From a virus: a DNA stretch of 56,472 bases. Within the stretch, counting starts at the first letter, position 1, and the number at the start of each line of letters is the position of its first letter. The position numbers and the translations under genes are program-made. Below the pieces are notes generated by a model, which saw only the letters and a list, made by a program, of their open reading frames with translations, was not told the DNA's origin and did no database searches. Below, in pieces: positions 1 to 56,472 of this stretch. The stretch lies in IMG/VR virus record IMGVR_UViG_3300019926_000239, positions 1 through 56,472 of that record, one strand, 5' to 3'.

Positions 1-228
1 CCACGGTACACCGAGACGCTACGCCCACCAACCACCGGCGACGAGGAGGTACCGGACAACTACACCGGCATCGGACTCACCAGCGACGACGGCGGGCGCT
101 TCGGCGTGTGGGTGGACGGCGACCTCATCACCGTAACCGACCGCATAGGCAAAGCCGACGAGTTCTTAACCGCCCTCGGCGTACAACGCGAACACACCAT
201 CGCGGAGGAGATGGAGGCACACGCATGA
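1..228 (+). CDS. C-terminal part of an unrecognised protein (partial)
   Basis: The gene enters from the left edge. 75 codons are visible in frame 1 and end in a TGA that overlaps the ATG of the next gene as ATGA, which indicates translational coupling. The visible part contains an alternating strand-like segment (GGRFGVWVDGDLITVTD) followed by a helix, but I recognise no family. It belongs to the run of small overlapping accessory genes that extends to 2358. Confidence 0.75.
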   Translation, partial: PRYTETLRPPTTGDEEVPDNYTGIGLTSDDGGRFGVWVDGDLITVTDRIGKADEFLTALGVQREHTIAEEMEAHA

Positions 229-539
229 ACATGGACAACAACCCGTTCGTACACGGCAGCGGCGAACTACCGGCACCGGAGGAGGTTGACGACCAATTGC
301 GGGCGATGAGCGACCGCGAGTTGGTGCGGCACGGCAAACAACTCGTCGAAGGCGCGGAAACGTTTGTTGAGCGCGATAACGTTGAGCAAGCGGAGAGTAC
401 GATATTGCGCGCGGTGGAGACGGCTAAGGAACTTTCGCGGCGCAACACGGTACGCCACCGCCGCGATATGCGCGACCTCGAACGCGGCGAGTTCTTACCG
501 GCAGACGAGTATCCCGACGACGAGGAGGGGCGCGTATGA
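225..539 (+). CDS. Hypothetical acidic helical protein, 104 aa
   Basis: The start is the ATG of an ATGA overlap with the previous gene; the longer frame upstream is Arg-rich and out of character, so it was not used. The protein is mostly charged helix (residues about 25-85) with an acidic C-terminus. No catalytic motif is visible. It overlaps the next gene by four bases, so the two are probably translated together. Function unknown. Confidence 0.75.
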   Translation: MNMDNNPFVHGSGELPAPEEVDDQLRAMSDRELVRHGKQLVEGAETFVERDNVEQAESTILRAVETAKELSRRNTVRHRRDMRDLERGEFLPADEYPDDEEGRV

Positions 540-748
540 GCGAGGCGTATAAGTGCGACGGGTGCGGCGAGTATTACGACGGCACGCCGGCGGCGACCCT
601 CGAAATCGACTACGACGAGAGGACGGTGGGCGGCGACCTCGTCTACGTAACCGAGAGGGGCACCGAGGAAATACCATACTCACGCAACCAAACCGAGATA
701 AACACTTGCGTGAGGTGCGCCCGCGAACTCATCGAGGTGATAGAATGA
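536..748 (+). CDS. Small zinc-ribbon protein, 70 aa
   Basis: Two CxxC knuckles are visible (CDGC near the N-terminus and CVRC near residue 59) around a short beta segment, so a treble-clef or ribbon zinc fold is likely. Such small zinc proteins are common in haloarchaeal viruses, usually with no assigned role. Both ends overlap neighbours by ATGA junctions, giving a tightly coupled operon. Confidence 0.8.
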   Translation: MSEAYKCDGCGEYYDGTPAATLEIDYDERTVGGDLVYVTERGTEEIPYSRNQTEINTCVRCARELIEVIE

Positions 749-1068
749 GCCGCGCACGTGACCCACATGAGGAAACACCGTGGGATAACGACACCAGCAC
801 GTTCCTCCTCGACCCTCCTCCACGTGAGGAGTTGGAGGGCATGAACATCTACGAGATAAAGCAAGAGTACGAGGTGGCGGGCGACACGGCAGCGCGGTGG
901 CAATCATACCACGGCATATATGAGCCGGAGAAGGACGAGGGCGGAAGTAGCATACACGCCGGTGCAAGTGGCGGGCTTGCGGGCACCCTCAAAGACCTAT
1001 CGGCGGACGAGTTTAGCCGCAAGTACGTACCGGCACGCCACCGCCGAGGAGGTGAGCCGGATGAGTGA
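745..1068 (+). CDS. HTH-like small protein, paralogue of the gene at 30048
   Basis: The ATG overlaps the preceding stop as ATGA. The middle has the pattern YEVAGDTAARWQSYHGIYEP, matching HYDVGDSVAGRWLCHYGLYE in the protein encoded at 30048-30485; both continue with a conserved LSADEFSRKYVP-type tail. This looks like a homeodomain-like helix-turn-helix of the kind that ends in xxRWxxxYGI. DNA binding is therefore inferred but not shown. 107 aa. Confidence 0.75.
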   Translation: MSRARDPHEETPWDNDTSTFLLDPPPREELEGMNIYEIKQEYEVAGDTAARWQSYHGIYEPEKDEGGSSIHAGASGGLAGTLKDLSADEFSRKYVPARHRRGGEPDE

Positions 1069-1351
1069 ACGCGCGTTATACTTCCGCATCAAACGCATCG
1101 GTGCAACGTTGTTCATACGGCTAACGCCGGAGGATATTGAAGCCTACTCACGCACAATCAAGAGCGTGCCCACACCGGACGGCGACGACCCATACCTCAT
1201 CCAACCGGTAAACCAACTCGGTCACATAGACGAGGACGAACTTTACGACATCGTGTTCGACCCGAACGAGTTTGATGAGGCGCGCCGTGAGTTGGTGCCA
1301 CGCGAAAAAACACCGTGGCATAACCCAGGTGGTGAGAGCGGTGACGATTGA
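1061..1351 (+). CDS. Hypothetical protein, 96 aa
   Basis: The start ATG lies inside the end of the previous gene and is preceded by GAGGAGGTGAG, a good Shine-Dalgarno sequence. The N-terminal half alternates hydrophobic residues as in a beta-rich fold, and the C-terminal third is acidic. No recognised family. It is the fifth member of the overlapping run of small genes. Confidence 0.75.
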   Translation: MSERALYFRIKRIGATLFIRLTPEDIEAYSRTIKSVPTPDGDDPYLIQPVNQLGHIDEDELYDIVFDPNEFDEARRELVPREKTPWHNPGGESGDD

Positions 1352-1736
1352 TGAGGTGCGGCAAGACGTTAACAGCACGCGGCACCGGCGCGTCCGCATG
1401 ATGTTCGGTCACGACGAGGCGTTTACGCAACTACGCGACGAGGGCACGGTGCTTACGGCGCGTGGTGGGGAGCGTAGCGCCGGACCCGTGTGGGTGAGCC
1501 GTAGCCGCACCGGCGAAAAGAAGTTCGACGCGTGGCGTGAGCATTATGCCACCGTACAACTCGACGCCGACGACGGGTTTACGCGCCGCGGTACGTTTTT
1601 CGAGTGGGCGGCGCGCATACCACTTTCAGTCACCGGCTTCGATACCGTGGCAGCGTGGGAGGATGCACTCTCGGAAAACGGTGATAGTATGCGGCTACCG
1701 CGCACCATATACGTTTACCTGGTGGAACGCGAGTAG
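1341..1736 (+). CDS. Hypothetical protein, possibly ASCH/PUA-like, 131 aa
   Basis: A GTG start at 1341 is chosen because GGTGGTGAG lies just upstream and the start overlaps the previous gene end, as elsewhere in this operon; an ATG further upstream gives a poor N-terminus. A segment reading FTQLRDEGTVLTARGGER recalls the start of ASCH domains (RNA-binding PUA-like fold), but the match is weak. Last gene of the first operon. Confidence 0.6.
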   Translation: MTIDEVRQDVNSTRHRRVRMMFGHDEAFTQLRDEGTVLTARGGERSAGPVWVSRSRTGEKKFDAWREHYATVQLDADDGFTRRGTFFEWAARIPLSVTGFDTVAAWEDALSENGDSMRLPRTIYVYLVERE

Positions 1737-1788
1737 GTTGCGAGGGTTCACATCCCTCCTCCGGCTTTGAGCCTCCGCCGGCTTGAGT

Positions 1789-1832
1789 GCGCGCCTACGC
1801 GCGGCACGGCGCGGTTCAGCGCGGTTCTACGC
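1789..1832. repeat. GC-rich intergenic repeat
   Basis: Contains GCGCGCCTACGCGCGG followed by CGCGGTTC twice in succession. A 24-bp block at its start recurs exactly at 40402. It lies between a gene end and a shared-type promoter, like the other members of this family. Confidence 0.6.
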
Positions 1833-1874
1833 AATAGCATATTATCACCACGCCGCCGTATGCGAGTTAGGGCA

Positions 1875-1931
1875 CCATAAGGTATAAGTGATACCGCCAC
1901 GGACGATTAAGTAGAAGGTGAGGTGAACCCG
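1875..1931 (+). promoter_or_regulatory. Shared promoter and leader, type I
   Basis: CCATAAGGTATAAGTGATAC gives the TATA region. It is followed by CGGACGATTAAGTAGAAGG and GTGAGGTGAACCCG before the ATG at 1932. The leader carries a Shine-Dalgarno sequence (GGTGAGG). The 39 bp ending in the TATA box are repeated exactly at 47825. Confidence 0.75.
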
Positions 1932-2231
1932 ATGACACAAGAAACCCTAAGCGCGTACGAAAGCAACGATGAGCAAACAAACGGCGACGTGTTCGAGACG
2001 CTTGAGGAGGGCGACCGGATACAGTTCGAGAGCAAGCGCCACGCCACCAAGAAGCCACACGTAGTCAAAACCGGTTACGACGGCAGCGACTTCGTAGCGA
2101 TAGAGGGTCCGGGTGGCGCAAGCAAGATGCTTATACAAAGCGCCAACTACCGCGATTATTTGAGCGTGATGAGTATGGGCGGCAGCGGCAAAGGCGAAAA
2201 GGTGAGCAACCTCCGCGTGGTGGGAGAGTAA
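1932..2231 (+). CDS. Small beta-barrel-like protein, 99 aa
   Basis: The start follows the shared type I leader at the usual distance; an in-frame GTG nine bases upstream lies inside the leader and was rejected. Residues about 25-95 contain LEEGDRIQF and alternating strands suggesting an SH3- or KOW-like small barrel. The gene at 40544 has a similar ALEAGDRIEV opening, so the two may be distant paralogues. Function unknown. Confidence 0.75.
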   Translation: MTQETLSAYESNDEQTNGDVFETLEEGDRIQFESKRHATKKPHVVKTGYDGSDFVAIEGPGGASKMLIQSANYRDYLSVMSMGGSGKGEKVSNLRVVGE

Positions 2232-2232
2232 G

Positions 2233-2358
2233 ATGGCGTTTTGCGAAGGTTGCGGTGTGGATATGTGGGAGTATAGTGAGGCGGCTAAGAGCGACGGGTG
2301 GTGCCGTGGGTGTGCGCCGGAGATGTATTCCGGTGGGACTCACGTGGACGCCGAGTAA
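2233..2358 (+). CDS. Tiny zinc-finger protein, 41 aa
   Basis: The ATG comes one base after the preceding stop and has GGTGGGAG as a Shine-Dalgarno sequence inside the upstream gene. The protein contains CEGC and CRGC pairs separated by about 20 residues, a minimal zinc ribbon. Too small to assign a role; likely co-translated with the gene at 1932. Confidence 0.7.
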   Translation: MAFCEGCGVDMWEYSEAAKSDGWCRGCAPEMYSGGTHVDAE

Positions 2359-2368
2359 CCAGGCGGTT

Positions 2369-2404
2369 GCGGCAGCGGCACTATTCTACGCGGTTCCGCG
2401 CGGT
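2369..2404. repeat. GC-rich intergenic repeat
   Basis: Reads GCGGCAGCGGCACTATTCTA then CGCGGTTCCGCGCGGT. The CGGCACTATTCTACGCGGTT core also appears near 8740 and 48513. Confidence 0.6.
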
Positions 2405-2485
2405 CGTAGGCACAAGAAATATTAACCACGCGCCGGTAGCACCGGTTAACCACGGCACCCTCGTCGTGGCTAACACGGGAAAAAC

Positions 2486-4927
2486 ATGGAACTCGCCACA
2501 CAAGAAGCCACACCGGACGGGGATGAGGTACGCATCGAGGAGTTGCGCGGAGAACAATACCTCGTCGCACCCATAGTCCTCGTCCGTGAGAAAGTGCTTA
2601 ACGGCGGCTACCTTTCGCCGGATGAGATGCAAGAAAGCGAATACGGGTGGAACGGGCGTCCCGTGACCGCACCACCCAACCAGAACGCAAGTGGGCACCC
2701 CACCGACGAGGAGGGCAATTTCGAGAGCGCCAACACGCCCGAAAACCTCGACGAGATGAAGGTGGGGCACCTCGCCGCGGTTGAGTATAGCGACGACCTC
2801 GAAACCGAGAACGACGAGGCAAGCAAGCACGGGCTACGTGGCGAGGTGTGGATACATCTCAAGAGCGCGAAGTATGTTGGTGAAGCCGCGGTGGATGCGG
2901 CGCAAGCGATAGCCAACAGCGAGGCGCTTGAGGTGTCCACCGGCTACTTCCACCGACCCGTCCAAGAGGAGGGCACGTTCAACGGTGAGGAGTACGACCA
3001 ACGCCAAACCGACCTTATGCCCGACCACCTCGCACTCTTACCGAACGAGAAGGGCGCGTGTTCGTGGTCGGACGGGTGCGGCGCGCCGCGGGTTAACGCG
3101 GCACTCGGCATCGACACCGAAGGCGAGGAAACCGCCACCGCTACCGCCAACGCCGACGAGGAGGATGGTGAGCCGGAAGGCGACGGTGAGGAGGACGAAA
3201 CCGACGCCACCGGCAACCAGATGGTCGGCGACATAGTACGGTGGGGCGAAGGCGGCGACGTACGCCCGCGGTACGGTGAGGTGCTTGACGTACGCCAAGA
3301 GGGAGAGCCGTACGATGAGGAAGCCGACGGTGCGGTGAGCGTACAACCGCCGGCAGCACTTATCGAGGTATGGCGTCCCATAGGCGGCGACTGGCGACCC
3401 ACCGGTACACGCGTGGCGCGTAGCCTCGAAACGATAACCGAGGTTGACGAGTTCCCCGACCCCGCTACGTATAACAGCGGCGCACCATCCTACACGGCTA
3501 CGGGTGAGATGGTGCGGTGGAACGCGGCAGCGGCTACACCTACACGTTACGGGCTAACCGTGGACGTTGAGGGTAACGAAGCCGAGGAGGTTGAGCGCGT
3601 TGAGGTACTACGCGCCACCAACGACGGTTTCGAAACCACCGGCGTCCTGGTTGAACGTGAGCGTGAGGAGTTAACCACGGTTGAGAGTCTACCGCCGGCG
3701 GAGGTTATGCGGGTGCCGGCGGCTAACCTACTTGATGAGGCGCGCACGCCAACGTATGAGGAGACGGAAACCTCATCGTGGGCGGAGGTAGCCAAAACAC
3801 TCGACAACTTCCTCTCCGCGGTTGAGGGCGTTACGCCCGACGACGTTGACGAGGTGGGCGACCTCACGGATGAGCAACGGCAGACGCTCTCCGCGCATAC
3901 GCTACTCGGCGACCCCGATGCCGATACGTTCCAAGAGGTCACTTATTTCCCCGTCGTGAACCCAAGCACCGGCGACCTCAACGAAGGCGCGCTTGAGGCG
4001 GTGCTTAGTGGGCGCGGCGCACAAGCGGATATAAGCGAGGAACAACTTGAGAGCGCGCGCCGCGTAGCGCGCAACCTCCTCAACCAAGAGTTCGACCGTG
4101 ATATTGAGAGCGAAGTGGAACTCGACCACTACACGCCGGTGGCGATGTATGAGTTGGGCGACGAGGGTGAGAACAACGAACAAGACCGCGCCGGGTTGAC
4201 AGGTCACGCCCGCGCCGCGTTCAACCGCATACTTGGAATAGACAGCGGCAACGCGGAAGCGGAGTGCGGGTGTGGCGTGTGCCGGTGCGGCTTACATAAC
4301 TTGAACGGATATATGAGTCACGACATCGACGCGCTTGCGGAAGCGAGCGGCATCAACCGCGAAACCATCGAGGGCATGAGTGACGAGGAGATTGCGTCAC
4401 TCGCCGAGAGCCTCGACCTCAACGATGAGGGTGAGGAGATGGATGAGAGCGGCGAAGCCGACGAGTCCGAGAGCGCAAACGGCAGCGACGAGGACGTTAT
4501 GGACGAGATAGATGAGGGCATAGACGAGGAACAGGAAAGCGAAAACAACAACGACGAGGTGCGCGTCCCCGACGAGGTTGAGGAGGAAATCAACGCGCTA
4601 CGTGAGCAAGTTGAGGCGCTTACGGAGAGCCAAGAGCAAGAGCGCCGCGCGGAACTCCTCGACCGGCTTGAGGTGCATTCCGTACACGACCGCGAAACCC
4701 TCGAAAACCTCGACACCGAGGCACTCGAAACGCTCGCCGAGGACGTTGAGGTTGAGGGTGAGGCGTACAACGGCAGCAGCGCCACCGGTGTGAACTACGC
4801 CGGACAAGGCGGTGGGCGTGCGCCGGAAAGCGCGGGCGAACAGGATGTTGACGAGGTGGACGCCGACGAGGCGCGCGACATGGGCGCAAACATCGGCGCA
4901 ATAGCCGGCGCGGAGGGTGGTGACTAA
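2486..4927 (+). CDS. DUF2213-type prohead protease with fused scaffold region, 813 aa
   Basis: Residues about 15-205 match the layout of DUF2213 phage proteins, proposed capsid maturation proteases: NGRPVTAPP, then a GHP turn, VGHLAAVEY, and EVSTGYF. An acidic linker follows. Two copies of a short barrel-like unit begin at G248 (GDIVRW) and G340 (GEMVRW). Next is a conserved block with FPVVNPSTG and AVLSGRGAQADIS, a cysteine cluster CGCGVCRCG at 594-602, and an acidic coiled-coil C-terminus (about 690-765) suited to a scaffold. The gene starts the capsid operon, three bases upstream of the decoration gene. No Shine-Dalgarno sequence is evident. Function is inferred from family and position. 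Confidence 0.75.
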   Translation: MELATQEATPDGDEVRIEELRGEQYLVAPIVLVREKVLNGGYLSPDEMQESEYGWNGRPVTAPPNQNASGHPTDEEGNFESANTPENLDEMKVGHLAAVEYSDDLETENDEASKHGLRGEVWIHLKSAKYVGEAAVDAAQAIANSEALEVSTGYFHRPVQEEGTFNGEEYDQRQTDLMPDHLALLPNEKGACSWSDGCGAPRVNAALGIDTEGEETATATANADEEDGEPEGDGEEDETDATGNQMVGDIVRWGEGGDVRPRYGEVLDVRQEGEPYDEEADGAVSVQPPAALIEVWRPIGGDWRPTGTRVARSLETITEVDEFPDPATYNSGAPSYTATGEMVRWNAAAATPTRYGLTVDVEGNEAEEVERVEVLRATNDGFETTGVLVEREREELTTVESLPPAEVMRVPAANLLDEARTPTYEETETSSWAEVAKTLDNFLSAVEGVTPDDVDEVGDLTDEQRQTLSAHTLLGDPDADTFQEVTYFPVVNPSTGDLNEGALEAVLSGRGAQADISEEQLESARRVARNLLNQEFDRDIESEVELDHYTPVAMYELGDEGENNEQDRAGLTGHARAAFNRILGIDSGNAEAECGCGVCRCGLHNLNGYMSHDIDALAEASGINRETIEGMSDEEIASLAESLDLNDEGEEMDESGEADESESANGSDEDVMDEIDEGIDEEQESENNNDEVRVPDEVEEEINALREQVEALTESQEQERRAELLDRLEVHSVHDRETLENLDTEALETLAEDVEVEGEAYNGSSATGVNYAGQGGGRAPESAGEQDVDEVDADEARDMGANIGAIAGAEGGD

Positions 4928-4929
4928 CG

Positions 4930-5436
4930 ATGGCGGACGATGCCATAGTCCTCAACGGCAACGAAGTTACGTTTGTCGAGGAGGAGGGGCAACCCACCAC
5001 CGACACCGAGGATATATACCCCGGCAACCTCGTCGTCTTTGACGCCAACGGCGACGTAACCAAGAACGGCGGTGAGGCGGCTACCGGGCACGGGCAAGTT
5101 CTCGACCTCCCGTTCGACCCCGACGTGGACAAGGGCGACAACCTTAACGGTGAGTACGCCGGCAACCGCGCTTCGGTAAAGAGCATCCCCATAGGCGGAG
5201 AGGTTGACCTACGCCTCGCCGCGGGTGGCGACCTCACCACCGCCGCCAACGCCAACGTAACCCAGGGCGACCTTCTGGTTGAGTCGGCTAACGGCGGGCT
5301 TGCAGCGTTCGCATCGGCGGAAACCAGCGGCACGCCGGAAGGTGCCGTATATGAGGCGCTTGAGTCCGTAGACAACTCGGGTGCCGCCGCCGGCGTAGGT
5401 AATCAGGTCTACATAGAAGTACGGAGGATAGCATGA
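4930..5436 (+). CDS. Head decoration-like protein, 168 aa
   Basis: A beta-rich protein with many Gly, Val and Asp and no cysteines. It sits directly between the protease/scaffold and the major capsid gene, the usual place for a capsid decoration or stabilising protein. Composition (DIYPGNLVVFDANGDV, then GDLLVESANGGL) fits DUF2190-like decoration proteins, though similarity is judged by eye only. Its stop overlaps the next ATG. Confidence 0.6.
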   Translation: MADDAIVLNGNEVTFVEEEGQPTTDTEDIYPGNLVVFDANGDVTKNGGEAATGHGQVLDLPFDPDVDKGDNLNGEYAGNRASVKSIPIGGEVDLRLAAGGDLTTAANANVTQGDLLVESANGGLAAFASAETSGTPEGAVYEALESVDNSGAAAGVGNQVYIEVRRIA

Positions 5437-6524
5437 GCGCAGAACCACAAGAGGGCACCATCCCTCGCGGAGAGCAAGCAAGTACCGACACGATAGATTC
5501 GATGATGAACGCCGCAAGCGGTGGCGGGTTCACACAACTCGCAACCCAAAGCGAACTTGCGGCACTCGTCGCAAACGGCGCGTCGGATGAGCAAGTCAAG
5601 CGTGCCGCCCAGGCGGTGAAGGAGGTACGCGCCAACTCGCAACTACGCGAGGATGAGTGGCGTAGTCTCGACGACCGCCTCATCGACATCGCGCAAAAGC
5701 GTCTCGTCGTGGTGGACTACCTACGTGACGAGGGGCTTACCATTAACGAAGACCTCGCCACCATAATCCACGAGCATGAGGACACGAACGAGTTTGGTGA
5801 CGCCGAAGTGGATATGGCGGCGCAAACGGGCGGGGCGGAGGACGTAAACCAATTCGGCATCCAGGGAACGCCTCTCCCCATAGTCCACAAGAGTTTCCAA
5901 ATCAACCGCCGTTTCCTCCTCGCAAGCCGCCGGCGTGGGCAAGACCTACGCGCAAGCGGACAAGCGAAGGCGGCGCGTGCGGTTGCGGAGGGTGTGGACT
6001 CTCTCGTATGGGACGGGTGGAACGGTGCCGTGCGCGGCTACTCCGCGGACGGGCTTACCACCCACCCCGACCGCAACACGGTGGGCATCGCCGACCCCCT
6101 CGACACGAACACCAGCGTCCAAGACCTACGCAACGACATACTTGCGGGCGTTGAGGCAATCGAGGACGATGAGTACGGCGACATCGAACTCGCCGGCTTC
6201 TTCGGGCGTGGGTATTGGCAGCGCCTACGCGCCGAGGACACCGGTACCAGCGAGGAACGTGGACTCCTCGAACGGCTACAAGAGGAGTTCGCCGACACCA
6301 TCGACATGAACATGGCACCTACGCTACCGGACGACGTAGCGGTGCTATTCGAGCCTTCGCCGGACGTGGTGGAACTCGCTATCGCCGCCGACCTCCAGAA
6401 CGTTGAGTGGGACAGCGGCGACGGCATGACTACCAAGATGAAGGTGATGGCGTCCATCACGCCGGTAGTCAAGAGCGACCAGAGTGGACAATCCGGTGTC
6501 GCCCACCTCGGACCCGGACTCTAA
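5433..6524 (+). CDS. HK97-fold major capsid protein, 363 aa
   Basis: After an N-terminal helical region (about 1-95) the protein shows the features of the HK97/encapsulin-like group: an extended E-loop-like segment, the phrase PLPIVHKSFQINRRFL, then a long spine helix with repeated Ala and Arg, and beta strands ending in a GHLG-type tail. Length and position after protease and decoration genes fit the major capsid protein. It should be among the most abundant products of the genome. Confidence 0.85.
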   Translation: MSAEPQEGTIPRGEQASTDTIDSMMNAASGGGFTQLATQSELAALVANGASDEQVKRAAQAVKEVRANSQLREDEWRSLDDRLIDIAQKRLVVVDYLRDEGLTINEDLATIIHEHEDTNEFGDAEVDMAAQTGGAEDVNQFGIQGTPLPIVHKSFQINRRFLLASRRRGQDLRASGQAKAARAVAEGVDSLVWDGWNGAVRGYSADGLTTHPDRNTVGIADPLDTNTSVQDLRNDILAGVEAIEDDEYGDIELAGFFGRGYWQRLRAEDTGTSEERGLLERLQEEFADTIDMNMAPTLPDDVAVLFEPSPDVVELAIAADLQNVEWDSGDGMTTKMKVMASITPVVKSDQSGQSGVAHLGPGL

Positions 6525-6610
6525 GTAGCCGCCGTCTTGCGATGAGTTAGTCGGTTCCAAATCTCACCTCCGCGAAACCCGCTTCTTTGACACCTCACTC
6601 GACGAGTAGC

Positions 6611-6660
6611 CGCGGCGCTACGGTGCGCGGGCACGCGCGGTTTCACGCGGTTCCGCCGTG
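6611..6660. repeat. GC-rich intergenic repeat
   Basis: Contains GCGCGGTTTCACGCGGTTCC, the clearest form of the CGCGGTT-YCACGCGGT motif. It lies in the 255-bp gap between the capsid gene and the next promoter. Confidence 0.6.
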
Positions 6661-6723
6661 GTCACACGCACTTCCTAACACTCGAATAAGCAAGAAGGCA
6701 AGAAGGCGTAGGTATGGGTGGGG

Positions 6724-6779
6724 CATAAGGTATAAGTAGTACCGGTACGGACGATTAAGTAGAAGGTGAGGTGAACCCG
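6724..6779 (+). promoter_or_regulatory. Shared promoter and leader, type I
   Basis: CATAAGGTATAAGTAGTACC, then GGTACGGACGATTAAGTAG and AAGGTGAGGTGAACCCG lead to the ATG at 6780. TATA-to-start distance is about 50 bp. Confidence 0.75.
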
Positions 6780-6884
6780 ATGACAGAAAAAATAGACGTT
6801 GAAACGGTAACGGAACTCGAACGCGTTGCGGCGAACCCCACGGTCGTGCGCGCAACGGTTGCCCTCCTCACCGGTGGGGCGTAA
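6780..6884 (+). CDS. Very small protein, 34 aa
   Basis: Supported mainly by its position: the ATG follows the shared leader exactly as for larger genes, and the frame closes before a second Shine-Dalgarno region (AAGAGGTGAACCC) for the next gene. The peptide is a single amphipathic helix followed by a hydrophobic stretch (VVRATVALLTGG). It could be a regulatory peptide or a short leader for the next gene. Confidence 0.55.
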   Translation: MTEKIDVETVTELERVAANPTVVRATVALLTGGA

Positions 6885-7195
6885 ACAAGAGGTGAACCCA
6901 AATGAGCGAAAGAGAATCACGACACGACATAAGCGAGCGCGTAGTTGACCAGGTAATACCGGAAGCGGAGAAACTCAACGCGGTGCGTAGCGCGCGGTGC
7001 AAAGTCGGCGGTGAGCAATTCCACGGAGAGATAGGGCACTACTTCCGCCAACACCGCATAACGCTACGCGGCGACACGGATAGCGAACAGTTCCTCAAGG
7101 CGGTGAGTTACCTATGCGATAAGCACGGGCTTGAGGTGGACGAGGAGAAGGGGCACACGTTCGCGGGTGAGGATTACAGGTGATACAGCAGAATG

Positions 7196-7215
7196 CCCCC
7201 GCCTTTAGGCGGGGG
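7196..7215. repeat. Left-end hairpin of the tnpB element
   Basis: A perfect 8-bp stem, CCCCCGCC and GGCGGGGG, around a TTTA loop. It lies 18 bp inside the inferred left boundary and mirrors the right-end hairpin. Confidence 0.7.
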
Positions 7216-7274
7216 ATGAATGCGTCAACCCCTTAGCCTACCGCGCCACGTAAACCCACTTGGATATTCGTTGC

Positions 7275-7283
7275 CTTTATATA
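7275..7283 (+). promoter_or_regulatory. TATA box of tnpB
   Basis: CTTTATATAC lies about 26-33 bp upstream of the ATG at 7308. This is the spacing expected for a leaderless haloarchaeal transcript and helps choose that start over the upstream ATG at 7260. Confidence 0.6.
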
Positions 7284-7307
7284 CTCTACAACCAATATAC
7301 AACTGTA

Positions 7308-8357
7308 ATGGTCACGACGACGGTGACGGTAAAGTTCCACCAACCCACCCGTGAACGTAGACGCGAATGGCAGAAAGCCATGCGTCTCTACCGCGATACC
7401 AAGCAGTACGTCATAGACGGGTGGGAAAACGGAGACTTCGATATGTCCGTCACCACGTCGGAGATAGACAACGAACTCTACGCCGCCATACAGAACCAAG
7501 CCATACGCGAGGCTAAGAGCGACTACAAACGGGACGGGATAGTAGAGTACCACCAGAGCCAACCTTTCGCCGTCAACAACCAGAACTGGGAAGTTGACAC
7601 TACCGACAACGGCAACGTCGTCATCGGCTTCCCCTGTATAACCGGATGGTGGTACACTCCCGTAGAAGTCTACGACGAAGTGGACGAAGCCGTACAAAAA
7701 CTCATAGACGGTGAAGCCGATAAGTCACGGCTACAAGTCTACCGCCGTGGTTCTGAATGGTATGCCACCTTTAACGTCGAACACGAGCAAGACGTGGGTG
7801 GCGAAACACCTGTCGGTGTAGATGTAGGACACAACCACGTTCTCGCCGTCCGTGTACCCGACGAGGACGAATCCATGCTCGTATCCGGTAAGGAAGCGAA
7901 GTACGTCCGGCGTAAGTATCGTTCCCTACGCGATTCGCTACAGGAAGCGGGTGCGCTTCGCGCACGTAACCGCGTGGGTAACAAAGAACAGCGCCGGATT
8001 AAGGACATGAATCATAAACTCTCCCGTCAACTCGTAGAGTTTGCTTCCAAGTTTGAGAACGCCGTGATACGTATGGAGGACTTAGAAGGCATACGAGACG
8101 GTAACGGTTGGGATGGAGTCCACTCGTGGCATTTCCACCAGCTACAGGAGTTCGTCACGTACAAAGCAGAGAAAGAAGGTATCGAGGTTGAGAAGGTAGA
8201 CCCGCACAACACGAGTCAGACGTGTTCAGAGTGTGGCGAAGATGAAGACACGGTACGTGACGGCGACCACTTCGTGTGTCATGAGTGTGGGTACGAACGC
8301 CACGCCGACTTGAACGCGGCGAACAACATAGCGAGACGGGAGGGAGAAGCTTGTTAA
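7308..8357 (+). CDS. tnpB: TnpB RNA-guided nuclease, 349 aa
   Basis: RuvC-like residues are all visible: D172 in VGVDVGHN, E257 in MEDLEG and D334 in [11 protein letters not shown] four-cysteine zinc knuckle (C306, C309, C324, C327) lies between the last two. TnpB is an omega-RNA-guided DNA nuclease that helps the element persist after excision. The start is the ATG behind the TATA box. Length fits a compact haloarchaeal TnpB. All active residues are present, so it may be functional. Unlike the surrounding viral genes it contains AGCT sites (8140, 8348), which supports recent arrival. Confidence 0.9.
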
Positions 8358-8658
8358 GCAAATCGGAGATTTGCGTACCGTCGGAAATCTTCCGATTTCC
8401 GAGACTCGGCGTAACAGTCCGGCTGACGAACCGAGTGCCACGCGGGATTAGACAACCCGCCGTCGTTTTGACGCCTACCGTGAGTAGGGTGGAAGGCGGC
8501 TTTGACACCGCTACGTGTGCTGTAAAGGAGTGTCGGAGTTATAACGACACCCGACCTATGAAGGAGTCACGCGAAAGCGTACCCGAACTCCGAGGAAAGG
8601 CACAACCTTAATATCCCCTTCGGGGATTCCCGCGTCTTTAGGCGCGGGAGGATGTCAA
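8358..8658 (+). ncRNA. Putative omega-RNA region in the element's right end
   Basis: The 300 bp after tnpB contain no gene but several inverted repeats, including AATCGGAGATTTGCG/CGGAAATCTTCCG, ATCCCCTTCGGGGAT at 8612 and the terminal hairpin. In this family the right end encodes the scaffold RNA, and the bases after the boundary act as guide. The guide here would start at 8659 with GTGGTGCTACGCG, the interrupted gene itself. Exact RNA ends cannot be read from sequence. Confidence 0.5.
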
Positions 8659-8724
8659 GTGGTGCTACGCGTGGTCTACGAGGAACACGGTTGGGAACCT
8701 ATGTACGCCACGGCTTGAGCGGGT

Positions 8725-8770
8725 GCGTGCCCGCGCGGCAGCGGCACTATTCTACGCGGTTCGGCGCGGT
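8725..8770. repeat. GC-rich intergenic repeat
   Basis: GCGTGCCCGCGCGGCAGCGG, then CACTATTCTACGCGGTTC and GGCGCGGT. Nearly the same as the copy at 48501. Confidence 0.6.
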
Positions 8771-8810
8771 GCTATTCACCAAACTCGCATACGGCAGCAT
8801 GACACCGAGG

Positions 8811-8866
8811 CATAAGGTATAAGTAATACCGGCGCGGAGGACTAAATAGAAGGTGAGGTGAACCAA
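8811..8866 (+). promoter_or_regulatory. Shared promoter and leader, type I
   Basis: CATAAGGTATAAGTAATACC followed by GGCGCGGAGGACTAAATAG and AAGGTGAGGTGAACCAA before the ATG at 8867. The upstream GACACCGAGGCATAAGG is shared with the promoter at 49542. Confidence 0.75.
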
Positions 8867-9259
8867 ATGAGCGCACTACCCAACGAAGGCGACCGCACAG
8901 AACCCGCGTCCATAGAAACCAGCGAACTCAACGCCGGCGATACGCTACAAGGCGAAACCGGCGACTACCGCGGAAACGGCAAATGGAACTTCCACAACTA
9001 CTCGCTACCGGCTAACTTTATGGTAGTTGAGGAAGGTGAGGACAGCGTGACCCTCATACACCGCGGCGACCGTTTAGCGTACAACGTGAGCGAAAACTTA
9101 CGTCCCGACCTCGACACGTTCACCCTCAACCGCGACGGCACGATAGAGGGATACGAGGGCGGCGTGGACGCAACGCTTGCGTGGAAGGAGGTTGAGGTGG
9201 TTGAGGGACTAAGCGGGCGGCACTACGTAGCCGAAGCACTTGCGCACCGTGAGGAGTAA
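8867..9259 (+). CDS. Hypothetical beta-rich protein, 130 aa
   Basis: Begins directly after the shared leader. The sequence alternates strands and turns (ELNAGDTLQGETGDYRG, then VVEEGEDSVTLIHRGDRL), compatible with a small barrel like those encoded at 1932 and 40544. No Cys. No recognised family. It sits between the tnpB insertion and the connector genes but has its own early-type promoter. Confidence 0.75.
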   Translation: MSALPNEGDRTEPASIETSELNAGDTLQGETGDYRGNGKWNFHNYSLPANFMVVEEGEDSVTLIHRGDRLAYNVSENLRPDLDTFTLNRDGTIEGYEGGVDATLAWKEVEVVEGLSGRHYVAEALAHREE

Positions 9260-9301
9260 GCGGGCGAAACGCCTAACAACCCCGCGCACTATTTTACGCG
9301 T

Positions 9302-9703
9302 ATGAGCGATAACGGCAAGTATCGCGTAGTATCGAAGCATCGCCGCGGGCGCGGAGAGATATACGAGGAAGGCGACCTCATAGAACCAAGCGACCGCGAA
9401 CTCGAACTTTTCGGCGACAAGTTCGCACCGGTTGAGGGTGCCGGGCAAGAGCCGCAACCAGAACCGGACGAGGACGAGAGCGACGAGGGCGGCGACGAGG
9501 ATGAGGAGACGCAAGCCGACGAGGAGGTTGAGGACGAGGGTGACGAGGAGGACACCGGTGAGGGTGAGGCGCTAACCGAGGAACGAATCGAGGAAGCCGG
9601 CTACGACGAACTTCGCAGCATCGCAAGCGGTTACGATGATGTGAGCGGCAACCAGTCGGAAGACCGCCTCCGCGTGGAACTCCTCGACAAGATAGAGGAG
9701 TAA
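9302..9703 (+). CDS. Acidic protein with C-terminal HeH/LEM-like motif, 133 aa
   Basis: Residues 6-45 (RVVSKHRRGRGEIYEEGD) form a short basic beta segment seen in small proteins encoded after capsid genes in many phages. A run of more than 45 mostly acidic residues follows. The C-terminus (YDELRSIASGYDDVSGNQSE) resembles the HeH/SAP-type helix-extended-helix fold. Such proteins lie next to capsid genes and may act in head completion. Assignment is by pattern and position only. Confidence 0.6.
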   Translation: MSDNGKYRVVSKHRRGRGEIYEEGDLIEPSDRELELFGDKFAPVEGAGQEPQPEPDEDESDEGGDEDEETQADEEVEDEGDEEDTGEGEALTEERIEEAGYDELRSIASGYDDVSGNQSEDRLRVELLDKIEE

Positions 9704-9751
9704 CCGCACCGAACCGCGTGGTGCCGTACGCGGTAACACACCACCAATAAC

Positions 9752-10165
9752 ATGAGCAAGATAGTCCCAGAAATCACCGCGACCGAACTCCGCGAACTCG
9801 CGTTCAGCGTAGGCGACACGCCACTCTCCGACGCCGCGCTTGAAATGCACATACGCGCCGCGCGTAACCTGGTGGACGACCGCCTCACCGACTACGCGAG
9901 CGAGTTTAGCGACCAGGAACTCAAAGACATCGGTGTGTTGGTAGCGGCGCACTTCGCCACGGTTGAAGACCCCACGGTTGAGAAGGAGTCCACGGCTAAC
10001 TCGTCGTATAGTTACGAGGGCAACGTCGGCGAAGGGCTTGAGGAAACGCGTTATGGGCGGCGGGCAATCTCACAAGACCACACGGGCGCACTTGCGGAAA
10101 ACCCCGGAGAACAAAGCACGTGGACAAGCGTAGGCGTGGACGGAGATTTAGGACCGGAGGCGTAA
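9752..10165 (+). CDS. Head-tail connector protein, 137 aa
   Basis: N-terminal helices with TATELRELAFS and LVDDRLTDY resemble the gp6/DUF4054-like adaptor proteins that sit under the portal. The length (about 130-150 aa) and position first in the connector block agree. Four connector-type genes follow one another here with minimal gaps, which is the standard head-tail joining set. Confidence 0.6.
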   Translation: MSKIVPEITATELRELAFSVGDTPLSDAALEMHIRAARNLVDDRLTDYASEFSDQELKDIGVLVAAHFATVEDPTVEKESTANSSYSYEGNVGEGLEETRYGRRAISQDHTGALAENPGEQSTWTSVGVDGDLGPEA

Positions 10166-10168
10166 CCC

Positions 10169-10519
10169 ATGCCGGTGCCGACTCTTGGGATGCAAGTTCA
10201 AGGTGCCACGGCAGCGGTGCGCACCGTTAGGAACGTACGCGACCAATACGGGCGTGAAGTGGCGTACGTGGTCGGCGTAGGCGCACGGTATGGCGCGTAT
10301 GTCGAGTTCGGCACCAGCAAGATGAAACCACAACCGTATCTGATGCCGGCTACGCGGTACGTGCTACGCTCGGAGTTGCCAAGCATCGCCAACGAAGCAA
10401 ATAGCATCGAGGATATTGTGCGTATGACCGCGCTTGAGATTGAGGCGCAAGCGAAAGAGCGCGCACCGGTGGATACGGGCAAACTCAAAAATAGCATCGA
10501 GGCGGCACCACTAAGATGA
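10169..10519 (+). CDS. HK97 gp10-like tail component, apparently permuted, 116 aa
   Basis: Two hallmark motifs of the HK97 gp10 family are present: YGAYVEFGTSKMKPQPYL (residues about 40-60) and APVDTGKLKNSI (about 100-111). In the usual family the TGxLxxSI motif comes first and the EFGT...PFL motif second; here the order is reversed, suggesting a circular permutation. The family forms part of the neck or tail completion complex. The next gene overlaps by four bases. Confidence 0.7.
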   Translation: MPVPTLGMQVQGATAAVRTVRNVRDQYGREVAYVVGVGARYGAYVEFGTSKMKPQPYLMPATRYVLRSELPSIANEANSIEDIVRMTALEIEAQAKERAPVDTGKLKNSIEAAPLR

Positions 10520-10998
10520 GCCGGCAAGCACAGAACGCACGGCGCGCACTCTTACGGCACGGTGAGGAGGTCGTCGTCGCAAACCGGTATTACTCCGGCG
10601 GGCGTGGACGGTATGACTCACGTCCAACCAAGCCACAACCATACCGGGTTAACGCGGCGGTGGATGCCGCACCGGATAGCATACGCGACGTAGGTGGCAC
10701 GGAACAAGAGTACGCCGCCACGTTCTACATCTCAACCGAGGAACGTGCCGCCGAGAACATCGAGGGGCGAGGTGGCGCACGCGAACCGTCTTACCTGGTG
10801 CGCCGCGGCGGGCGTACGTACACCATCACCTCAACCGAACAACTCGGCGACGGCATCCTCATCCTACAAACCGTCCTTCACGGCAGCACGCCGCCGGATG
10901 GCGTACCGACGCCGGAGGAGTTGACGGACGACCGCGTGCTACCGCGTACCGCCACGGTTGAGGTTACTACACCCACGCCGGAGGTGCGCCAACCGTGA
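10516..10998 (+). CDS. Putative head-tail closure protein, 160 aa
   Basis: Overlaps its neighbours on both sides by ATGA/GTGA junctions. The middle is strand-rich (YLVRRGGRTYTITSTEQLGDG), like small phage head-closure or stopper proteins. No specific motif is decisive; the call depends on position between the gp10-like and tail-terminator-like genes. Confidence 0.5.
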   Translation: MSRQAQNARRALLRHGEEVVVANRYYSGGRGRYDSRPTKPQPYRVNAAVDAAPDSIRDVGGTEQEYAATFYISTEERAAENIEGRGGAREPSYLVRRGGRTYTITSTEQLGDGILILQTVLHGSTPPDGVPTPEELTDDRVLPRTATVEVTTPTPEVRQP

Positions 10999-11486
10999 GC
11001 CAAGACAGCGATGTAAAACTCATCGTCCGCGACCTCTTACGTGCCGAGTGGGATGCAACGCGCGCCACGGTAGACCCTAACATACGCACCGGGTGGCACA
11101 ACAACAACCACGAAGTGCAAGTAACCGTCTCGAACGACGAGGAGAGCGCACGTTCGGAGACGGGGCGTAGCAACCTTTCGGGTGGCAGCGCGCGGCGCGG
11201 CACGATTCAGGTGAACACGTGGGCGGATAAGCGCGCGGTGGACGCCGGCACAGATGGCGCGGCGAAAAAGGCGGCGTACGCGGCACGCGACGAGGTGGAT
11301 GAAATCTTGAGGAACCACGGTGCCGATATATACGCCTACAACTTCGATACGGCAACCACCGCGGAAACCTATCGCTACCTTAGTTTCATGGGTGCCACGT
11401 ATATGCCGGAGGAACCAGACGAGGAACAAGAGCCGGTTCGCCACCGTTACCTCGTCACGGTAGGTTATGAGTACCTACGTGAGTAA
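10995..11486 (+). CDS. Putative tail terminator protein, 163 aa
   Basis: A GTG start overlaps the preceding stop. The sequence has a polar N-terminal helix, a strand with NHEVQVTVSND, and a late strand pair (RHRYLVTVGYEYLRE), the general layout of tail-terminator proteins. It is the last forward connector gene before a reverse cassette. Its stop region overlaps the end of the converging gene at 11475. Confidence 0.5.
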   Translation: MSQDSDVKLIVRDLLRAEWDATRATVDPNIRTGWHNNNHEVQVTVSNDEESARSETGRSNLSGGSARRGTIQVNTWADKRAVDAGTDGAAKKAAYAARDEVDEILRNHGADIYAYNFDTATTAETYRYLSFMGATYMPEEPDEEQEPVRHRYLVTVGYEYLRE

Positions 11487-11573
11487 CCCGTCGGGTATAT
11501 CCTCACGTTCCTCGACGCGCACCTCATTCCCCTCCTCGTCGTATCCGTAGGCGTACGCGTCCACCTCACTCAC
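11475..11573 (-). CDS. Small acidic protein, 32 aa, reverse cassette
   Basis: Starts with GTG, overlapping the end of the upstream gene in GGAGGTGAGTGAGG, which also supplies the Shine-Dalgarno sequence. The peptide is acidic and Tyr-rich (AYAYGYDEEG). It ends within the forward tail-terminator gene. Support is the overlap and clean frame; it could be non-functional. Confidence 0.45.
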   Translation of the reverse strand: MSEVDAYAYGYDEEGNEVRVEEREDIPDGLLT

Positions 11574-11682
11574 CTCCGTGGAAGGCGGGCGCAAGTGCCG
11601 CCAACTTACCTTCCTTCTCCTCGTCCACCTCTTGCACCTCGTCCTCCTCACCGTGGCACGTGGGCGCAAGTTCCTCAAGCAT
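11566..11682 (-). CDS. Small acidic protein, 38 aa, reverse cassette
   Basis: Its ATG overlaps the stop of the zinc-finger gene upstream as ATGCTTGA, and its own stop overlaps the start of the next gene. The peptide is charged and probably helical, with one Cys. No family recognised. Coupled translation within the four-gene reverse cassette supports that it is real. Confidence 0.5.
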   Translation of the reverse strand: MLEELAPTCHGEEDEVQEVDEEKEGKLAALAPAFHGGE

Positions 11683-11878
11683 CGTAATCACACTCGCGTC
11701 CGAACCCTACGGCGGGCGGGTTGAGGCGTCGGAGTTGCTTTTCGCTTGGTTCGTCGCGCACCTCACCGTCGCCGCCGCACTCGTTACAACGGTCGTAACG
11801 GGGCTTCATCATGCCGCCAACCTTTTTCTCTCCAACCATTACTTCGCCGGTGCCCGCGCACTTGTCGCATTCCGTCAT
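11675..11878 (-). CDS. DnaJ-type zinc-finger protein, 67 aa
   Basis: Has two CxxCxGxG knuckles (CDKCAGTGE and CNECGGDGE), the unit of the DnaJ cysteine-rich zinc domain. The ATG at 11878 has GGAGGT eight bases upstream; an in-frame GTG six bases earlier is possible. Proteins with this motif often bind partly folded proteins or act as small zinc scaffolds; the role here is unknown. Confidence 0.7.
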   Translation of the reverse strand: MTECDKCAGTGEVMVGEKKVGGMMKPRYDRCNECGGDGEVRDEPSEKQLRRLNPPAVGFGRECDYDA

Positions 11879-11880
11879 TT

Positions 11881-12069
11881 TCACCGACCTCCTTCAACGC
11901 GGTCACACGTATATGCTATCCAGTCCGTGCTTTCCCAGGTTTCTTTTCCGTCCTCCCATTCAACGCGCGCTTCGTTTTGCGCGTCGTTTACCTCGACTAC
12001 TTCAAACCTTTTTGTACCGCTTGGGTCTATGTCGTACGTGTCGCCTTCCGTGGGTTGTGTTTCGCTCAT
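11881..12069 (-). CDS. Small acidic protein, 62 aa, first gene of reverse cassette
   Basis: Follows a type II shared leader at the standard distance. The sequence begins acidic and contains FEVVEVNDAQNEARVEWED, strand-turn-strand as in a small SH3- or Tudor-like barrel. It overlaps nothing and ends just before the zinc-finger gene. It belongs to a moron-like unit inserted, in reverse, in the tail gene block. Confidence 0.7.
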   Translation of the reverse strand: MSETQPTEGDTYDIDPSGTKRFEVVEVNDAQNEARVEWEDGKETWESTDWIAYTCDRVEGGR

Positions 12070-12130
12070 TTGGGGTTCACCTCTTTGCTCGCATCCATAG
12101 ATAAAGGGCGGTACTACTTATACCTTATGG
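12070..12130 (-). promoter_or_regulatory. Shared promoter and leader, type II, reverse
   Basis: Read on the minus strand: CCATAAGGTATAAGTAGTAC, then GCCCTTTATCTATGGATGCG and AGCAAAGAGGTGAACCCC before the ATG. About 50 bp are identical to the reverse promoter at 25449. Confidence 0.75.
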
Positions 12131-12377
12131 AAGGCAAAACGCAAGAAGGCATAGGGGCGGCGTTATAGGAACCCAGGAACAACCCGTCTACCACGGCGGA
12201 AGCCGCGCACCACCGCGCGCCGCCGCGCCGTGCCCAACGCTTATCACACACGCGCACTTTGAGCCACATAGACGCACTCGCGTGGCGGCGTGAGTATAAC
12301 CGAATACCGCCAAACCCTCGGTGAACGCAAGACCGAGCCGTAAGCCCTCTTGCTATTAGCCGAGTGTAAACGCAAAT
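12131..12377. other. Gene-free stretch between divergent units
   Basis: About 250 bp with no convincing frame on either strand. It holds a GC-rich part (12195-12235) with several CGCGCC/GGCGGC blocks like the intergenic repeat family, and an AT-richer part near 12350 (TGCTATTAGCC) that may serve as a TATA element for the gene at 12378. Confidence 0.4.
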
Positions 12378-12548
12378 ATGTATATCGAGACAGACCGCGA
12401 CAACATAAGCCGGCTACGCATACGCGAGGACGGCACGACGTACACCGCCGACTTCAACGACGACGGCGTGGCGCGCGTGACCAAAGAAGCCGGTAACGTA
12501 TTCGCGGAACGGTACACGTCAGTCGAGATACGTGAGGAGGAAAACTAA
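12378..12548 (+). CDS. Small protein, 56 aa, upstream of tail tube gene
   Basis: Begins MYIETDRDNISRLRIREDG and ends one base before the tail tube ATG, with GTGAGGAGG inside its end acting as Shine-Dalgarno for that gene. It is beta-rich and charged with no Cys. No family recognised; genomic position suggests a tail-related or leader role. Confidence 0.6.
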   Translation: MYIETDRDNISRLRIREDGTTYTADFNDDGVARVTKEAGNVFAERYTSVEIREEEN

Positions 12549-13790
12549 ATGCCCGAAGAATCACCAATAAGGGAACAGCGCCTACACTTCGCACGTGAGA
12601 GCGAACGCGGCGTTTTCCCCACCGACCCGGAGTTCTTGAAGTATAGTGACAACATACCGTCGTTCACGTGGAGTCCCACCGTGGGCGTTGAGGTACGCCG
12701 CGGCATCGGTAGCCCCGACATAAGCGCGTTTCACAAAGGTGTCGAGGAACACGAAGTGACGGTTGAGTACGACCTACAACGTTTTGTCGTAGACTCTCAA
12801 GGCGACCCCAACGACGCCGCCGGCGACGGTGTGATACGCAACGCCAACAACGCACTACCGAACGCGCACACCATCGTAAAGCGTGAGGACATATTCAACA
12901 TCAACGCCGGCGACACCATCGACGCGCGTGAGGGTGGCAGCGGCAGCACGCGGGACACGCGGCTTTACGTGGTCGTAGTAGGTGCCCGCATCGGCACGGT
13001 GGAACTCGCCGGCGACCCAGGTAGCGACCAACCGGTAGTCGTCTCACTCACGTACACCGCGGAAAAGGGACGTGAGTACCAAATCGACCAACCACAATCC
13101 GACGCGGAAACGCTTGAGGTTGTGAGTACCTCGGATAACGACACGGGTGAGGTAACGGTCGAGAGCGACGACGGCACCAGCGGAACCATCACCCTCAACG
13201 GCACCACGCCGGTGAGCGTCCCCACCGACCGCGGCACAATCGACGCGGTTGAGGTTGAGTTCGAGAACGAAGGAGATGTTGAGGTGAACGAAGTGTCGAG
13301 TGGTGAAACGCTTGCGGTAATACGCGGCACCAACGCGTACGACCACGACACCAGCGACGAGGGCATACCGACGCTCGGCAGCGGTAGCCGTGAGGATGTT
13401 ATCGGTAGCAACTACGAAACTATAATCGGCGACCAGGTTGAGCGCCCGGCGGGCGAAACTCTCGCCGCGGAGATAAATAGCGTCACCATGACCATCGAGA
13501 ACAACCTCGGCACGCGTGAGCGCGTAACCACTCCGCGCATGGGCATCAACGCCGGCGACCGCGACGTGAGTATCGACGCCACTATCGTGGGCGCAAGCGA
13601 GAGCGTCCAAAAGGCGGACGAGGCGTTCCGCAACCAGGGCAACGACGTGGTGTGGGTGCTTGACGGTGGGGAACTCCGCGCTAAGGATGCGCGCCTCACC
13701 TCTTTCGGCGGCGTGGATGAAAGTAGCGGTGACGCGGTGATGAGTACGGACAACACGTTCACCGGCAAAACCGTGGAGGCGAGCGTCTAA
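12549..13790 (+). CDS. Major tail tube protein with inserted Ig-like domain, 413 aa
   Basis: Residues about 15-185 and 285-413 together look like a beta-sandwich tube protein (RESERGVFPTDPEF at the start, VTMTIENNLG and ARLTSFGGVDESSGD near the end). A central segment of about 90 residues, rich in Thr, Val and Gly (LEVVSTSDNDTGEVTVES), resembles an added Ig-like surface domain. It precedes the chaperone pair and tape measure, the usual order for siphovirus-like tails. The stop overlaps the next start. Confidence 0.7.
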   Translation: MPEESPIREQRLHFARESERGVFPTDPEFLKYSDNIPSFTWSPTVGVEVRRGIGSPDISAFHKGVEEHEVTVEYDLQRFVVDSQGDPNDAAGDGVIRNANNALPNAHTIVKREDIFNINAGDTIDAREGGSGSTRDTRLYVVVVGARIGTVELAGDPGSDQPVVVSLTYTAEKGREYQIDQPQSDAETLEVVSTSDNDTGEVTVESDDGTSGTITLNGTTPVSVPTDRGTIDAVEVEFENEGDVEVNEVSSGETLAVIRGTNAYDHDTSDEGIPTLGSGSREDVIGSNYETIIGDQVERPAGETLAAEINSVTMTIENNLGTRERVTTPRMGINAGDRDVSIDATIVGASESVQKADEAFRNQGNDVVWVLDGGELRAKDARLTSFGGVDESSGDAVMSTDNTFTGKTVEASV

Positions 13791-14335
13791 TGGTTGACGT
13801 AAACAACGACGAAAACGTACGCATCGCAAGCCGTGAGGATTTCGAGCATAAGCGCGACGGCGACGGTGAACTTGAGCCGGTGGTGGAACCCATACCTGGC
13901 AAAACCGAACCGTGCCGCAATTGCGACGGCAGCGGCATAATCATCGAGGACGTTGAGCCGGATGAGGGTGAGGAGGTTGCGCCGGAACCGGATGAACGGG
14001 CGTGCCCGGAGTGTGGTGGCGTAGGTGAGGAACAGGTCTACGTAAAGGTGCAACCACTCACCCAGGGCAACGCGAACGAGTATCTACCGCAAAGCGGCGC
14101 GCCGCAAGACATACCGGATGAGAAGATGGTCGAGATAATCCGCAACTTCGTGGTTGAGCCGGATTTCAGCGACCTCACAAGCCTCGACGACCTCAAGGCG
14201 TACGGCGTTGACCCGCTTATCATGGCGGTGGTTAACGCGTCCGGCTTCGACATGACCACCGGTATGATGCAAGACCAGGCGGATACGCTTGAACTTGTGG
14301 AGGAAATCGAGGGAAATTCGAGCGGTGGCAACTAA
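13790..14335 (+). CDS. Tail assembly chaperone (G-like), 181 aa
   Basis: Lies between tail tube and tape measure genes, the place of the G/T chaperones. A zinc pair, CRNCDGSG (residues about 43-50) and CPECGG (about 66-71), is unusual for this family. The second half is helical. Near the end the coding frame reads through G-GGA-AAT (14311-14317), a classic -1 slippery heptamer, giving a G protein when not shifted and a longer fusion when shifted. Confidence 0.75.
   Translation: MVDVNNDENVRIASREDFEHKRDGDGELEPVVEPIPGKTEPCRNCDGSGIIIEDVEPDEGEEVAPEPDERACPECGGVGEEQVYVKVQPLTQGNANEYLPQSGAPQDIPDEKMVEIIRNFVVEPDFSDLTSLDDLKAYGVDPLIMAVVNASGFDMTTGMMQDQADTLELVEEIEGNSSGGN
14311..14317 (+). promoter_or_regulatory. 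-1 ribosomal frameshift site GGGAAAT
   Basis: The heptamer is in phase with the upstream frame (GGA at 14312, AAT at 14315). The -1 frame is open through and beyond the 0-frame stop at 14333 and has protein-like content. Lambda uses GGGAAAG in the same gene pair. A short hairpin, GTGG-CTACT-CCAC, begins at 14350. Confidence 0.7.
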
Positions 14336-14634
14336 GCGCGCGGGTTGAGTGGCTACTCCACGAAGCGGGTTACGACTACGAGAGTATGCAGCGCCTCACC
14401 GTCCGAGAGATAAGGCGGTTGATGGAGGGGCAACGCGTTCACAACGAAATCAAGCGTATGCGCCAACAACACGAACAAGAGAAACGCCGCGGCGGCGCGC
14501 GGTTCGATGCGGCTACGCCACGGTCGAGTGACCGCGAGAAACTTGAGGAGTACGCGGAGGCGATGGACGAGGAGGGCAAAACCGGCGCTAAGAAACTCGC
14601 CAAAAAGAGCAAACGGCAAGCACGGAGGAACTAA
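14317..14634 (+). CDS. T-like extension of the tail chaperone, made by -1 frameshift
   Basis: From the slippery site the -1 frame encodes 105 residues: it has no start codon of its own until 14386, yet the part before that ATG is clearly coding (VEWLLHEAGYDYESMQRLTV). The rest is a basic, highly charged helix rich in Arg, Gln and Lys. The fused product would be about 281 aa. The fusion is expected to coat the tape measure during tail assembly. An internal start at 14386 would give 82 aa as an alternative. Confidence 0.7.
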   Translation, partial: FERWQLSARVEWLLHEAGYDYESMQRLTVREIRRLMEGQRVHNEIKRMRQQHEQEKRRGGARFDAATPRSSDREKLEEYAEAMDEEGKTGAKKLAKKSKRQARRN

Positions 14635-14637
14635 CGT

Positions 14638-17082
14638 ATGGCATTCACACCCGGCATGGAACAAAGCGTGCGCGTGAACGTCGAGAGCGGCGGCGCGGAA
14701 CAGTTTATGGGGCGGATGGACGGCGTAGCGGATAGCCTCTTGAGCATCAAGGGCGCGGTGGGCGTAGCCGGTGCCGCCCTCGCCGGACTCGCCGCGGGCG
14801 CACTCGCCGAATCCATCTCACAAGCACGCAAGTTCGAGGACGCGATGGTTGAGGTGCGCCGGGTGACAGCGGAAGGCGTCGGCGACAAACTCACCGACGA
14901 CATCAAGCAAATGGCGGCTAACATACCGATAGCGCGTGAGGAACTCGCAAGCGTGACCGCCGACGCGGCACGGTTTGGTGTCGAGGGTGAGAAGAACATC
15001 CAACGGTTCGCCACGGTAACGGCTAAGATGGCAACCGCCACCGACCTCAACACTAACCGCGCCGGTGAGGCACTCGCCAAACTCGCCACCATAACCCAAA
15101 CCCCGATGGACGAGGTTGAGAAACTCGGTAGTTCCATCAATAGCCTCGGCAACACGATGGCAACCTCACAAAGTGAGATTGTCGAAGGTAGCCTCCGGGC
15201 AAGCGCGCAACTAAGCAACCTCGGGGCAAGCCAAACCGAGATATTCGGGCTACAAGCCGCACTTAACGAAGTGTCGCCAAGCGCACGCCGCGCCGGTACA
15301 AGGTTGCGCCGCGTAGCCCAGGGCATAAGCAACCCCAAGAACGCGCAAGAGTACGCCAACGCCCTCGGCATGAGCGTCGAGGAGTTCAACCGGATGAAAG
15401 ACCAGAACCCCATCGGCATAATTCGAGAGATGGCGGTGGCACTCGGCAACGGTGGTGAGCGTGCCGACAAGATGGCTAAGGTGATGAACAAGCGCACCCT
15501 CGCCGCGATGAACGCGCTAAGTACCAACATCGACGGACTCGACGCCGCACTCAAACGCAGCAACGAGGAGTTCGAGAAGGGCGAGAGCCTACAAGACGAG
15601 TTCGAGACTAAGATGAATACGTTTAGCGCGCAACTCACCATCCTCAAAAACCGGTTCGCCAACCTGGGGCAAGAAATAGGTAAGATGTTCCTCGACCCTA
15701 TGACCAAGGCACTCAAGAGCGTCAACGACTTCATCAAGGGTGGCGGGCAACTCACCGGCATGATAGACGAAAAGGTGGCAGCGTTCGGACTCCTCGGCAC
15801 GATAGTGGGTGGCACCGCCGCCGCGATAGTCACGTTCACCAGCGTAGCACTCTCGCCACTCTTGGGTGTAATAGCCGCGGTCGGTGCGGCAATATGGGCA
15901 CTCAAAAACAACTTCGCCGGCGTGCGTGACGCGGTGATGGAGTTAGCCGGCATCGTACGCACCAATTTCAGCATCGTAAAGGATATATTCCTCTCCGTGG
16001 TGAGCGACATTCAATCCACGTGGAACCAATACGGCGGCGCGATACTCGCCAACTTCGAGAGCATCTTCGGCGACATCAAGCAAGCCGTTATGGGTGCGGT
16101 GCGGTTCATACAGAACAACGTATGGAAGCCGGCACTCAAATTCCTAAACTCCTTCTGGGATAAGGAGGGCGGCAGCCTACTCGACTCGGTAGCCACCATA
16201 TTCCTCGCCATCCAACGCGTAGCCAAACGCATCATAAACGGGTTTGAAGCGGTGTGGGCAGCGTTCGGTGACGAGATAGTTACCATCGTGAAGTTCGCGT
16301 TTGACGCCGTCGGCGGCATAATAAAGACGGCGGTACGCACCATCACCACCATCATTAACGTGTTCGCCAAACTCCTCAAAGGCGACTGGAAGGGCGCGTT
16401 TGATGAGATAGTGGACTTCGCAAGCACCTCACTAAGCGGCTTGTTCGGTTTCATCAAAAAGTGGGGCGGGAGAGTCCTCAAGTGGCTCGGTGGGCTACTC
16501 GGTGACTTTGCATCGTGGGCGGGCGACGTAGCCGGTGCGATAGTGGACGGCATCGTACAAGGTGCAAAGGACGCGGTGAAACTCGGTAAACAGATATTCA
16601 ACGCGTACATCGAGTTTATGAAAAGTCTACCTGGTGAGATTATGGACGCGTTCAGCGACTTTGCGGTGAGCATAGGCGGGCGCATCAAGCAAGCGATAAA
16701 TAACGCGCTTGGGCTACCGCGCGAAATAACCATCGGTGACGTGAGCGTGCAAGGTAATGAGGTGTTCAGCGGCAAGACGTTCACCATACCGGCACTCGCC
16801 GAGGGCGGCATCGTAAACGAACCTACGATGGCGATGGTCGGTGAGGCGGGGAGTGAGGCGGTTATCCCCCTCGATAAACTTGAGCAAGTTATGGGTGGCA
16901 CCGGCGGCGGCAGCGGGCAATCGGTAGCGCAAGCACTCGCCGACACCACGTTCACCATAACCGACGCGTCGTTCACCCTCGACGGTGAGGTGGTTACGGT
17001 GGACAAGATGGAAGCACGTTTCGAGCAAGAGGGCACCAGGACGGAGTTAGCCGAGCGCCGTAAAAATACACGGAGGCGGTAA
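14638..17082 (+). CDS. Tail tape measure protein, 814 aa
   Basis: The N-terminal third matches the TP901-type tape measure core, with helical phrases such as ELASVTADAARFGVEGEK, LGNTMATSQSEI and NEVSPSARRAGTRLRR. A long hydrophobic region (about 380-425) with LLGTIVGGTAAAIV is a typical central membrane-like segment. The C-terminus carries ALAEGGIVNEPTMAMVGEAG, a very common tape measure end motif. By the usual ratio of about 1.5 angstrom per residue the tail would be roughly 120 nm. Confidence 0.9.
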   Translation: MAFTPGMEQSVRVNVESGGAEQFMGRMDGVADSLLSIKGAVGVAGAALAGLAAGALAESISQARKFEDAMVEVRRVTAEGVGDKLTDDIKQMAANIPIAREELASVTADAARFGVEGEKNIQRFATVTAKMATATDLNTNRAGEALAKLATITQTPMDEVEKLGSSINSLGNTMATSQSEIVEGSLRASAQLSNLGASQTEIFGLQAALNEVSPSARRAGTRLRRVAQGISNPKNAQEYANALGMSVEEFNRMKDQNPIGIIREMAVALGNGGERADKMAKVMNKRTLAAMNALSTNIDGLDAALKRSNEEFEKGESLQDEFETKMNTFSAQLTILKNRFANLGQEIGKMFLDPMTKALKSVNDFIKGGGQLTGMIDEKVAAFGLLGTIVGGTAAAIVTFTSVALSPLLGVIAAVGAAIWALKNNFAGVRDAVMELAGIVRTNFSIVKDIFLSVVSDIQSTWNQYGGAILANFESIFGDIKQAVMGAVRFIQNNVWKPALKFLNSFWDKEGGSLLDSVATIFLAIQRVAKRIINGFEAVWAAFGDEIVTIVKFAFDAVGGIIKTAVRTITTIINVFAKLLKGDWKGAFDEIVDFASTSLSGLFGFIKKWGGRVLKWLGGLLGDFASWAGDVAGAIVDGIVQGAKDAVKLGKQIFNAYIEFMKSLPGEIMDAFSDFAVSIGGRIKQAINNALGLPREITIGDVSVQGNEVFSGKTFTIPALAEGGIVNEPTMAMVGEAGSEAVIPLDKLEQVMGGTGGGSGQSVAQALADTTFTITDASFTLDGEVVTVDKMEARFEQEGTRTELAERRKNTRRR

Positions 17083-17085
17083 CTC

Positions 17086-17565
17086 ATGGCGTCCGGCGCA
17101 CCGTGGCGGTGGAACGGCGACCAAGGCGGCGGCTACGTTATCGACGGCGTAGGCGACTCGTTCCTCTCGTACGTACGTGGTGAAACCACCGGCGGCACTC
17201 TTGTGTTTGACGTTGAGAGCCAACACACGAACGCCACGGCACGCGAGCGGTACCAAAGCATACGCGCCACGTGTGAGGTGGCGGGCGAGTACGTGAGCGG
17301 AGAGACGGAGACTAATCAACCGTGGTACCGGCTACGCGTGCGCCGCGACACGAACGCCTCACCACTCGTCAAACTTGAGCCGGAGGATAACCTCAACGGC
17401 GGGATGCCCGGCGTGTGGGGTTTAGTGGAGAGTTACGACGATAGTACGGTGGTAGCCGGCAGCGACTACGCGCTTGATGTTAGCCTCCTCGTCCTCGCAC
17501 GCACCGACCAGGTACCTACGCGCCAAGAGGTACGCGACAAGTTTAGCGGTAGCCTCATACCATAA
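17086..17565 (+). CDS. Tail protein downstream of tape measure, 159 aa
   Basis: Begins three bases after the tape measure stop. It is beta-rich, with a pattern RYQSIRATCEVAGEYVSGE and a strand-rich end (YALDVSLLVLART). Position between tape measure and hub suggests a distal tail or minor tail role, such as lambda gpM-like. No family motif confirms this. Confidence 0.55.
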   Translation: MASGAPWRWNGDQGGGYVIDGVGDSFLSYVRGETTGGTLVFDVESQHTNATARERYQSIRATCEVAGEYVSGETETNQPWYRLRVRRDTNASPLVKLEPEDNLNGGMPGVWGLVESYDDSTVVAGSDYALDVSLLVLARTDQVPTRQEVRDKFSGSLIP

Positions 17566-17567
17566 CG

Positions 17568-19478
17568 ATGCAACGGCTACAACTCATCAACCAGGCGGAC
17601 ACCAGCGACGAGGTAAACATCCTCGGCGACCGCATCCTCGACTACTCACCCGACCGTGAGCATACGGCGGTCGGCACGTTTGCGGTTGCGGTGGCACCAG
17701 CGGACGGACGCATCAAACAACGCCTCGGTGATAAGGCGCGGATATATGAGTTGCGTGACGACGGCACGTGGGAACTCCTCTTTAACGGCGAACTCCTCGC
17801 CGCCGACGTGAACGACACCGAGGCGACCGCTACACTCAAAGGTGAGGGCATCGGGCGGCACCTCAAGCGGTCGAGTAATAGCGTGGTGTATGAGGATGTG
17901 AAGTATTGGGAGGCAATAGACGACTACGTGAACGAGTTTTTACCGGATTGGGATTGGACGGTGTACCCACCCGACCCCGTCCCGTTACGTAGCGGCACCG
18001 TGTTAACCAGCATACCGAACGAGACGAGTTTCGATAGTTTCTTCGGCAGCGACATACCGGAACCGTGGTCAACCAACATAAGCGGCGGCGAGGGACTTAA
18101 ACTCCTTCAATCCGCGTTACTCTTTAGCACCGACGCGCGTGAGGTGGAAGCCTCCGGCGGCGTATTCACTCGTAGTAGTACGGCTACCGCCGCCGGCGCA
18201 AGCGACAACCTCGATTATGAGTTCGGAGGTCAAGGCACGGATATACCGGCGGTATTAAAATTCGAGGACGGGCTTGGATACGACCTCGACCCCGACGCGT
18301 ACGACGGGCTTGATAAAGCACCACTCGATTTCCACATACGCCACCGGTTCGAGCGTGAGGACTTCCAAGGTAAAATCGAGTACCGCGTGGACGGGCGTGT
18401 GGTGGGTACGTTCGACACCAGCGAAGGAGACGACCCAAGCAACTATTCAACATACACGTGGTATAACGCGACGGAGACGCGGCTTGATTTCCTCGCCTTC
18501 GGACCGCATACGTTCGAGGTGGCGATGGTCGAGAACAACACCACCGACGCCGACGGCAACCCCGACGACGATTCTAATGTGTATAACGTGGATGCGGTGG
18601 CACCACTCGACAACCGGTACGGACCATATACCTTCTCCTCGACTCTTGAGGGCGGCAGCCTCAAAGGACCGGAACTCTATCCGGCGGAGTACCCATTCCA
18701 AATCGAGGACACGGGCTTAGGTAGCAACCTCACGGAAGTAACAATAGACAGCACACTCGAAAACTCGGAGTTCGGCGTGAACGGCAAGTACCGCGTGCGC
18801 ACCAGCGAAACCGCCTCATACACGGATTTCACGCAAGAGACGTTCACCACCGACCTCTCCAACCAAGCCGGCAACCGCCTCGACGTGAAGTTGGTTTTGA
18901 GCCGGTACACCACCGACACCAGCACCTCACCAACACAAGGCGACACCGGCACCAAACTCACGTTCTACGAGAGCAAGATAAGCACGAACGACGTGCCGGT
19001 GATAAGCGGGCGCAAAGAGTTCAGCGGCACCAACCTCGACATACTCACGCAACTACATGAGGAGGGGCGTATGCGGTTTTCCATACTACATGACTCACCA
19101 GGCAAACCGTACCGCGCCGAGAGTTTCAAAAAGGGCGACATCGTGAAGGATGTCGAGTGGAGGGTTTTGAGCAAGCAAACGGGTGAGGACATATTCGATT
19201 ATTGGAACTCGGTTGAGGTGTTCGGACGGCGGCGCAAAGGCGGGCGGCTTAGTGTGACGGAGAAGGCACCGGCGGAGATAAATAACAGCGGCTACGGTGA
19301 GCGCAAAAACAGCAACATATACCCGCGCATAATAGACGACGAGAGCCAACTCCGCACCGAGGCGGTGCGGTTCCTCCTCAAAGGCGTGGATGGTGACGTG
19401 ACCAAAGCCGACCTCACGATAGCCGCAAAGAATATACCACCCGGATACTCATATAAGATTCAAATGGGTGGCGGGTGA
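17568..19478 (+). CDS. Baseplate hub / tail tip protein with inserted jelly-roll-like domain, 636 aa
   Basis: The start (ILGDRILDYSPDREHTAVGT, then LLFNGELLAADV) is typical of gp27-like hub proteins with two small barrels. The far C-terminus (VRFLLKGVDGDVTKADLTI, then IPPGYSYKIQ) also fits hubs. Between about 165 and 440 there is a beta-rich, Thr/Asp-rich insert with LDFHIRHRFEREDFQGKIEY, likely a surface domain, perhaps carbohydrate-binding. The gene follows a tail protein with two-base spacing. Confidence 0.65.
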   Translation: MQRLQLINQADTSDEVNILGDRILDYSPDREHTAVGTFAVAVAPADGRIKQRLGDKARIYELRDDGTWELLFNGELLAADVNDTEATATLKGEGIGRHLKRSSNSVVYEDVKYWEAIDDYVNEFLPDWDWTVYPPDPVPLRSGTVLTSIPNETSFDSFFGSDIPEPWSTNISGGEGLKLLQSALLFSTDAREVEASGGVFTRSSTATAAGASDNLDYEFGGQGTDIPAVLKFEDGLGYDLDPDAYDGLDKAPLDFHIRHRFEREDFQGKIEYRVDGRVVGTFDTSEGDDPSNYSTYTWYNATETRLDFLAFGPHTFEVAMVENNTTDADGNPDDDSNVYNVDAVAPLDNRYGPYTFSSTLEGGSLKGPELYPAEYPFQIEDTGLGSNLTEVTIDSTLENSEFGVNGKYRVRTSETASYTDFTQETFTTDLSNQAGNRLDVKLVLSRYTTDTSTSPTQGDTGTKLTFYESKISTNDVPVISGRKEFSGTNLDILTQLHEEGRMRFSILHDSPGKPYRAESFKKGDIVKDVEWRVLSKQTGEDIFDYWNSVEVFGRRRKGGRLSVTEKAPAEINNSGYGERKNSNIYPRIIDDESQLRTEAVRFLLKGVDGDVTKADLTIAAKNIPPGYSYKIQMGGG

Positions 19479-19529
19479 ACCGCACCGTACCGCGTGACAC
19501 CGCGCACACCAGCATGAGGTAAACAAAGT

Positions 19530-19985
19530 ATGCCTGTTCCCAACGCAACAAAACTCGCACTCTTGAACGGTAGCATAGACCTGGCAAACGACACAATACG
19601 CGTCCTACTCCTCAACGATAGCCAAGCGTATTCGTTCGACCCCGACCGGGATGCGACGGTGCAAGACGTACTCAACAATAGCACCGAGTTCGGCGACACG
19701 AACTACACGCGGCAAACGTTGAGCAACCAAAGCACGTCGCAAGACGACACCGACGACGAGGGCGTTTTCGACGCCGACGACGTGACGTGGGCGAACCTCG
19801 GCGGTAGTGAGACTATACAAGCCGCGGTCATATACCGGCAAATCGGTGGCGACGACACAACGCCGGGCGACGACGAGGTTATAGCCGTGTTCGATGATAC
19901 GGATATAGCCGAGTTACCTCTCGCCACCAACGGCAGCGATGTGGACCTCGTGTTCGACACCGAGGGCATCGTTAACCTCACGTAA
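19530..19985 (+). CDS. Minor structural protein, 151 aa
   Basis: Opens with NATKLALLNGSIDLANDTIR, a phrase found in many small phage tail or fibre-associated proteins whose first strands read KxALLxGxIDLxxDTIKVxL. The rest is beta-rich and acidic. Likely part of the tail tip or a fibre anchor; the role is inferred from similarity of pattern and its place between hub and fibre genes. Confidence 0.6.
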   Translation: MPVPNATKLALLNGSIDLANDTIRVLLLNDSQAYSFDPDRDATVQDVLNNSTEFGDTNYTRQTLSNQSTSQDDTDDEGVFDADDVTWANLGGSETIQAAVIYRQIGGDDTTPGDDEVIAVFDDTDIAELPLATNGSDVDLVFDTEGIVNLT

Positions 19986-19993
19986 GCGCCTAC

Positions 19994-20019
19994 ACCGCGC
20001 CGCGCGGTTTCACGCGGTA
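19994..20019. repeat. Short copy of GC-rich intergenic repeat
   Basis: ACCGCGCCGCGCGGTTTCAC then GCGGTA, in the 47-bp gap before the fibre gene. Same CGCGGTTTCACGCGGT core as at 6638. Confidence 0.5.
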
Positions 20020-20032
20020 CAACATTTCATAA

Positions 20033-23000
20033 ATGGTAGACGTAGACATAACCTTTGGCGCGGTAGACCTCACGAGTTCTACGTCTACCGAGATAACTGT
20101 TTACGAGGACACTACCGGCGACGGTAACGCGGATAATCAAGCGACACAGACGTTAAGCGCGGGTACGACTTCCTACACTCTTTCCGGGTTTGGCGGCAGC
20201 GGTGATTTATGGTTCGACCTAAAGATAGATGAGGGTAGTGACCTCACGGCGGGTGATATAGTAACCGCACCGGTAGATATAAACTATGCCTCAACGGGAA
20301 CCTCGCTAAACGCGCCGGTAGCCGAGGTCAACGTAGATGACGTTCTGCCTACGTTTGACCCAGGTACCAACTCACTCACGGCACCAACCGCAACGGTAGC
20401 AACCTCCTCACCTTCGCCGGCGGTCGAAATCAAGTCCCTCCTCAACGCACCGCCGGCAACCGTTAACAGCGAAACACCAACGGGCGCGGTCAACGCCACG
20501 GGTGTGGCGGCGGCAGCGGCACCCGTAACGTCCATCTCCTCATCTACACCGGCGGCAAACGTTGAGGCACGCGTATCACTCACGGCACCCACGGCGAACG
20601 TGGGCACCGACACACCCGCGTTTGAAATACGCGCAACTACTTTCCTACAACCACCGGCGGCAACGGTAAACACCTCGACACCAGGTGGCGAAGTGAGTGG
20701 TAGCGGTACGGCGACAGCGGAGGCGACCGCGGCGGTAGTTAGCACCTCGACACCGGTACCAACCGCGGCGGCACGCGGCACGGCACCGTTCAACGCGGTC
20801 GCGGCAACCCTCACCAGCGAAATACCAACGGCTTCCGTGGATGCGTTCATCTCACTCACCACGCCGGCAGCGTCCATCTCCTCATCTACGCCGCCGGCTA
20901 CAACCGAAGCCACGGGCGCGGTACAACTCTCGCACTCGGTGGCGGCGGTTGAGGCGGTTACGCCGGCGGGTGTGGTTGAGCCTACGGTGGTCGAGGCGTA
21001 CGCACCTACGGCAACGATAGCCACTACCACGCCCACACCACTCGTCGAGCGAACGGAGTTCTTGCGCGCACCCACGGCACTACTCACGACGGAGACGCCG
21101 GCGGGTGTGGCTACCGGCAGCGGCACGGCACCGCTAACACACTCCGCGGTATTGGTGGCAACGTCCTCACCAGCGGGCGCGGTTGAGGCAACCGGCGCGG
21201 TGGCACTTACTCCAACGGAGGTCAAACTACGCACGGAAACGCCGCCTATCGCGCCGGCGCGGCGGATACGGATACGACCGGCTACCGAGGAGTTAACGGT
21301 GGAGGGTGTGGTGCCGACCGCCACCGGCAGCGGGACGATAGAGTTGACATCCTCGACGGAGACGGTCAACGCGGTTACGCCTACGGCGAGCGCGGCAGCA
21401 CGCGGCACCGCACCACTCAACGCGGTCGCGGAGGAGGTTGCGGTCGAGACACCGGGCGTTGACGTGCGCACTCTCCGCGATATGCGTGCGCCGGTAGCAA
21501 CGGTAAACACGACTACGCCGACGCTTGAACCACGCGCACTCGGGACGGTTTACTTGAGCGCCGAGGCGGATGAGGTTGAGGTTACTACGCCGGCATTCGC
21601 CGCCGCCGGTAATTCGCCCGTATCGTTCGCGGCACCGCCGGCGGTAATACAAAGCGCTTCACCCTTCATCACGGTTGAGTTGGTTGACCGCCTCACCGCC
21701 GGACCAGCAACCATCACGTCGTCCGCGGAAACGCCAACGGCTACCGGCAGCGGCACCGCCACGGCAAACGTTGAGCGCGCCGCGGAAGTTGAGGCGGTAG
21801 CACCCACACCGTTCCGCCTCTCCCGCATCCTGGTGGCACCACTCGAAACCATTTCATACACACTCGCCGCGGAGGAGGCACGCGCCGACCTCTCATTTGG
21901 CAAGCCACCGACAAGCCGGCGGAAGCCGATAGAGAACCAGCGCGATGAGCGTGAGACGAGGGCAAGTATAGGCGACCGCGAGGATAACGTGACGCCGCGC
22001 GACCCAAGCGAACCGGCGGATGTTGAGATACAGATAACCGATACGGTGACGCCCATACCGGAAACGGGTGAAAGCGTCGTCACGGCGCGGATACGTAACA
22101 CCGTGTCGGAACAACGTACGGTCACGGCGGAACTCAACATAGATTCCCAGGATGTATCCAACCCGGTGGATAGCGTTACGCTTGATATGGACGCGCGTAG
22201 CGCCACCAGGGTGGAACTCAAATGGCAACCGTTCACCGGCGCGGGCGGCACTACCTTCGACGCCACGGCAGCACTCTCCAACGATAGCGATACTACGCAA
22301 ATCAAAGTCGAGCCTACGGTGGCGGGCGTTGAGTACCGACCGGAGATACTCAACACCAACGCGCCGATAATAGGTGAGGACGGTTCATGGAATACTCTTG
22401 ATGTGGAGGTGCGGTACATAAACTTCGGTGCCGATGACGCCGGTACCGGCGAGCAAGTTTATCTTGATACGGGTCAGAAACAAGGCGTTGATACGCAAGA
22501 CCTAATCCTCGCAAGTGGCGAGAGCGCCACCATCACCCACACGTGGCAACCGGCTTATTACCTCGATGGTGGTGAGTATGATGTTACGGCACGCGGTGAG
22601 GCGGAAGCGGATATACCCGACCAGACCGTGCGCGACCGCGTAACGGATACGGTGACGGTTGAGTTGATAGGCGACCCCATAGATATACGTGACCCGGAAG
22701 GTAAACTACACGTCAACATCCAAGGCACCAACTCGCCCGTTAACGAGGGTGAGGCGGCAAGCGTCAACGTTGAGGTGACGAACCCAAGCGGCAGCGAGGA
22801 GGCAAACGGCACCATCGTACTCGCTAACCAAAGTTACGGCAGCGGCTACGGTCGGGATGTGGGCTACGCGGAGGTTGAGGAGTTACAACCGAACGGCGTT
22901 ACTACGGTGCCGGTTGTGTGGGCAACGCGTGAGGGCGATAAAGGCGACCATAACCTCACCGTACGCAGCGGGTGCGCGAACGGCGTCAACGACGACGAGA

Positions 23001-23737
23001 GTATAGATATACCGAACGATGATTGCGCCGATGAGACTACCGTAACCGTCGAGGAGACGGATGGTGCAATAACACCGTGGGCACTCAACGTCACACTCGA
23101 CGGCGTTGAATCACCGATAGCATACACAGAAAACGCAACCGTAGTCGCAAACATAACTCACGTCGGAAACGTGAGCATGAGCGGCATATCCAAACTCAAT
23201 ATAACCGGACAAGGGCGTAACGACGTGGGCGTAGACGTGAGCGGGCTAAACCTCGGTCCCGCCGAAACCGTACGCAAAACGTTCACGTGGAACGCGAGCG
23301 CGGGCTTTGAACCTCCTTCCGGCGGCAGCGAGAATTTCGAGGCGTGTGTCGAGGTGTGGCGCGATGGAACCGCCGACCCACCCGACGACGTAGCGTGCAG
23401 TACGATAACCGTCGAAAGTAGTACGTATGCGTTAACTCAATCCGCGACGGCGAGAAACGGTACAGTCGGAAGTGCCGAAGCCACCGTTGAAACCGTACCG
23501 GCGGGATATGAGAAAATAAGGTATAGTTGGTCGTTCGACGACGACGGCGCACCCGGACGCGCTAACCAACGCGTATGGGAACTCAAATACGATGGCTCGG
23601 CGATAGAAACTAAGATTTGGTCGTCAGACGAGTATGTGAGCGCGGGCGGCACAGAGACAATACCACTACCGGATACGGACGGCGGAACCCTCGAAATCCG
23701 CGCAAACGATGGTAAAGCGAGTATCGGTCCACCATAG
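20033..23737 (+). CDS. Long fibre/adhesin with about 20 short repeats and CARDB-like domains, 1234 aa
   Basis: Residues about 115-600 consist of some 20 tandem units of 22-24 residues with consensus LxAPxAxVxTxTPxxxVxAxG, rich in Ala, Thr, Pro, Val and nearly free of Lys, Cys and aromatics. This suggests a fibrous beta shaft. After a charged stretch, about four Ig/CARDB-like domains follow (about 640-1130; for example VTARIRNTVSEQRTVTAEL and VNVEVTNPSGSEEANGTIV). The tip (about 1130-1234) has aromatic residues and may bind the next protein or host. The Ser/Thr content would allow glycosylation. Confidence 0.7.
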   Translation: MVDVDITFGAVDLTSSTSTEITVYEDTTGDGNADNQATQTLSAGTTSYTLSGFGGSGDLWFDLKIDEGSDLTAGDIVTAPVDINYASTGTSLNAPVAEVNVDDVLPTFDPGTNSLTAPTATVATSSPSPAVEIKSLLNAPPATVNSETPTGAVNATGVAAAAAPVTSISSSTPAANVEARVSLTAPTANVGTDTPAFEIRATTFLQPPAATVNTSTPGGEVSGSGTATAEATAAVVSTSTPVPTAAARGTAPFNAVAATLTSEIPTASVDAFISLTTPAASISSSTPPATTEATGAVQLSHSVAAVEAVTPAGVVEPTVVEAYAPTATIATTTPTPLVERTEFLRAPTALLTTETPAGVATGSGTAPLTHSAVLVATSSPAGAVEATGAVALTPTEVKLRTETPPIAPARRIRIRPATEELTVEGVVPTATGSGTIELTSSTETVNAVTPTASAAARGTAPLNAVAEEVAVETPGVDVRTLRDMRAPVATVNTTTPTLEPRALGTVYLSAEADEVEVTTPAFAAAGNSPVSFAAPPAVIQSASPFITVELVDRLTAGPATITSSAETPTATGSGTATANVERAAEVEAVAPTPFRLSRILVAPLETISYTLAAEEARADLSFGKPPTSRRKPIENQRDERETRASIGDREDNVTPRDPSEPADVEIQITDTVTPIPETGESVVTARIRNTVSEQRTVTAELNIDSQDVSNPVDSVTLDMDARSATRVELKWQPFTGAGGTTFDATAALSNDSDTTQIKVEPTVAGVEYRPEILNTNAPIIGEDGSWNTLDVEVRYINFGADDAGTGEQVYLDTGQKQGVDTQDLILASGESATITHTWQPAYYLDGGEYDVTARGEAEADIPDQTVRDRVTDTVTVELIGDPIDIRDPEGKLHVNIQGTNSPVNEGEAASVNVEVTNPSGSEEANGTIVLANQSYGSGYGRDVGYAEVEELQPNGVTTVPVVWATREGDKGDHNLTVRSGCANGVNDDESIDIPNDDCADETTVTVEETDGAITPWALNVTLDGVESPIAYTENATVVANITHVGNVSMSGISKLNITGQGRNDVGVDVSGLNLGPAETVRKTFTWNASAGFEPPSGGSENFEACVEVWRDGTADPPDDVACSTITVESSTYALTQSATARNGTVGSAEATVETVPAGYEKIRYSWSFDDDGAPGRANQRVWELKYDGSAIETKIWSSDEYVSAGGTETIPLPDTDGGTLEIRANDGKASIGPP

Positions 23738-23748
23738 GAGATAAGAAA

Positions 23749-24570
23749 ATGACACCAACATGGTATGCAACCGACTTCGACCAAGGCACAGACGACGGAT
23801 TAGTGCATGAGAACACCGCCGACACCGCGTACACGAACGCGAGCGAGGCACGCAAAGGCGACGCTACCGCCTCGCCTCTGTACTCCGCCGACCTCGTAGC
23901 GTGGTATCCACTTCAAGAGCCGAGCGGGACTACGCTCGTAGATTTCTCCGGCAACAACTACGACGGCACCTATAACGGCGTGACGCTCGGTGGCGGCGAC
24001 ACCCTTCGAGGGATACTCTCACACTCATGGGACGGTAACGACGACTACGCCGATACGGGACAGAAGTTCGAGTATATGAACAACGGTCAGTTTACCGTAT
24101 GTTGGTGGATGTACGTACTTTCCTCGTCACGTAGTTTTATCTTCGATACGGGGAACGGTTCGAGTTCCAACAACGGTTTTGCCGCCGACTACTCAAGTAA
24201 AGGTAACAACCTCCTCGACCTCGCGCCGCGTAGCACGGGTAATAACCCGCGTCTGCAAATCACGATACCTACGGGCGAGTGGCATCATGTGGCGTGGACG
24301 TGGGACGAGGCGGGTAACGCCAACGGCGAGGTGCGCGCATATAAGGACGGTAGCGTAGGAGATAGTTCGTCAGCCCCCAATATAAGCGCGTCTTCTATCG
24401 CTCAGACCATGCAACTCGGACACATAGACGGTAGTTTCGACCTTAGTTACCCCGGATACCTCTTTGACTTCCGGCTATACAATCGTACTTTGAGCGCGAG
24501 CGAGGTTCAGGAGTTATACGACGTGTGGGCTAACCCGTCAACTCATACCTCGGTGGTGAAAAGCGGATGA
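23749..24570 (+). CDS. LamG / concanavalin-like receptor-binding protein candidate, 273 aa
   Basis: Residues about 45-255 show a LamG-like jelly roll: LVAWYPLQEPSGTTLVDFSG, DGNDDYADTG, GQFTVCWWMYV, GEWHHVAWTWDEAGN and LFDFRLYNRTLSASEVQELY, in the order usual for this fold. Such domains bind sugars or proteins. Located directly after the fibre, it is the best candidate for host recognition. Preceded by GGAGAT as Shine-Dalgarno. Its stop overlaps the next ATG. Confidence 0.75.
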   Translation: MTPTWYATDFDQGTDDGLVHENTADTAYTNASEARKGDATASPLYSADLVAWYPLQEPSGTTLVDFSGNNYDGTYNGVTLGGGDTLRGILSHSWDGNDDYADTGQKFEYMNNGQFTVCWWMYVLSSSRSFIFDTGNGSSSNNGFAADYSSKGNNLLDLAPRSTGNNPRLQITIPTGEWHHVAWTWDEAGNANGEVRAYKDGSVGDSSSAPNISASSIAQTMQLGHIDGSFDLSYPGYLFDFRLYNRTLSASEVQELYDVWANPSTHTSVVKSG

Positions 24571-24965
24571 CGGTTCACTTCGTACGCGTCTACGTCGAGC
24601 CACCGAAGGGCAACGCTCAAAGCGCGATAGACAATCGGATAACGAACTACTCGGAATGGTCGGGTAGCGCGACTAAGCACGGACTCGTCTCGTTTCCGCC
24701 CGACGGCGAGGAACGCTACCTAACCGGATTTTGGCGTTTCGAGGAACAAGGCGAGACACCCACAGGGATACTCCAACGCCTATATGACAACCTCTCAACG
24801 TTCCAAGGCGGGCTTTGGTTCCGCGCGTTCTATCATATCTGCGACCACGACCGCGAGGATAACTTTGGCGATTGCCCCGTCGCCGACTACGCGGCGGAGT
24901 ACGGTAGCGTACCCGACGACATAAAGGATATACCACCGGACGCCGAGGTAGTCGTGCGCGGTTAG
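24567..24965 (+). CDS. Hypothetical protein downstream of the LamG protein, 132 aa
   Basis: ATGA overlap with the LamG gene. The sequence has several aromatic residues (GFWRFEEQGETPTGIL, GLWFRAFYHICDHDRED) and looks like a compact alpha/beta protein. It may be a fibre chaperone or partner. It is the last forward gene of the tail block and overlaps, tail to tail, the SWIM gene on the other strand by four bases. Confidence 0.65.
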   Translation: MTVHFVRVYVEPPKGNAQSAIDNRITNYSEWSGSATKHGLVSFPPDGEERYLTGFWRFEEQGETPTGILQRLYDNLSTFQGGLWFRAFYHICDHDREDNFGDCPVADYAAEYGSVPDDIKDIPPDAEVVVRG

Positions 24966-25303
24966 GGCGTAGGTTTCTCGACTTCCTCGACCTCGACCTC
25001 GCCTGCTACGTGCGCGCCAAATGAGCCATCGCGCTCGCATTCCATCGCCGCATCAACGGGCACGGGACGCGTGCCGGTAGCGAACTCGGCGCGGCGGACG
25101 TGCTTGCACGCCTCACCGTCGCGTAGGTTGTGCATCGAGTCGGGGCACTCGCACGCGCGCTTCTCCAGGTCAACCACGTACGTGCTACCGCTACCGCTTG
25201 CGACCGCGTACATATTTTCGACACCGCGCGCCGCGCCACCCATGTCGGGCATCACGGTCATAACCTCCTCAAGTGCGCGGCGTGTGCGTTTGTCTACACT
25301 CAT
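24962..25303 (-). CDS. SWIM zinc-finger protein, 113 aa
   Basis: Contains the SWIM pattern CECPDSMHNLRDGEACKHVR (CxC...CxH) around residues 52-71, preceded by YVVDLEKRA as in haloarchaeal SWIM proteins. SWIM domains bind DNA or proteins. ATG at 25303 is preceded by GGAGGGTGG. An acidic Val/Glu-rich tail ends the protein. Second gene of a reverse cassette under the promoter at 25449. Confidence 0.8.
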   Translation of the reverse strand: MSVDKRTRRALEEVMTVMPDMGGAARGVENMYAVASGSGSTYVVDLEKRACECPDSMHNLRDGEACKHVRRAEFATGTRPVPVDAAMECERDGSFGAHVAGEVEVEEVEKPTP

Positions 25304-25305
25304 TT

Positions 25306-25448
25306 TTACCACCCTCCGAACGTGGTGGGTTCGTTGTTGAGGGCTTCGCGCGCTTCCTTACGGCGGCGCACGATGCTTCCCTCACCGGTACGCTCGGTCA
25401 TTTGGCGGGCTTCCGTCCAGCGGTCGTCGGTTAGTTCGGTTTGTGTCA
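25306..25448 (-). pseudogene. Small gene with probable one-base frameshift
   Basis: The shared reverse leader places the start at 25448, but that frame reads MTQPN and stops. One added base in the ACACAACCG run would give about 47 residues (ELTDDRWTEARQMTERTGEG and on) ending just before the SWIM gene with GGAGGGTGG. So the gene is either mutated or carries a sequencing error. A shorter frame from an ATG at 25401 (31 aa) has no Shine-Dalgarno sequence. Confidence 0.55.
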
Positions 25449-25508
25449 TCTTGGGTTCACCTCTTTGCTCGCATCCATAGATAAAGGGCGGTACTACTTA
25501 TACCTTTG
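25449..25508 (-). promoter_or_regulatory. Shared promoter and leader, type II, reverse
   Basis: On the minus strand: CCCAAAGGTATAAGTAGTAC, GCCCTTTATCTATGGATGCG and AGCAAAGAGGTGAACCCAAG. Virtually the same as the reverse promoter at 12070. Confidence 0.75.
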
Positions 25509-25569
25509 GGAACAACGACACCGCGCCGTATGGGAGTTTTGAGAACACTACCGTGAGAAGCCGCCGAAA

Positions 25570-25610
25570 ACCGCGTGGAACCGCGCGGGCACGCGCACCG
25601 TAGCGCCGTG
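25570..25610. repeat. GC-rich intergenic repeat
   Basis: Reads ACCGCGTGGAACCGCGCGGG then CACGCGCACCGTAGCGCC, the reverse-complement orientation of the CGCGGTTCCACGCGGT motif. It lies between a reverse promoter and the end of the membrane gene at 25613. Confidence 0.55.
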
Positions 25611-25612
25611 CG

Positions 25613-25993
25613 CTACCTATTCAACCAACGGTCGAGTGCGGGCGTATCACCAATAGGCAACTCCGCATCCGCGTGGCGGTACACGTACACGATAAGGAAC
25701 ACCTCAAGCAAGAGCGTGAGGAGTACCGCCGTCGCGTGCAACGTAACCTCCGCGTACGCCACCGAGGCATAACCGCCGTAGTTGTATAGCAACGTTATCC
25801 CACCAAGCGAAAACAGGAACGCGATATGCCACGGGTTACACTTCCGTCCGGCGACCATTTGGAGTATCACGGCAGCACTAACGCCAAGCGCACCGGCGGC
25901 AACGCCAAGCGTTTGAACGGTTGTCTCACCTAAAACCATCTTAACCCAAACAACACATCCCAACATCATTAAATGTATGGCTACGCGCTTCAC
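25613..25993 (-). CDS. Multi-pass membrane protein, 126 aa (lysis candidate)
   Basis: A GTG start overlaps the upstream stop (GTGA). Four hydrophobic helices are visible: near residues 5-20, 25-48, 55-72 and 82-105 (for example VAIHLMMLGCVVWVKMVLG and LLTLLLEVFLIVYVY). The C-terminus is short and polar. Small multi-helix membrane proteins next to tail genes are often holins, but archaeal holins are poorly known, so this is only a suggestion. Confidence 0.65.
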   Translation of the reverse strand: MKRVAIHLMMLGCVVWVKMVLGETTVQTLGVAAGALGVSAAVILQMVAGRKCNPWHIAFLFSLGGITLLYNYGGYASVAYAEVTLHATAVLLTLLLEVFLIVYVYRHADAELPIGDTPALDRWLNR

Positions 25994-26256
25994 TCGTCGC
26001 CACTACCGCCGCCGCCCTCGCCACTACCACCGTCACCCTCCTCACCAGGTGAGCCGACTTCTACTTGAAGCGGCAAGTTGTCAAGTACCATATCGACACC
26101 CAAGAGCGCGCCGATAACCAAGACAAGGAGGTGCAAGCGCGCGGCTTCTATCTCACCGTATCCCAGGAACTCGGCGATGAGGAGGAACAGAAGTACGCCT
26201 ACGGATAGCAAGCCACCGGCGGCGCGTGCGAACCGTAAGTAAGGGCGCTTTTTCAT
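25990..26256 (-). CDS. Two-helix membrane protein with Gly/Asp-rich tail, 88 aa
   Basis: ATG at 26256 gives a basic N-terminus (MKKRPYLRFARA), two hydrophobic segments (about 12-33 and 40-58) and an acidic Gly/Ser-rich end (about 65-88). A longer upstream frame has no leader signal and reads poorly. It is coupled to the next membrane gene by overlap. The charge distribution (basic start, two helices) resembles small class II holins. Confidence 0.65.
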   Translation of the reverse strand: MKKRPYLRFARAAGGLLSVGVLLFLLIAEFLGYGEIEAARLHLLVLVIGALLGVDMVLDNLPLQVEVGSPGEEGDGGSGEGGGGSGDE

Positions 26257-26276
26257 ATTGTACGACACCCTAAGCA

Positions 26277-26299
26277 CGCGTGGTTCTTGAAACCACGCG
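26277..26299. repeat. Perfect inverted repeat between divergent genes
   Basis: CGCGTGGTT and AACCACGCG flank a 5-base CTTGA loop. It lies 20 bp upstream of the reverse membrane gene and 110 bp upstream of the forward gene at 26411. It may be an operator or a member of the GC-rich repeat family. Confidence 0.6.
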
Positions 26300-26353
26300 G
26301 TCGTATGCGGGCAAACGCGGCGACTTGTTAGGTAATACCGAGTAATACATAAG

Positions 26354-26410
26354 CCAAAGGTATAAGTAACACCGGCAATTAAAGACGACCGGAGACGAGG
26401 TGAACCCAAG
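26354..26410 (+). promoter_or_regulatory. Shared promoter and leader, diverged copy
   Basis: CCAAAGGTATAAGTAACACC is conserved, but the leader differs (GGCAATTAAAGACGACCGG) before GAGACGAGGTGAACCCAAG and the ATG at 26411. Confidence 0.65.
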
Positions 26411-27646
26411 ATGGCAAGCAACGACACCGAGTACGAAGCGACGTATAGCACGGACGGGTATGGAATACCAAAGTGGTACACGGAAAGCGTAACCGCACCA
26501 CACGGACGGCACAACCGCACCGGTGGCACGTGGAACGACGTGGTTGCCACACTAACCGATGAGTACGGCGCAACCACGCGCGCGGTCTACTACGAGGACG
26601 AGAGCCAGGGCGGCAAGTTCGAGATTCCGCACCGCGCCGCCGTCGTGAATCCGGCGTGGGAGGGTGAGGATGGCACGGACGACGCACCCCAAGACCATGC
26701 GGCTTGGACTACGGCAAGCACAGACTACACGCCGGTGAACGCCGACGAGGCACTCGGCACGTTCACCAGCGTAGCGCATAACCGCGGCTACGAACACGCG
26801 TACGGTAAGGTCGTGGCGCGCCGCAACGGCGGAGAGGTGGTAGCCGAAATCCTCCTCGACGACCTACGGATGGAGTATGAGGGCACCGAGTACGTGTTCG
26901 GCATAGAAGCGGGCTACGACCACTTCGGTAATACGGCGGTGTGGAGTAGCCTCATAGCGTACAACACGGAAACCGGTGCGCCGTTACGCCACCTTAGTGA
27001 GCGTATGGCGTTCCGGCACCAGGGCACCGAGGTACGTGAGCGCGTGAGCGAGTGGTATGAAAACGTGCTTGAGCGTGCGGAAACGCTACGCGACGAGATG
27101 CTTAACGTGGTGGCGGATGCGGATGCGTACGAGGTTGAGGTGAGCGAACTACCGGCGTCCGTAGCCGAGTGGTATGAGGCGATGGGTTTCCCAACCTCTT
27201 ACGCCGAGCGTGCCGCCAACCGCGTGCCTACACCGGCGGGCAACAACGGCAACCCCACGGCACTCGACCTTTACAACGCGATAACCTCAACGCTACAAGA
27301 GGAGTTCAACGGCAAGCGCGGCGGCAGCGCGATACAACGCCACGCAAGCCGTGCGAACGAGATACTATTCGCACCGGACGCCGCGGAACGTGCCGCGCTT
27401 GAAACCCTCCTCGACGGTTATGAGAACCAGGCGGCGCTTGAGGAGTACGAGGATGGTGAGGTGCCGGACGCCGAGGAGGTTGAGGGCGTACGCGAGCGGT
27501 ACCAACGTCTACAAGAGGGCATCGAGCAATTCGAGGGTTTCCGTGACCGTGTGCGCACGATACTCGACGGAGTTGAGGCAGACGACGAGGAGGGCGGCAA
27601 CGGTGAGAGCGAAAACCAGGCGGCGCTTACGGATGGAGGTTGGTAA
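26411..27646 (+). CDS. Hypothetical protein, possibly DUF932-like, 411 aa
   Basis: The first half is beta-rich with aromatic residues (YGIPKWYTESVTAPHG) and includes FGIEAGYDHFGNTAVWSSLI and RHLSERMAFRHQGTEV, which recalls the DUF932 phage/plasmid family; the match is by eye and weak. The second half is helical, with a charged coiled-coil-like region near 330-400. Proteins of that family are often linked to recombination genes. It heads the operon that ends with the resolvase. Confidence 0.6.
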   Translation: MASNDTEYEATYSTDGYGIPKWYTESVTAPHGRHNRTGGTWNDVVATLTDEYGATTRAVYYEDESQGGKFEIPHRAAVVNPAWEGEDGTDDAPQDHAAWTTASTDYTPVNADEALGTFTSVAHNRGYEHAYGKVVARRNGGEVVAEILLDDLRMEYEGTEYVFGIEAGYDHFGNTAVWSSLIAYNTETGAPLRHLSERMAFRHQGTEVRERVSEWYENVLERAETLRDEMLNVVADADAYEVEVSELPASVAEWYEAMGFPTSYAERAANRVPTPAGNNGNPTALDLYNAITSTLQEEFNGKRGGSAIQRHASRANEILFAPDAAERAALETLLDGYENQAALEEYEDGEVPDAEEVEGVRERYQRLQEGIEQFEGFRDRVRTILDGVEADDEEGGNGESENQAALTDGGW

Positions 27647-27648
27647 AC

Positions 27649-29274
27649 ATGGAACAAAAACAACTCAACGAAGTGGACGAGTATAGCCACGGGCGTATAG
27701 AAGCGGAAATACCGGATACGGCTACCGAGCGGCAAACCGAGGTTTTGGTGGCGGCGATACGTAACCCCGACCTCAAGATAAGCGAACTTGCGGAGGCGAG
27801 CGACCTCGACCCTAACCACGTGGTTGAGGTGCTACGTAGCCTCGCCACCGGCGTGCTACAAGAGCAAGCACGCGCCGCGCACGAAGCAAGTAACCTCCGC
27901 GACGGGCACAAAGAGGCGGAGAACTTTAGCGAACTCACGCGCAAGCAAAAGGCGGTCGTGGACTACCTGGCACGCCACCCGCGTATCGACTGGCGTACCG
28001 TGAGCGGTGCCGACCTCAACGAAGGGATACGTGAGTATGAGGAGGGTGAGGCGGCGGACGCACCAGCGATGTCCGATTCGTACGTTAAGCGTGTGGCAGC
28101 GCAATACGCCGGACTCATCGAACGGCGGCGCGCGTGGTACCGTGAGCATAACCCCGCGGCAATCAGCGACGAGGAGGTGAGCGTCGAAGCCAACCGACCG
28201 GGTAAAGAGGATACGCCGCGTGAGTACCTCGGCGACCGTTTCGAGTTGCCAAGCGAGAACCTCGACGTGGGTGAGGGTGAGGATGCCGTCGAGGAGTTAA
28301 CCGAGGACGAACGGCTTGACCAGGCGTTCAAAAAAGCAAGCCAACGCCTCGCCACGGTTGAGGTGGTCGAGGGCGAGTTATACCTCAACGGTGAGCATCA
28401 AGATACGCACCGCGTTGAGCCGCGTAGCCACATCGGCGACGACGACTTTTACGACGGCGACGTGCGCATCGGTGAGGTATATGAGGGCGTGGTTAACGGC
28501 TTCGCAAGTTGGGGCGTGTGGTGGACGGTGGGCGGCACACCAGACACGCCGGACGATGTGAGCGGCATATCGCCGGAGGACGAACTCAACGCCGCCGGTT
28601 ACACGACAGACAACTTCGAGGTGGGCGACACTCATACGCTTGTGTGCTTCGGACGCGTAACCGGTCAAGACGGGCGCACCAGGCATCGGTTCGTACCGGA
28701 ACCGGAAGCGGTGCGTAAGCGGCGTCGTGAGCGCCGTAGACGCGGCGTTAGCGGAGAGGGTGAGGCAACGGACGCGGAGAGCGAGGACGGACGTGAGGAG
28801 GGCGAGAGCGACGTTTACGAACCAGACAACTACGACCGCGGGGATGCAGCGGAAACCCTCGACAACCTGGTGGGCACGGTAAGCACGATGGTCGAGCGCG
28901 TGAACGAGTTGGAGGATGAGAACTTACCGGAACGTATGGAAGCGGTAGCCGCCGGGTTAAGCGAGGTTGAGGAGGACGTTAGGGATGCCATCAATACGGC
29001 AAGCGGCGGCGCGGGCAAAGCCGACGAGGCAATCGAGAAGGTTGAGGAGTTACGCGAGGACGTTGAGGAGTTAGCCGAGGGTGTGGGGCGCGTAGGCGGG
29101 CAAGCGCACGAAAATGAACAGGCAATCGAGCGCGTTGAGGATGCGGTGCGTGCGGCAGCGGACGCCGACCCCGACGTAGACCTACAAACCGCAATCCAAG
29201 AGATACGCGACCACGGCGGTGAGGTGCGGTTCAACGCGGTAAACAGCGACGAGGGAGGTGAGGACGATGAGTGA
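27649..29274 (+). CDS. wHTH, S1-like and coiled-coil protein, 541 aa
   Basis: Start ATG has GGATGGAGG upstream. The N-terminus (ATERQTEVLVAAIRNPDLKI, SELAEASDLDPNHVVEVLR) is a winged helix. A second helical part (FSELTRKQKAVVDYLARHP) follows. Around residues 265-360 an S1/OB-like segment reads RIGEVYEGVVNGFASWGVWW. Residues about 360-380 are Arg-rich, and 400-520 form a long acidic coiled coil. A role in nucleic acid binding is likely. It resembles halovirus proteins of unknown function; S1 domains also appear in the gene at 49988. Confidence 0.7.
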   Translation: MEQKQLNEVDEYSHGRIEAEIPDTATERQTEVLVAAIRNPDLKISELAEASDLDPNHVVEVLRSLATGVLQEQARAAHEASNLRDGHKEAENFSELTRKQKAVVDYLARHPRIDWRTVSGADLNEGIREYEEGEAADAPAMSDSYVKRVAAQYAGLIERRRAWYREHNPAAISDEEVSVEANRPGKEDTPREYLGDRFELPSENLDVGEGEDAVEELTEDERLDQAFKKASQRLATVEVVEGELYLNGEHQDTHRVEPRSHIGDDDFYDGDVRIGEVYEGVVNGFASWGVWWTVGGTPDTPDDVSGISPEDELNAAGYTTDNFEVGDTHTLVCFGRVTGQDGRTRHRFVPEPEAVRKRRRERRRRGVSGEGEATDAESEDGREEGESDVYEPDNYDRGDAAETLDNLVGTVSTMVERVNELEDENLPERMEAVAAGLSEVEEDVRDAINTASGGAGKADEAIEKVEELREDVEELAEGVGRVGGQAHENEQAIERVEDAVRAAADADPDVDLQTAIQEIRDHGGEVRFNAVNSDEGGEDDE

Positions 29275-29497
29275 GTACCTACGCAACGCGCAAACGGGCA
29301 CGTTCGACGCCCACCTCTTTGAGCGTGAGGAGGTCGAGGATGCCGGCGGCGGTGTGGGTGAGCAAGCGGATAAGCCGGTGGCGAGCGTGTGCAACTTCAC
29401 AACCTCATACGGTGAGTTCGAGGAGGTTGAGGACGTTGAGGACGCGGAGGGGTTGTGTGAGAAGTGCCGCGATGCAGCGGGTGAGGCGGATGAGTGA
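29267..29497 (+). CDS. Small acidic Cys-containing protein, 76 aa
   Basis: Overlaps the previous gene by eight bases with GGAGGTGAGG as Shine-Dalgarno. Three cysteines (SVCNFTT and LCEKC) could form a partial zinc site. Mostly acidic. It is one of a series of four overlapping small genes. No family recognised. Confidence 0.7.
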   Translation: MSEYLRNAQTGTFDAHLFEREEVEDAGGGVGEQADKPVASVCNFTTSYGEFEEVEDVEDAEGLCEKCRDAAGEADE

Positions 29498-29687
29498 CGA
29501 GGTGCAAGAGGTGGTCGAGGAGGTTGACCAGCATCTCAAGTCGGCGCTTGAACACGCAAACACTCACATGAGCCACGACGACATACGCCCGTCCGCGCTT
29601 ATGGCGTTCGACGAGGTTGAGGAAGCGCGGCAAGCACTCAACAAGATTGACGAGCGCGACTTTACCACGGAGGAGGACGATGGTTGA
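29490..29687 (+). CDS. Small helical acidic protein, 65 aa
   Basis: ATG inside the end of the upstream gene. The protein is almost all helix (VQEVVEEVDQHLKSALEHAN, then EEARQALNKIDERD). No Cys and no catalytic motif. Stop overlaps the next start. Unknown function. Confidence 0.7.
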   Translation: MSDEVQEVVEEVDQHLKSALEHANTHMSHDDIRPSALMAFDEVEEARQALNKIDERDFTTEEDDG

Positions 29688-30045
29688 GTGGGTTGAGCAA
29701 GAGGGTGAGGAATGGATGTTGTACCGCAACCAGGGCAACACGGCGGCACTCATCACGCCGGACAACCCTCTCCGACAGTGCCGGGCACCAAGCGTCCTCG
29801 CCACGGTAAGAGTGACGCGCCAAGCGTTGCGTATGGCGGAATACCTCGGCTTCGCAAACGCGCGCATAACACCCGCACTCGTGGATAAGGACTCTCTCAA
29901 GACCGTCCCAGGTTTGTGGGTGCGCCCGCACGACGACGACTACCGTACGGTTGAGTATGAGGGTGAGGAAGTGCATCTCCTCGTAGCGGGGCGGGATGTG
30001 GACGACGACGAGGCGGAGGAATACAACGTGGCGAAGGTGAGGTGA
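29680..30045 (+). CDS. Hypothetical alpha/beta protein, 121 aa
   Basis: ATG overlaps the previous gene; GGAGGAGG is the Shine-Dalgarno sequence. Includes EWMLYRNQGNTAALITPDN and LWVRPHDDDYRTVEYEGEEV, a strand-rich pattern. Conserved family not recognised. Located in the resolvase operon. Confidence 0.7.
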   Translation: MVEWVEQEGEEWMLYRNQGNTAALITPDNPLRQCRAPSVLATVRVTRQALRMAEYLGFANARITPALVDKDSLKTVPGLWVRPHDDDYRTVEYEGEEVHLLVAGRDVDDDEAEEYNVAKVR

Positions 30046-30047
30046 GT

Positions 30048-30485
30048 ATGGTCAAACCAGAAGACCGGCTACCGGATGGCGTGGATACGGTTGAGGAGTA
30101 CCGTGAACTACCGCCTACGGTGAAAGGCGACATCGAGGTGGACGCCACACGCATTCCCAAGAAGTACGCGCGCCCACCGCGGCACGAACTCGAACAGATA
30201 ATCGAGGAGGGCGATGAGCGTACGGGCATCTACGTGGTGGCGGAACACTACGATGTGGGTGACAGCGTAGCCGGACGGTGGTTGTGCCACTACGGGTTAT
30301 ATGAGCCGGTGCGTGACGAGGACGGCAACGCTACGGAAGCGGGCACTTGCAGCGACATGGGCAAACGCCTCATCGAGATGGACCCGGACGAGTTTAGCCG
30401 TGAGTACGTGCCGGAACGGCTACGCCGCGACCAGGGTGAGGAGGTAACTCGCCAAACGAACGAAATGTTCGCGGAGGGGGATTAG
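30048..30485 (+). CDS. HTH-like protein, paralogue of the gene at 745
   Basis: Residues about 48-85 read RHELEQIIEEGDER, then VVAEHYDVGDSVAGRWLCHY, a helix-turn-helix of the homeodomain type found in phage small DNA-binding proteins. The C-terminal DPDEFSREYVPERLRRD repeats the tail of the paralogue. ATG at 30048 is chosen over GTG six bases upstream because of spacing to GGTGAGG. 145 aa. May regulate or bind viral DNA. Confidence 0.75.
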   Translation: MVKPEDRLPDGVDTVEEYRELPPTVKGDIEVDATRIPKKYARPPRHELEQIIEEGDERTGIYVVAEHYDVGDSVAGRWLCHYGLYEPVRDEDGNATEAGTCSDMGKRLIEMDPDEFSREYVPERLRRDQGEEVTRQTNEMFAEGD

Positions 30486-30486
30486 C

Positions 30487-30819
30487 GTGGGCTACCGCAC
30501 GGAGTGCCACTTCGATGGTTGCGCCACGCGGTTCGTTGCGGTTTCACGCGGCGAGTACCTCGAACACGTCGAGGAGGTACACGGTGAGGTTGAGGCGGAG
30601 ATATATCGAGAAGTGAGCGGGCAAGAGGTTGAGGAGATGGATGTACCGCCGGCAGCGGTGGTCGAGTATGCCGTCGAGTCGCTTGAACAGATACTACCGG
30701 TACCACTCGACCAGGTGGAAATCGAGAGCATCGACGTGGCGTTTGACCCCACGGCGGAACGTAGCCACTCGTTCACGTTCGACTTTGAGGACGAGGAGGG
30801 CGGCGGGCAAGATTCATAA
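30487..30819 (+). CDS. C2H2 zinc-finger protein, 110 aa
   Basis: GTG start right after the previous stop, with GGAGGGGG upstream. The N-terminus is a classical C2H2 finger: CHFDGCATRF, then YLEHVEEVHG, with Cys-x4-Cys and His-x4-His. The rest is acidic helix and strand, with LDQVEIESIDVAFDP. C2H2 proteins are typical of archaeal viruses and usually act as DNA-binding regulators. Confidence 0.75.
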   Translation: MGYRTECHFDGCATRFVAVSRGEYLEHVEEVHGEVEAEIYREVSGQEVEEMDVPPAAVVEYAVESLEQILPVPLDQVEIESIDVAFDPTAERSHSFTFDFEDEEGGGQDS

Positions 30820-30845
30820 CCAGGCGGCGGCAATACCGTGGCAAC

Positions 30846-31088
30846 GTGGGCGAACTACCTCGGTGTCCCGATTGCGGGCGTGCCGACCTCAAGCGCGGCA
30901 AGCGTGCCGAAGTGGTGCGTGGTTATTGGTGCCCGGATTGCGTGCGCCTCATCGAGTTCGAGGAGGTACACGACCACCGCCTCGGCAACCCGTCGAGTTT
31001 CGGCACGTTAACGGACATCGTTGAGAGCCAACAACAACCAAGCGAGCAAGAGGACGACAACAAAGGAAACTTCAAACATGGCAGATAG
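30846..31088 (+). CDS. Zinc-ribbon protein, 80 aa
   Basis: Four cysteines (CPDCGRADL and YWCPDC) form a ribbon. The C-terminal half is Gln/Ser/Asp-rich and probably disordered. The GTG start is the first plausible in-frame start after the previous stop. The end overlaps the next gene by eleven bases. Confidence 0.6.
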   Translation: MGELPRCPDCGRADLKRGKRAEVVRGYWCPDCVRLIEFEEVHDHRLGNPSSFGTLTDIVESQQQPSEQEDDNKGNFKHGR

Positions 31089-31356
31089 AATCGCAAGAAT
31101 AGGCGTAGCGTTGACCGTGGCGGGTTTGGTGTGGGCGGGCGTGGTGTATTACACACACGGCGTCAACAACGCACTACTCGCCCTCGGAATAGCAACGGTC
31201 GGGTTCCTCCTCACCGCCGCCGGTGCGGATGAGGACGAGGTGGTTACGGTATGCGAAGCGTGTGGTGCCGACCCGGTGCCGCCTCAAGAGGGTGGCGTTT
31301 ACCGGTTGTGTGAGCCGTGCGAGGACGAGTTGCCAACGGACGCGGAGGGTGAGTAA
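31078..31356 (+). CDS. Membrane protein with C-terminal zinc ribbon, 92 aa
   Basis: ATG inside the preceding gene. Two hydrophobic helices (about 6-24 and 30-48: VALTVAGLVWAGVVYY and ALLALGIATVGFLLTAAG) are followed by a ribbon with CEACGADP and CEPCEDE. Likely anchored in the host membrane with the zinc part on one face. Role unknown. Confidence 0.7.
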   Translation: MADRIARIGVALTVAGLVWAGVVYYTHGVNNALLALGIATVGFLLTAAGADEDEVVTVCEACGADPVPPQEGGVYRLCEPCEDELPTDAEGE

Positions 31357-31357
31357 C

Positions 31358-31810
31358 GTGGGCGGCGCGGGCAAAGAGCGCGGCGTCGTTAAGGCGTTCT
31401 ATGAGTTGGGTTTCGCCGTGCAACGTTCACCGAGTAGCGGCAGCGCCACGGAACGAGAGTTACCGGATATAACGGTGCTACAACGCGACGAGGTTGATGG
31501 TGTGGTGAGGGCGCGGGCGATGGCGATTGAGCATAAGGCGACCAGCGACACCACCGCGTACGTGGACGGGCAAGAGGTTGAGGAGTTGCGTGAGTACGCG
31601 CGCCGTGCCGGCGCACAACCATACCTCGGCGTCAAGTTCAAAAAGAGCGGTGTGCGCCGTCCGCACTACCTGGTTAAGCCGAAGGATGCGCGCCTCACCA
31701 GCGGCGGCAACTTCGGGCTACCGCACGCGGATGTACGTGAACGCGCCGTATATGAGGTCTACGAGTCCACGGAACAGAAGCCGGCGGAGTTCAACCGCGT
31801 CGAGGAGTAA
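31358..31810 (+). CDS. hjc: Archaeal Holliday junction resolvase (Hjc-like), 150 aa
   Basis: Conserved features of Hjc nucleases are visible: N-terminal KERGVVKAFYELGFAVQRSP and SGSATERELPD with D37, then AMAIEHK with E58 and K60 (the E-x-K of PD-(D/E)XK nucleases), and AGAQPYLGVKFKKSG. The enzyme cuts four-way junctions, likely to resolve replication or packaging intermediates. GTG start one base after the previous stop. Length fits the family. It ends the operon and is followed by a T-rich terminator. Confidence 0.85.
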   Translation: MGGAGKERGVVKAFYELGFAVQRSPSSGSATERELPDITVLQRDEVDGVVRARAMAIEHKATSDTTAYVDGQEVEELREYARRAGAQPYLGVKFKKSGVRRPHYLVKPKDARLTSGGNFGLPHADVRERAVYEVYESTEQKPAEFNRVEE

Positions 31811-31814
31811 CCGG

Positions 31815-31834
31815 GTTTTCGTTTTTTCTTTTTT
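31815..31834 (+). terminator. T-rich terminator after the resolvase gene
   Basis: GTTTTCGTTTTTTCTTTTTT directly follows the stop codon. Poly-T tracts end transcription in archaea. A second T-rich run (GTTTTTTGGTTTTTGG) lies at 31930-31945. Confidence 0.65.
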
Positions 31835-31980
31835 GGTAGCGTGAGAGATAGGCGGGCGTGTGACGGGAGTACCGTAACACTACGATAGGACGGCACCGTT
31901 ACGTATGGCGATTGTGTGTTTTTGAGGACGTTTTTTGGTTTTTGGATGCGCCGGTACTACTACTATTCTAACCTAATAAG

Positions 31981-32002
31981 TTACCATACCGTTACCGTAC
32001 CG
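31981..32002. repeat. Tandem 11-bp direct repeat upstream of RHH gene
   Basis: TTACCATACCG is followed at once by TTACCGTACCG. The pair is five bases upstream of the TATA box of the RHH gene, so it is a good candidate operator for self-regulation. Confidence 0.6.
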
Positions 32003-32005
32003 ATA

Positions 32006-32015
32006 GGATTTAAGC
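32006..32015 (+). promoter_or_regulatory. TATA box of the RHH gene
   Basis: GGATTTAAGC is about 30 bp upstream of the ATG at 32044, suiting a leaderless or nearly leaderless transcript. Confidence 0.55.
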
Positions 32016-32043
32016 CGTATGCTACCGCATCCGTTAGCGTACT

Positions 32044-32640
32044 ATGTCGGAGGAAAACGACCGCACCCAGGTGGGCGCACGTGTGGATACGGAAATCTAC
32101 GAACGGTTCAAAGAGTATAGCGAGAGCGAAACCGGGAAATCCTCAAAGGGCGTCGGGGAAACTCTTGAGAAGGCGATGCTTGAGTATATGGACGACGACC
32201 GGTTGAGCCGCATCGAAAACAAGGTTGACCGCCTACTCGATGGCAGCACCCAAAAAGAAAAAACGCCAAAAACGGGCGACCCGTCACGGCGTGAGAAGCG
32301 GTTAAGGCAGATTGAGTCCGACCTCGCCGGTGAGGACGAGGTGGTTACGCAAGAGGATGTCAACGACCTCATCCGTAAGCACGCCGGTGGCAGCAAGCCG
32401 ACGCTACGTGAGTATAACCGGCGGCTACGTGAGCGCAAGAGCGTGTTCCCGCGCCCGAACCACGACTCGATAGTTTACACGGATGCCGAACGTTTTGTTC
32501 GTGAGGTGAACGAACTCGCGGAGAGCAAGAGCCTCCGACCGGCAACGTATGAGGAGACAGTCGAGCGGTATGGGCGCGCGTGGTGGCAGCGGCACCTTCC
32601 GGCAAGCGATGAGCCGGACGACGACCGTGCGTTCTCATAG
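32044..32640 (+). CDS. Ribbon-helix-helix DNA-binding protein, 198 aa
   Basis: N-terminal residues 8-55 (TQVGARVDTEIYERFKEYSE, SSKGVGETLEKAMLEY) fit the RHH fold of CopG/MetJ-type regulators. A short coiled segment and a basic C-terminal region (REYNRRLRERKSVF) follow; the C-terminal half is absent from simple RHH regulators and may bind another partner. The tandem repeat upstream is a likely target. The gene is alone in its transcription unit. Confidence 0.75.
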   Translation: MSEENDRTQVGARVDTEIYERFKEYSESETGKSSKGVGETLEKAMLEYMDDDRLSRIENKVDRLLDGSTQKEKTPKTGDPSRREKRLRQIESDLAGEDEVVTQEDVNDLIRKHAGGSKPTLREYNRRLRERKSVFPRPNHDSIVYTDAERFVREVNELAESKSLRPATYEETVERYGRAWWQRHLPASDEPDDDRAFS

Positions 32641-32670
32641 GGCTAAATTTAAGGCGGCGTGGCGTTTACG

Positions 32671-32726
32671 TGTGTGTGAGTGCCGAGGTGGTTTCCGGTA
32701 AAGGGTTCACCTCACACACACTTTTT
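32671..32726 (+). terminator. Hairpin terminator after RHH gene
   Basis: TGTGTGTGAG (32671-32680) pairs perfectly with CTCACACACA (32711-32720), followed by CTTTTT. The loop holds GGGTTCACCTCAC, the reverse complement of the shared leader's Shine-Dalgarno block, perhaps a decayed reverse promoter. The rest of the gap to 32876 is GC-rich with no gene. Confidence 0.55.
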
Positions 32727-32876
32727 ACCGCCGCCGCCTCGGCGTCTCATTTAACACGAGTCCCATACCGTGTTCACCTCCCTTTGGCGCGGCGGCACGT
32801 GCGCGGGCAACCGCGTCACCGCCGCGTTTTCCTACTTACTCGAACACTAACCCACGGAAGGCGCGGGGCTACGCCA

Positions 32877-32933
32877 CCATAAGGTATAAGTGATACCGCC
32901 ACGGACGATAAGGTAGAAGGTGAGGTGAACCAG
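32877..32933 (+). promoter_or_regulatory. Shared promoter and leader, type I
   Basis: CATAAGGTATAAGTGATACC, then GCCACGGACGATAAGGTAG and AAGGTGAGGTGAACCAG before the ATG at 32934. The upstream AACCCACGGAAGGCG is shared with 40460. Confidence 0.75.
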
Positions 32934-34016
32934 ATGCAACAAAGCGAACCACTAAGAGAAATACTCGGCAACCTCGCGGATGAGTACGCCGAAGGCAACC
33001 CCGACGTACAATTCGACGACCAACCCCGCATCAGCACGGACGGCGAAACCATATACGTGAACCCGGAGTTCGCGGATATGCTTGGCATCGACGTAAGCGC
33101 CGCGAACGAGTTCCGCCTCGTACGCAACACCCTCAACCATGAGGTTGCGCACGAACTATATAGCGACCTCGAAGCCAAAGAGGAGTTCGGCGCGCGGTAC
33201 GAGGACGAGGGTTACACGCAAGTAGCCGGCACCGTTCTCAACATACTCGAAGATGCGTACATCGACGCGCGCCGGCTTAGTGAGTACCCAGGGCTACGGC
33301 AAGCGCAAGCGTTCTTCGCGGAGAACCAGATGGACGAGGACGTGAGCGAAAAGCCCACCGGCGAAGCACTACTCACAAGCATCCACCAGATAGCCCTCGG
33401 CGGGCGTGTCAACGGCATCAAGGACGCGGATGAGGTGGTGCGCGACTTTGCGGCTTGGGTACGCCCACGCGTGGTCGAGGTGCGCCGCACACACACCCAG
33501 GACGAACGCGTTGCGCTTGCGGCGGAGGTCACGGATAAGGTCACGGAACTCCTCGACCAACACGGCACCCAGGAACCCGACCTTAGCGACCTCCTCGACG
33601 CACTCGATAGCATGAGCGGCGGCGAACTACCGGACGACGCCGAAATCGAGAACGCGGAACCGCTAACCGACGAGGAGATGCCCGACATGGATGGTGCGGC
33701 GATGCCCGACATGGACGCCGAGGACATGGGTGAGGGTGAGAGTGAGCAAGCCGGCGGTGGCGAGTGCGACGGTGAGGGTGAGGGCGACGAGGGCGATGGT
33801 GAGGGTGGCAGCGGCGACGGCGACGGTGAGGAGGGCGACGGCGCGGAAGGTGAGGAGGGTGATGAGGGCGATGGTAGCGCCGGCGACGAGGATGGCGGTG
33901 AGTACGGTGAGGGTGAGGGTGACGCCAACGGCGGCGGTACACCGGACGAGGAGATGAGGGACATCGACTCACTACTCGACGGGCGTAACCCCGCCGACCT
34001 CAAGATAACCGAGTAG
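32934..34016 (+). CDS. CobT-N-like HExxH metalloprotein with acidic tail, 360 aa
   Basis: Residues 65-75 read TLNHEVAHELY, giving H69-E70-x-x-H73, and ILEDAYIDARR follows with E106-D107. This pairing (HExxH then N-x-x-E-D) is typical of the N-terminal part of CobT/VWA-associated proteins. The second half is a very long Gly/Glu/Asp-rich region (about 225-335). In usual proteins a VWA domain follows in the same chain; here it is in the next gene. Expected to act with the VWA protein and MoxR ATPase. Metal-dependent activity is inferred. Confidence 0.7.
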   Translation: MQQSEPLREILGNLADEYAEGNPDVQFDDQPRISTDGETIYVNPEFADMLGIDVSAANEFRLVRNTLNHEVAHELYSDLEAKEEFGARYEDEGYTQVAGTVLNILEDAYIDARRLSEYPGLRQAQAFFAENQMDEDVSEKPTGEALLTSIHQIALGGRVNGIKDADEVVRDFAAWVRPRVVEVRRTHTQDERVALAAEVTDKVTELLDQHGTQEPDLSDLLDALDSMSGGELPDDAEIENAEPLTDEEMPDMDGAAMPDMDAEDMGEGESEQAGGGECDGEGEGDEGDGEGGSGDGDGEEGDGAEGEEGDEGDGSAGDEDGGEYGEGEGDANGGGTPDEEMRDIDSLLDGRNPADLKITE

Positions 34017-34174
34017 GTACCGCGTGGTGCCGCGGCGCGCCGCGCCCGCGCGCACCTAACGGTCGATATACGAGTTTTCACGCGCTAACGTATGTTCGCG
34101 TATGCCCTTAGACTATGACACCGCGCCGTACCGGACTTTTTCGTGGACTATGAGGCACACGCGCACATATCTAA

Positions 34175-34233
34175 GCATAAGGTATAAGTGGTACCGCCAC
34201 GGACGATAAGGCAGAAGGTGAGGTGAACCCAAG
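34175..34233 (+). promoter_or_regulatory. Shared promoter and leader, type I
   Basis: CATAAGGTATAAGTGGTACC, then GCCACGGACGATAAGGCAG and AAGGTGAGGTGAACCCAAG before the ATG at 34234. Confidence 0.75.
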
Positions 34234-35394
34234 ATGGCAAAACTAACAGACGGCAGCGAAACGATAGCAAGCAACCTAACGCCCAAAGAGGTGCGCGCGC
34301 TACGCAACCGCGGCGTTGAGGTGTCGATGGAGATAACGCAAGAGTCCGGCACCGGCGCGGGCGACGAGGAGGAAATCGAGGACGAGAAGGACGAACTCGA
34401 CGAACTCGATGAGGAGGGTGAGAACACCGAGTGGCATGGTGTGGATGAGGATGAGGATTATGAGAGCGCAAGCCGTAGCGACCGCCGCCGCGTTGAGCGC
34501 GCACAACGTGAGGCGGACAAGAACGAGACGCCACTCGGCAAGCGCATCAACGACCGCGACGAGCGCATCACCGGCGGCGATAACCCGTACTACAACAACG
34601 AACAACTACGTGAGGAGATGGCGGACAACAACATGATAACGGACGTGCGCCGGGCGTTCGAGAAGTTCGCCACCGAGGACGTTAAGCGCCGGGAAACCAG
34701 CGGCGACCGCCTCAACATGAGAGCCGCCACCCGGCACCTAAGCGGCGACTACTCCGAGCGCCACGTTTACGAGAGCGAATACACCGCGGCAACCGGTGGG
34801 CGCACGATAGGCGTGGCACTCGACATAAGCGGCAGCATGGACGGCATACGCATCAAGCAAGCCAAGATGGCACTCGCCTCACTTGCGGAAGCCGCCGATG
34901 CGATAGGCGATGAGTTAGTGGCAAGCGGCTACACGACGGCGGACACCTCGACCGGTGCCGAGGACATCCGAACGCCACTCATCACGGCACCAGGTGAGTC
35001 GTTCCGATACAAGCACCTCGACAGCGTGGCACCCAACGGCTACACGCCCACGGCGTGCGGCATCAACGACGCCGCCGACCTACTACGCGACGAGGGCGGC
35101 AAAGAACTCGTCCTGGTGTGTATTACGGACGGCGTGCCGACGCACGACCTCGAAGGCAACCACCTCGGCGACGGTGCCACGGAGGCGGTTGAGGACGCGG
35201 CACGCCTCACCAACAAACTACGCGCGGAGGGCATCAAGGTGTTCGGCATAGGCATCGGCGGCGCACGACGCGACCTTATGCGTGAGATGTTCGGTGAGAG
35301 CGGGTTCGTTATGACCACCAGCGACCAACTTGCGGACGACTTGGTTGAGATGTACGAAGACCAACTCGACATCGAGCGCCCGCACTCGTTCTAA
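34234..35394 (+). CDS. VWA (von Willebrand A) domain protein, 386 aa
   Basis: A full MIDAS metal site is visible: D197-x-S199-x-S201 in LDISGSMDG, the Thr of YTPTACG (T273) and D299 in CITDGVPTHD. The N-terminal part is acidic and helical, with LNMRAATRHLSGDYSER before the VWA domain. Such proteins work with MoxR AAA+ ATPases in protein or cofactor remodelling. The C-terminus ends after a standard VWA helix. It has its own copy of the shared promoter. Confidence 0.85.
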   Translation: MAKLTDGSETIASNLTPKEVRALRNRGVEVSMEITQESGTGAGDEEEIEDEKDELDELDEEGENTEWHGVDEDEDYESASRSDRRRVERAQREADKNETPLGKRINDRDERITGGDNPYYNNEQLREEMADNNMITDVRRAFEKFATEDVKRRETSGDRLNMRAATRHLSGDYSERHVYESEYTAATGGRTIGVALDISGSMDGIRIKQAKMALASLAEAADAIGDELVASGYTTADTSTGAEDIRTPLITAPGESFRYKHLDSVAPNGYTPTACGINDAADLLRDEGGKELVLVCITDGVPTHDLEGNHLGDGATEAVEDAARLTNKLRAEGIKVFGIGIGGARRDLMREMFGESGFVMTTSDQLADDLVEMYEDQLDIERPHSF

Positions 35395-35658
35395 CGCCGC
35401 CACCCGCCGCACCGCACCGCACCGCACTACTCTTTTCCCCGACCTCCTCGACTCGACGCCGGCAGCGGTTTCTATATGTTGAGGTTGGGCATGGATACCG
35501 ACGAGATGTAGTCCTCGACGTGGCGATGAGGTCGTCGAGACTCCTCGTACGTGGTTGAACGGCGCGGTGGGCGCGGGCACGCGCGGTTCCACGCGGTGAT
35601 ATGCGGGCGATATTGCGGTGGTCGAGGGGCACCCCGCCGCCGTATGGCGATTGCCCCA
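35395..35658. other. Gene-free stretch between the VWA and MoxR genes
   Basis: No convincing gene on either strand. It starts with a short tandem repeat of ACCGC (35411-35425) and a T-rich spot (CTCTTTTCC) that may end the VWA transcript. The middle (35470-35560) has TTCTATATGTTG, resembling a TATA element, but only short frames follow. The end carries the GC-rich repeat at 35571 and the MoxR promoter. Confidence 0.4.
35571..35598. repeat. GC-rich intergenic repeat
   Basis: GCGCGGGCACGCGCGGTTCC followed by ACGCGGTG. Same motif as near 6635 and 40434. Confidence 0.55.
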
Positions 35659-35719
35659 CCATAAGGTATAAGTAGTACCGCGGTGAATGGACGAATGCGA
35701 GCAAAGAGGTGAACCCAAG
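35659..35719 (+). promoter_or_regulatory. Shared promoter and leader, type II
   Basis: CCATAAGGTATAAGTAGTAC, then CGCGGTGAATGGACGAATG and CGAGCAAAGAGGTGAACCC before the ATG at 35720. The leader matches the one at 48582 almost exactly. Confidence 0.75.
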
Positions 35720-37096
35720 ATGGCAAAAAAGAGCGACTACATCAAGGCGATAGCACAGAACGACGAGAACCCCACCGCGGACGAGATAGCCGACGAGGTT
35801 GACGAACACCTCGGGCACACGCAACGCAAACTCAAGGAACTCGCCGAGGAGGGCGAGATTGAGCGTGAGCGCGGCGGCAACGGCTACGAATACTTCCTCC
35901 CCGCGGAGGCGGAGGCGCTTGTGGGTGAGGGCGGCAGCAACGGACTCGACCGTATGCCCGTTAACCGCGGCTACGATTTCAGCAACCACCGCGTTGAGGA
36001 ACCCCACGAATACTTCTCAAGCGACGACGAGTTAGCGGAACTCAACGCGATGGTTAACGCGCGTGAGGCAACCGGCGAACCCGTGCGCGCACTCATAGAC
36101 GGCGACACCGGCACCGGCAAAACAACCCTCGCCGAAAACGTGAGCGCGCTACAAGAAGCCGCATACTTTGAGGTTCAGATGTCCCCCAACATGGACGAGG
36201 GCGACCTATTTGGTAGCCCGGCACTCGCCGGCGACGAAAGTGTGTGGGTGGACGGCACGGTTACGAAGGCGCTTATGGCAAGCGCGGCACCCGAAACCCA
36301 GGTCAAGAACGGGTGGGCGGCAGACCTCGAAAGCGCACACGACGGCACCGTGGTTCTCCTCATAGACGAGGTTAACCGCGCACCGCCACGCGCTAAGAAC
36401 GCACTCTTTAGCGCACTCGACCACCGCGGGCACGTTACGCTTGAGGGACCGCGCGCCGGTGAGGTCATAAGCGGCGACCCCCTCGACCTGGTTGTTATAG
36501 GCACCATCAACCAGGGCGATGAGTACCACGGCACGGCGCGGATGGACTTAGCCGAAAAGAGCCGGTGGACGACGAGGTTCACCAGCGAGTACCTGGCACA
36601 AGACCCCGACGGTGAGGGCGTTGAGCGCGAGGCGGAACTCTTGGTTAGCCGTAAGGGCGTTGCGCCGGAACTTGCGCGCACGATGGTCGAGACGGTTGCC
36701 CGCGTACGCAAGCGCGCCAACGACCGGAGTGACCGCGCGGTAACGTTCGGCATACCTACGCGTGCGGTGCTTGCGTGGGGCGGCACGGCACACGCCCTCG
36801 CCGAAGCCGGTCTCGACAACCCCGTGGTGCGCGCCGCGGAACGCGCGGTGGTTAAGCCGTTCTACGACAAGGCGGAACACCAGGACGCCCGCGACGAGGT
36901 TATGAGCATCATCGAGGACAAACTACACGGCGCACCCTTTGAGGCGGACGCGTACGAGGAGTTCGCCGCCGACGAGATTGTTGAGTGCGGCGAGTGCGAC
37001 TACCGCACCAGCAAGCGCCGCGCCGAGGACGAGGGCGTGATGGCGGTTATGGAGTGCCCGGAATGCGGCGGCACGGTTGAGCGTAAGAGCCGGTAA
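35720..37096 (+). CDS. MoxR-like AAA+ ATPase with N-terminal wHTH and C-terminal zinc ribbon, 458 aa
   Basis: Residues 1-70 form a winged helix (ADEIADEVDEHLGHTQRKLK). The AAA+ core has Walker A GDTGTGKT (128-135) and Walker B LIDEVNRAPP with D216-E217, then GTINQGDEY as sensor. MoxR-type features such as DLFGSPAL are present. The C-terminus adds a zinc ribbon (CGECDYRTS and CPECGG). A DNA- or RNA-reading end on a MoxR ATPase is unusual. It likely powers the VWA/metalloprotein pair encoded just upstream. Confidence 0.85.
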   Translation: MAKKSDYIKAIAQNDENPTADEIADEVDEHLGHTQRKLKELAEEGEIERERGGNGYEYFLPAEAEALVGEGGSNGLDRMPVNRGYDFSNHRVEEPHEYFSSDDELAELNAMVNAREATGEPVRALIDGDTGTGKTTLAENVSALQEAAYFEVQMSPNMDEGDLFGSPALAGDESVWVDGTVTKALMASAAPETQVKNGWAADLESAHDGTVVLLIDEVNRAPPRAKNALFSALDHRGHVTLEGPRAGEVISGDPLDLVVIGTINQGDEYHGTARMDLAEKSRWTTRFTSEYLAQDPDGEGVEREAELLVSRKGVAPELARTMVETVARVRKRANDRSDRAVTFGIPTRAVLAWGGTAHALAEAGLDNPVVRAAERAVVKPFYDKAEHQDARDEVMSIIEDKLHGAPFEADAYEEFAADEIVECGECDYRTSKRRAEDEGVMAVMECPECGGTVERKSR

Positions 37097-37188
37097 GCCA
37101 ACAACCCGCCGCGGCACCGTGCGGCACGCGGCGGCACCGGCACCACTCAACCACTACCGCACCCACCCGCGTACAACCGCACCCAACT

Positions 37189-37197
37189 CTTTTATCC
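37189..37197 (+). promoter_or_regulatory. TATA box, leaderless class
   Basis: CTTTTATCC lies 22-30 bp before the ATG at 37219. Confidence 0.5.
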
Positions 37198-37218
37198 GCG
37201 CCACTTCAATACGCACCT

Positions 37219-37731
37219 ATGGCAGACCTAACCATCGCCGACACGCGCGTAGTACGTGACCACGGGAACGAATACACCGTCGAGGTGGACGTTAAGAATG
37301 AGGGTGACGCCACCGCCGGCGGGCTACTTGAGTTCGAGTATAGCGGTGAGCGGCTATCGCAGCAATACACCAACATCGAGGGCGGACGCACCGGCACCGT
37401 ACGGGCACGCGTACCGGAACCGGCGGCGGCTAACTCGGAGACGCCCAACGTAGCCATCACGTACTCCGGTGAGGTACTCGGCAGCGTGGAACTCAAGGCT
37501 ACCACGCCACCCGACGAGAAGTACGCCACGCGTGAGGAGGTTGAGGCGCTACGCGGTGAGGTGGACGGACTCGAAAACGCGGTTGCGGAACTACGTGCCG
37601 AACTCGATGAGGTCGAGGACGAGGCAAACCAGGACGTACCGGACGGCGGCAGCGCCGACAACGGCTTGGGCGAAACCGTGGAGGAGGGCGTGAGCGTAGC
37701 GCGCCGCATCCTCAACGCGTTCAGCAAGTAG
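37219..37731 (+). CDS. Ig/CARDB-like domain plus coiled coil, 170 aa
   Basis: Residues 5-90 are a beta sandwich like CARDB (TVEVDVKNEGDATAGGLLEF and PNVAITYSGEVLGSVELKA). A coiled coil (about 100-135) and a flexible Gly/Asp stretch follow, then a short helix at the end. No signal peptide is visible, so it probably is a virion or intracellular protein. It is leaderless by its TATA spacing. Function unknown. Confidence 0.65.
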   Translation: MADLTIADTRVVRDHGNEYTVEVDVKNEGDATAGGLLEFEYSGERLSQQYTNIEGGRTGTVRARVPEPAAANSETPNVAITYSGEVLGSVELKATTPPDEKYATREEVEALRGEVDGLENAVAELRAELDEVEDEANQDVPDGGSADNGLGETVEEGVSVARRILNAFSK

Positions 37732-37793
37732 CCGGAAACCCGCATATACAACCGCGTTCGACCGCTTTTAGCCGCGTGAACCCGTGGGTGTGA

Positions 37794-37809
37794 GGGTGGA
37801 AAACCACCT
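37794..37809. terminator. Hairpin between converging genes
   Basis: GGGTGG-AAAA-CCACCT lies between the end of the forward CARDB gene and the end of the reverse wHTH gene. An upstream T-run (CGCTTTTAGCC) is near 37774. It may serve as terminator for both. Confidence 0.45.
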
Positions 37810-37822
37810 TCCACAACGGGAT

Positions 37823-38134
37823 TTACTTTGAGTTAAACCGGAATTGTTCTCGTGGGTGTCTCTCTCCACCAAACCCCTCTTTCAAGAAATCCTCGTCGTG
37901 AGGTTCCGGCGGCTTCTCCTCCGACGTGGCGCGGTAGCACCCATCCGCCGGTTGGTACACCTCACCGTCGCGCTTGAGGTCGGCAAGCAACCAGGCGAGC
38001 CGTGAGGGTGAGCCACCACCCTCCTCGACAAGCGCGTGCCGTAGGTGTTCGTACGGCACACCCTCATCCCCCTCGTCGTGTTCGTGCAAGTACCTCAACA
38101 CATCGTTCCGGTGTAATTCGTCCACCTCACTCAT
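37823..38134 (-). CDS. Winged-helix regulator, 103 aa
   Basis: ATG at 38134 (MSEVDELHRNDVLRYL) is preferred; an ATG 15 bases upstream is possible. Residues 8-70 match a winged helix (VPYEHLRHALVEEGG, LAWLLADLKRDGEVYQ). The tail is polar. A TTAAGG element about 28 bp upstream suggests a leaderless start. It diverges from the AbrB-like gene at 38194, a common arrangement for paired regulators. Confidence 0.7.
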   Translation of the reverse strand: MSEVDELHRNDVLRYLHEHDEGDEGVPYEHLRHALVEEGGGSPSRLAWLLADLKRDGEVYQPADGCYRATSEEKPPEPHDEDFLKEGFGGERHPREQFRFNSK

Positions 38135-38193
38135 ATCGTTATCGTGCATCCCGTTAGCCTTAAGCGCACCGGCGTATTACTGAATAATACAAT

Positions 38194-38655
38194 ATGGGTG
38201 AACCCGAACCCCTACTCGACGCGGAGAGCAACGCCCGCTATCCCGAAGCGATAGTTGAGGAACTCGCAACACGCATCGGCGCTAAAGACCACGCCACGGT
38301 TGAGGCGTGCAACGTACCGGATGAGCCGGCGGAACCGTGCCACCTCATAATAGCCGTCACGGACGAGGAGTTCAACCCACGCGTACCGCCGGCGGTGGTG
38401 CGCCTACTCGAAAAGTATCCCACCGAGGTAGACCCCTCAAGCATCGAGGCGGACGACGCCGGCGTGCTACGCCTACGCGTGAACGTACACCAGGGCTTCA
38501 CGCCCGTCGAGCGCACCAACTTCGGCAAGTGGGGCAACTCGGTGGCGGTGAGCATACCACGCACCGCACTCGAATTAAGCCGGCTTGAGGAGGGCGACGA
38601 CCTGGTTATGAAGGCGCGGGAAAGTAGCATACTCTTGAGCAAGCCGCCGAGGTGA
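38194..38655 (+). CDS. AbrB/SpoVT-type DNA-binding protein, 153 aa
   Basis: The C-terminal 45 residues (FGKWGNSVAVSIPRTALE, LEEGDDLVM) are a swapped-hairpin AbrB domain like those of haloarchaeal regulators and antitoxins. The N-terminal 105 residues are acidic with strands and no known motif. It stands alone after a divergent promoter region and is followed four bases later by the 578-aa gene, so it might regulate that gene. Confidence 0.75.
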   Translation: MGEPEPLLDAESNARYPEAIVEELATRIGAKDHATVEACNVPDEPAEPCHLIIAVTDEEFNPRVPPAVVRLLEKYPTEVDPSSIEADDAGVLRLRVNVHQGFTPVERTNFGKWGNSVAVSIPRTALELSRLEEGDDLVMKARESSILLSKPPR

Positions 38656-38659
38656 GGCG

Positions 38660-40396
38660 ATGCAAGACACCAGCATCAGGGAAATAATCGACGTGGTTGA
38701 GGGCTTACCGGTGTGGAGTTGGCTACCGCCGCGTCCCCTCACGTCACGCGAGTTCGTTTGCGCGCTACCGGATACGCTACCGTACGCGTACGTAAACATC
38801 TACGCACTCACGGACGACGACTACAAGCCGGACGACACCTTCCGGTTGTTCCTCCTCAAGACGCCAAACCGGTACCACGCGGTGCGCAAAGGCGGCGGCG
38901 ATGTTAGGTGGTACCGTAGCGGCAGCGACGACGGCGACTTACCGATACAAGAGGCGGCGGAAAGCCTCACCCGCCAAATAGCCGAGGGCGAACGCCCGGT
39001 AACGGTGGCGATATGGGACGACTCGGAGGAGAAAGGTAAGAGCGGCGTGGCAACCCTCGACTATGAGAGCGCACCCGCGCGCCGGTACCTCAAGAGTCTC
39101 GACAACGTGAGCAAGCAACGCACACAACACACCTACGCGGCACCAGGCACTTTCGAGGGTTCGGACGGGCGCACGCAACCGGCAACCACGCGCCTACGCC
39201 TCGCCGTCGAGAGCGAACGCGAAACCGGCGCGTTGAGCGAGGAGGTCGATGAGGTGCCCGCCGCACTCGACCGCGCGGCGCGGCATACGTACCTAATGGG
39301 TGAGGAGGTGGCACCGTGGGAGGAGTTGGACGCCTCGGATGGATATGTAGCCGCAAGCCAATTCTACGTCAACGAATACGGCGATAGCCGCGACGTTAAC
39401 ACGGTAGCCGACTTACCGTACACCAGCACCCTCGAAAACGACGCCGAATTTGAGGTTTCCGGCGGCACTCTCGCGGTAGCCGACGAGGAGACGTTCGGCG
39501 GTGAGGCACAACGCACTACGTACGTGCCCACACGCGTCAACGTGGGCGATATAGTCGTCCGATATGGCGGCGGGTGGAAGCAACTACGCACCGCCGACCC
39601 GTTCGAGAGCGTAACGTATGACGGCGTGCAACCGAACGCGCTTGAGCCGGAGGATTATGAGGTCACGGAGACGATGTTACAAGAGGAGTCCGGCGGCAGC
39701 GCCACCCTCCTCAACGCGGCGGTCGAGGTGCCGCGTGACCAGGTGGATTTCAAATGGCAAGCGCCTACGGCAAGCCACGCGGAAACCAACAACATCGCCG
39801 GCACACCAACGTCCACAACCGCGCACTACACCGGCGAGGTTGAGGCGGTTATCGACGACCTCACTTCGTTATATGGCGACGAGATTGTTGACGAGATGTT
39901 CGACCGTGAGACGATACAAAGCACCCTCAACAACATCGAGACGTTGAGTGAGGCGCTTGCGGATGTGAGTGAGTCCGTTGAGCAATCCATCAAAAACCTC
40001 GCACCGGCAGCAAAGGCGGCGCGCAAGAGCGCCGAAAGCGTAGCCGATGGTATGGAAACCAGCGGCGTGGTCGAGGGTATGAACGACGCGCTTGAGGGTG
40101 TGGGCGCGGCACCCGACATCGAGGAGTTGACGGTAAGTGAGGAGTTCAAGGACGAAATCGAGGAGATACGTGAGAGCGCGCGCCTACGCCGTGAGGAGGA
40201 GTATGAGGAGGAGGGGATGCCGTATTCCATTTTTGAGGATGAGGACGATGGTGAGTATGAGGTGGTCGAAACCGGCGTCCCGGTACGCGAGTGGGGCAAC
40301 CTCACGGATATGGTGGAAGGTGAGTTCCCCGAGTTGAGCGAGGAGGAAGTTGAGCGGGTGGCGCAAGAGTTGGCGGATGTGGCGCGGGAACGGTAG
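38660..40396 (+). CDS. Large protein with WLP-type N-terminal domain and coiled coils, 578 aa
   Basis: The start (GLPVWSWLPPRPLTSREFVC, then FRLFLLKTPNRYHAVR) matches the N-terminal part of the protein encoded at 51992 (APMWAWLPGRALKPRELAA, then WFLLKTESTYTEV). The middle holds beta-rich segments, and residues about 395-460 are helical with SESVEQSIKNLAPAAKAARK. The C-terminus is strongly acidic. Likely a virion or membrane-remodelling protein, but no enzyme motif can be seen. Confidence 0.65.
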   Translation: MQDTSIREIIDVVEGLPVWSWLPPRPLTSREFVCALPDTLPYAYVNIYALTDDDYKPDDTFRLFLLKTPNRYHAVRKGGGDVRWYRSGSDDGDLPIQEAAESLTRQIAEGERPVTVAIWDDSEEKGKSGVATLDYESAPARRYLKSLDNVSKQRTQHTYAAPGTFEGSDGRTQPATTRLRLAVESERETGALSEEVDEVPAALDRAARHTYLMGEEVAPWEELDASDGYVAASQFYVNEYGDSRDVNTVADLPYTSTLENDAEFEVSGGTLAVADEETFGGEAQRTTYVPTRVNVGDIVVRYGGGWKQLRTADPFESVTYDGVQPNALEPEDYEVTETMLQEESGGSATLLNAAVEVPRDQVDFKWQAPTASHAETNNIAGTPTSTTAHYTGEVEAVIDDLTSLYGDEIVDEMFDRETIQSTLNNIETLSEALADVSESVEQSIKNLAPAAKAARKSAESVADGMETSGVVEGMNDALEGVGAAPDIEELTVSEEFKDEIEEIRESARLRREEEYEEEGMPYSIFEDEDDGEYEVVETGVPVREWGNLTDMVEGEFPELSEEEVERVAQELADVARER

Positions 40397-40401
40397 CCGG
40401 C

Positions 40402-40450
40402 GCGCGCCTACGCGCGGCACGGCGCAATATCCCGCGGTTCCACGCGGTGC
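40402..40450. repeat. GC-rich intergenic repeat
   Basis: Begins with a 24-bp block identical to 1789 (GCGCGCCTACGCGCGGCACG and on) and continues with CCCGCGGTTCCACGCGGTGC. Confidence 0.65.
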
Positions 40451-40487
40451 TTATTCCTAACCCACGGAAGGCGTAGGGGCATACACC

Positions 40488-40543
40488 CATAAGGTATAAG
40501 TAGTACCGGTACGGACGATTAAGTAGAAGGTGAGGTGAACCAA
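40488..40543 (+). promoter_or_regulatory. Shared promoter and leader, type I
   Basis: CATAAGGTATAAGTAGTACC, then GGTACGGACGATTAAGTAG and AAGGTGAGGTGAACCAA before the ATG at 40544; same core as at 6724. Confidence 0.75.
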
Positions 40544-40861
40544 ATGATAACACAAACCAGCGAACTCACGGACGCACTCGAAGCCGGCGACCGCATCGAA
40601 GTAACGTACACCAGCAACCAAAGCGGCAACCGCAAGACACTCACCGGCACCGTTGAAAGCGTAGCCGGCAGCACAACCGGCGGCTACGACTTCGGTGAGG
40701 TCAACCTTACGACGGACGAGGGCGACCAACGCCGCATCAACGCGCAACCGGTAGACGACTTCAAGGTTGAGGCGCGCGTCAACGACCTCGACACCGGCAA
40801 GCACCACACCCGCAAGATAAACGCCACCGCGACCGACGTGGGCGTTGAGGTGGTGGCGTAA
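40544..40861 (+). CDS. Small beta-barrel-like protein, 105 aa
   Basis: Contains ALEAGDRIEVTYTSNQSG and TLTGTVESVAGS, a strand pattern like an SH3/KOW barrel. Similar opening to the gene at 1932. The start follows the shared leader. The stop touches the next start. Unknown function. Confidence 0.7.
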   Translation: MITQTSELTDALEAGDRIEVTYTSNQSGNRKTLTGTVESVAGSTTGGYDFGEVNLTTDEGDQRRINAQPVDDFKVEARVNDLDTGKHHTRKINATATDVGVEVVA

Positions 40862-41068
40862 ATGAGCGCACTCGACAGCCTCAAGAGCGACGACGACGTG
40901 CGCACCCTCAACACCAGCGAAGGCACGTGGATTGTATGGGTACCGCCACAACCCGCGCGCCACGTGCCGGACATCGTTGAGGTGTGGGACGAAACCCAGG
41001 ACGAATATGAGGTAACGCACCGCGGCACCACGGAAAACAGCACCGCGTACGAACTCACGCGCAAGTAA
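40862..41068 (+). CDS. Small hypothetical protein, 68 aa
   Basis: The ATG directly follows the TAA of the gene before. Contains TWIVWVPPQPARHVPDIVEV, then DEYEVTHRGTTENSTAYELT; mostly strands. No family recognised. Second gene of a two-gene unit. Confidence 0.65.
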   Translation: MSALDSLKSDDDVRTLNTSEGTWIVWVPPQPARHVPDIVEVWDETQDEYEVTHRGTTENSTAYELTRK

Positions 41069-41093
41069 GCCGGCGTTTCACCAACCCCACAAC

Positions 41094-41103
41094 CATTTTA
41101 ACC
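41094..41103 (+). promoter_or_regulatory. TATA box, leaderless class
   Basis: CATTTTAACC lies 21-30 bp before the ATG at 41124. A similar CATTTTAGCC precedes the gene at 44201. Confidence 0.55.
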
Positions 41104-41123
41104 GCTATCCACGTAAGCGAGGT

Positions 41124-43514
41124 ATGGAGTTTTCGGAGTTACCACAACCGGAACGCAAAGAGCGGGTGAACCCGGACGAGTTGGATGTGGATGGCGATAA
41201 CCCCAACGCGATGAGCGGGGCAACCCTCGACCTCCTCAAGCAAAAGATACGCGACCGCGGGTGGATAGGCAACCACATAATAGCCGATACAGACGGGCTT
41301 ATAGCCGACGGCGAACACCGGTGGCGCGCCGCCCGCGACCTCGGGCTTGACGAGGTGCCGGTGAAGTTCTACGACCTCACCGACGAGGAACGCCGGCTTA
41401 TACGCCAAGAACTCAACAAGATACGCGGCGAACACGACGCCGGCGACGACGCCGATGAGTACGAACGCCTACTCGAAAACGGCTACGATGAGGAGTTGGG
41501 CGACCTCCTCGACGCCACCAGCGACACCGGTGAGTTGAGTGAGGTGCTACAAGAGGCGAAGGATAGTGAGCAAGAGCGCACCGAGGAGATAGTTAAAGAG
41601 GTGGAACCGGAATACAACCTCGAAAACCCCACCACCAACTCACTCGCCGACGACTTCGGCGCACCACCCATAAGCGTCCTCGACGCGAATCAACCGTATT
41701 GGCGTGACCGGAAGCAAGAGTGGCGGGAAACCACCGGCTTGGGTGACATAGACGAGGCGCGTGAGGAGATACAAACCACGTCGAGCGAACGGATGAACCG
41801 TAGCGGCACCGGCAGCACCACAAGCATATTCGACCCCGTGCTTGCGGAACTCATGTACCGGTGGTTCGCACCAAGCAACGCCACCGTCCTCGACCCGTAC
41901 GCCGGCGGGTTAGTACGCGGCGCACTCGCATCCTGGTTCGGGCATGAGTACCACGGCGTTGACATAAACGAGGAACAGATAGAGGTCAACCGCCGCCGGT
42001 GGGACGAGGAGGTGACGCCGCCCGAAACCGCGCCGGACAGCGTAACGCCGCCCACATACCACCACGGCGGCGCGCAAGACATCCCCGAGCCACTCGACGA
42101 CGGCGCACCGGACGAGTACGAGTTCATACTCGCGTGCCCACCATACCACGACCTCGAAGAATACACCGACCAAGAGAACGACCTATCGAACATGGCGTAC
42201 GACGAGTTCTTGATGCACTACCGTGAGAGCATCATAAACGCCGCCGACCTCCTCAAAGACGGGCACTTCGCCGTCTACGTAGTCGGCGACGTACGCGACG
42301 ACGAGGGCGCATACCGCGGTTTGGTAGCCGACACCATCAAGTGCGCACAGAACGCGGGCTTGAGCCTATACAACGACGCCGTGATGCGCACACCACTCGG
42401 CAGCGTACAACTCCGCGCCCGCAACTTCTTCGTCCCAGGGCGCAAACTCGTCAAAAGCCACCAAAACATCCTCGTATTCTACAAAGGCACGGAACCGGAT
42501 ATACACGCCATCGAGGAGACGCACGGTGAGCCAAATGAGGCGGTGGATATGAAGGCGGATAGCGTGGTGCGTGAGCAAGTAGCCAAAGAGGAGGACGAGG
42601 CGGCAACCAACGGCACCACGGAAACAACCACCAGCGAAGAAACCACCAACGCCGACGAGTTCACACCACCCACCGACCACACGCCCGACGTATCACCTAT
42701 CGAGGAGTACCAACACAACGGCGGCACCGTACACGTGAAACGCGACGACGCCTACGTGTGGGCGGGCGTACGCGGCATCAAAGGGCGCGCACTCAACCAA
42801 CTCATCAACGAAGCCGACCTCGACCAGCACAACGGCATAACGATGGCGTGCGCACGCCAAAGCCCCAACACCATACGCATCGCCAACCTCGGCGAGTACC
42901 TCGACGTTGAGGCGCACGTCCACACCTCACACGGCGGTTATACCGAAGTAATGGAAATCGCCGAACAACAAGGCGCAACCATACACCAGCATAAACCAGG
43001 GTACATGAACGTCATCAAATCCAAAGCGCAAGAGGACGCCGAGGAGAACCACCGCCTACTCATCCCCTTCGCCGTAAAACACCCGGTGGCGCGTGACGTA
43101 GCCGCCACACAAACCACCAACGTACAACAACACATCGACGAGGAGGAACCCAACCGCATCGTAGCACCCGTCGGCAGCGGCACAAGCCTAAGCGGTTATC
43201 TCAAAGGGCTACACGAAGCCGGCTACACCAACACACCCATACTCGGCGTCAAAGTAGGCAACGACCCCACGCCCACCCTTAACGAACTATATCCTGGGTG
43301 GCGGGAAAACCACGACGCCACCGTTGAGTTGGTGGAAAGCGACCTCGAATACCAAGAGACGCCACCCACTAACAAACAACTCCTCGGCACCGGCAGCCAA
43401 CGCCTAAGACTCGACCCCAACTACGAGGCTAAAGCAATCCCTCACTTAAAAGAGGGCGACCTTATGCTTGTCGTCGCACTACGTAGCACACTACCACCAC
43501 ATCCGTACGAATAA
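41124..43514 (+). CDS. ParB-like / DNA methyltransferase / PLP-enzyme fusion, 796 aa
   Basis: Three domains follow each other. Residues 1-120 are ParB/Srx-like, with LIADGEHRWRAA. Residues about 200-465 are an N4/N6 DNA methyltransferase of the phage ParB-linked kind: SAM site VLDPYAGGLVRGALASWFG and catalytic CPPY at 338-341, then FAVYVVGDVRD and HQNILVFYKG. After a Thr/Glu linker, residues about 540-796 look like a fold-type II PLP enzyme: VKRDDAYVWAGVRGIKGRAL with K553, ARQSPNTIRIA, and phosphate loop VGSGTSLSGYLKG from G684. The PLP part is rarely joined to a methyltransferase. A role in DNA modification is inferred. Confidence 0.8.
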   Translation: MEFSELPQPERKERVNPDELDVDGDNPNAMSGATLDLLKQKIRDRGWIGNHIIADTDGLIADGEHRWRAARDLGLDEVPVKFYDLTDEERRLIRQELNKIRGEHDAGDDADEYERLLENGYDEELGDLLDATSDTGELSEVLQEAKDSEQERTEEIVKEVEPEYNLENPTTNSLADDFGAPPISVLDANQPYWRDRKQEWRETTGLGDIDEAREEIQTTSSERMNRSGTGSTTSIFDPVLAELMYRWFAPSNATVLDPYAGGLVRGALASWFGHEYHGVDINEEQIEVNRRRWDEEVTPPETAPDSVTPPTYHHGGAQDIPEPLDDGAPDEYEFILACPPYHDLEEYTDQENDLSNMAYDEFLMHYRESIINAADLLKDGHFAVYVVGDVRDDEGAYRGLVADTIKCAQNAGLSLYNDAVMRTPLGSVQLRARNFFVPGRKLVKSHQNILVFYKGTEPDIHAIEETHGEPNEAVDMKADSVVREQVAKEEDEAATNGTTETTTSEETTNADEFTPPTDHTPDVSPIEEYQHNGGTVHVKRDDAYVWAGVRGIKGRALNQLINEADLDQHNGITMACARQSPNTIRIANLGEYLDVEAHVHTSHGGYTEVMEIAEQQGATIHQHKPGYMNVIKSKAQEDAEENHRLLIPFAVKHPVARDVAATQTTNVQQHIDEEEPNRIVAPVGSGTSLSGYLKGLHEAGYTNTPILGVKVGNDPTPTLNELYPGWRENHDATVELVESDLEYQETPPTNKQLLGTGSQRLRLDPNYEAKAIPHLKEGDLMLVVALRSTLPPHPYE

Positions 43515-43631
43515 CCCTCCTCTTTTTGCATCAACGGCACGCCACCAACACGCCGCCACACGAAACCACGTGACGCCGCGCCGGTGCCGCAACTCATAAG
43601 AGTCCGAACGGCGTACCTCAAGCGAACGCAA

Positions 43632-44168
43632 ATGGGCGGCAAAGGAAGCGGCAGCAAAATCGAAGGCAAGTACCGCAACGTGAACGTACCAGCAAACAAA
43701 GAGCCGGATGAGTACGAAACCGCGGAGAGGCGTAGCGAAATCCTCGACGCAATCATCGAGGTCGGGCACCCGGATATGTTGAGCCGCACCGAGTTGGCGG
43801 CACGGTATGGCGTAGACCCCTCAACCATAACCCGCGATATTGACCGGCTTGCGGAGGAGGTGAATAGTGAGTTAGCCGACGACGCAGCACTCATCACCCA
43901 AACGGTGTTCCGCAAGAGCATCAAGGCGAAGATGGATGAGGGTGAGTATATGGAAGCGAAGGAGTTGGTTATGGATTGGAACGAGTACCTATTCGAGACG
44001 GGCACCCAGGCACGGGCACCGGAACGCATCGAGAAAACGGTTCGTGAGGCGGGCAAAAAGAGCGAGGCGTATGAGATTGTTGAGGACGACGAGGCGGTTG
44101 AGGCGGAGTTCGTTGAGGCGGAGGAGGTTGAGGAGTTGCCTACGGGTGAGGGCGACGGTGAGGCGTAG
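43632..44168 (+). CDS. HTH protein, candidate small terminase, 178 aa
   Basis: Starts MGGKGSGSKIEGKYRN; an ATG 48 bases upstream exists but the CTCATAAGAG TATA-like element lies within that extension. The HTH reads LSRTELAARYGVDPSTITRD, LAEEVN. The rest has AKELVMDWNEYLFETGTQ and a long acidic helix. The layout (HTH, oligomerising helices, tail) and position upstream of the large terminase fit a small terminase, though the gene at 44854 is an alternative. Confidence 0.55.
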   Translation: MGGKGSGSKIEGKYRNVNVPANKEPDEYETAERRSEILDAIIEVGHPDMLSRTELAARYGVDPSTITRDIDRLAEEVNSELADDAALITQTVFRKSIKAKMDEGEYMEAKELVMDWNEYLFETGTQARAPERIEKTVREAGKKSEAYEIVEDDEAVEAEFVEAEEVEELPTGEGDGEA

Positions 44169-44178
44169 CATTTTAGCC
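44169..44178 (+). promoter_or_regulatory. TATA box, leaderless class
   Basis: CATTTTAGCC lies about 23-32 bp before the ATG at 44201. Confidence 0.45.
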
Positions 44179-44200
44179 GCGGCGGGGCGTTAACCAGGGT

Positions 44201-44311
44201 ATGCCAGGTCAAGAGTTCGCCGCGCAACCGTCTACGTGCCCCGAGTGTGATAGTCCCGTGGTTAATGGTGAGTGTGTGCGTGCCGGTTGTAACTACACCG
44301 TCGAGGAGTAA
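44201..44311 (+). CDS. Tiny zinc-finger protein, 36 aa
   Basis: The protein reads CPECDSPVVNGECVRAGC after a short N-terminus, giving four cysteines in a C-x2-C-x8-C-x4-C ribbon. A leaderless TATA element at standard distance supports it. Probably a small regulator; cannot be assigned. Confidence 0.6.
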   Translation: MPGQEFAAQPSTCPECDSPVVNGECVRAGCNYTVEE

Positions 44312-44324
44312 CCGCGCGGAACCG

Positions 44325-44545
44325 CGGCTTACCACTCGCTCGCTAAAAACGACGAGACTCCTCCACGGCAGCGAGGGAACCCGTCGTTTCCGGCGAGTGT
44401 TTGTAAAGTTCTCGGACGAGAAAGCGAGGGAACCGTCAAGTTCGAGCGAGGGAACCGTCGTATAAGATACGAGGGATGTAAAGTTCGAGGGAAAGTCTCG
44501 TCCACGTATGTGGAGGAAAATACGAGGCTCCCCTCGCCGGAACGC
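44325..44545. repeat. Repeat-rich noncoding region (GCGAGGGAACC)
   Basis: No gene found. GCGAGGGAACC or GCGAGGGAACCC, each followed by GTC, occurs three times (near 44373, 44428 and 44448), with related ACGAGGG and TCGAGGG forms and two GTAAAGTTC copies. Inverted segments such as ACGACGAGACTCC and CTCGTC are also visible. A packaging (pac) site or an origin is possible so close to the terminase genes. Confidence 0.5.
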
Positions 44546-44550
44546 CACAA

Positions 44551-44559
44551 CTCATAAAC
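44551..44559 (+). promoter_or_regulatory. TATA box of the tRNA gene
   Basis: CTCATAAACC lies about 35 bp before the tRNA start, the usual distance for archaeal tRNA promoters. Confidence 0.45.
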
Positions 44560-44589
44560 CGGCGGGTGCCGTACCGCACTCCACCGCGT

Positions 44590-44663
44590 AGTCCCGTGGT
44601 GTAGTTGGGCAATCATACGGCGCTTTGGACGCCGCGACCGAGGTTCGAAACCTCGCGGGACTA
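44590..44663 (+). tRNA. tRNA-Gln (anticodon TTG)
   Basis: Cloverleaf can be drawn: acceptor AGTCCCG/CGGGACT; D arm with TGGGCAATC loop; anticodon stem CGGCG/CGCCG around CTTTGGA, giving anticodon TTG; T arm CGAGG/CCTCG around TTCGAAA; discriminator A. CCA is not encoded. It reads CAA, which the viral genes use far more than CAG, so it likely supplements the host pool. Confidence 0.9.
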
Positions 44664-44683
44664 TAAACGCAAGCGGGCGCTTA

Positions 44684-44850
44684 CTTTACGGTAAAGTTAC
44701 GGTAAAGAGGTGGCAAACGGGAACCCAGGCACGGCGTAGCGTTTACGGTAAATTTACGGTAAACACCACCACCGAAACGCCTAAGTTTACGGTAAATTTA
44801 CGGTAAACACCACCACCGAAACGCCTAAGTTTACGGTAAATTTACGGTAA
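44684..44850. repeat. Array of TTTACGGTAAA dyads
   Basis: Four pairs of TTTACGGTAAA (or TTACGGTAAA) stand at about 44684, 44741, 44786 and 44830. Each 11-mer is a palindrome around a central G, and paired copies lie directly next to each other. The last two and a half units share a 44-bp period with CACCACCACCGAAACGCC between. The array ends four bases before the ATG at 44854, so it is likely an operator or packaging signal. Confidence 0.75.
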
Positions 44851-44853
44851 CGT

Positions 44854-45102
44854 ATGCCACCGGACGGTTATGAGACTCTTACGGTGCCGGAGGAGGTTGC
44901 GGCACTCATCCGCGACGACAAGAGTGAGGGCGAAAACCTGGGTGAGTATCTACGCCGGCAAGTACGCGGCAACGGCAGCGGCAACCAAGAGCCAACGCAC
45001 ACCACCGCCGAGGTACGTGAGGAGGTCGAGGAGTTACGCGACGAGGTTGAGCGGCTACCTATGGACGTGGTGGATGAGTTGGAAGCGCGGCAGCGCCACT
45101 AA
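44854..45102 (+). CDS. RHH-like protein, 82 aa, possible operator-binding regulator or small terminase
   Basis: The N-terminus (YETLTVPEEVAALIRDDKSE, GENLGEYLRRQV) fits the strand-helix-helix of small RHH/antitoxin-like proteins. The C-terminus is an acidic coiled coil (VREEVEELRDEVERLPM). It is 12 bp upstream of the large terminase and right after an array of dyads, suggesting it binds there. Either autoregulation or small-terminase function is possible. Confidence 0.65.
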   Translation: MPPDGYETLTVPEEVAALIRDDKSEGENLGEYLRRQVRGNGSGNQEPTHTTAEVREEVEELRDEVERLPMDVVDELEARQRH

Positions 45103-45114
45103 CCTCCTCAACCC

Positions 45115-46326
45115 GTGCCCAAGATAAAACGGCGGTGGACACCGCACACGATACAACGCCGCATCCTCAACGACGAGACGCGGTTCCGCGTGGTAGCCGC
45201 GGGACGCCGCACGGGCAAAACCACGTTCGCACGGAACGACTGTTTTGAATACGCGTGGCAGAACCCAGGTGCCTACGTGTGGTATGTAGCACCCACCGAC
45301 GCGGATGCACGGGAACTCGCGTTTGAACCACTCGTCAACGAAATCATACCGGAAGCCGCGCTTGATGGTGAGCCGAAGCGTTCCTCACCACGTGAGATAT
45401 ACCTAACCAACGGGAGCCGGATACAGATACGTAGCGCGCGCACCTCAAGCCGCGGGCGTGGACTCGACCGCGCCTACTTAGACGAGGCGTGTGAGTACGG
45501 CGGCGACTATTGGAAGGAGGTCGTACGCCCGTCACTCTCCGACAAAGAGGGCGGCGCACTCATCATGTCCACACCCCAGGGACGTAACTACTTCTACGAC
45601 CTCTTTCAACGCGGCGGCGACGACTCATATCCCGAGTGGAGTAGCCACCACGCCACCACGTACGACAACCCGCACGTGCCGGATAGTGAGGTCGAGAAAG
45701 CGCGACGTACGCTACCGGAACGCGTGTTCACTCAAGAGTACCTCGCCGAGTTCCACACGGACGAGGGCGCGGTGTTCCCCGACCCCGACGACGCTACTAA
45801 ACCCTACGCACTCGATGATGTGAGCGGGAACGCACCGTACGCCACCGGCGTGGACTTAGCGCGTTCAAGCAACTACCTGGTGGCGGCAACCCTCGATAAG
45901 AGCGGTATGCTTGTGGACTTGATGAGGACGCGCGGTGGTAGTTGGGCGCGGGCGCAACGCCGCCTAAGCACGTACCTCGCGGAGTACCCAGGCGTGGCGT
46001 ACATGGACGCCTCACGGGACAACAAAGTTATCGAGGACTTGAGCCGTGAGTTACGTGAGGTACAAGTCGAGCCGGTGAGGTTCACCGCCTCAAGTAAACA
46101 GAATATGATTGAGAATCTCGCGGCGCGGCTTGAGACGGCGGATATTATACTACCGCGTGACGGCGAACACGTGGATACGTTGCGGACGGAGTTGCGGGCG
46201 TATGAGTATGAGACTACGGACGCCGGTAACGTACGCTACGGTCCACCGGAAGGGTATAACGACGACTGCGTGGATGCGCTTGCGCTTGGGGCGAAGGAGA
46301 CTAAGCAAGCGAAAAGCACTTGGTAA
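45115..46326 (+). CDS. terL: Terminase large subunit, 403 aa
   Basis: Motor: Walker A GRRTGKTT (30-37), Walker B AYLDEACEYG with D123-E124, coupling motif MSTPQGRNYFYDLF. Nuclease of RNase H fold: D247 in TGVDLARSSN, D298 in MDASRDN and D383/D384/D387 in YNDDCVDALALG. The protein cuts concatemeric DNA and drives it into the prohead. GTG start has AACCTCCTCAACC upstream rather than a Shine-Dalgarno sequence, so translation may depend on the gene before. Length is on the short side for TerL but all domains are present. Confidence 0.9.
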   Translation: MPKIKRRWTPHTIQRRILNDETRFRVVAAGRRTGKTTFARNDCFEYAWQNPGAYVWYVAPTDADARELAFEPLVNEIIPEAALDGEPKRSSPREIYLTNGSRIQIRSARTSSRGRGLDRAYLDEACEYGGDYWKEVVRPSLSDKEGGALIMSTPQGRNYFYDLFQRGGDDSYPEWSSHHATTYDNPHVPDSEVEKARRTLPERVFTQEYLAEFHTDEGAVFPDPDDATKPYALDDVSGNAPYATGVDLARSSNYLVAATLDKSGMLVDLMRTRGGSWARAQRRLSTYLAEYPGVAYMDASRDNKVIEDLSRELREVQVEPVRFTASSKQNMIENLAARLETADIILPRDGEHVDTLRTELRAYEYETTDAGNVRYGPPEGYNDDCVDALALGAKETKQAKSTW

Positions 46327-46563
46327 CGGCGCGGTTATGTGCGGGTGCCGCGTAACCGACCGCGAACCTACAACGCCCGCGGGCAACCGCGTGGCGTAAG
46401 TCGAAATATCCGTGTGACCGCCTCATCGGAGGCGCGGTACACTACGACGGCATATTGGTATTGTCAAGCCGTGGGAGGGCTAAAGCATACTATACTCGAC
46501 CGTCACACCGCGGCGTCCTGGTGGGCGCGCCGCGTTTTTGAGAACCGTACCGCGTAGCGCCGC
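46327..46563. other. Gene-free stretch after the large terminase
   Basis: No supported gene. It holds several GC-rich blocks (CGCGGGCAACCGCGTGGCG), a stable hairpin at 46412 and, near 46500-46560, another ACCGCGGCG/GAACCGTACCGCG block of the intergenic repeat kind. It ends at the 3' end of the reverse zinc gene. Confidence 0.4.
46412..46442 (+). terminator. Hairpin after the large terminase
   Basis: GTGTGACCGCCTC and GAGGCGCGGTACAC pair around ATCG with small bulges. It is 86 bp past the terL stop and has no long T-run, so its terminator role is tentative. Confidence 0.4.
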
Positions 46564-46797
46564 CTACGTGCCGCGCCCGCGTTCCTCGTTCCTGGTTTCA
46601 GGGTGCCGGCGTTCGGCAGCGCGCGCAACCTCCTCACCACACTCGGGGCACGACACGGTTTTGTAGTACGTGCCGTCCTCCTCGTCGGTGCCGTGGATGC
46701 ACTCACTCGCAAGCGCTTCGTGGTAGCACTCGTCGCACTCGAACTTCGGTTCGGGTTCCGGCGGGCGCTTGCGTGGCGTAGGACTACGGCGCGCCAT
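46564..46797 (-). CDS. Zinc-ribbon protein, 77 aa
   Basis: Basic N-terminus (MARRSPTPRKRPPEPEPK) followed by CDECYHEALASECIHG and CPECGEE, a mix of Cys and His able to hold zinc. The tail is Arg/Glu-rich. Its ATG directly follows the stop of the upstream gene. Second gene of a reverse unit with a shared-type promoter. Role unknown. Confidence 0.7.
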   Translation of the reverse strand: MARRSPTPRKRPPEPEPKFECDECYHEALASECIHGTDEEDGTYYKTVSCPECGEEVARAAERRHPETRNEERGRGT

Positions 46798-46959
46798 CTA
46801 AACCACCCGCCCACTCACGGCGGTGAAATCGAAGCCGTCCATCATGTACGGCGCATCCTCCAGGGCGGCTTCCACCGCTTCCTCGTCACTCTCCGCCACA
46901 ACCGTTATTTCCCGCGTCTGTCCTACGTTGCTTTCGACCGTTATTGTGTATTCTTGCAT
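46798..46959 (-). CDS. Small beta-alpha protein, 53 aa
   Basis: MQEYTITVESNVGQTREITV, then ESDEEAVEAALEDAPYM: a strand pair and one helix, resembling the protein encoded at 49063 (VTTTRAEDVEVRVTAGSEDE, then AALRRATHQ). Starts directly after the shared reverse leader. Function unknown, but the pair suggests a small repeated fold family in this virus. Confidence 0.7.
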   Translation of the reverse strand: MQEYTITVESNVGQTREITVVAESDEEAVEAALEDAPYMMDGFDFTAVSGRVV

Positions 46960-47015
46960 CGGGTTCACCTCACCTTCTACTTAATACCATACACCGGTAC
47001 CACTTATACCTTTGG
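46960..47015 (-). promoter_or_regulatory. Shared promoter and leader, type I, reverse
   Basis: Minus strand: CCCAAAGGTATAAGTGGTAC, CGGTGTATGGTATTAAGTAG, AAGGTGAGGTGAACCCG then ATG at 46959. Confidence 0.75.
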
Positions 47016-47143
47016 GAACAACATCGCCGCGACGTATGGCGATTCCTCGAACGGCACCGCATAGAACCGCGTATTACCGCGGCGCACGGCGCGCACGCGG
47101 CGCAAGCGTTCCACTCGACGAGACTCTCGCGCAACCCGGAACG

Positions 47144-47500
47144 CTACGGCGGCGACCAGGTGGGCGACACCTCAACGAACTCGACTTCTTGCGTTAGGTA
47201 GCCGGCACCCAACTCCTCAACCGCGTGGGTGGGTACGATAACCACGGCAGCGTACGGCTTACCGCGGCGGTCGCACAACTCGTTCTGGTATGCCAGGGCT
47301 TGACCGACCGCCTCATACGTAGCCCACCGAGAGTTCTCGACCTCGACGGCAAGCGACCGACCGATAGGCGTCTCAACCACGAAGTCGGCGCGCCGCCCAC
47401 TCGGTAAAACAACCTCCTCGTCAACATCCTCCTCGGCGTAATGATGCGTTAGCCACGCGCGTACCGTCTCACCAAACTCACTTTCCGATATGTGCGTCAT
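47144..47500 (-). CDS. Small PD-(D/E)XK-type nuclease candidate, 118 aa
   Basis: Residues 33-65 read PSGRRADFVVETPIGRSLAV, EVENSRWATYEAVGQA, with D39, E53 and E55 in the place of the D...ExK catalytic set (here ExE). AVVIVPTHAVEELGAG follows. This resembles small restriction-like or VRR/Hjc-related nucleases. The ATG at 47500 is chosen; nine residues upstream would overlap the forward gene at 47521. Confidence 0.6.
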   Translation of the reverse strand: MTHISESEFGETVRAWLTHHYAEEDVDEEVVLPSGRRADFVVETPIGRSLAVEVENSRWATYEAVGQALAYQNELCDRRGKPYAAVVIVPTHAVEELGAGYLTQEVEFVEVSPTWSPP

Positions 47501-47520
47501 ACGCACCGGCGTACGCACCC

Positions 47521-47757
47521 GTGGCACTTATCGGCAGCGTACACGTACCGGCGCGCGTGAAAGAGGAACGGAAGCGGTATGTGGCGTATCACGCGCGTTG
47601 GCAACTTTCTACGCTTGTGATGTTGGTGCCGATGTGGTTACTCAACACGTTCGCGGGCTTGAGCGGGTGGGCGGCGCTACCACTCGTCCAACTATACGGC
47701 GCGGTTATATTCTGGTATGTAGACCGATACATCTTCACCGCCGACCTCGACGGGTGA
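47521..47757 (+). CDS. Small membrane protein, 78 aa
   Basis: GTG start. Basic N-terminus (VPARVKEERKRYVAYHARWQ) followed by two hydrophobic helices (about 28-46 and 51-66: LVMLVPMWLLNTFAGLSG, LVQLYGAVIFWYV). It diverges from the nuclease candidate with only 20 bp between starts, so both promoters overlap the opposite gene. Membrane role inferred, e.g. host-interaction or superinfection control. Confidence 0.6.
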   Translation: MALIGSVHVPARVKEERKRYVAYHARWQLSTLVMLVPMWLLNTFAGLSGWAALPLVQLYGAVIFWYVDRYIFTADLDG

Positions 47758-47846
47758 AGCGTGTGGCGTGCGCGCACCACGGCGCGGCATCCGGCGGTCG
47801 AACGCGGCACTTTCGCGGCACCGTGCCGCCGTATGCGAGTTAGGGC

Positions 47847-47913
47847 ACCATAAGGTATAAGTGGTACCGGTGCGGAGTCACGAATGCAGACGGACGACAA
47901 GAGGTGAACCCAA
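47847..47913 (+). promoter_or_regulatory. Shared promoter and leader, type II variant
   Basis: CACCATAAGGTATAAGTGGT, ACCGGTGCGGAGTCACGAATG, with GACAAGAGGTGAACCCAA before the ATG at 47914. The region upstream of the TATA box is identical to the one at 1852. Confidence 0.7.
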
Positions 47914-48294
47914 ATGAGTGAAGAACACACCAACGACGAAGCACAGAACGAAGCAAACGACGACCTCGGCGACTTTGAGGAGGAAACCGGCATCACGCCG
48001 CCGGGCAACGACGAGAGTGAGAGCGACGAGGAGTACGCCGGCACCACGGAAAGCGACGAGGATAGTGAGGAGTACGACGAGGTTAGCAAGCGCGTGAGCG
48101 AGAGCGCGGATAAGGTAACGGTTACGTGGAAGTGCAAGCGCGGCAACGGCACGCGCGACCAGGACGAGTTCAAGGTCAAGGCGAAGGGTGAGAGCGCGGA
48201 GGAGGTTAACCAGCAACTCACCGCGGTGCAAGAGCAAGTCGCCGAGATGATGGACGTGGCGCGCGACATACAACCCGACGAGGACGATGAGTGA
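47914..48294 (+). CDS. Acidic protein with basic C-terminal domain, 126 aa
   Basis: The first 60 residues are almost all acidic. Residues about 65-115 form a compact domain: VTVTWKCKRGNGTRDQDEFK, then EEVNQQLTAVQEQVAEMMD. This KCKRGxGTRDQD segment looks conserved in haloarchaeal genomes, but I cannot name the family with certainty. The end overlaps the next gene. Confidence 0.7.
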   Translation: MSEEHTNDEAQNEANDDLGDFEEETGITPPGNDESESDEEYAGTTESDEDSEEYDEVSKRVSESADKVTVTWKCKRGNGTRDQDEFKVKAKGESAEEVNQQLTAVQEQVAEMMDVARDIQPDEDDE

Positions 48295-48490
48295 GGTGCT
48301 TGAGCGTACCGCCGACGCGTTTGCGGATGTGAGCGTGCCCGCCGACCTCAACGGCAGCACGGTCGAGGTACGCCGTCCGGTGGGCGGCACGATTGCGGAG
48401 GGCGTGGTTGAGGATGGCACGGTGAGCGTACCGCCGTGCTACGCCGGCGCGGATGTTGAGGTACACCCGGTCGGCGAAATACCGGCGTAA
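48287..48490 (+). CDS. Small protein, 67 aa
   Basis: ATG overlaps the preceding gene with GAGGACGATGAG. Strand-rich with one Cys (VSVPPCYAGADVEV). No recognised family. Second gene of a short unit with a shared promoter. Confidence 0.65.
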   Translation: MSEVLERTADAFADVSVPADLNGSTVEVRRPVGGTIAEGVVEDGTVSVPPCYAGADVEVHPVGEIPA

Positions 48491-48500
48491 GCACGCGCAC

Positions 48501-48535
48501 GCCCGCGCGGCTACGGCACTATTCTACGCGGTTCC
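48501..48535. repeat. GC-rich intergenic repeat
   Basis: GCCCGCGCGGCTACGGCACT, then ATTCTACGCGGTTCC; matches 8731 except for two bases. Confidence 0.6.
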
Positions 48536-48581
48536 ATGCGGCGCGTGAGGCAAACCCACGGAAGGCGGCACGGTGGTAAGG

Positions 48582-48640
48582 CATAAGGTATAAGTAGTAC
48601 CGCGGTGAATGGACGAATGCGAGCAAAGAGGTGAACCCAA
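48582..48640 (+). promoter_or_regulatory. Shared promoter and leader, type II
   Basis: CATAAGGTATAAGTAGTACC, GCGGTGAATGGACGAATGCG, AGCAAAGAGGTGAACCCAA then ATG at 48641. Confidence 0.75.
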
Positions 48641-49063
48641 ATGACACACGAACGCAAGCACGTAAGCGAGTATAGTGGCGAAAAGAGGTACGAGATGGAA
48701 GCCGCCTTCGGTGAGGACGCGACCGTGGTGGAACTCGACACGGACGAACTTGAGAGCGCGGGGCGCGACGAGAATGAGCCGTCGGCGCGTGAGGAGTTCC
48801 ACACCGACATCGAGGAGGGCGACAAGATAGTGGTGCGCTTCGGCAGCGGCAAACTTGCGGAGGACATCGTGACCGACGTAAAGAGTTGGGGCTTCACGAC
48901 GGACGGCGTGCGCACCACCGAACACTACGAAGGTGAGACGACGGGATGGTTTGGCAGCACGTACCGCTTCGAGGACTTTGGTGGGTTTGACGACCGCGGC
49001 GTTAACTACGAACTCGTCGAACACGTGCCCGCGGCGGAACACGACGAGGAGGTGAGCCACTAA
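48641..49063 (+). CDS. Hypothetical protein, 140 aa
   Basis: Charged N-terminal half; the middle (IEEGDKIVVRFGSGKLAED) is a GDKI-type barrel strand pattern seen in other small proteins here. Gly and aromatic residues follow (WFGSTYRFEDFGGFDDRG). No Cys. The stop shares bases with the next ATG. Confidence 0.7.
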   Translation: MTHERKHVSEYSGEKRYEMEAAFGEDATVVELDTDELESAGRDENEPSAREEFHTDIEEGDKIVVRFGSGKLAEDIVTDVKSWGFTTDGVRTTEHYEGETTGWFGSTYRFEDFGGFDDRGVNYELVEHVPAAEHDEEVSH

Positions 49064-49233
49064 TGGGGCGGCGCTACGCGGCAAAGGTAACAACCACGCG
49101 CGCCGAGGATGTTGAGGTGCGCGTAACCGCCGGCAGCGAGGACGAGGCAAAGAGCGCGGCGCTACGTAGGGCAACGCACCAGGTGGTTGGTGACGACCCG
49201 TACGTGACCGAGGTTGAGGAGGTCGAGGGATGA
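49063..49233 (+). CDS. Small beta-alpha protein, paralogue of the gene at 46798
   Basis: Starts in a TAATG overlap. VTTTRAEDVEVRVTAGSEDE then AKSAALRRATHQVV mirrors the strand-strand-helix pattern of the 53-aa reverse-strand protein. 56 aa. The stop overlaps the next start. Confidence 0.65.
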   Translation: MGRRYAAKVTTTRAEDVEVRVTAGSEDEAKSAALRRATHQVVGDDPYVTEVEEVEG

Positions 49234-49463
49234 GCGACCACGCCGACGTGTTCGACTCATACGTTGAGGAGGGCACCGTGTTTGAACGCCGTAGCACCGG
49301 CGGGCGTGTCACGGTTGAGGGCATCGCACTCGATGAGGATGCGCGCGTCCACGTCTACATCACCGACGAGGAAGCGGGTTATGACAACGACTCGGTTTAC
49401 CTCGGCGACCTGGTGGATGCGGTTGAGCGTGGAGAGTTGCGGCAACTCACGGCGCGCGCGTAA
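49230..49463 (+). CDS. Small beta-rich protein, 77 aa
   Basis: ATGA overlap. TVFERRSTGGRVTVEGIALD, then VYLGDLVDAVERGEL; looks like a small barrel with a C-terminal helix. Third gene of the unit after the promoter at 48582. Confidence 0.65.
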   Translation: MSDHADVFDSYVEEGTVFERRSTGGRVTVEGIALDEDARVHVYITDEEAGYDNDSVYLGDLVDAVERGELRQLTARA

Positions 49464-49541
49464 CGCCGCGGTCAAACGTGGTTTCCGGCGGCATCGACAC
49501 ACCTATTTTCGCAGAATACCGGAAGGCAGCACGACACCGAG

Positions 49542-49603
49542 GCATAAGGTATAAGTGGTACCGGTGCGGAGTCATGGATGCGAGCAAAGAGGTGAACCCC
49601 AAA
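49542..49603 (+). promoter_or_regulatory. Shared promoter and leader, type II
   Basis: CATAAGGTATAAGTGGTACC, GGTGCGGAGTCATGGATGCG, AGCAAAGAGGTGAACCCC then AAAATG (start 49604). Almost the same as the promoter at 56160. Confidence 0.75.
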
Positions 49604-49873
49604 ATGACACAAGAGTTCCCCGAAACCGTGACGTGTGGCGCGTGCATCGTAGACAGCATCGAAAACGACGGCGGCGAACCAGCGGACGCCGAACTCGACA
49701 CCGTGAAGGAGGTCAACGGTTGGATTAACGAAGCAAGCGTGTACGAGGTAGCCGAATACGAGTGCCCGGAATGCGGCGGCACCGGCAGCATCCACGAAAG
49801 CGGTGGACGCCTCGGCGTGTGCGCCACACCCAAGCCACCCCAGGAACCACCCGTTGCCCCGGAACACAAGTAG
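49604..49873 (+). CDS. Zinc-ribbon protein, 89 aa
   Basis: CGACIVDSIEN near the start and YECPECGGTGSIHESGG, GVC later give five cysteines and the CxxCxGxG form of DnaJ-like zinc units. Pro-rich end. Alone behind a shared promoter. Confidence 0.7.
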   Translation: MTQEFPETVTCGACIVDSIENDGGEPADAELDTVKEVNGWINEASVYEVAEYECPECGGTGSIHESGGRLGVCATPKPPQEPPVAPEHK

Positions 49874-49987
49874 GCGGGCAACCTCGACCACCATACCGCT
49901 AAACCGCCTCGACGCGGAGTGCGTCGGGCGGGGCGGTCGGGCAACCCGCCACCCGTACAACCGGCGGGCATAACAAAAGGTGATATA

Positions 49988-50835
49988 ATGGAAAGCCAAG
50001 ACAGCGAATTGGACTCGATGAAGGTATTGCCATCCGCCGCCGGCTTCGGCGACGTTGAGGAGGGCGCGGTCTACTACGGGCGCGTCAACAACGTTACCGA
50101 CTTCGGCGTGTTCGTAACACTCTCCGAGGGTTACGGCGACGACGAGGTTACGGGATTGATGCACATTAGCAACCTCAAGCCACTACACCGACCCACCGAC
50201 TTCGGTGTGGGCGACCAGGTGGCGGTTGAGGCGCAAGAGGTCAACGTACGGAAGCAAGAGATAGCCCTCGGCTTGGTGCGTGTGATTGAGGGGCTTAAGG
50301 GCACCAGCGACGACGAGGGTTGGAGTGGTGTGCGTGAACGCGTAGCCGCGGACGGCAGCGACGAGGACGAGGAGGATGAGAGCGTGCCGTGTGAGTATTG
50401 CGGTGAGCCGTTCGAGAACGACCACAACCTTGCGGTGAGCCGTTCGAGAACGACCACAACCGCCGCATACACGAAAACCGGTGGTGTGAGGAGAACCCCG
50501 ATAGCGCGCGCAACCAGGGCGCGGACAATACCGGCACCTCCTCGCAAGAGGCGGGCACCGGCGACGAGGATGAGGAGTTGGATGAGGGCAAGCAAGAGCG
50601 TGAGTTCGTTACGCAACCAGCGGAGGAGTTGGACGAGGCAGACCACACGGTTGGCACGCCCGCGGGTGAGGCGCGTGAGGCGGTAGACCTCAACCGCATC
50701 GTGGCAACGTTGCGCGATGAGCCGGATGTGCGTGATGTGGTGTTCGACGCGACGGAGTTGGGCGACCTCATCGGCTTCGAGTTCGATGAGGATGAGCGTG
50801 TGGTGGACATCAGCATAGACCTCTCGGACAAGTAG
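49988..50835 (+). pseudogene. S1-domain and zinc-finger gene broken by a 32-bp tandem duplication
   Basis: ATG at 49988 follows AAAAGGTGATATA. Residues about 18-95 are an S1 RNA-binding fold (GAVYYGRVNNVTDFGVFVTL, then GLMHISNLKP). A zinc finger CEYCGEPFENDHN comes next, but the 32-bp unit 50398-50429 is repeated at 50430-50461, shifting the frame; the present frame continues as an Arg/Thr-rich tail to 50686. Without the extra copy the gene would run to 50835 with a natural HENRWCEENPDS finger end and an acidic C-terminus of about 271 aa in total. Confidence 0.75.
50398..50461 (+). repeat. Exact 32-bp tandem duplication
   Basis: Two adjacent identical copies of TTGCGGTGAGCCGTTCGAGA and 12 more bases. 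The length is not a multiple of three, so the reading frame changes after it. Confidence 0.9.
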
Positions 50836-50945
50836 CGGCGCGGTAAGCCGCGGCGGCGCGCGGCGTGCGCACTCTCCGCCGTGGTAAATGCCACTTTTCT
50901 ATTACGCGAACGGGCAAACCCGCATACGGCAGCGCGATGGTGGTA

Positions 50946-51002
50946 CCCAAAGGTATAAGTAGTACCGGTACGGACGATAAGGTAGAAGGTGAGGTGAACC
51001 AA
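50946..51002 (+). promoter_or_regulatory. Shared promoter and leader, type I
   Basis: CCCAAAGGTATAAGTAGTAC, CGGTACGGACGATAAGGTAG, AAGGTGAGGTGAACCAA then ATG at 51003. Confidence 0.75.
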
Positions 51003-51338
51003 ATGACGCTAACACAAAACCCCAGGCAAGACGAACGCCGTAGCATAGAAGCCGAGAACATCCACTTCGACCTCGACCGCGATGAGTACGAGGTTGCGCT
51101 TGAGGTGCTTGAGGACGAACGCGACGAGGACGGCACCGTAACCGTAGACATAGACCTCATCACCGAGGCGATAGACGTGGTGCGTGAGGAGGTTACGGAG
51201 GCAGCACGCCCGCAAACACGTGAGAAAGCCGTGGCGCGCCGCGTTGGTGAGCGCGCGATGGAGAACGTAGACGAGGCGGTGCGCGACCTGGCATACGACT
51301 ACGAGTGGATAGAGGTGGCGGACGAGGTGAACCTATGA
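51003..51338 (+). CDS. Acidic helical protein, 111 aa
   Basis: Follows the shared leader. Mostly helix: DEYEVALEVLEDERDEDGTV, LITEAIDVVREEVTEAARPQ, ERAMENVDEAVRDLAYDY. No Cys. No recognised family. Overlaps the next start by four bases. Confidence 0.7.
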   Translation: MTLTQNPRQDERRSIEAENIHFDLDRDEYEVALEVLEDERDEDGTVTVDIDLITEAIDVVREEVTEAARPQTREKAVARRVGERAMENVDEAVRDLAYDYEWIEVADEVNL

Positions 51339-51634
51339 CGCAAGCGGCACTCGGCGACTTCGGCGACGACGGCGGCAGCACCGAGGAGGACGAGAGCGCG
51401 GGCATCACCCAGGCACCGGCACCCGCCGGCTTCGAGAGCGGCGAAACACTCACCCGCATCCGTGAGGGCGGGCGCATATACGCGGAGGTTGAGAGCGTGC
51501 CCGCGGCGAACAACATGGACGTTTACGAACTACGCGTAACCAACACGGAGGAGTCGAGCGCGGTGGGCGTGGGCAACCTCATAACCGCACACCAGGCGGC
51601 AATAGGCGACAAGTGGAGGAGGTGCGAGGAGTAA
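51335..51634 (+). CDS. Small acidic protein, 99 aa
   Basis: ATGA overlap. N-terminal Gly/Asp-rich flexible part, then GETLTRIREGGRIYAEVESV and MDVYELRVTN as strands. Second gene of a four-gene operon upstream of the portal. Confidence 0.65.
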   Translation: MTQAALGDFGDDGGSTEEDESAGITQAPAPAGFESGETLTRIREGGRIYAEVESVPAANNMDVYELRVTNTEESSAVGVGNLITAHQAAIGDKWRRCEE

Positions 51635-51990
51635 TGCCGTCGCTACGCCTATCGAAAGCGCGGTCACTCATCAAAGAGGAGACGCACGAATACCGTGGGC
51701 GTACGATAGAGGTTTACGCGTACGCCGAACTATACGACCGCCCACTACTCGACCGGTGGTTGTGGCACCGCCTCACGGGCAAACCAACCGCAAAGACGTA
51801 CGTAGGGCGGCATATACGCGCCGAGGTTGAGAGACGCGGCGGCGGCAGCAAGTACGTACACGACCGCATCAACAAGTACGGCAACCACCAGAAGCCGCAA
51901 ACCGAACTCAACCGGCACATCACTCACACACTACGCAAAGCGCAACGGTGGGTCGATAAGGACGAGGAGTTAGCCGCGGGGGCGCGGTAG
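51634..51990 (+). CDS. Basic hypothetical protein, 118 aa
   Basis: TAATG overlap with the previous gene. One of the few basic proteins (KARSLIKEETHEYRGRTIEV, RWLWHRLTGKPTAKTYVGRH). The C-terminal half is helical with many His and Arg. May bind nucleic acid. GGAGGTGCGAGGAG is the ribosome site. Confidence 0.65.
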   Translation: MPSLRLSKARSLIKEETHEYRGRTIEVYAYAELYDRPLLDRWLWHRLTGKPTAKTYVGRHIRAEVERRGGGSKYVHDRINKYGNHQKPQTELNRHITHTLRKAQRWVDKDEELAAGAR

Positions 51991-51991
51991 T

Positions 51992-52675
51992 ATGAGCGAA
52001 GTGCCGGACGCCGTGATGAGCGAACTCAACGAACTCATCGAGGAACGCACCAGGGACATGGTTGAGGCGAGCCGCAAACTCGATAAAGCACCTATGTGGG
52101 CGTGGCTACCGGGACGCGCGCTTAAGCCGCGCGAACTTGCGGCGGCGCTACCAAGAGAAATCGGCAACCTCGTCGTATATGCACCGGTAACGTTCGACGG
52201 CAAACACCCGCCGGTAGTTATCGACGAGGACGACGTGCTACGGGTGCGGTGGTTCCTCCTCAAAACCGAAAGCACGTACACCGAGGTCTTCCTACACCAC
52301 GTAATGAAGCCGAAGGTAAGACCAAGACCGTCATTACATGGGTGGCGGAAAGACCAGCGCGGGCGGGTTGAGGAGTTCCCCGACGTACAAGAGGCGGGCG
52401 CGTACTACCTACCTTCGGGTTGGGGCGCACCCGAATTAACAGCGATAGCCGGCTACTTCCAAGCCGACGGTATGGATTTCCCCTCATACCGTGAGGCGGT
52501 GGTTAAGGACGGGGAGACGCGCACAAGCCTATTCAAGAACGACGATAAGTTACACCTCACACGCCTCAACCTGGCAGCGGAGTCCAACCATCTCATGTCG
52601 AGCGACTATGAGGTGCTTAGTGAGGTACGTGAGGCGCTTGACGAGTTCGGCGATTGCTTAGAAGTTGAGTGGTAG
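51992..52675 (+). CDS. WLP-type domain protein, paralogue of the N-terminus at 38660, 227 aa
   Basis: ATG right after the previous stop. Residues about 30-110 contain APMWAWLPGRALKPRELAAA and VRWFLLKTESTYTEVFLHHV, matching the protein from 38660. Then a mixed alpha/beta part (YYLPSGWGAPELTAIAGYF). Lies directly upstream of the portal. Two copies in different operons suggest a viral domain with a partner common to both; function unknown. Confidence 0.65.
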   Translation: MSEVPDAVMSELNELIEERTRDMVEASRKLDKAPMWAWLPGRALKPRELAAALPREIGNLVVYAPVTFDGKHPPVVIDEDDVLRVRWFLLKTESTYTEVFLHHVMKPKVRPRPSLHGWRKDQRGRVEEFPDVQEAGAYYLPSGWGAPELTAIAGYFQADGMDFPSYREAVVKDGETRTSLFKNDDKLHLTRLNLAAESNHLMSSDYEVLSEVREALDEFGDCLEVEW

Positions 52676-52686
52676 CACGGCGATAC

Positions 52687-52696
52687 CTCTTTAACG
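52687..52696 (+). promoter_or_regulatory. TATA box, leaderless class, for the portal gene
   Basis: CTCTTTAACG is about 22-31 bp upstream of the portal ATG at 52718. No Shine-Dalgarno sequence is present there. Confidence 0.5.
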
Positions 52697-52717
52697 CACG
52701 CGCCGGTACGTGCCCGT

Positions 52718-54469
52718 ATGACCGACGAGGAACCAGAACGCGTCGAGGAGGGCGTTAACTCCGGCAAAGGGCATATCACACCCGCGGCTAACCAGGACGA
52801 GGGTGGGGGCGAGGGTGAGGAGGGTGGCGGTGAAGTTACGGCGGCAGCACTCTTACGTAGCGGCATCGACCCGTCGTTACTCACGGGCAACCTACGCGCC
52901 GGCGGAAGCCCTATGGGCACCACCACGGCGGACACCGTTCAGCGTGCGATGATTGCACGGCGCGCCGGACTTTCGCATGAGAACCACCGCGATTATTACG
53001 GCGTACTCGGCTACGACCGGCAACCTCTCGCCGAGGACTACTACGTTAAGTATCTACGCAACGACATCGCGCGCATCATCGTTGACAAGCCGGCGGAAGC
53101 CGCGTGGAAAGAGGCACCGGTGGTCGTGGATGATGCGGACGAGGGTGGCGACGAGGAACGTGCTACCGATTTCGAGAAGGCGGTGGAACGCCTCTTTAAC
53201 GAACACCGCGCACTCCACTATCTTGAGCGCGCCGACAAAGCCGCCGGCATAGGTGAGTACGGCATCCTACTCTTGGGCGTGCGTGATGGTGAGCGCGTGG
53301 AACTTAGTGAGGCACCGGACGAGAACTCTTACCGTAGCCTCACGGATACGGAGGGCGCGGGCACCAGCGACGACCTCGCGTACATGGCGACGTTTACCCA
53401 GGCATCCATAACGTCACTCAACATGGAAAACAACCCCAACTCGCCACGGTACGGTTTACCTAAGAGTTACGACGTTCAATTCAATAGCGGCGACTCGCAA
53501 ACGACGAAGACGGTACACCACAAGCGCGTTATCCATATCGCGGAGGGGCTACTCGAAAATGAGGTGTTCGGACGCCCGCGGCTTGAGCCGGTACTTAACC
53601 GGCTTGAGGATTTGGAAAAGGTGCTTGGTGGCAGCGCGGAGATGTTTTGGCGTGGTGCCGACCGCAAACTACAATTCAATTACACCGGCGACGGTTCGCC
53701 ACGGGACAGCGAGGCGCTACTTCAAAAAGGTGAGGAGTTGAACCACGGGCTACGCAACATCCTCCCCACCAGCAACATCGAGGTGAACGAGATAGGCGGT
53801 GAGGACGTAGACCCGTCGGGCGTGGTGGAACAGGAACTCAAGCATATCGCCGGCGCGGTGGGCATACCGCTACGTATGCTTACCGGTAGTGAGCGCGGTG
53901 AGTTGGCAAGCACGCAAGACCGCGCCACCTTCTACGAACGCATCTCCTCACGCCGCGAGCAATTTTGTGAGCCGAAGATATTGCGCCCGCTACTCGACCG
54001 CCTCATTTGGCTCGGCATACTACCGAAACCCGAGGGTGGTAGTTACACGGTTGAGTGGCAACCCCTCTTTGAACTCAACGAACTCGAACGCGCCGAGTTG
54101 AGGTCTAAAAACGCGAAGGCACTCAAAGCCGCCGCGCCTATGGGCGACCCCGCACAACTCGCCACGGTGCCGGAAATACGTAGTCTACTCTTTGACCTCT
54201 CGCCGGAACGTGGCAGCGAGGTGAGCGACGACGTGGGTGGTGAGGCACCGCCGGAAACACCGGACGAGGAGAACCCCGACGAGGGTGAGGACGCCGCGCA
54301 ACTACCGGAGGATATAGCCGACTTGGACGAGGTGGACGACGCGGAGTTCCGTGAGGTTATCGACGACCTCGACGGCGTGGACTCTTTGGAAGGTTTGGAC
54401 GAGTTGGACGAAAACCCAAACTCGAAAGCCTTACCTGATGGCGGCAACCGCACGGACGAGGAGTTGTAA
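52718..54469 (+). CDS. Portal protein (DUF1073-like), 583 aa
   Basis: After an acidic flexible N-terminus, the core reads YYVKYLRNDIARIIVDKPAE, AGIGEYGILLLGVRDG, VHHKRVIHIAEGLLENEVFG and VLNRLEDLEKVLGGSAEMFW, the phrases usual in DUF1073 portals. The HKRVIH and EYGILL patterns are strong signs. A long acidic tail (about 500-583) follows. Twelve copies would form the ring at the special head vertex. Next gene starts two bases after the stop. Confidence 0.85.
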   Translation: MTDEEPERVEEGVNSGKGHITPAANQDEGGGEGEEGGGEVTAAALLRSGIDPSLLTGNLRAGGSPMGTTTADTVQRAMIARRAGLSHENHRDYYGVLGYDRQPLAEDYYVKYLRNDIARIIVDKPAEAAWKEAPVVVDDADEGGDEERATDFEKAVERLFNEHRALHYLERADKAAGIGEYGILLLGVRDGERVELSEAPDENSYRSLTDTEGAGTSDDLAYMATFTQASITSLNMENNPNSPRYGLPKSYDVQFNSGDSQTTKTVHHKRVIHIAEGLLENEVFGRPRLEPVLNRLEDLEKVLGGSAEMFWRGADRKLQFNYTGDGSPRDSEALLQKGEELNHGLRNILPTSNIEVNEIGGEDVDPSGVVEQELKHIAGAVGIPLRMLTGSERGELASTQDRATFYERISSRREQFCEPKILRPLLDRLIWLGILPKPEGGSYTVEWQPLFELNELERAELRSKNAKALKAAAPMGDPAQLATVPEIRSLLFDLSPERGSEVSDDVGGEAPPETPDEENPDEGEDAAQLPEDIADLDEVDDAEFREVIDDLDGVDSLEGLDELDENPNSKALPDGGNRTDEEL

Positions 54470-54471
54470 GC

Positions 54472-55440
54472 GTGAGCGAGTGCGCGCATAACCACCAGGG
54501 TGGTGAGGCGCAAGAGGTGGTCGAACGCCTCACCGCAAACCGTACGTTCCCGCACGGCGGCAAAGACCCAACGGGCACCACCAAACTACGCGACCGGTAT
54601 GCGGGTGAGATGTACCGCCGGTTCCGCGCACTCAAAGGTCTGGTTCGGCAAGTTGTAGTCGAGGACGACGCGTTCAACCTCAAGAGCGAGGAACGGTTGA
54701 GCGGTAGCCGCGCGGAACAACGTGGTGCCGCACAAGAGCGCGACCGGTTTGGTATGAAGCCGCCGCGTAACGGCTTCGATTTCCCTAACGATGCGCGTAA
54801 GATTGAGGAGTTCAGCGAGTGGCTTGACGCGCAAGTGGATAAGGGCATCCTCGAACGCGTGCAACACAACCGCGGCGCACGTGATTCCTGGCAGCACACA
54901 TACATCCGCAACGCGTACCGTAAGGGCGTGGAACACGCCGAGCAAGCGATGCAAAGTGAGGGCATCGCCTCGGCGAGTGAGGTGTCGGCGGATGCGTTCA
55001 ACGCGCCGCGCCACACCGACGCCGCACAGATGTTATACGCGCGTGCTTATCGAGAACTCGACGGCGTGACGGCTAAAATGGGGCAAGAGATGAGCCGTAC
55101 GCTTGCGGAGGGTCTTACCCAGGGCAAGAACCCGCGTGCCGTTGCGCGTGACCTCAACGACCGCGTGGATAAGGTGGGCATCCGCCGCGGGCGTCTCATC
55201 GCACGCACCGAAACCATACGCGCGCATAATGAGGGTGCGCTTAACCGCTACCAGGATTTCGAGAAGCGGATGGACGGCGTTACGGTGAAGGCGGAGTGGA
55301 GTACGGCGGCGGATGCCAGGGTTTGCCCGCGGTGTGCGATGCTTGAGGGGCGGCGGTTCAAGATGAAAGAGGCGCGCGGACTCATACCACTACACCCTTT
55401 GTGCAGATGCACCGTCATACCGGTTAGGCAAAACACTTAA
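54472..55440 (+). CDS. MuF-like minor head protein, 322 aa
   Basis: GTG start. The C-terminal third holds the MuF domain: RLIARTETIRAHNEGALNRY, VKAEWSTAADARVCPRCAML, and GLIPLHPLCRCTVIPV, with the CPRC...HPLCRC cysteines. Portal followed by MuF is a standard pair in tailed viruses; the protein is packaged in the head near the portal and may be ejected with DNA. Confidence 0.85.
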   Translation: MSECAHNHQGGEAQEVVERLTANRTFPHGGKDPTGTTKLRDRYAGEMYRRFRALKGLVRQVVVEDDAFNLKSEERLSGSRAEQRGAAQERDRFGMKPPRNGFDFPNDARKIEEFSEWLDAQVDKGILERVQHNRGARDSWQHTYIRNAYRKGVEHAEQAMQSEGIASASEVSADAFNAPRHTDAAQMLYARAYRELDGVTAKMGQEMSRTLAEGLTQGKNPRAVARDLNDRVDKVGIRRGRLIARTETIRAHNEGALNRYQDFEKRMDGVTVKAEWSTAADARVCPRCAMLEGRRFKMKEARGLIPLHPLCRCTVIPVRQNT

Positions 55441-55514
55441 TGCTGGTGTGCCATAAACAGCGTGAGCGCGACGAGAACGGACGTTACGTATAACGCGCTT
55501 TTACCGGTGCGCAC
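55437..55514 (-). CDS. Possible single-helix membrane peptide, 25 aa
   Basis: A reverse frame in the 150-bp gap after the MuF gene: GTG start, MRTGKSALYVTSVLVALTLF then MAHQH. The hydrophobic run could cross a membrane. No strong leader; a weak TTTAG element lies upstream. It may be chance. Confidence 0.3.
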   Translation of the reverse strand: MRTGKSALYVTSVLVALTLFMAHQH

Positions 55515-55593
55515 GGATAACAACTAAACCCGCGTTGAGCGCGTTGGGTTTAAGTATCCGCCGGTACTATTTACACCCGTAGGTGAACCAATA

Positions 55594-56073
55594 ATGGCGA
55601 AACCAACAACGGCGGCACCGGATAGAGATACAAAAGAACGAGAGACACTCGCACAAATGGCGTCCCTCCTCACCGACGAGGGCTTGAGCCACGCGGAGGC
55701 GGTCTACTACTACCTTATCGACGTAGTGGGTGCCGACCGCTACTCCCAGGTGGCAGCGGAGAGCGGCACGTACGCCACGGGGCGCGATGCAAGTAGCATC
55801 AAAACCGTGCTTGACCGCGCGCGTGAGAAGGTCGAGAACCCCGACGCGTACACCGACCCGTATGATGCGCATAACCGTTTCCTGGTGAACGTGACCAGGC
55901 GTATGCGTGACGAGGGCGCTACACCACGCCGCGCGTTTTACGCGGCAGCACTCGATGTCAACGGCATCGAGAACCAACACCTCGCTACCGACCGCGGTAA
56001 GCCGTCTCCCTACGTTACGGGGCAAAAGCACGGCAACATCCGCGAGGCGGTGAGGAACGTCGGCGGCGCGTGA
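55594..56073 (+). CDS. Putative structural or accessory protein, 159 aa
   Basis: GTAGGTGAACCAATA precedes the ATG; a TATA-like GGGTTTAAGTATCC is at 55546. Helical: KERETLAQMASLLTDEGLSH, AVYYYLIDVVGADRYSQVA, AAALDVNGIENQHLATDRG. No known family. Located where a protease/scaffold or head protein gene would begin in related gene orders. Confidence 0.6.
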   Translation: MAKPTTAAPDRDTKERETLAQMASLLTDEGLSHAEAVYYYLIDVVGADRYSQVAAESGTYATGRDASSIKTVLDRAREKVENPDAYTDPYDAHNRFLVNVTRRMRDEGATPRRAFYAAALDVNGIENQHLATDRGKPSPYVTGQKHGNIREAVRNVGGA

Positions 56074-56076
56074 GGC

Positions 56077-56119
56077 GCGTGCCCGCGCGGCAACCCGCGG
56101 TTCGCGTACTATTCTACCA
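56077..56119. repeat. GC-rich intergenic repeat
   Basis: GCGCGTGCCCGCGCGGCAAC, then CCGCGGTTCGCGTACTATTC; a rearranged form of the copies at 8725 and 48501. Confidence 0.55.
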
Positions 56120-56159
56120 CTCTTAATATACCACCACGGCGGAGTGTGGCGATTGCCCC

Positions 56160-56221
56160 ACCATAAGGTATAAGTGCTACCGGTGCGGAGTCATGGATGC
56201 GAGCAAAGAGGTGAACCCCAA
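56160..56221 (+). promoter_or_regulatory. Shared promoter and leader, type II
   Basis: CCATAAGGTATAAGTGCTAC, CGGTGCGGAGTCATGGATGC, GAGCAAAGAGGTGAACCCC then AAATG. The upstream TGGCGATTGCCCCACCATAA also precedes the promoter at 35659. Confidence 0.75.
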
Positions 56222-56472
56222 ATGAGAGCAAACACCGAACGAGACGAACGAGACGAAGCACAAACGCGCGAACAAGTCCTCGAAGCCACCCAGGCGGAAC
56301 GTGAGGGTGCAAGCGATGAGCGGCTTGCGCGGCTACTCGAAAACGCCAACGCAAGCACCACCAGCGCCGACGATACGCTTGCGCTAACCTCCTTCCGCGT
56401 CCGTGAGGTTCTTGCGGAGGAACTCCTCGACCGTGGACGCCGCGACCTGGTTGTTGAGGTTCTTGAGGAGGG
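56222..56472 (+). CDS. N-terminal part of an acidic helical protein (partial)
   Basis: 83 codons are visible from an ATG behind the shared leader; the gene leaves the window. Highly charged helix (ERDERDEAQTREQVLEATQA), then ARLLENANASTTSADDTLAL and LAEELLDRGRRDLVVEVLE. No family recognised. Its frame does not continue into the partial gene at position 1 if the two ends are simply joined. Confidence 0.7.
   Translation, partial: MRANTERDERDEAQTREQVLEATQAEREGASDERLARLLENANASTTSADDTLALTSFRVREVLAEELLDRGRRDLVVEVLEE

Follow-up and report, generated by a model that had tools for sequence, protein, structure and literature searches.

In tailed viruses, bacterial and archaeal alike, gene pairs resembling cobST occur widely; they have been read as vitamin B12 genes (PMC8651126). 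What such a system does is a question raised by the IMG/VR record IMGVR_UViG_3300019926_000239, analysed here over its full 56,472 bases (the window), in which its parts are distributed over three separate genes. The window belongs to a tailed virus, kin of haloarchaeal viruses, and contains terminase, portal, MuF-like, capsid and tape-measure genes. Three open reading frames on one strand occupy positions 32934–37096 (32934–34016, 34234–35394 and 35687–37096 as first called). A sequence-only reading had recognized in them an HExxH/ED protein, a MoxR ATPase and a VWA protein whose MIDAS is intact, and all three reading frames and their domains were confirmed. The trio is a haloviral member of a MoxR AAA+/VWA/zincin family that is annotated as CobS–CobT in many tailed viruses.

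Organization of the locus

The features of the locus are as follows.

32877–32891, + strand: promoter element CCATAAGGTATAAGT of the HExxH gene, exact match, followed by the leader GAGGTGAACC and ATG
32934–34016, + strand: P0001, 360 aa, zincin-like HExxH/ED domain (aa 1–209) and Asp/Glu/Gly-rich tail; N-half of viral 'CobT'
34175–34189, + strand: promoter element of the VWA gene, from the CCATAAGGTATAAGT scan and the leader pattern
34234–35394, + strand: P0002, 386 aa, VWA protein with intact MIDAS and predicted NorD-type pore finger; C-half of viral 'CobT'
35659–35673, + strand: promoter element of the ATPase gene, from the CCATAAGGTATAAGT scan and the leader pattern
35720–37096, + strand: P0003, winged helix, MoxR AAA+ ATPase of CbbQ/GvpN/NorQ type and C-terminal zinc ribbon; corrected start

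The zincin and VWA domains are not in one chain: the genes of P0001 and P0002 are separated by 217 nt, which include a promoter. At the DNA level, no phage matches to positions 30000–45000 of the window were found.

The element CCATAAGGTATAAGT has 19 matches in the window with at most three mismatches (0.5 expected), and these are distributed over the whole genome. About 16 of them, on both strands, stand before genes with the same type of leader (GAGGTGAACC...ATG). As this leader-plus-start pattern is common to some 16 genes, the start of the ATPase gene is placed at 35720, giving a protein of 458 aa, and not at 35687. Each gene of the trio does have its own copy of the promoter, as had been noted; the element is virus-wide, however, and the argument drawn from it is weak. 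A promoter specific to the trio was rejected for the same reason. The presence of CCATAAGGTATAAGT at genes across the genome indicates separate transcription units rather than a dedicated regulon.

The HExxH protein

P0001 carries HEVAH at residues 69–73 and LED at 105–107, followed by a tail rich in Gly, Asp and Glu; about 0.01 HExxH motifs are expected by composition in a protein of this kind. It is homologous to the N-terminal half of 'CobT' in phages of bacteria; hhalign gives 96.6% (E = 6.8e-10) and puts HE and LED in register. In a structural model of the N-domain (224 aa, eight sequences, pLDDT 79.6, pTM 0.73), helix 56–76 bears HEVAH and the next helix, 95–117, bears LED with the third ligand. 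When this model was compared with BFVD by Foldseek, the named matches of probability 1.00 were viral CobT/VWA proteins, including those of HVTV-1 and Gordonia phages. These comparisons support the assignment to a CobT-like N-half made in the sequence-only reading. A Foldseek search of the zincin domain model against the PDB gave no significant match; in a VIA comparison with the PDB the top rows were mostly zinc metallopeptidases (BlaR1, jannalysin, selecase and ArdC), with modest Z scores of 4–6. The zincin assignment therefore rests on the motif, the placement of the helices and these weak VIA rows.

In an alignment of ten N-domains, residues H69, E70, H73, E106 and D107 are identical in all seven haloviral proteins, whereas the same five site residues are lost in all three cellular haloarchaeal copies, which read HQAWR in two species of Haladaptatus and NHLSYCR in the remaining genome (G294). 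The N-domain was found in two of 391 haloarchaeal genomes, adjoining the ATPase both times. In bacterial phages HExxH is mostly retained; ICP2 is variable at the second motif, and the protein of Pseudomonas phage nickie is without HExxH, so catalysis is not universal in the family. A strict rule that phages always keep HExxH is ruled out by nickie. The intact zinc site of P0001 suggests that the protein probably cleaves an exposed target or target complex.

In nickie (L039, 5753–7837) the CobT-like protein has lost HExxH, and the VWA domain and the CobS-like partner are kept. Two Haladaptatus megaplasmids (L016, 5983–9219, and L022) carry a cellular MoxR ATPase with a fused VWA protein whose zincin site is dead; the L016 pair lies directly downstream of a ferredoxin–nitrite reductase gene, which suggests a maturation role like that of NorQD.

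The VWA protein and the ATPase

P0002 matches Pfam VWA above the cut-off (3.2e-9) and has a complete MIDAS (D197-S199-S201, T271 and D299). It matches NorD in sequence (E = 2.3e-9), and NorD is also the best PDB match of its structural model (pLDDT 71, pTM 0.71; Foldseek 1.3e-13; Z 21.2, rmsd 7.1 over 241 residues). Residues 30–285 of this predicted structure align with NorD 382–638, covering the pore finger region. The next PDB matches are the MIDAS domains of Rea1/MDN1.

P0003 matches AAA_5 (3.3e-18) and phrog_29395 (3e-83), and is above the cut-off for CbbQ_C. Its Walker A motif reads GDTGTGKT and its Walker B motif IDE, and its alignment with NorQ runs through a helix-2 insert. Its nearest solved structures by sequence are NorQ (2e-6), then CobS, then CbbQ. 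NorQ–NorD, which serves to insert iron into nitric oxide reductase, is thus the solved system that best matches both the ATPase, by sequence, and the VWA protein, pore finger included. The likeness ends at three points: NorD is a single chain with an essential linker, whereas the halves in the window are two reading frames with no covalent linker; no HExxH zincin N-domain is known for NorD; and NorQ is described without winged helix or zinc ribbon (PMC13036017).

These two additional parts of the ATPase, already pointed out in the sequence-only reading, are borne out by comparison with relatives. The winged helix (approximately residues 12–76) is matched by HTH_20 at the Pfam cut-off in the HHTV-2 orthologue, HTH matches in P0003 itself being weak. 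The cysteines of the ribbon (C434, C437, C457 and C460, in the arrangement CxxC...CxxC) are invariant in four aligned isolates. The C-terminal ribbon is present in 7/7 viral ATPases and in 0/6 of the cellular or plasmid ATPases compared. It is plausible that winged helix and ribbon would serve in DNA targeting.

Relatives and the split architecture

In a tblastn search of phage records, good similarity for all three genes was found only in Hardycor1, HHTV-2 and HCTV-2; weaker matches of the ATPase came from Gordonia, Brevibacterium and Thermus phages. A single-sequence pattern search of IMG/VR gave no close relatives of P0003, and IMG/VR adds the related contigs 46052, 46060, 46061 and 21446. 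Six or more further haloviral records contain trios, fused or split. Wherever an HExxH-type domain was found, the genes occur together; this and the homology between P0001 and the N-half of phage CobT agree with the proposal that the three proteins belong to one remodelling machine.

The closest known systems are those named CobST in Saparoviridae (HCTV-2 gp79/gp83; HHTV-2 gp2/gp3/gp10) and the pair of Hardycor1 (HrrHc1_245/240). They have all the domains of the window proteins: HExxH and ED, a MIDAS-type VWA domain, the winged helix and the zinc ribbon. Zincin and VWA domains are split in the window, HHTV-2 (in the same way as in the window), UViG 46060 and UViG 21446, and fused in Hardycor1, HCTV-2 and UViG 46061. 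The ATPase of Hardycor1 is 57% identical to that of the window, and in the ATPase tree the window groups with the fused Hardycor1 pair (100/100), while the split HHTV-2 groups with 46060 and 46052. Split and fused forms are therefore interleaved and the state has changed at least twice. Hardycor1, the closest relative of the window, is nevertheless fused and its adjacent genes differ, which likewise indicates that fission or fusion occurred more than once. The earlier statement that the two parts are usually fused elsewhere is too simple, since some relatives are fused, others split and others again VWA-only; fusion is usual in the family and, given the split forms of HHTV-2, UViG 46060 and UViG 21446, is not a strict criterion of membership.

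The split architecture is not new. Liu et al. (PMC8651126) named the system CobST, found it to occur widely and recorded the split of HHTV-2, and the other haloviral trios point the same way. The observation is correct and the system is of a known kind. What is added here is the finding that zincin sites are intact in the viral and degenerate in the cellular copies, the zinc ribbon of the viral ATPases that the six others compared do not have, the interleaved tree, the NorD match of the VWA model, scores below the CobS/CobT cut-offs and the replication-gene context.

Two further groups share part of this organization. Group 2.2 jumbo phages encode a MoxR ATPase and a metallopeptidase–vWA protein (Iyer et al., PMC7824862) with the same domain combination, the peptidase-like domain being N-terminal to vWA; unlike in the window the two are fused, and the passages of that paper on the pair describe it without mention of winged helix or zinc ribbon. 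Haloarchaeal plasmids (Natrinema pNPA70, Salinigranum, Halomontanus) have AAA–VWA cassettes in which, as in the window, a separate VWA protein accompanies a MoxR ATPase whose N-terminal region is HTH-like, but no zincin gene was found nearby and the zinc ribbon is absent; next to them lie membrane proteins and a P-loop ATPase of HerA/VirD4-like appearance. On haloarchaeal plasmids (L017–L019) this P-loop ATPase, the MoxR ATPase with its HTH-like N-terminus, the VWA protein and the membrane proteins form a conserved cassette, which may serve in DNA transfer or maintenance.

Comparison with cobaltochelatase

If the annotation is taken literally, ATPase and VWA protein would replace host chelatase subunits, drive cobalt insertion by the host CobN and raise cobalamin for nucleotide synthesis (PMC8651126). 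CobS–CobT is indeed an AAA+/VWA pair like that of the window, and among solved families in the PDB CobS ranks second for P0003; the phage proteins are homologous to Pfam CobT and CobT_C in their N- and C-domains, and Pfam CobT spans their zincin half. Among 97 haloarchaeal genomes, moreover, CobN is present in 53 and CobT in none. The scores of the window proteins themselves speak against the assignment. P0003 reaches 21.1 bits against PD_CobS (the equivalog TIGR01650), for which the NCBI curated cut-off is 558.6; neither P0001 nor P0002 matches the CobT equivalog TIGR01651, and Pfam CobT has no match in the window. CobN, the partner of CobS–CobT, and class II RNR were not found among the window proteins scanned, and CobN is missing from five of the eight haloarchaeal genomes that have relatives of P0003.

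The metal site, kept in the viral copies, is apparently lost in solved CobT, which has SMALR where HExxH would fall in a single weak alignment. A search with the phage profile A6 did not recover the N-domain of solved CobT, so the loss of HExxH in true CobT rests on that one alignment. For the C-terminal zinc ribbon, a chelatase would have no obvious use. None of these results requires that CobN be hijacked. We consider a chelatase function of the trio unlikely; the evidence points away from B12 synthesis and towards protein work in early infection.

Gene context

The surroundings of the pair were compared, with flanks of 3–7 kb, in 14 loci of bacterial phages or plasmids, picked from tblastn hits and several of them related. 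Genes for replication or recombination (DNA polymerase, primase, helicase, ligase, SSB, Hjc and recombination proteins) lie in the flanks of 13 loci. An annotated virion gene is near the pair in one only, that of P74-26 (head protein); in the related P23-45_stolb1 a similar place is annotated as a non-virion RNA polymerase. In the window, a gene for Hjc resolvase (31223–31810) lies just upstream of the trio.

This context bears on a role in virion assembly or maturation, one of the roles that the sequence-only reading had considered. A chaperone–protease of this kind has been proposed for virion assembly in the group 2.2 jumbo phages, whose pair has the same domain set (PMC7824862), and in ATV a MoxR–VWA pair acts on virions, in tail development (as cited in PMC7911831 and PMC7824862). 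The replication-type context and the upstream Hjc gene instead favour an early, DNA-associated role. The pair of Hardycor1 is likewise placed in a replication/accessory module (PMC7911831), and the window has its own candidate for a head maturation protease at 2486–4927. Virion maturation is accordingly disfavoured, and we judge it improbable for the trio.

The early-module context would also suit a machine for counter-defence or host takeover, unfolding or cleaving a protein of the host, for instance a replication or restriction factor. Of the haloarchaeal copies, only the viral ones have an intact zincin site, and the structural neighbours of the N-domain include the anti-restriction zincin-like protein ArdC. 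No defence-linked neighbours were noted, however, and a PADLOC scan for membership in defence systems gave no meaningful match, so that defence evasion, also suggested earlier, has found no direct support. Conservation of the pair beside replication genes in many phage lineages suggests a general task rather than a host-specific one. A function of this type seems doubtful to us.

Proposed mode of action

The reading that we prefer, and think somewhat more probable than all others together, is a remodelling machine resembling NorQD, equipped with a peptidase subunit and probably working on DNA-associated proteins early in infection. In NorQD, a finger of the VWA protein lies in the pore of the ATPase, and ATP-driven rotation has been proposed to stretch the linker between N-domain and VWA domain; linker deletions in NorD abolish function (PMC13036017). 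By analogy, P0003 would assemble as a hexamer, and the VWA protein would put its finger into the pore and hold a target protein via its MIDAS. Hydrolysis of ATP would then twist and remodel the target. The HExxH protein would be a third subunit beside the ring, cutting the exposed target or target complex. Since the zincin and VWA halves are in separate genes, a covalent linker of the NorD type is absent and the zincin would have to be recruited non-covalently, in trans. Winged helix and zinc ribbon probably direct the machine to DNA or a complex bound to it, and we infer from domains and context that it would act early, in replication or takeover.

A broader generalization is conceivable, and we offer it tentatively: the 'CobST' proteins of tailed viruses would not be B12 genes but an ATP-driven protease machine, widespread and belonging to the replication module, that pulls out or cleaves DNA-bound proteins, with the haloviral winged helix and zinc ribbon targeting it and the peptidase detachable as a separate subunit. 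Should the pairs prove to be a remodelling protease of that module, what has been concluded from them about B12 metabolism in viruses would have to be revised. With its three separately expressible proteins, the split version of the halovirus makes a direct test possible. Its separated subunits, together with the intact viral and degenerate cellular zincin sites, render the competing published roles testable.

Other genes of the window

The protein encoded at 2486–4927 (+ strand) has 813 aa, with a segment resembling head maturation proteases near residues 135–186 and a long remainder without assignment. Amid the head genes, an open reading frame of a transposase family (7260–8357, + strand; phrog_506, 7e-39) is probably an insertion element. 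At 41124–43514 (+ strand), a protein of 796 aa combines a ParB-like N-terminal domain with N4/N6 DNA methylase and PLP-dependent (threonine dehydratase-like) domains, and is a candidate DNA hypermodification enzyme.

Follow-up and report, generated by a model that had tools for sequence, protein, structure and literature searches.

A single viral gene joins a ParB-like domain, a DNA methyltransferase (MTase) and a fold-type II pyridoxal-phosphate (PLP)-dependent enzyme (PALP), and the last two belong together well beyond this virus: 61 of 64 non-redundant viral PALP loci carry an MTase on the same record, which, with the repeated independent fusions described below, makes it well supported that the PLP and MTase domains are functionally linked. 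We incline slightly to the view that the gene product is a bipartite viral DNA base-hypermodification enzyme, in which an MTase step would be followed by a PLP step, protecting the virus. The gene lies on the plus strand at 41124-43514 of the IMG/VR record IMGVR_UViG_3300019926_000239, which was analyzed over its whole length of 56,472 nucleotides (hereafter the window).

The gene is one uninterrupted open reading frame (ORF) of 796 amino acids that begins with ATG and occupies 41124-43514 exactly; the opposite strand has stops throughout this interval. An earlier sequence-only reading had placed three domains in this chain, and ParB_N, an N4/N6-type MTase and PALP were all matched in it; CPPY at residues 338-341, GIKGRAL with K553, QSPNT at 579-583 and GSGTSLSG at 684-691 likewise stand where that reading put them. 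From the N-terminus, a ParB-like region (residues 1-160; 41124-41603) is followed by a conserved linker module defined from alignments of relatives (residues ~173-208; 41640-41747), the MTase domain (residues 222-482; 41787-42569), an acidic, low-complexity inter-domain tether (residues 483-517; 42570-42674) and the PALP domain (residues 518-796; 42675-43511), all on the plus strand. The tether is apparent from the sequence and from low pLDDT, with residues 461-511 of the AlphaFold model of the window protein falling below 55 except in one helix. The same ParB-MTase-PALP order was looked for in other viruses and found in two independent contigs (L007 and L014), and the window fusion is therefore neither a chance event nor a chimeric read. 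At L067 and L069 an MTase-PALP chain occurs with ParB on the preceding ORF.

The C-terminal domain has the characteristics of a PLP enzyme. Pfam PALP (PF00291) matches residues 530-712 (E = 2.8e-11; 43.7 bits, above the cut-off of 35), and a PALP profile built from 52 relatives finds D-cysteine desulfhydrase as the best match in the PDB (4d8t, E = 5.6e-13), along with ACC deaminases (1j0a and 1f2d, E ~2e-12). In an AlphaFold2 model, most of the stretch from residue 520 to 790 has a mean pLDDT above 90, and in Foldseek the modeled domain falls with D-cysteine desulfhydrase/ACC deaminase (7ysl/7ysk, E = 1.6e-13); a second AlphaFold model, of a relative of the insertion type (L009), has the same nearest folds. 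The profile match, the predicted fold and the Foldseek result agree on the fold-type II assignment first proposed from the sequence, so that the PLP fold of this domain, as judged from profiles and models, is well supported.

The catalytic residues point in the same direction. In the profile alignment, K553 (42780-42782), S580 (42861-42863) and Y767 fall on Lys51, Ser78 and Tyr287 of the Salmonella D-cysteine desulfhydrase StDCyD, residues to which roles have been assigned (PMC3344862). Y767 opens the motif YEAK (residues 767-770; 43422-43433), in which E768 aligns to Thr288 of StDCyD, the position of Glu295/296 in ACC deaminases, in a stretch where the local alignment score is low and the motif is plain; this glutamate bonds the PLP pyridine nitrogen in ACC deaminases (PMC3344862), and E768 is a predicted ligand of that type. 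The predicted Schiff-base lysine is K in all 54 comparable non-redundant relatives, which bears out the role proposed for K553. Among 55 non-redundant relatives, the position of S580 is S in 53, Y767 and the A and K of YEAK are each present in 55, and the position of E768 is E in 53 and D in 2; within the phosphate-binding loop GSGTSLSG (residues 684-691; 43173-43196), G684 is conserved in 55/55, S685 in 52/55 and G686 in 51/55. In a second PALP clade (the Mae-JY30 type) the Lys is likewise present, and YDAK stands for YEAK. Structure prediction thus returns a PLP fold, and the lysine and GSG are conserved among relatives. The window copy is divergent, with A771 for the family Cys and L782 for the family Trp, and retains every catalytic residue; it is apparently a working, active-type enzyme, and binding of PLP is predicted.

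By sequence and model, the enzymes nearest to the viral PALP are D-cysteine desulfhydrase and ACC deaminase; we do not file it as an ACC deaminase. It has in common with these enzymes (1j0a, 1f2d, 4d8t) the fold, the K-S-Y catalytic set and the signatures RDD...GxK and DPxYExK, and its YEAK matches the Glu at the pyridine nitrogen of ACC deaminase (YEGK). However, identity is only 15-22%, the viral domain is shorter (~260 versus ~330 amino acids), it has SPQ/SPN where they have QSN, and unlike them it is found almost only in viruses and is tied to a DNA MTase.

The METHYLTRANSFERASE domain of the window protein matches the phrog_498 profile (PHROG) with E = 1.1e-88, and Pfam N6_N4_Mtase (PF01555) matches residues 334-477 (E = 2e-9); we infer that it acts on DNA. 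Its profile finds the beta-class enzyme 2zie in the PDB (E = 2e-14) in permuted order, the motif I segment matching the C-terminal part of 2zie and the CPPY segment its N-terminal part, and in the window MTase motif I precedes motif IV. Motif I, located by alignment with the family, is DPYAGGLVRG (residues 257-266; 41892-41921); the family consensus, DPFAGGSVRG, reads GGSVR against the DPFxGxGx of N4/N6 amino-DNA methyltransferases, and its Arg is shared by 154 of 155 matched members. Motif IV (residues 338-341; 42135-42146), identified through matched family members, is CPPY against [DNS]PP[YFW]. The Cys, which had been taken as an oddity of the window protein, proves to be a family-wide signature, present in 70 of 71 MTase members reached from PALP (the remaining one is unassigned) and in 157/157 members with a readable motif, about half of which were collected by a scan that relied in part on the motif itself. 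With Cys for D/N/S in motif IV, even methylation, as read from these motifs, is a putative step. The Cys was also considered as evidence for PLP coupling and rejected, as it is present in members without PALP too.

A comparison of MTase residues with PALP presence found no column that separates PALP-bearing from PALP-lacking members, only surface noise. The MTase reaction would therefore be shared, and PALP would add a further step that is optional. The MTase nearest to that of the window is gp11 of HCTV-2 (about 50% identity), a virus without PALP, and because this nearest branch of the MTase tree lacks PALP, the window fusion is probably a separate event of its own.

A scan of IMG/VR with the window PALP as a single protein found no relatives; a search with an alignment of five relatives gave 189 confirmed PALP relatives, of which 80 loci were read. 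After dereplication at 90%, with the window and the phage seeds counted in, 64 loci made up the set used here. PALP is inserted inside the MTase in 28 of these (plus three truncated cases), lies C-terminal to it in five, including the window, is encoded adjacent to it (within 300 bp) in 13, and is encoded near it, elsewhere in the ~10-kb locus, in nine; in the 22 loci with separate genes the two enzymes need not touch. The family MTase was not found beside PALP in the remaining six (L066, L003, L078, L017, L074 and L083). L066 (4977-7217) encodes PALP-ParB-MTase, the sole N-terminal PALP order among the 64 loci, with SPPY rather than CPPY. Motif I of the L066 MTase is DPxxGWGxR, and the enzyme resembles the MTase of Staphylococcus phage Alsa_1. 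That phage (L003) and L078 have a divergent MTase, the match in L078 containing one in-frame stop. Only L017, L074 and L083, all incomplete contigs, have no MTase on the contig. The PALP of L083 (3466-4617) adjoins a radical-SAM protein (PF04055, E = 8e-6).

Seen from the other side, 80 loci fetched by the MTase included 14 with PALP close by and about 65 without; the PALP matches at L090 and L092 are partial. PALP is thus nearly always with the MTase and the MTase mostly without PALP, so that PALP needs the MTase more than the reverse. In cells, a strict pattern scan of 84,980 species gave one match to the PALP family. This is in Bradyrhizobium sp. SRS-191 (L167, 5932-6717), with no family MTase nearby and, by eye, mobile-element-like genes around it.

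Wherever PALP is inserted, it enters the MTase at a single joint, after motif II and before the segment with motif III and CPPY. This joint lies between the two segments that are permuted relative to 2zie, where beta-class chains begin and end, and it likely tolerates an insert. Both PALP clades use it (clade 2 includes R6L; Pam4 and most of the others are in clade 1). The PALP and MTase trees were quick and contain many weak branches, and only forced minima on strongly supported branches were used: the PALP tree has at least five changes each for the separate and inserted states and two for the C-terminal state, and the MTase tree at least six for PALP presence and at least six for insertion. 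As reconstructed from these trees, the association requires a history of repeated gain, loss and re-fusion.

The N-terminal part and linker are candidates for docking. ParB_N (PF02195) matches residues 29-90 at E = 5e-5 and 23.7 bits, just under the cut-off of 26.3 bits, PHROG ParB-like families match the N-terminus at E = 2e-11, and ParB Box II (GxxRxxA) is present as GEHRWRAA at ~63-70. Residues 1-147 are 51-53% identical to the N-termini of the adenine methyltransferases of the haloviruses PhiCh1, phiH and HSTV-1, and so the ParB module has been swapped between MTase types. The linker has the family consensus LAxRFxxPPFxVLDARxGxWxxRKRxWLALGIxSExGR, and its usual place is before the MTase. 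At L057 (8043-10451) and L047 (7473-10079) a family-A DNA polymerase carries this module at its N-terminal end instead (E = 4e-22), and it is missing from the MTase ORF of both loci. This move to a polymerase suggests that the linker docks the MTase and that DNA modification may be coupled to replication.

The only recurrent neighbors of PALP are MTase and ParB genes and, in a minority of loci, those for family-A DNA polymerase, helicase-like proteins and replication; for CmoA, ligase or PAPS reductase no such recurrence was seen in these neighborhoods. PADLOC returned mainly generic type II MTase models and one weak mad2 MTase match (E = 3.8e-7), leaving a defense system unsupported. By eye, a uracil-DNA-glycosylase-like domain is fused to a family-A polymerase or exonuclease at L036 (6881-10234) and at L024, L028 and L079, and the polymerase neighbor at L036 seems to carry an intein-like insert. 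In three loci (L033, 1-2235; L069, 3252-5729; L081, 3942-6806) a Cys-rich domain stands beside PALP in the same chain; it weakly resembles DUF3109 (PF11307) in L033 (E = 0.005) and L069 (E = 1e-4), whereas the domain of L081 is visible only in the alignment.

We propose that the ParB-like domain and linker would dock the enzyme on viral DNA, probably newly made; that the CPPY MTase domain would bind SAM, flip the target base and transfer a SAM-derived group; that the attached PLP domain, of the ACC-deaminase/D-cysteine-desulfhydrase type, would then perform an amino-acid reaction either for that base or directly on it; and that a bulkier final modification would result, giving protection against the nucleases of the host. 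A target base shared by both domains, this order of steps and the protective role are what we infer. The sequence-only reading had proposed DNA hypermodification by the PLP-MTase pair; the functional tie that this supposed has held up, and an amino-acid-derived group on the base may be its outcome. A plain methyl would give a PLP enzyme no handle, so that the group transferred by the MTase would have to be a different one, or else PALP would have to act at a different atom. As a tentative and rather unlikely route, the MTase, with its altered motifs (CPPY, and GGSVR as part of the SAM loop), might transfer the 3-amino-3-carboxypropyl arm of SAM, presenting a DNA-bound alpha-amino acid to the PLP domain, or the flipped base might capture a PLP-bound aminoacrylate. 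Aminocarboxypropyl transfer is attractive because alpha-amino acids, here a DNA-bound one, are what PLP enzymes naturally act on. If so, a PLP enzyme converting an amino acid carried by a DNA base would be a new class of hypermodification, a prospect we regard with the same doubt. Confidence in domain placement is low (AlphaFold pTM 0.47-0.52), and facing active sites of MTase and PALP can therefore not be claimed.

Several other explanations would account for part of these data. PALP could be a metabolic side enzyme (e.g., a D-cysteine, ACC or serine deaminase) tethered to the MTase and never touching DNA, which would supply ammonia or sulfide or clear a by-product near the modification site. 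We think this unlikely: a diffusible metabolite would hardly account for repeated fusion at one MTase joint or for the near absence of viral-family PALPs lacking an MTase, although its nearest solved relatives are catabolic deaminases and desulfhydrases and the MTase is unchanged with or without it. A PAPS-reductase-like gene a few genes from R6L gp1 would suit a side enzyme and also DNA thiolation, in which the MTase would transfer a sulfur-containing or thiolated product and PALP, as a D-cysteine-desulfhydrase-like source of sulfide, would be the sulfur donor; PAPS reductase, however, is not recurrent among the neighbors, nor is any sulfur-transfer gene. Thiolation draws further on D-cysteine desulfhydrase being the best profile and fold match, but E768 beside the catalytic Tyr is of the ACC-deaminase and not the desulfhydrase type, and we give this explanation the least credence of all.

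Enzyme folds fused as sensors are common in general, and PALP is optional for the MTase, so that the PLP fold might be a non-catalytic sensor or regulator responding to amino acid or PLP status, a regulatory use that the sequence-only reading had also entertained. A sensor would be free to lose its catalytic residues, whereas the full catalytic set is kept in essentially all main-clade members and Lys and Tyr in both PALP clades; we accordingly disfavor this use as improbable. It is a little less probable again that the protein is an ordinary anti-restriction N4/N6 DNA methylase to which one virus happened to fuse an unrelated enzyme. Fusions of ParB with an N6_N4 MTase are indeed widespread among phages (PMC12704722), and phrog_498 members without PALP are common, as the MTase-seeded loci show, but the dozens of unrelated viral contigs in which PALP is inserted, appended or adjacent exclude a chance fusion.

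Returning to the proposed hypermodification enzyme, parts of it have precedents. Phage ParB-N6_N4 DNA methyltransferase fusions have been surveyed and were known before; those of phrog_498 have the ParB and MTase core of the window protein and differ in having no PLP domain, the main text of the survey containing no PLP or pyridoxal domain (PMC12704722). The closest proven logic, by analogy, for a handle followed by an amino acid is that of CmoX/CmoY from Synechococcus phage S-B43, which place a carboxymethyl handle on cytosine and then glycine (PMC12783734). In line with the model proposed here, an MTase-fold enzyme adds a SAM-derived group and a second enzyme an amino acid, and ParB proteins occur in the neighborhood; but the first enzyme, CmoX, is of the C5-cytosine MTase type, the second, CmoY, is an ATP-dependent amide ligase, and no PLP enzyme takes part (PMC12783734), whereas the window system has a PF01555-type MTase, PALP as second enzyme and no recurrent ligase in its neighborhoods. 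All four parts (ParB, the linker, a CPPY MTase and PALP) are also united in a single chain in Pseudanabaena phage Pam4 (UQS95213) and in Erythrobacter phage R6L (gp1), with PALP inside the MTase and not C-terminal as in the window. The Pam4 gene is annotated as a pyridoxal-phosphate dependent enzyme and R6L gp1 as a DNA modification methylase, the name given to ORF 1 in the R6L genome paper. XAI96327 of Microcystis phage Mae-JY30 (L005, 4783-5490), mis-named DNA modification methylase, is a stand-alone PALP.

A literature search that covered few subscription journals found no paper describing MTase-PLP coupling; the ParB-MTase fusion is already known, and its union with a PLP enzyme is apparently undescribed. 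The system would be categorically new if a PLP-made base is found. Were the proposal true, a widespread viral DNA modification pathway would lie hidden in genes annotated as plain methylases, its breadth indicated by the confirmed IMG/VR relatives and by cultured phages elsewhere; fold-type II PLP chemistry would join the DNA methyltransferases, and there would be a concrete origin, open to testing, for phage nucleosides that have yet to be identified. Phages of both kinds, with the PLP domain and lacking it, are in culture and can readily be compared.

The window comes from a virus of halophilic archaea. Its record, a viral contig, encodes portal, MuF and an encapsulin-like capsid protein, and its TerL is nearest to that of Halorubrum phage Hardycor1 (62.5% identity), in which a "putative Dam methylase" takes the place of the window fusion gene just upstream of TerL. 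Elsewhere in the window (34234-37093), a VWA-domain protein adjoins a MoxR/CbbQ-type AAA ATPase, with which it makes up a chaperone-like pair of this halovirus.
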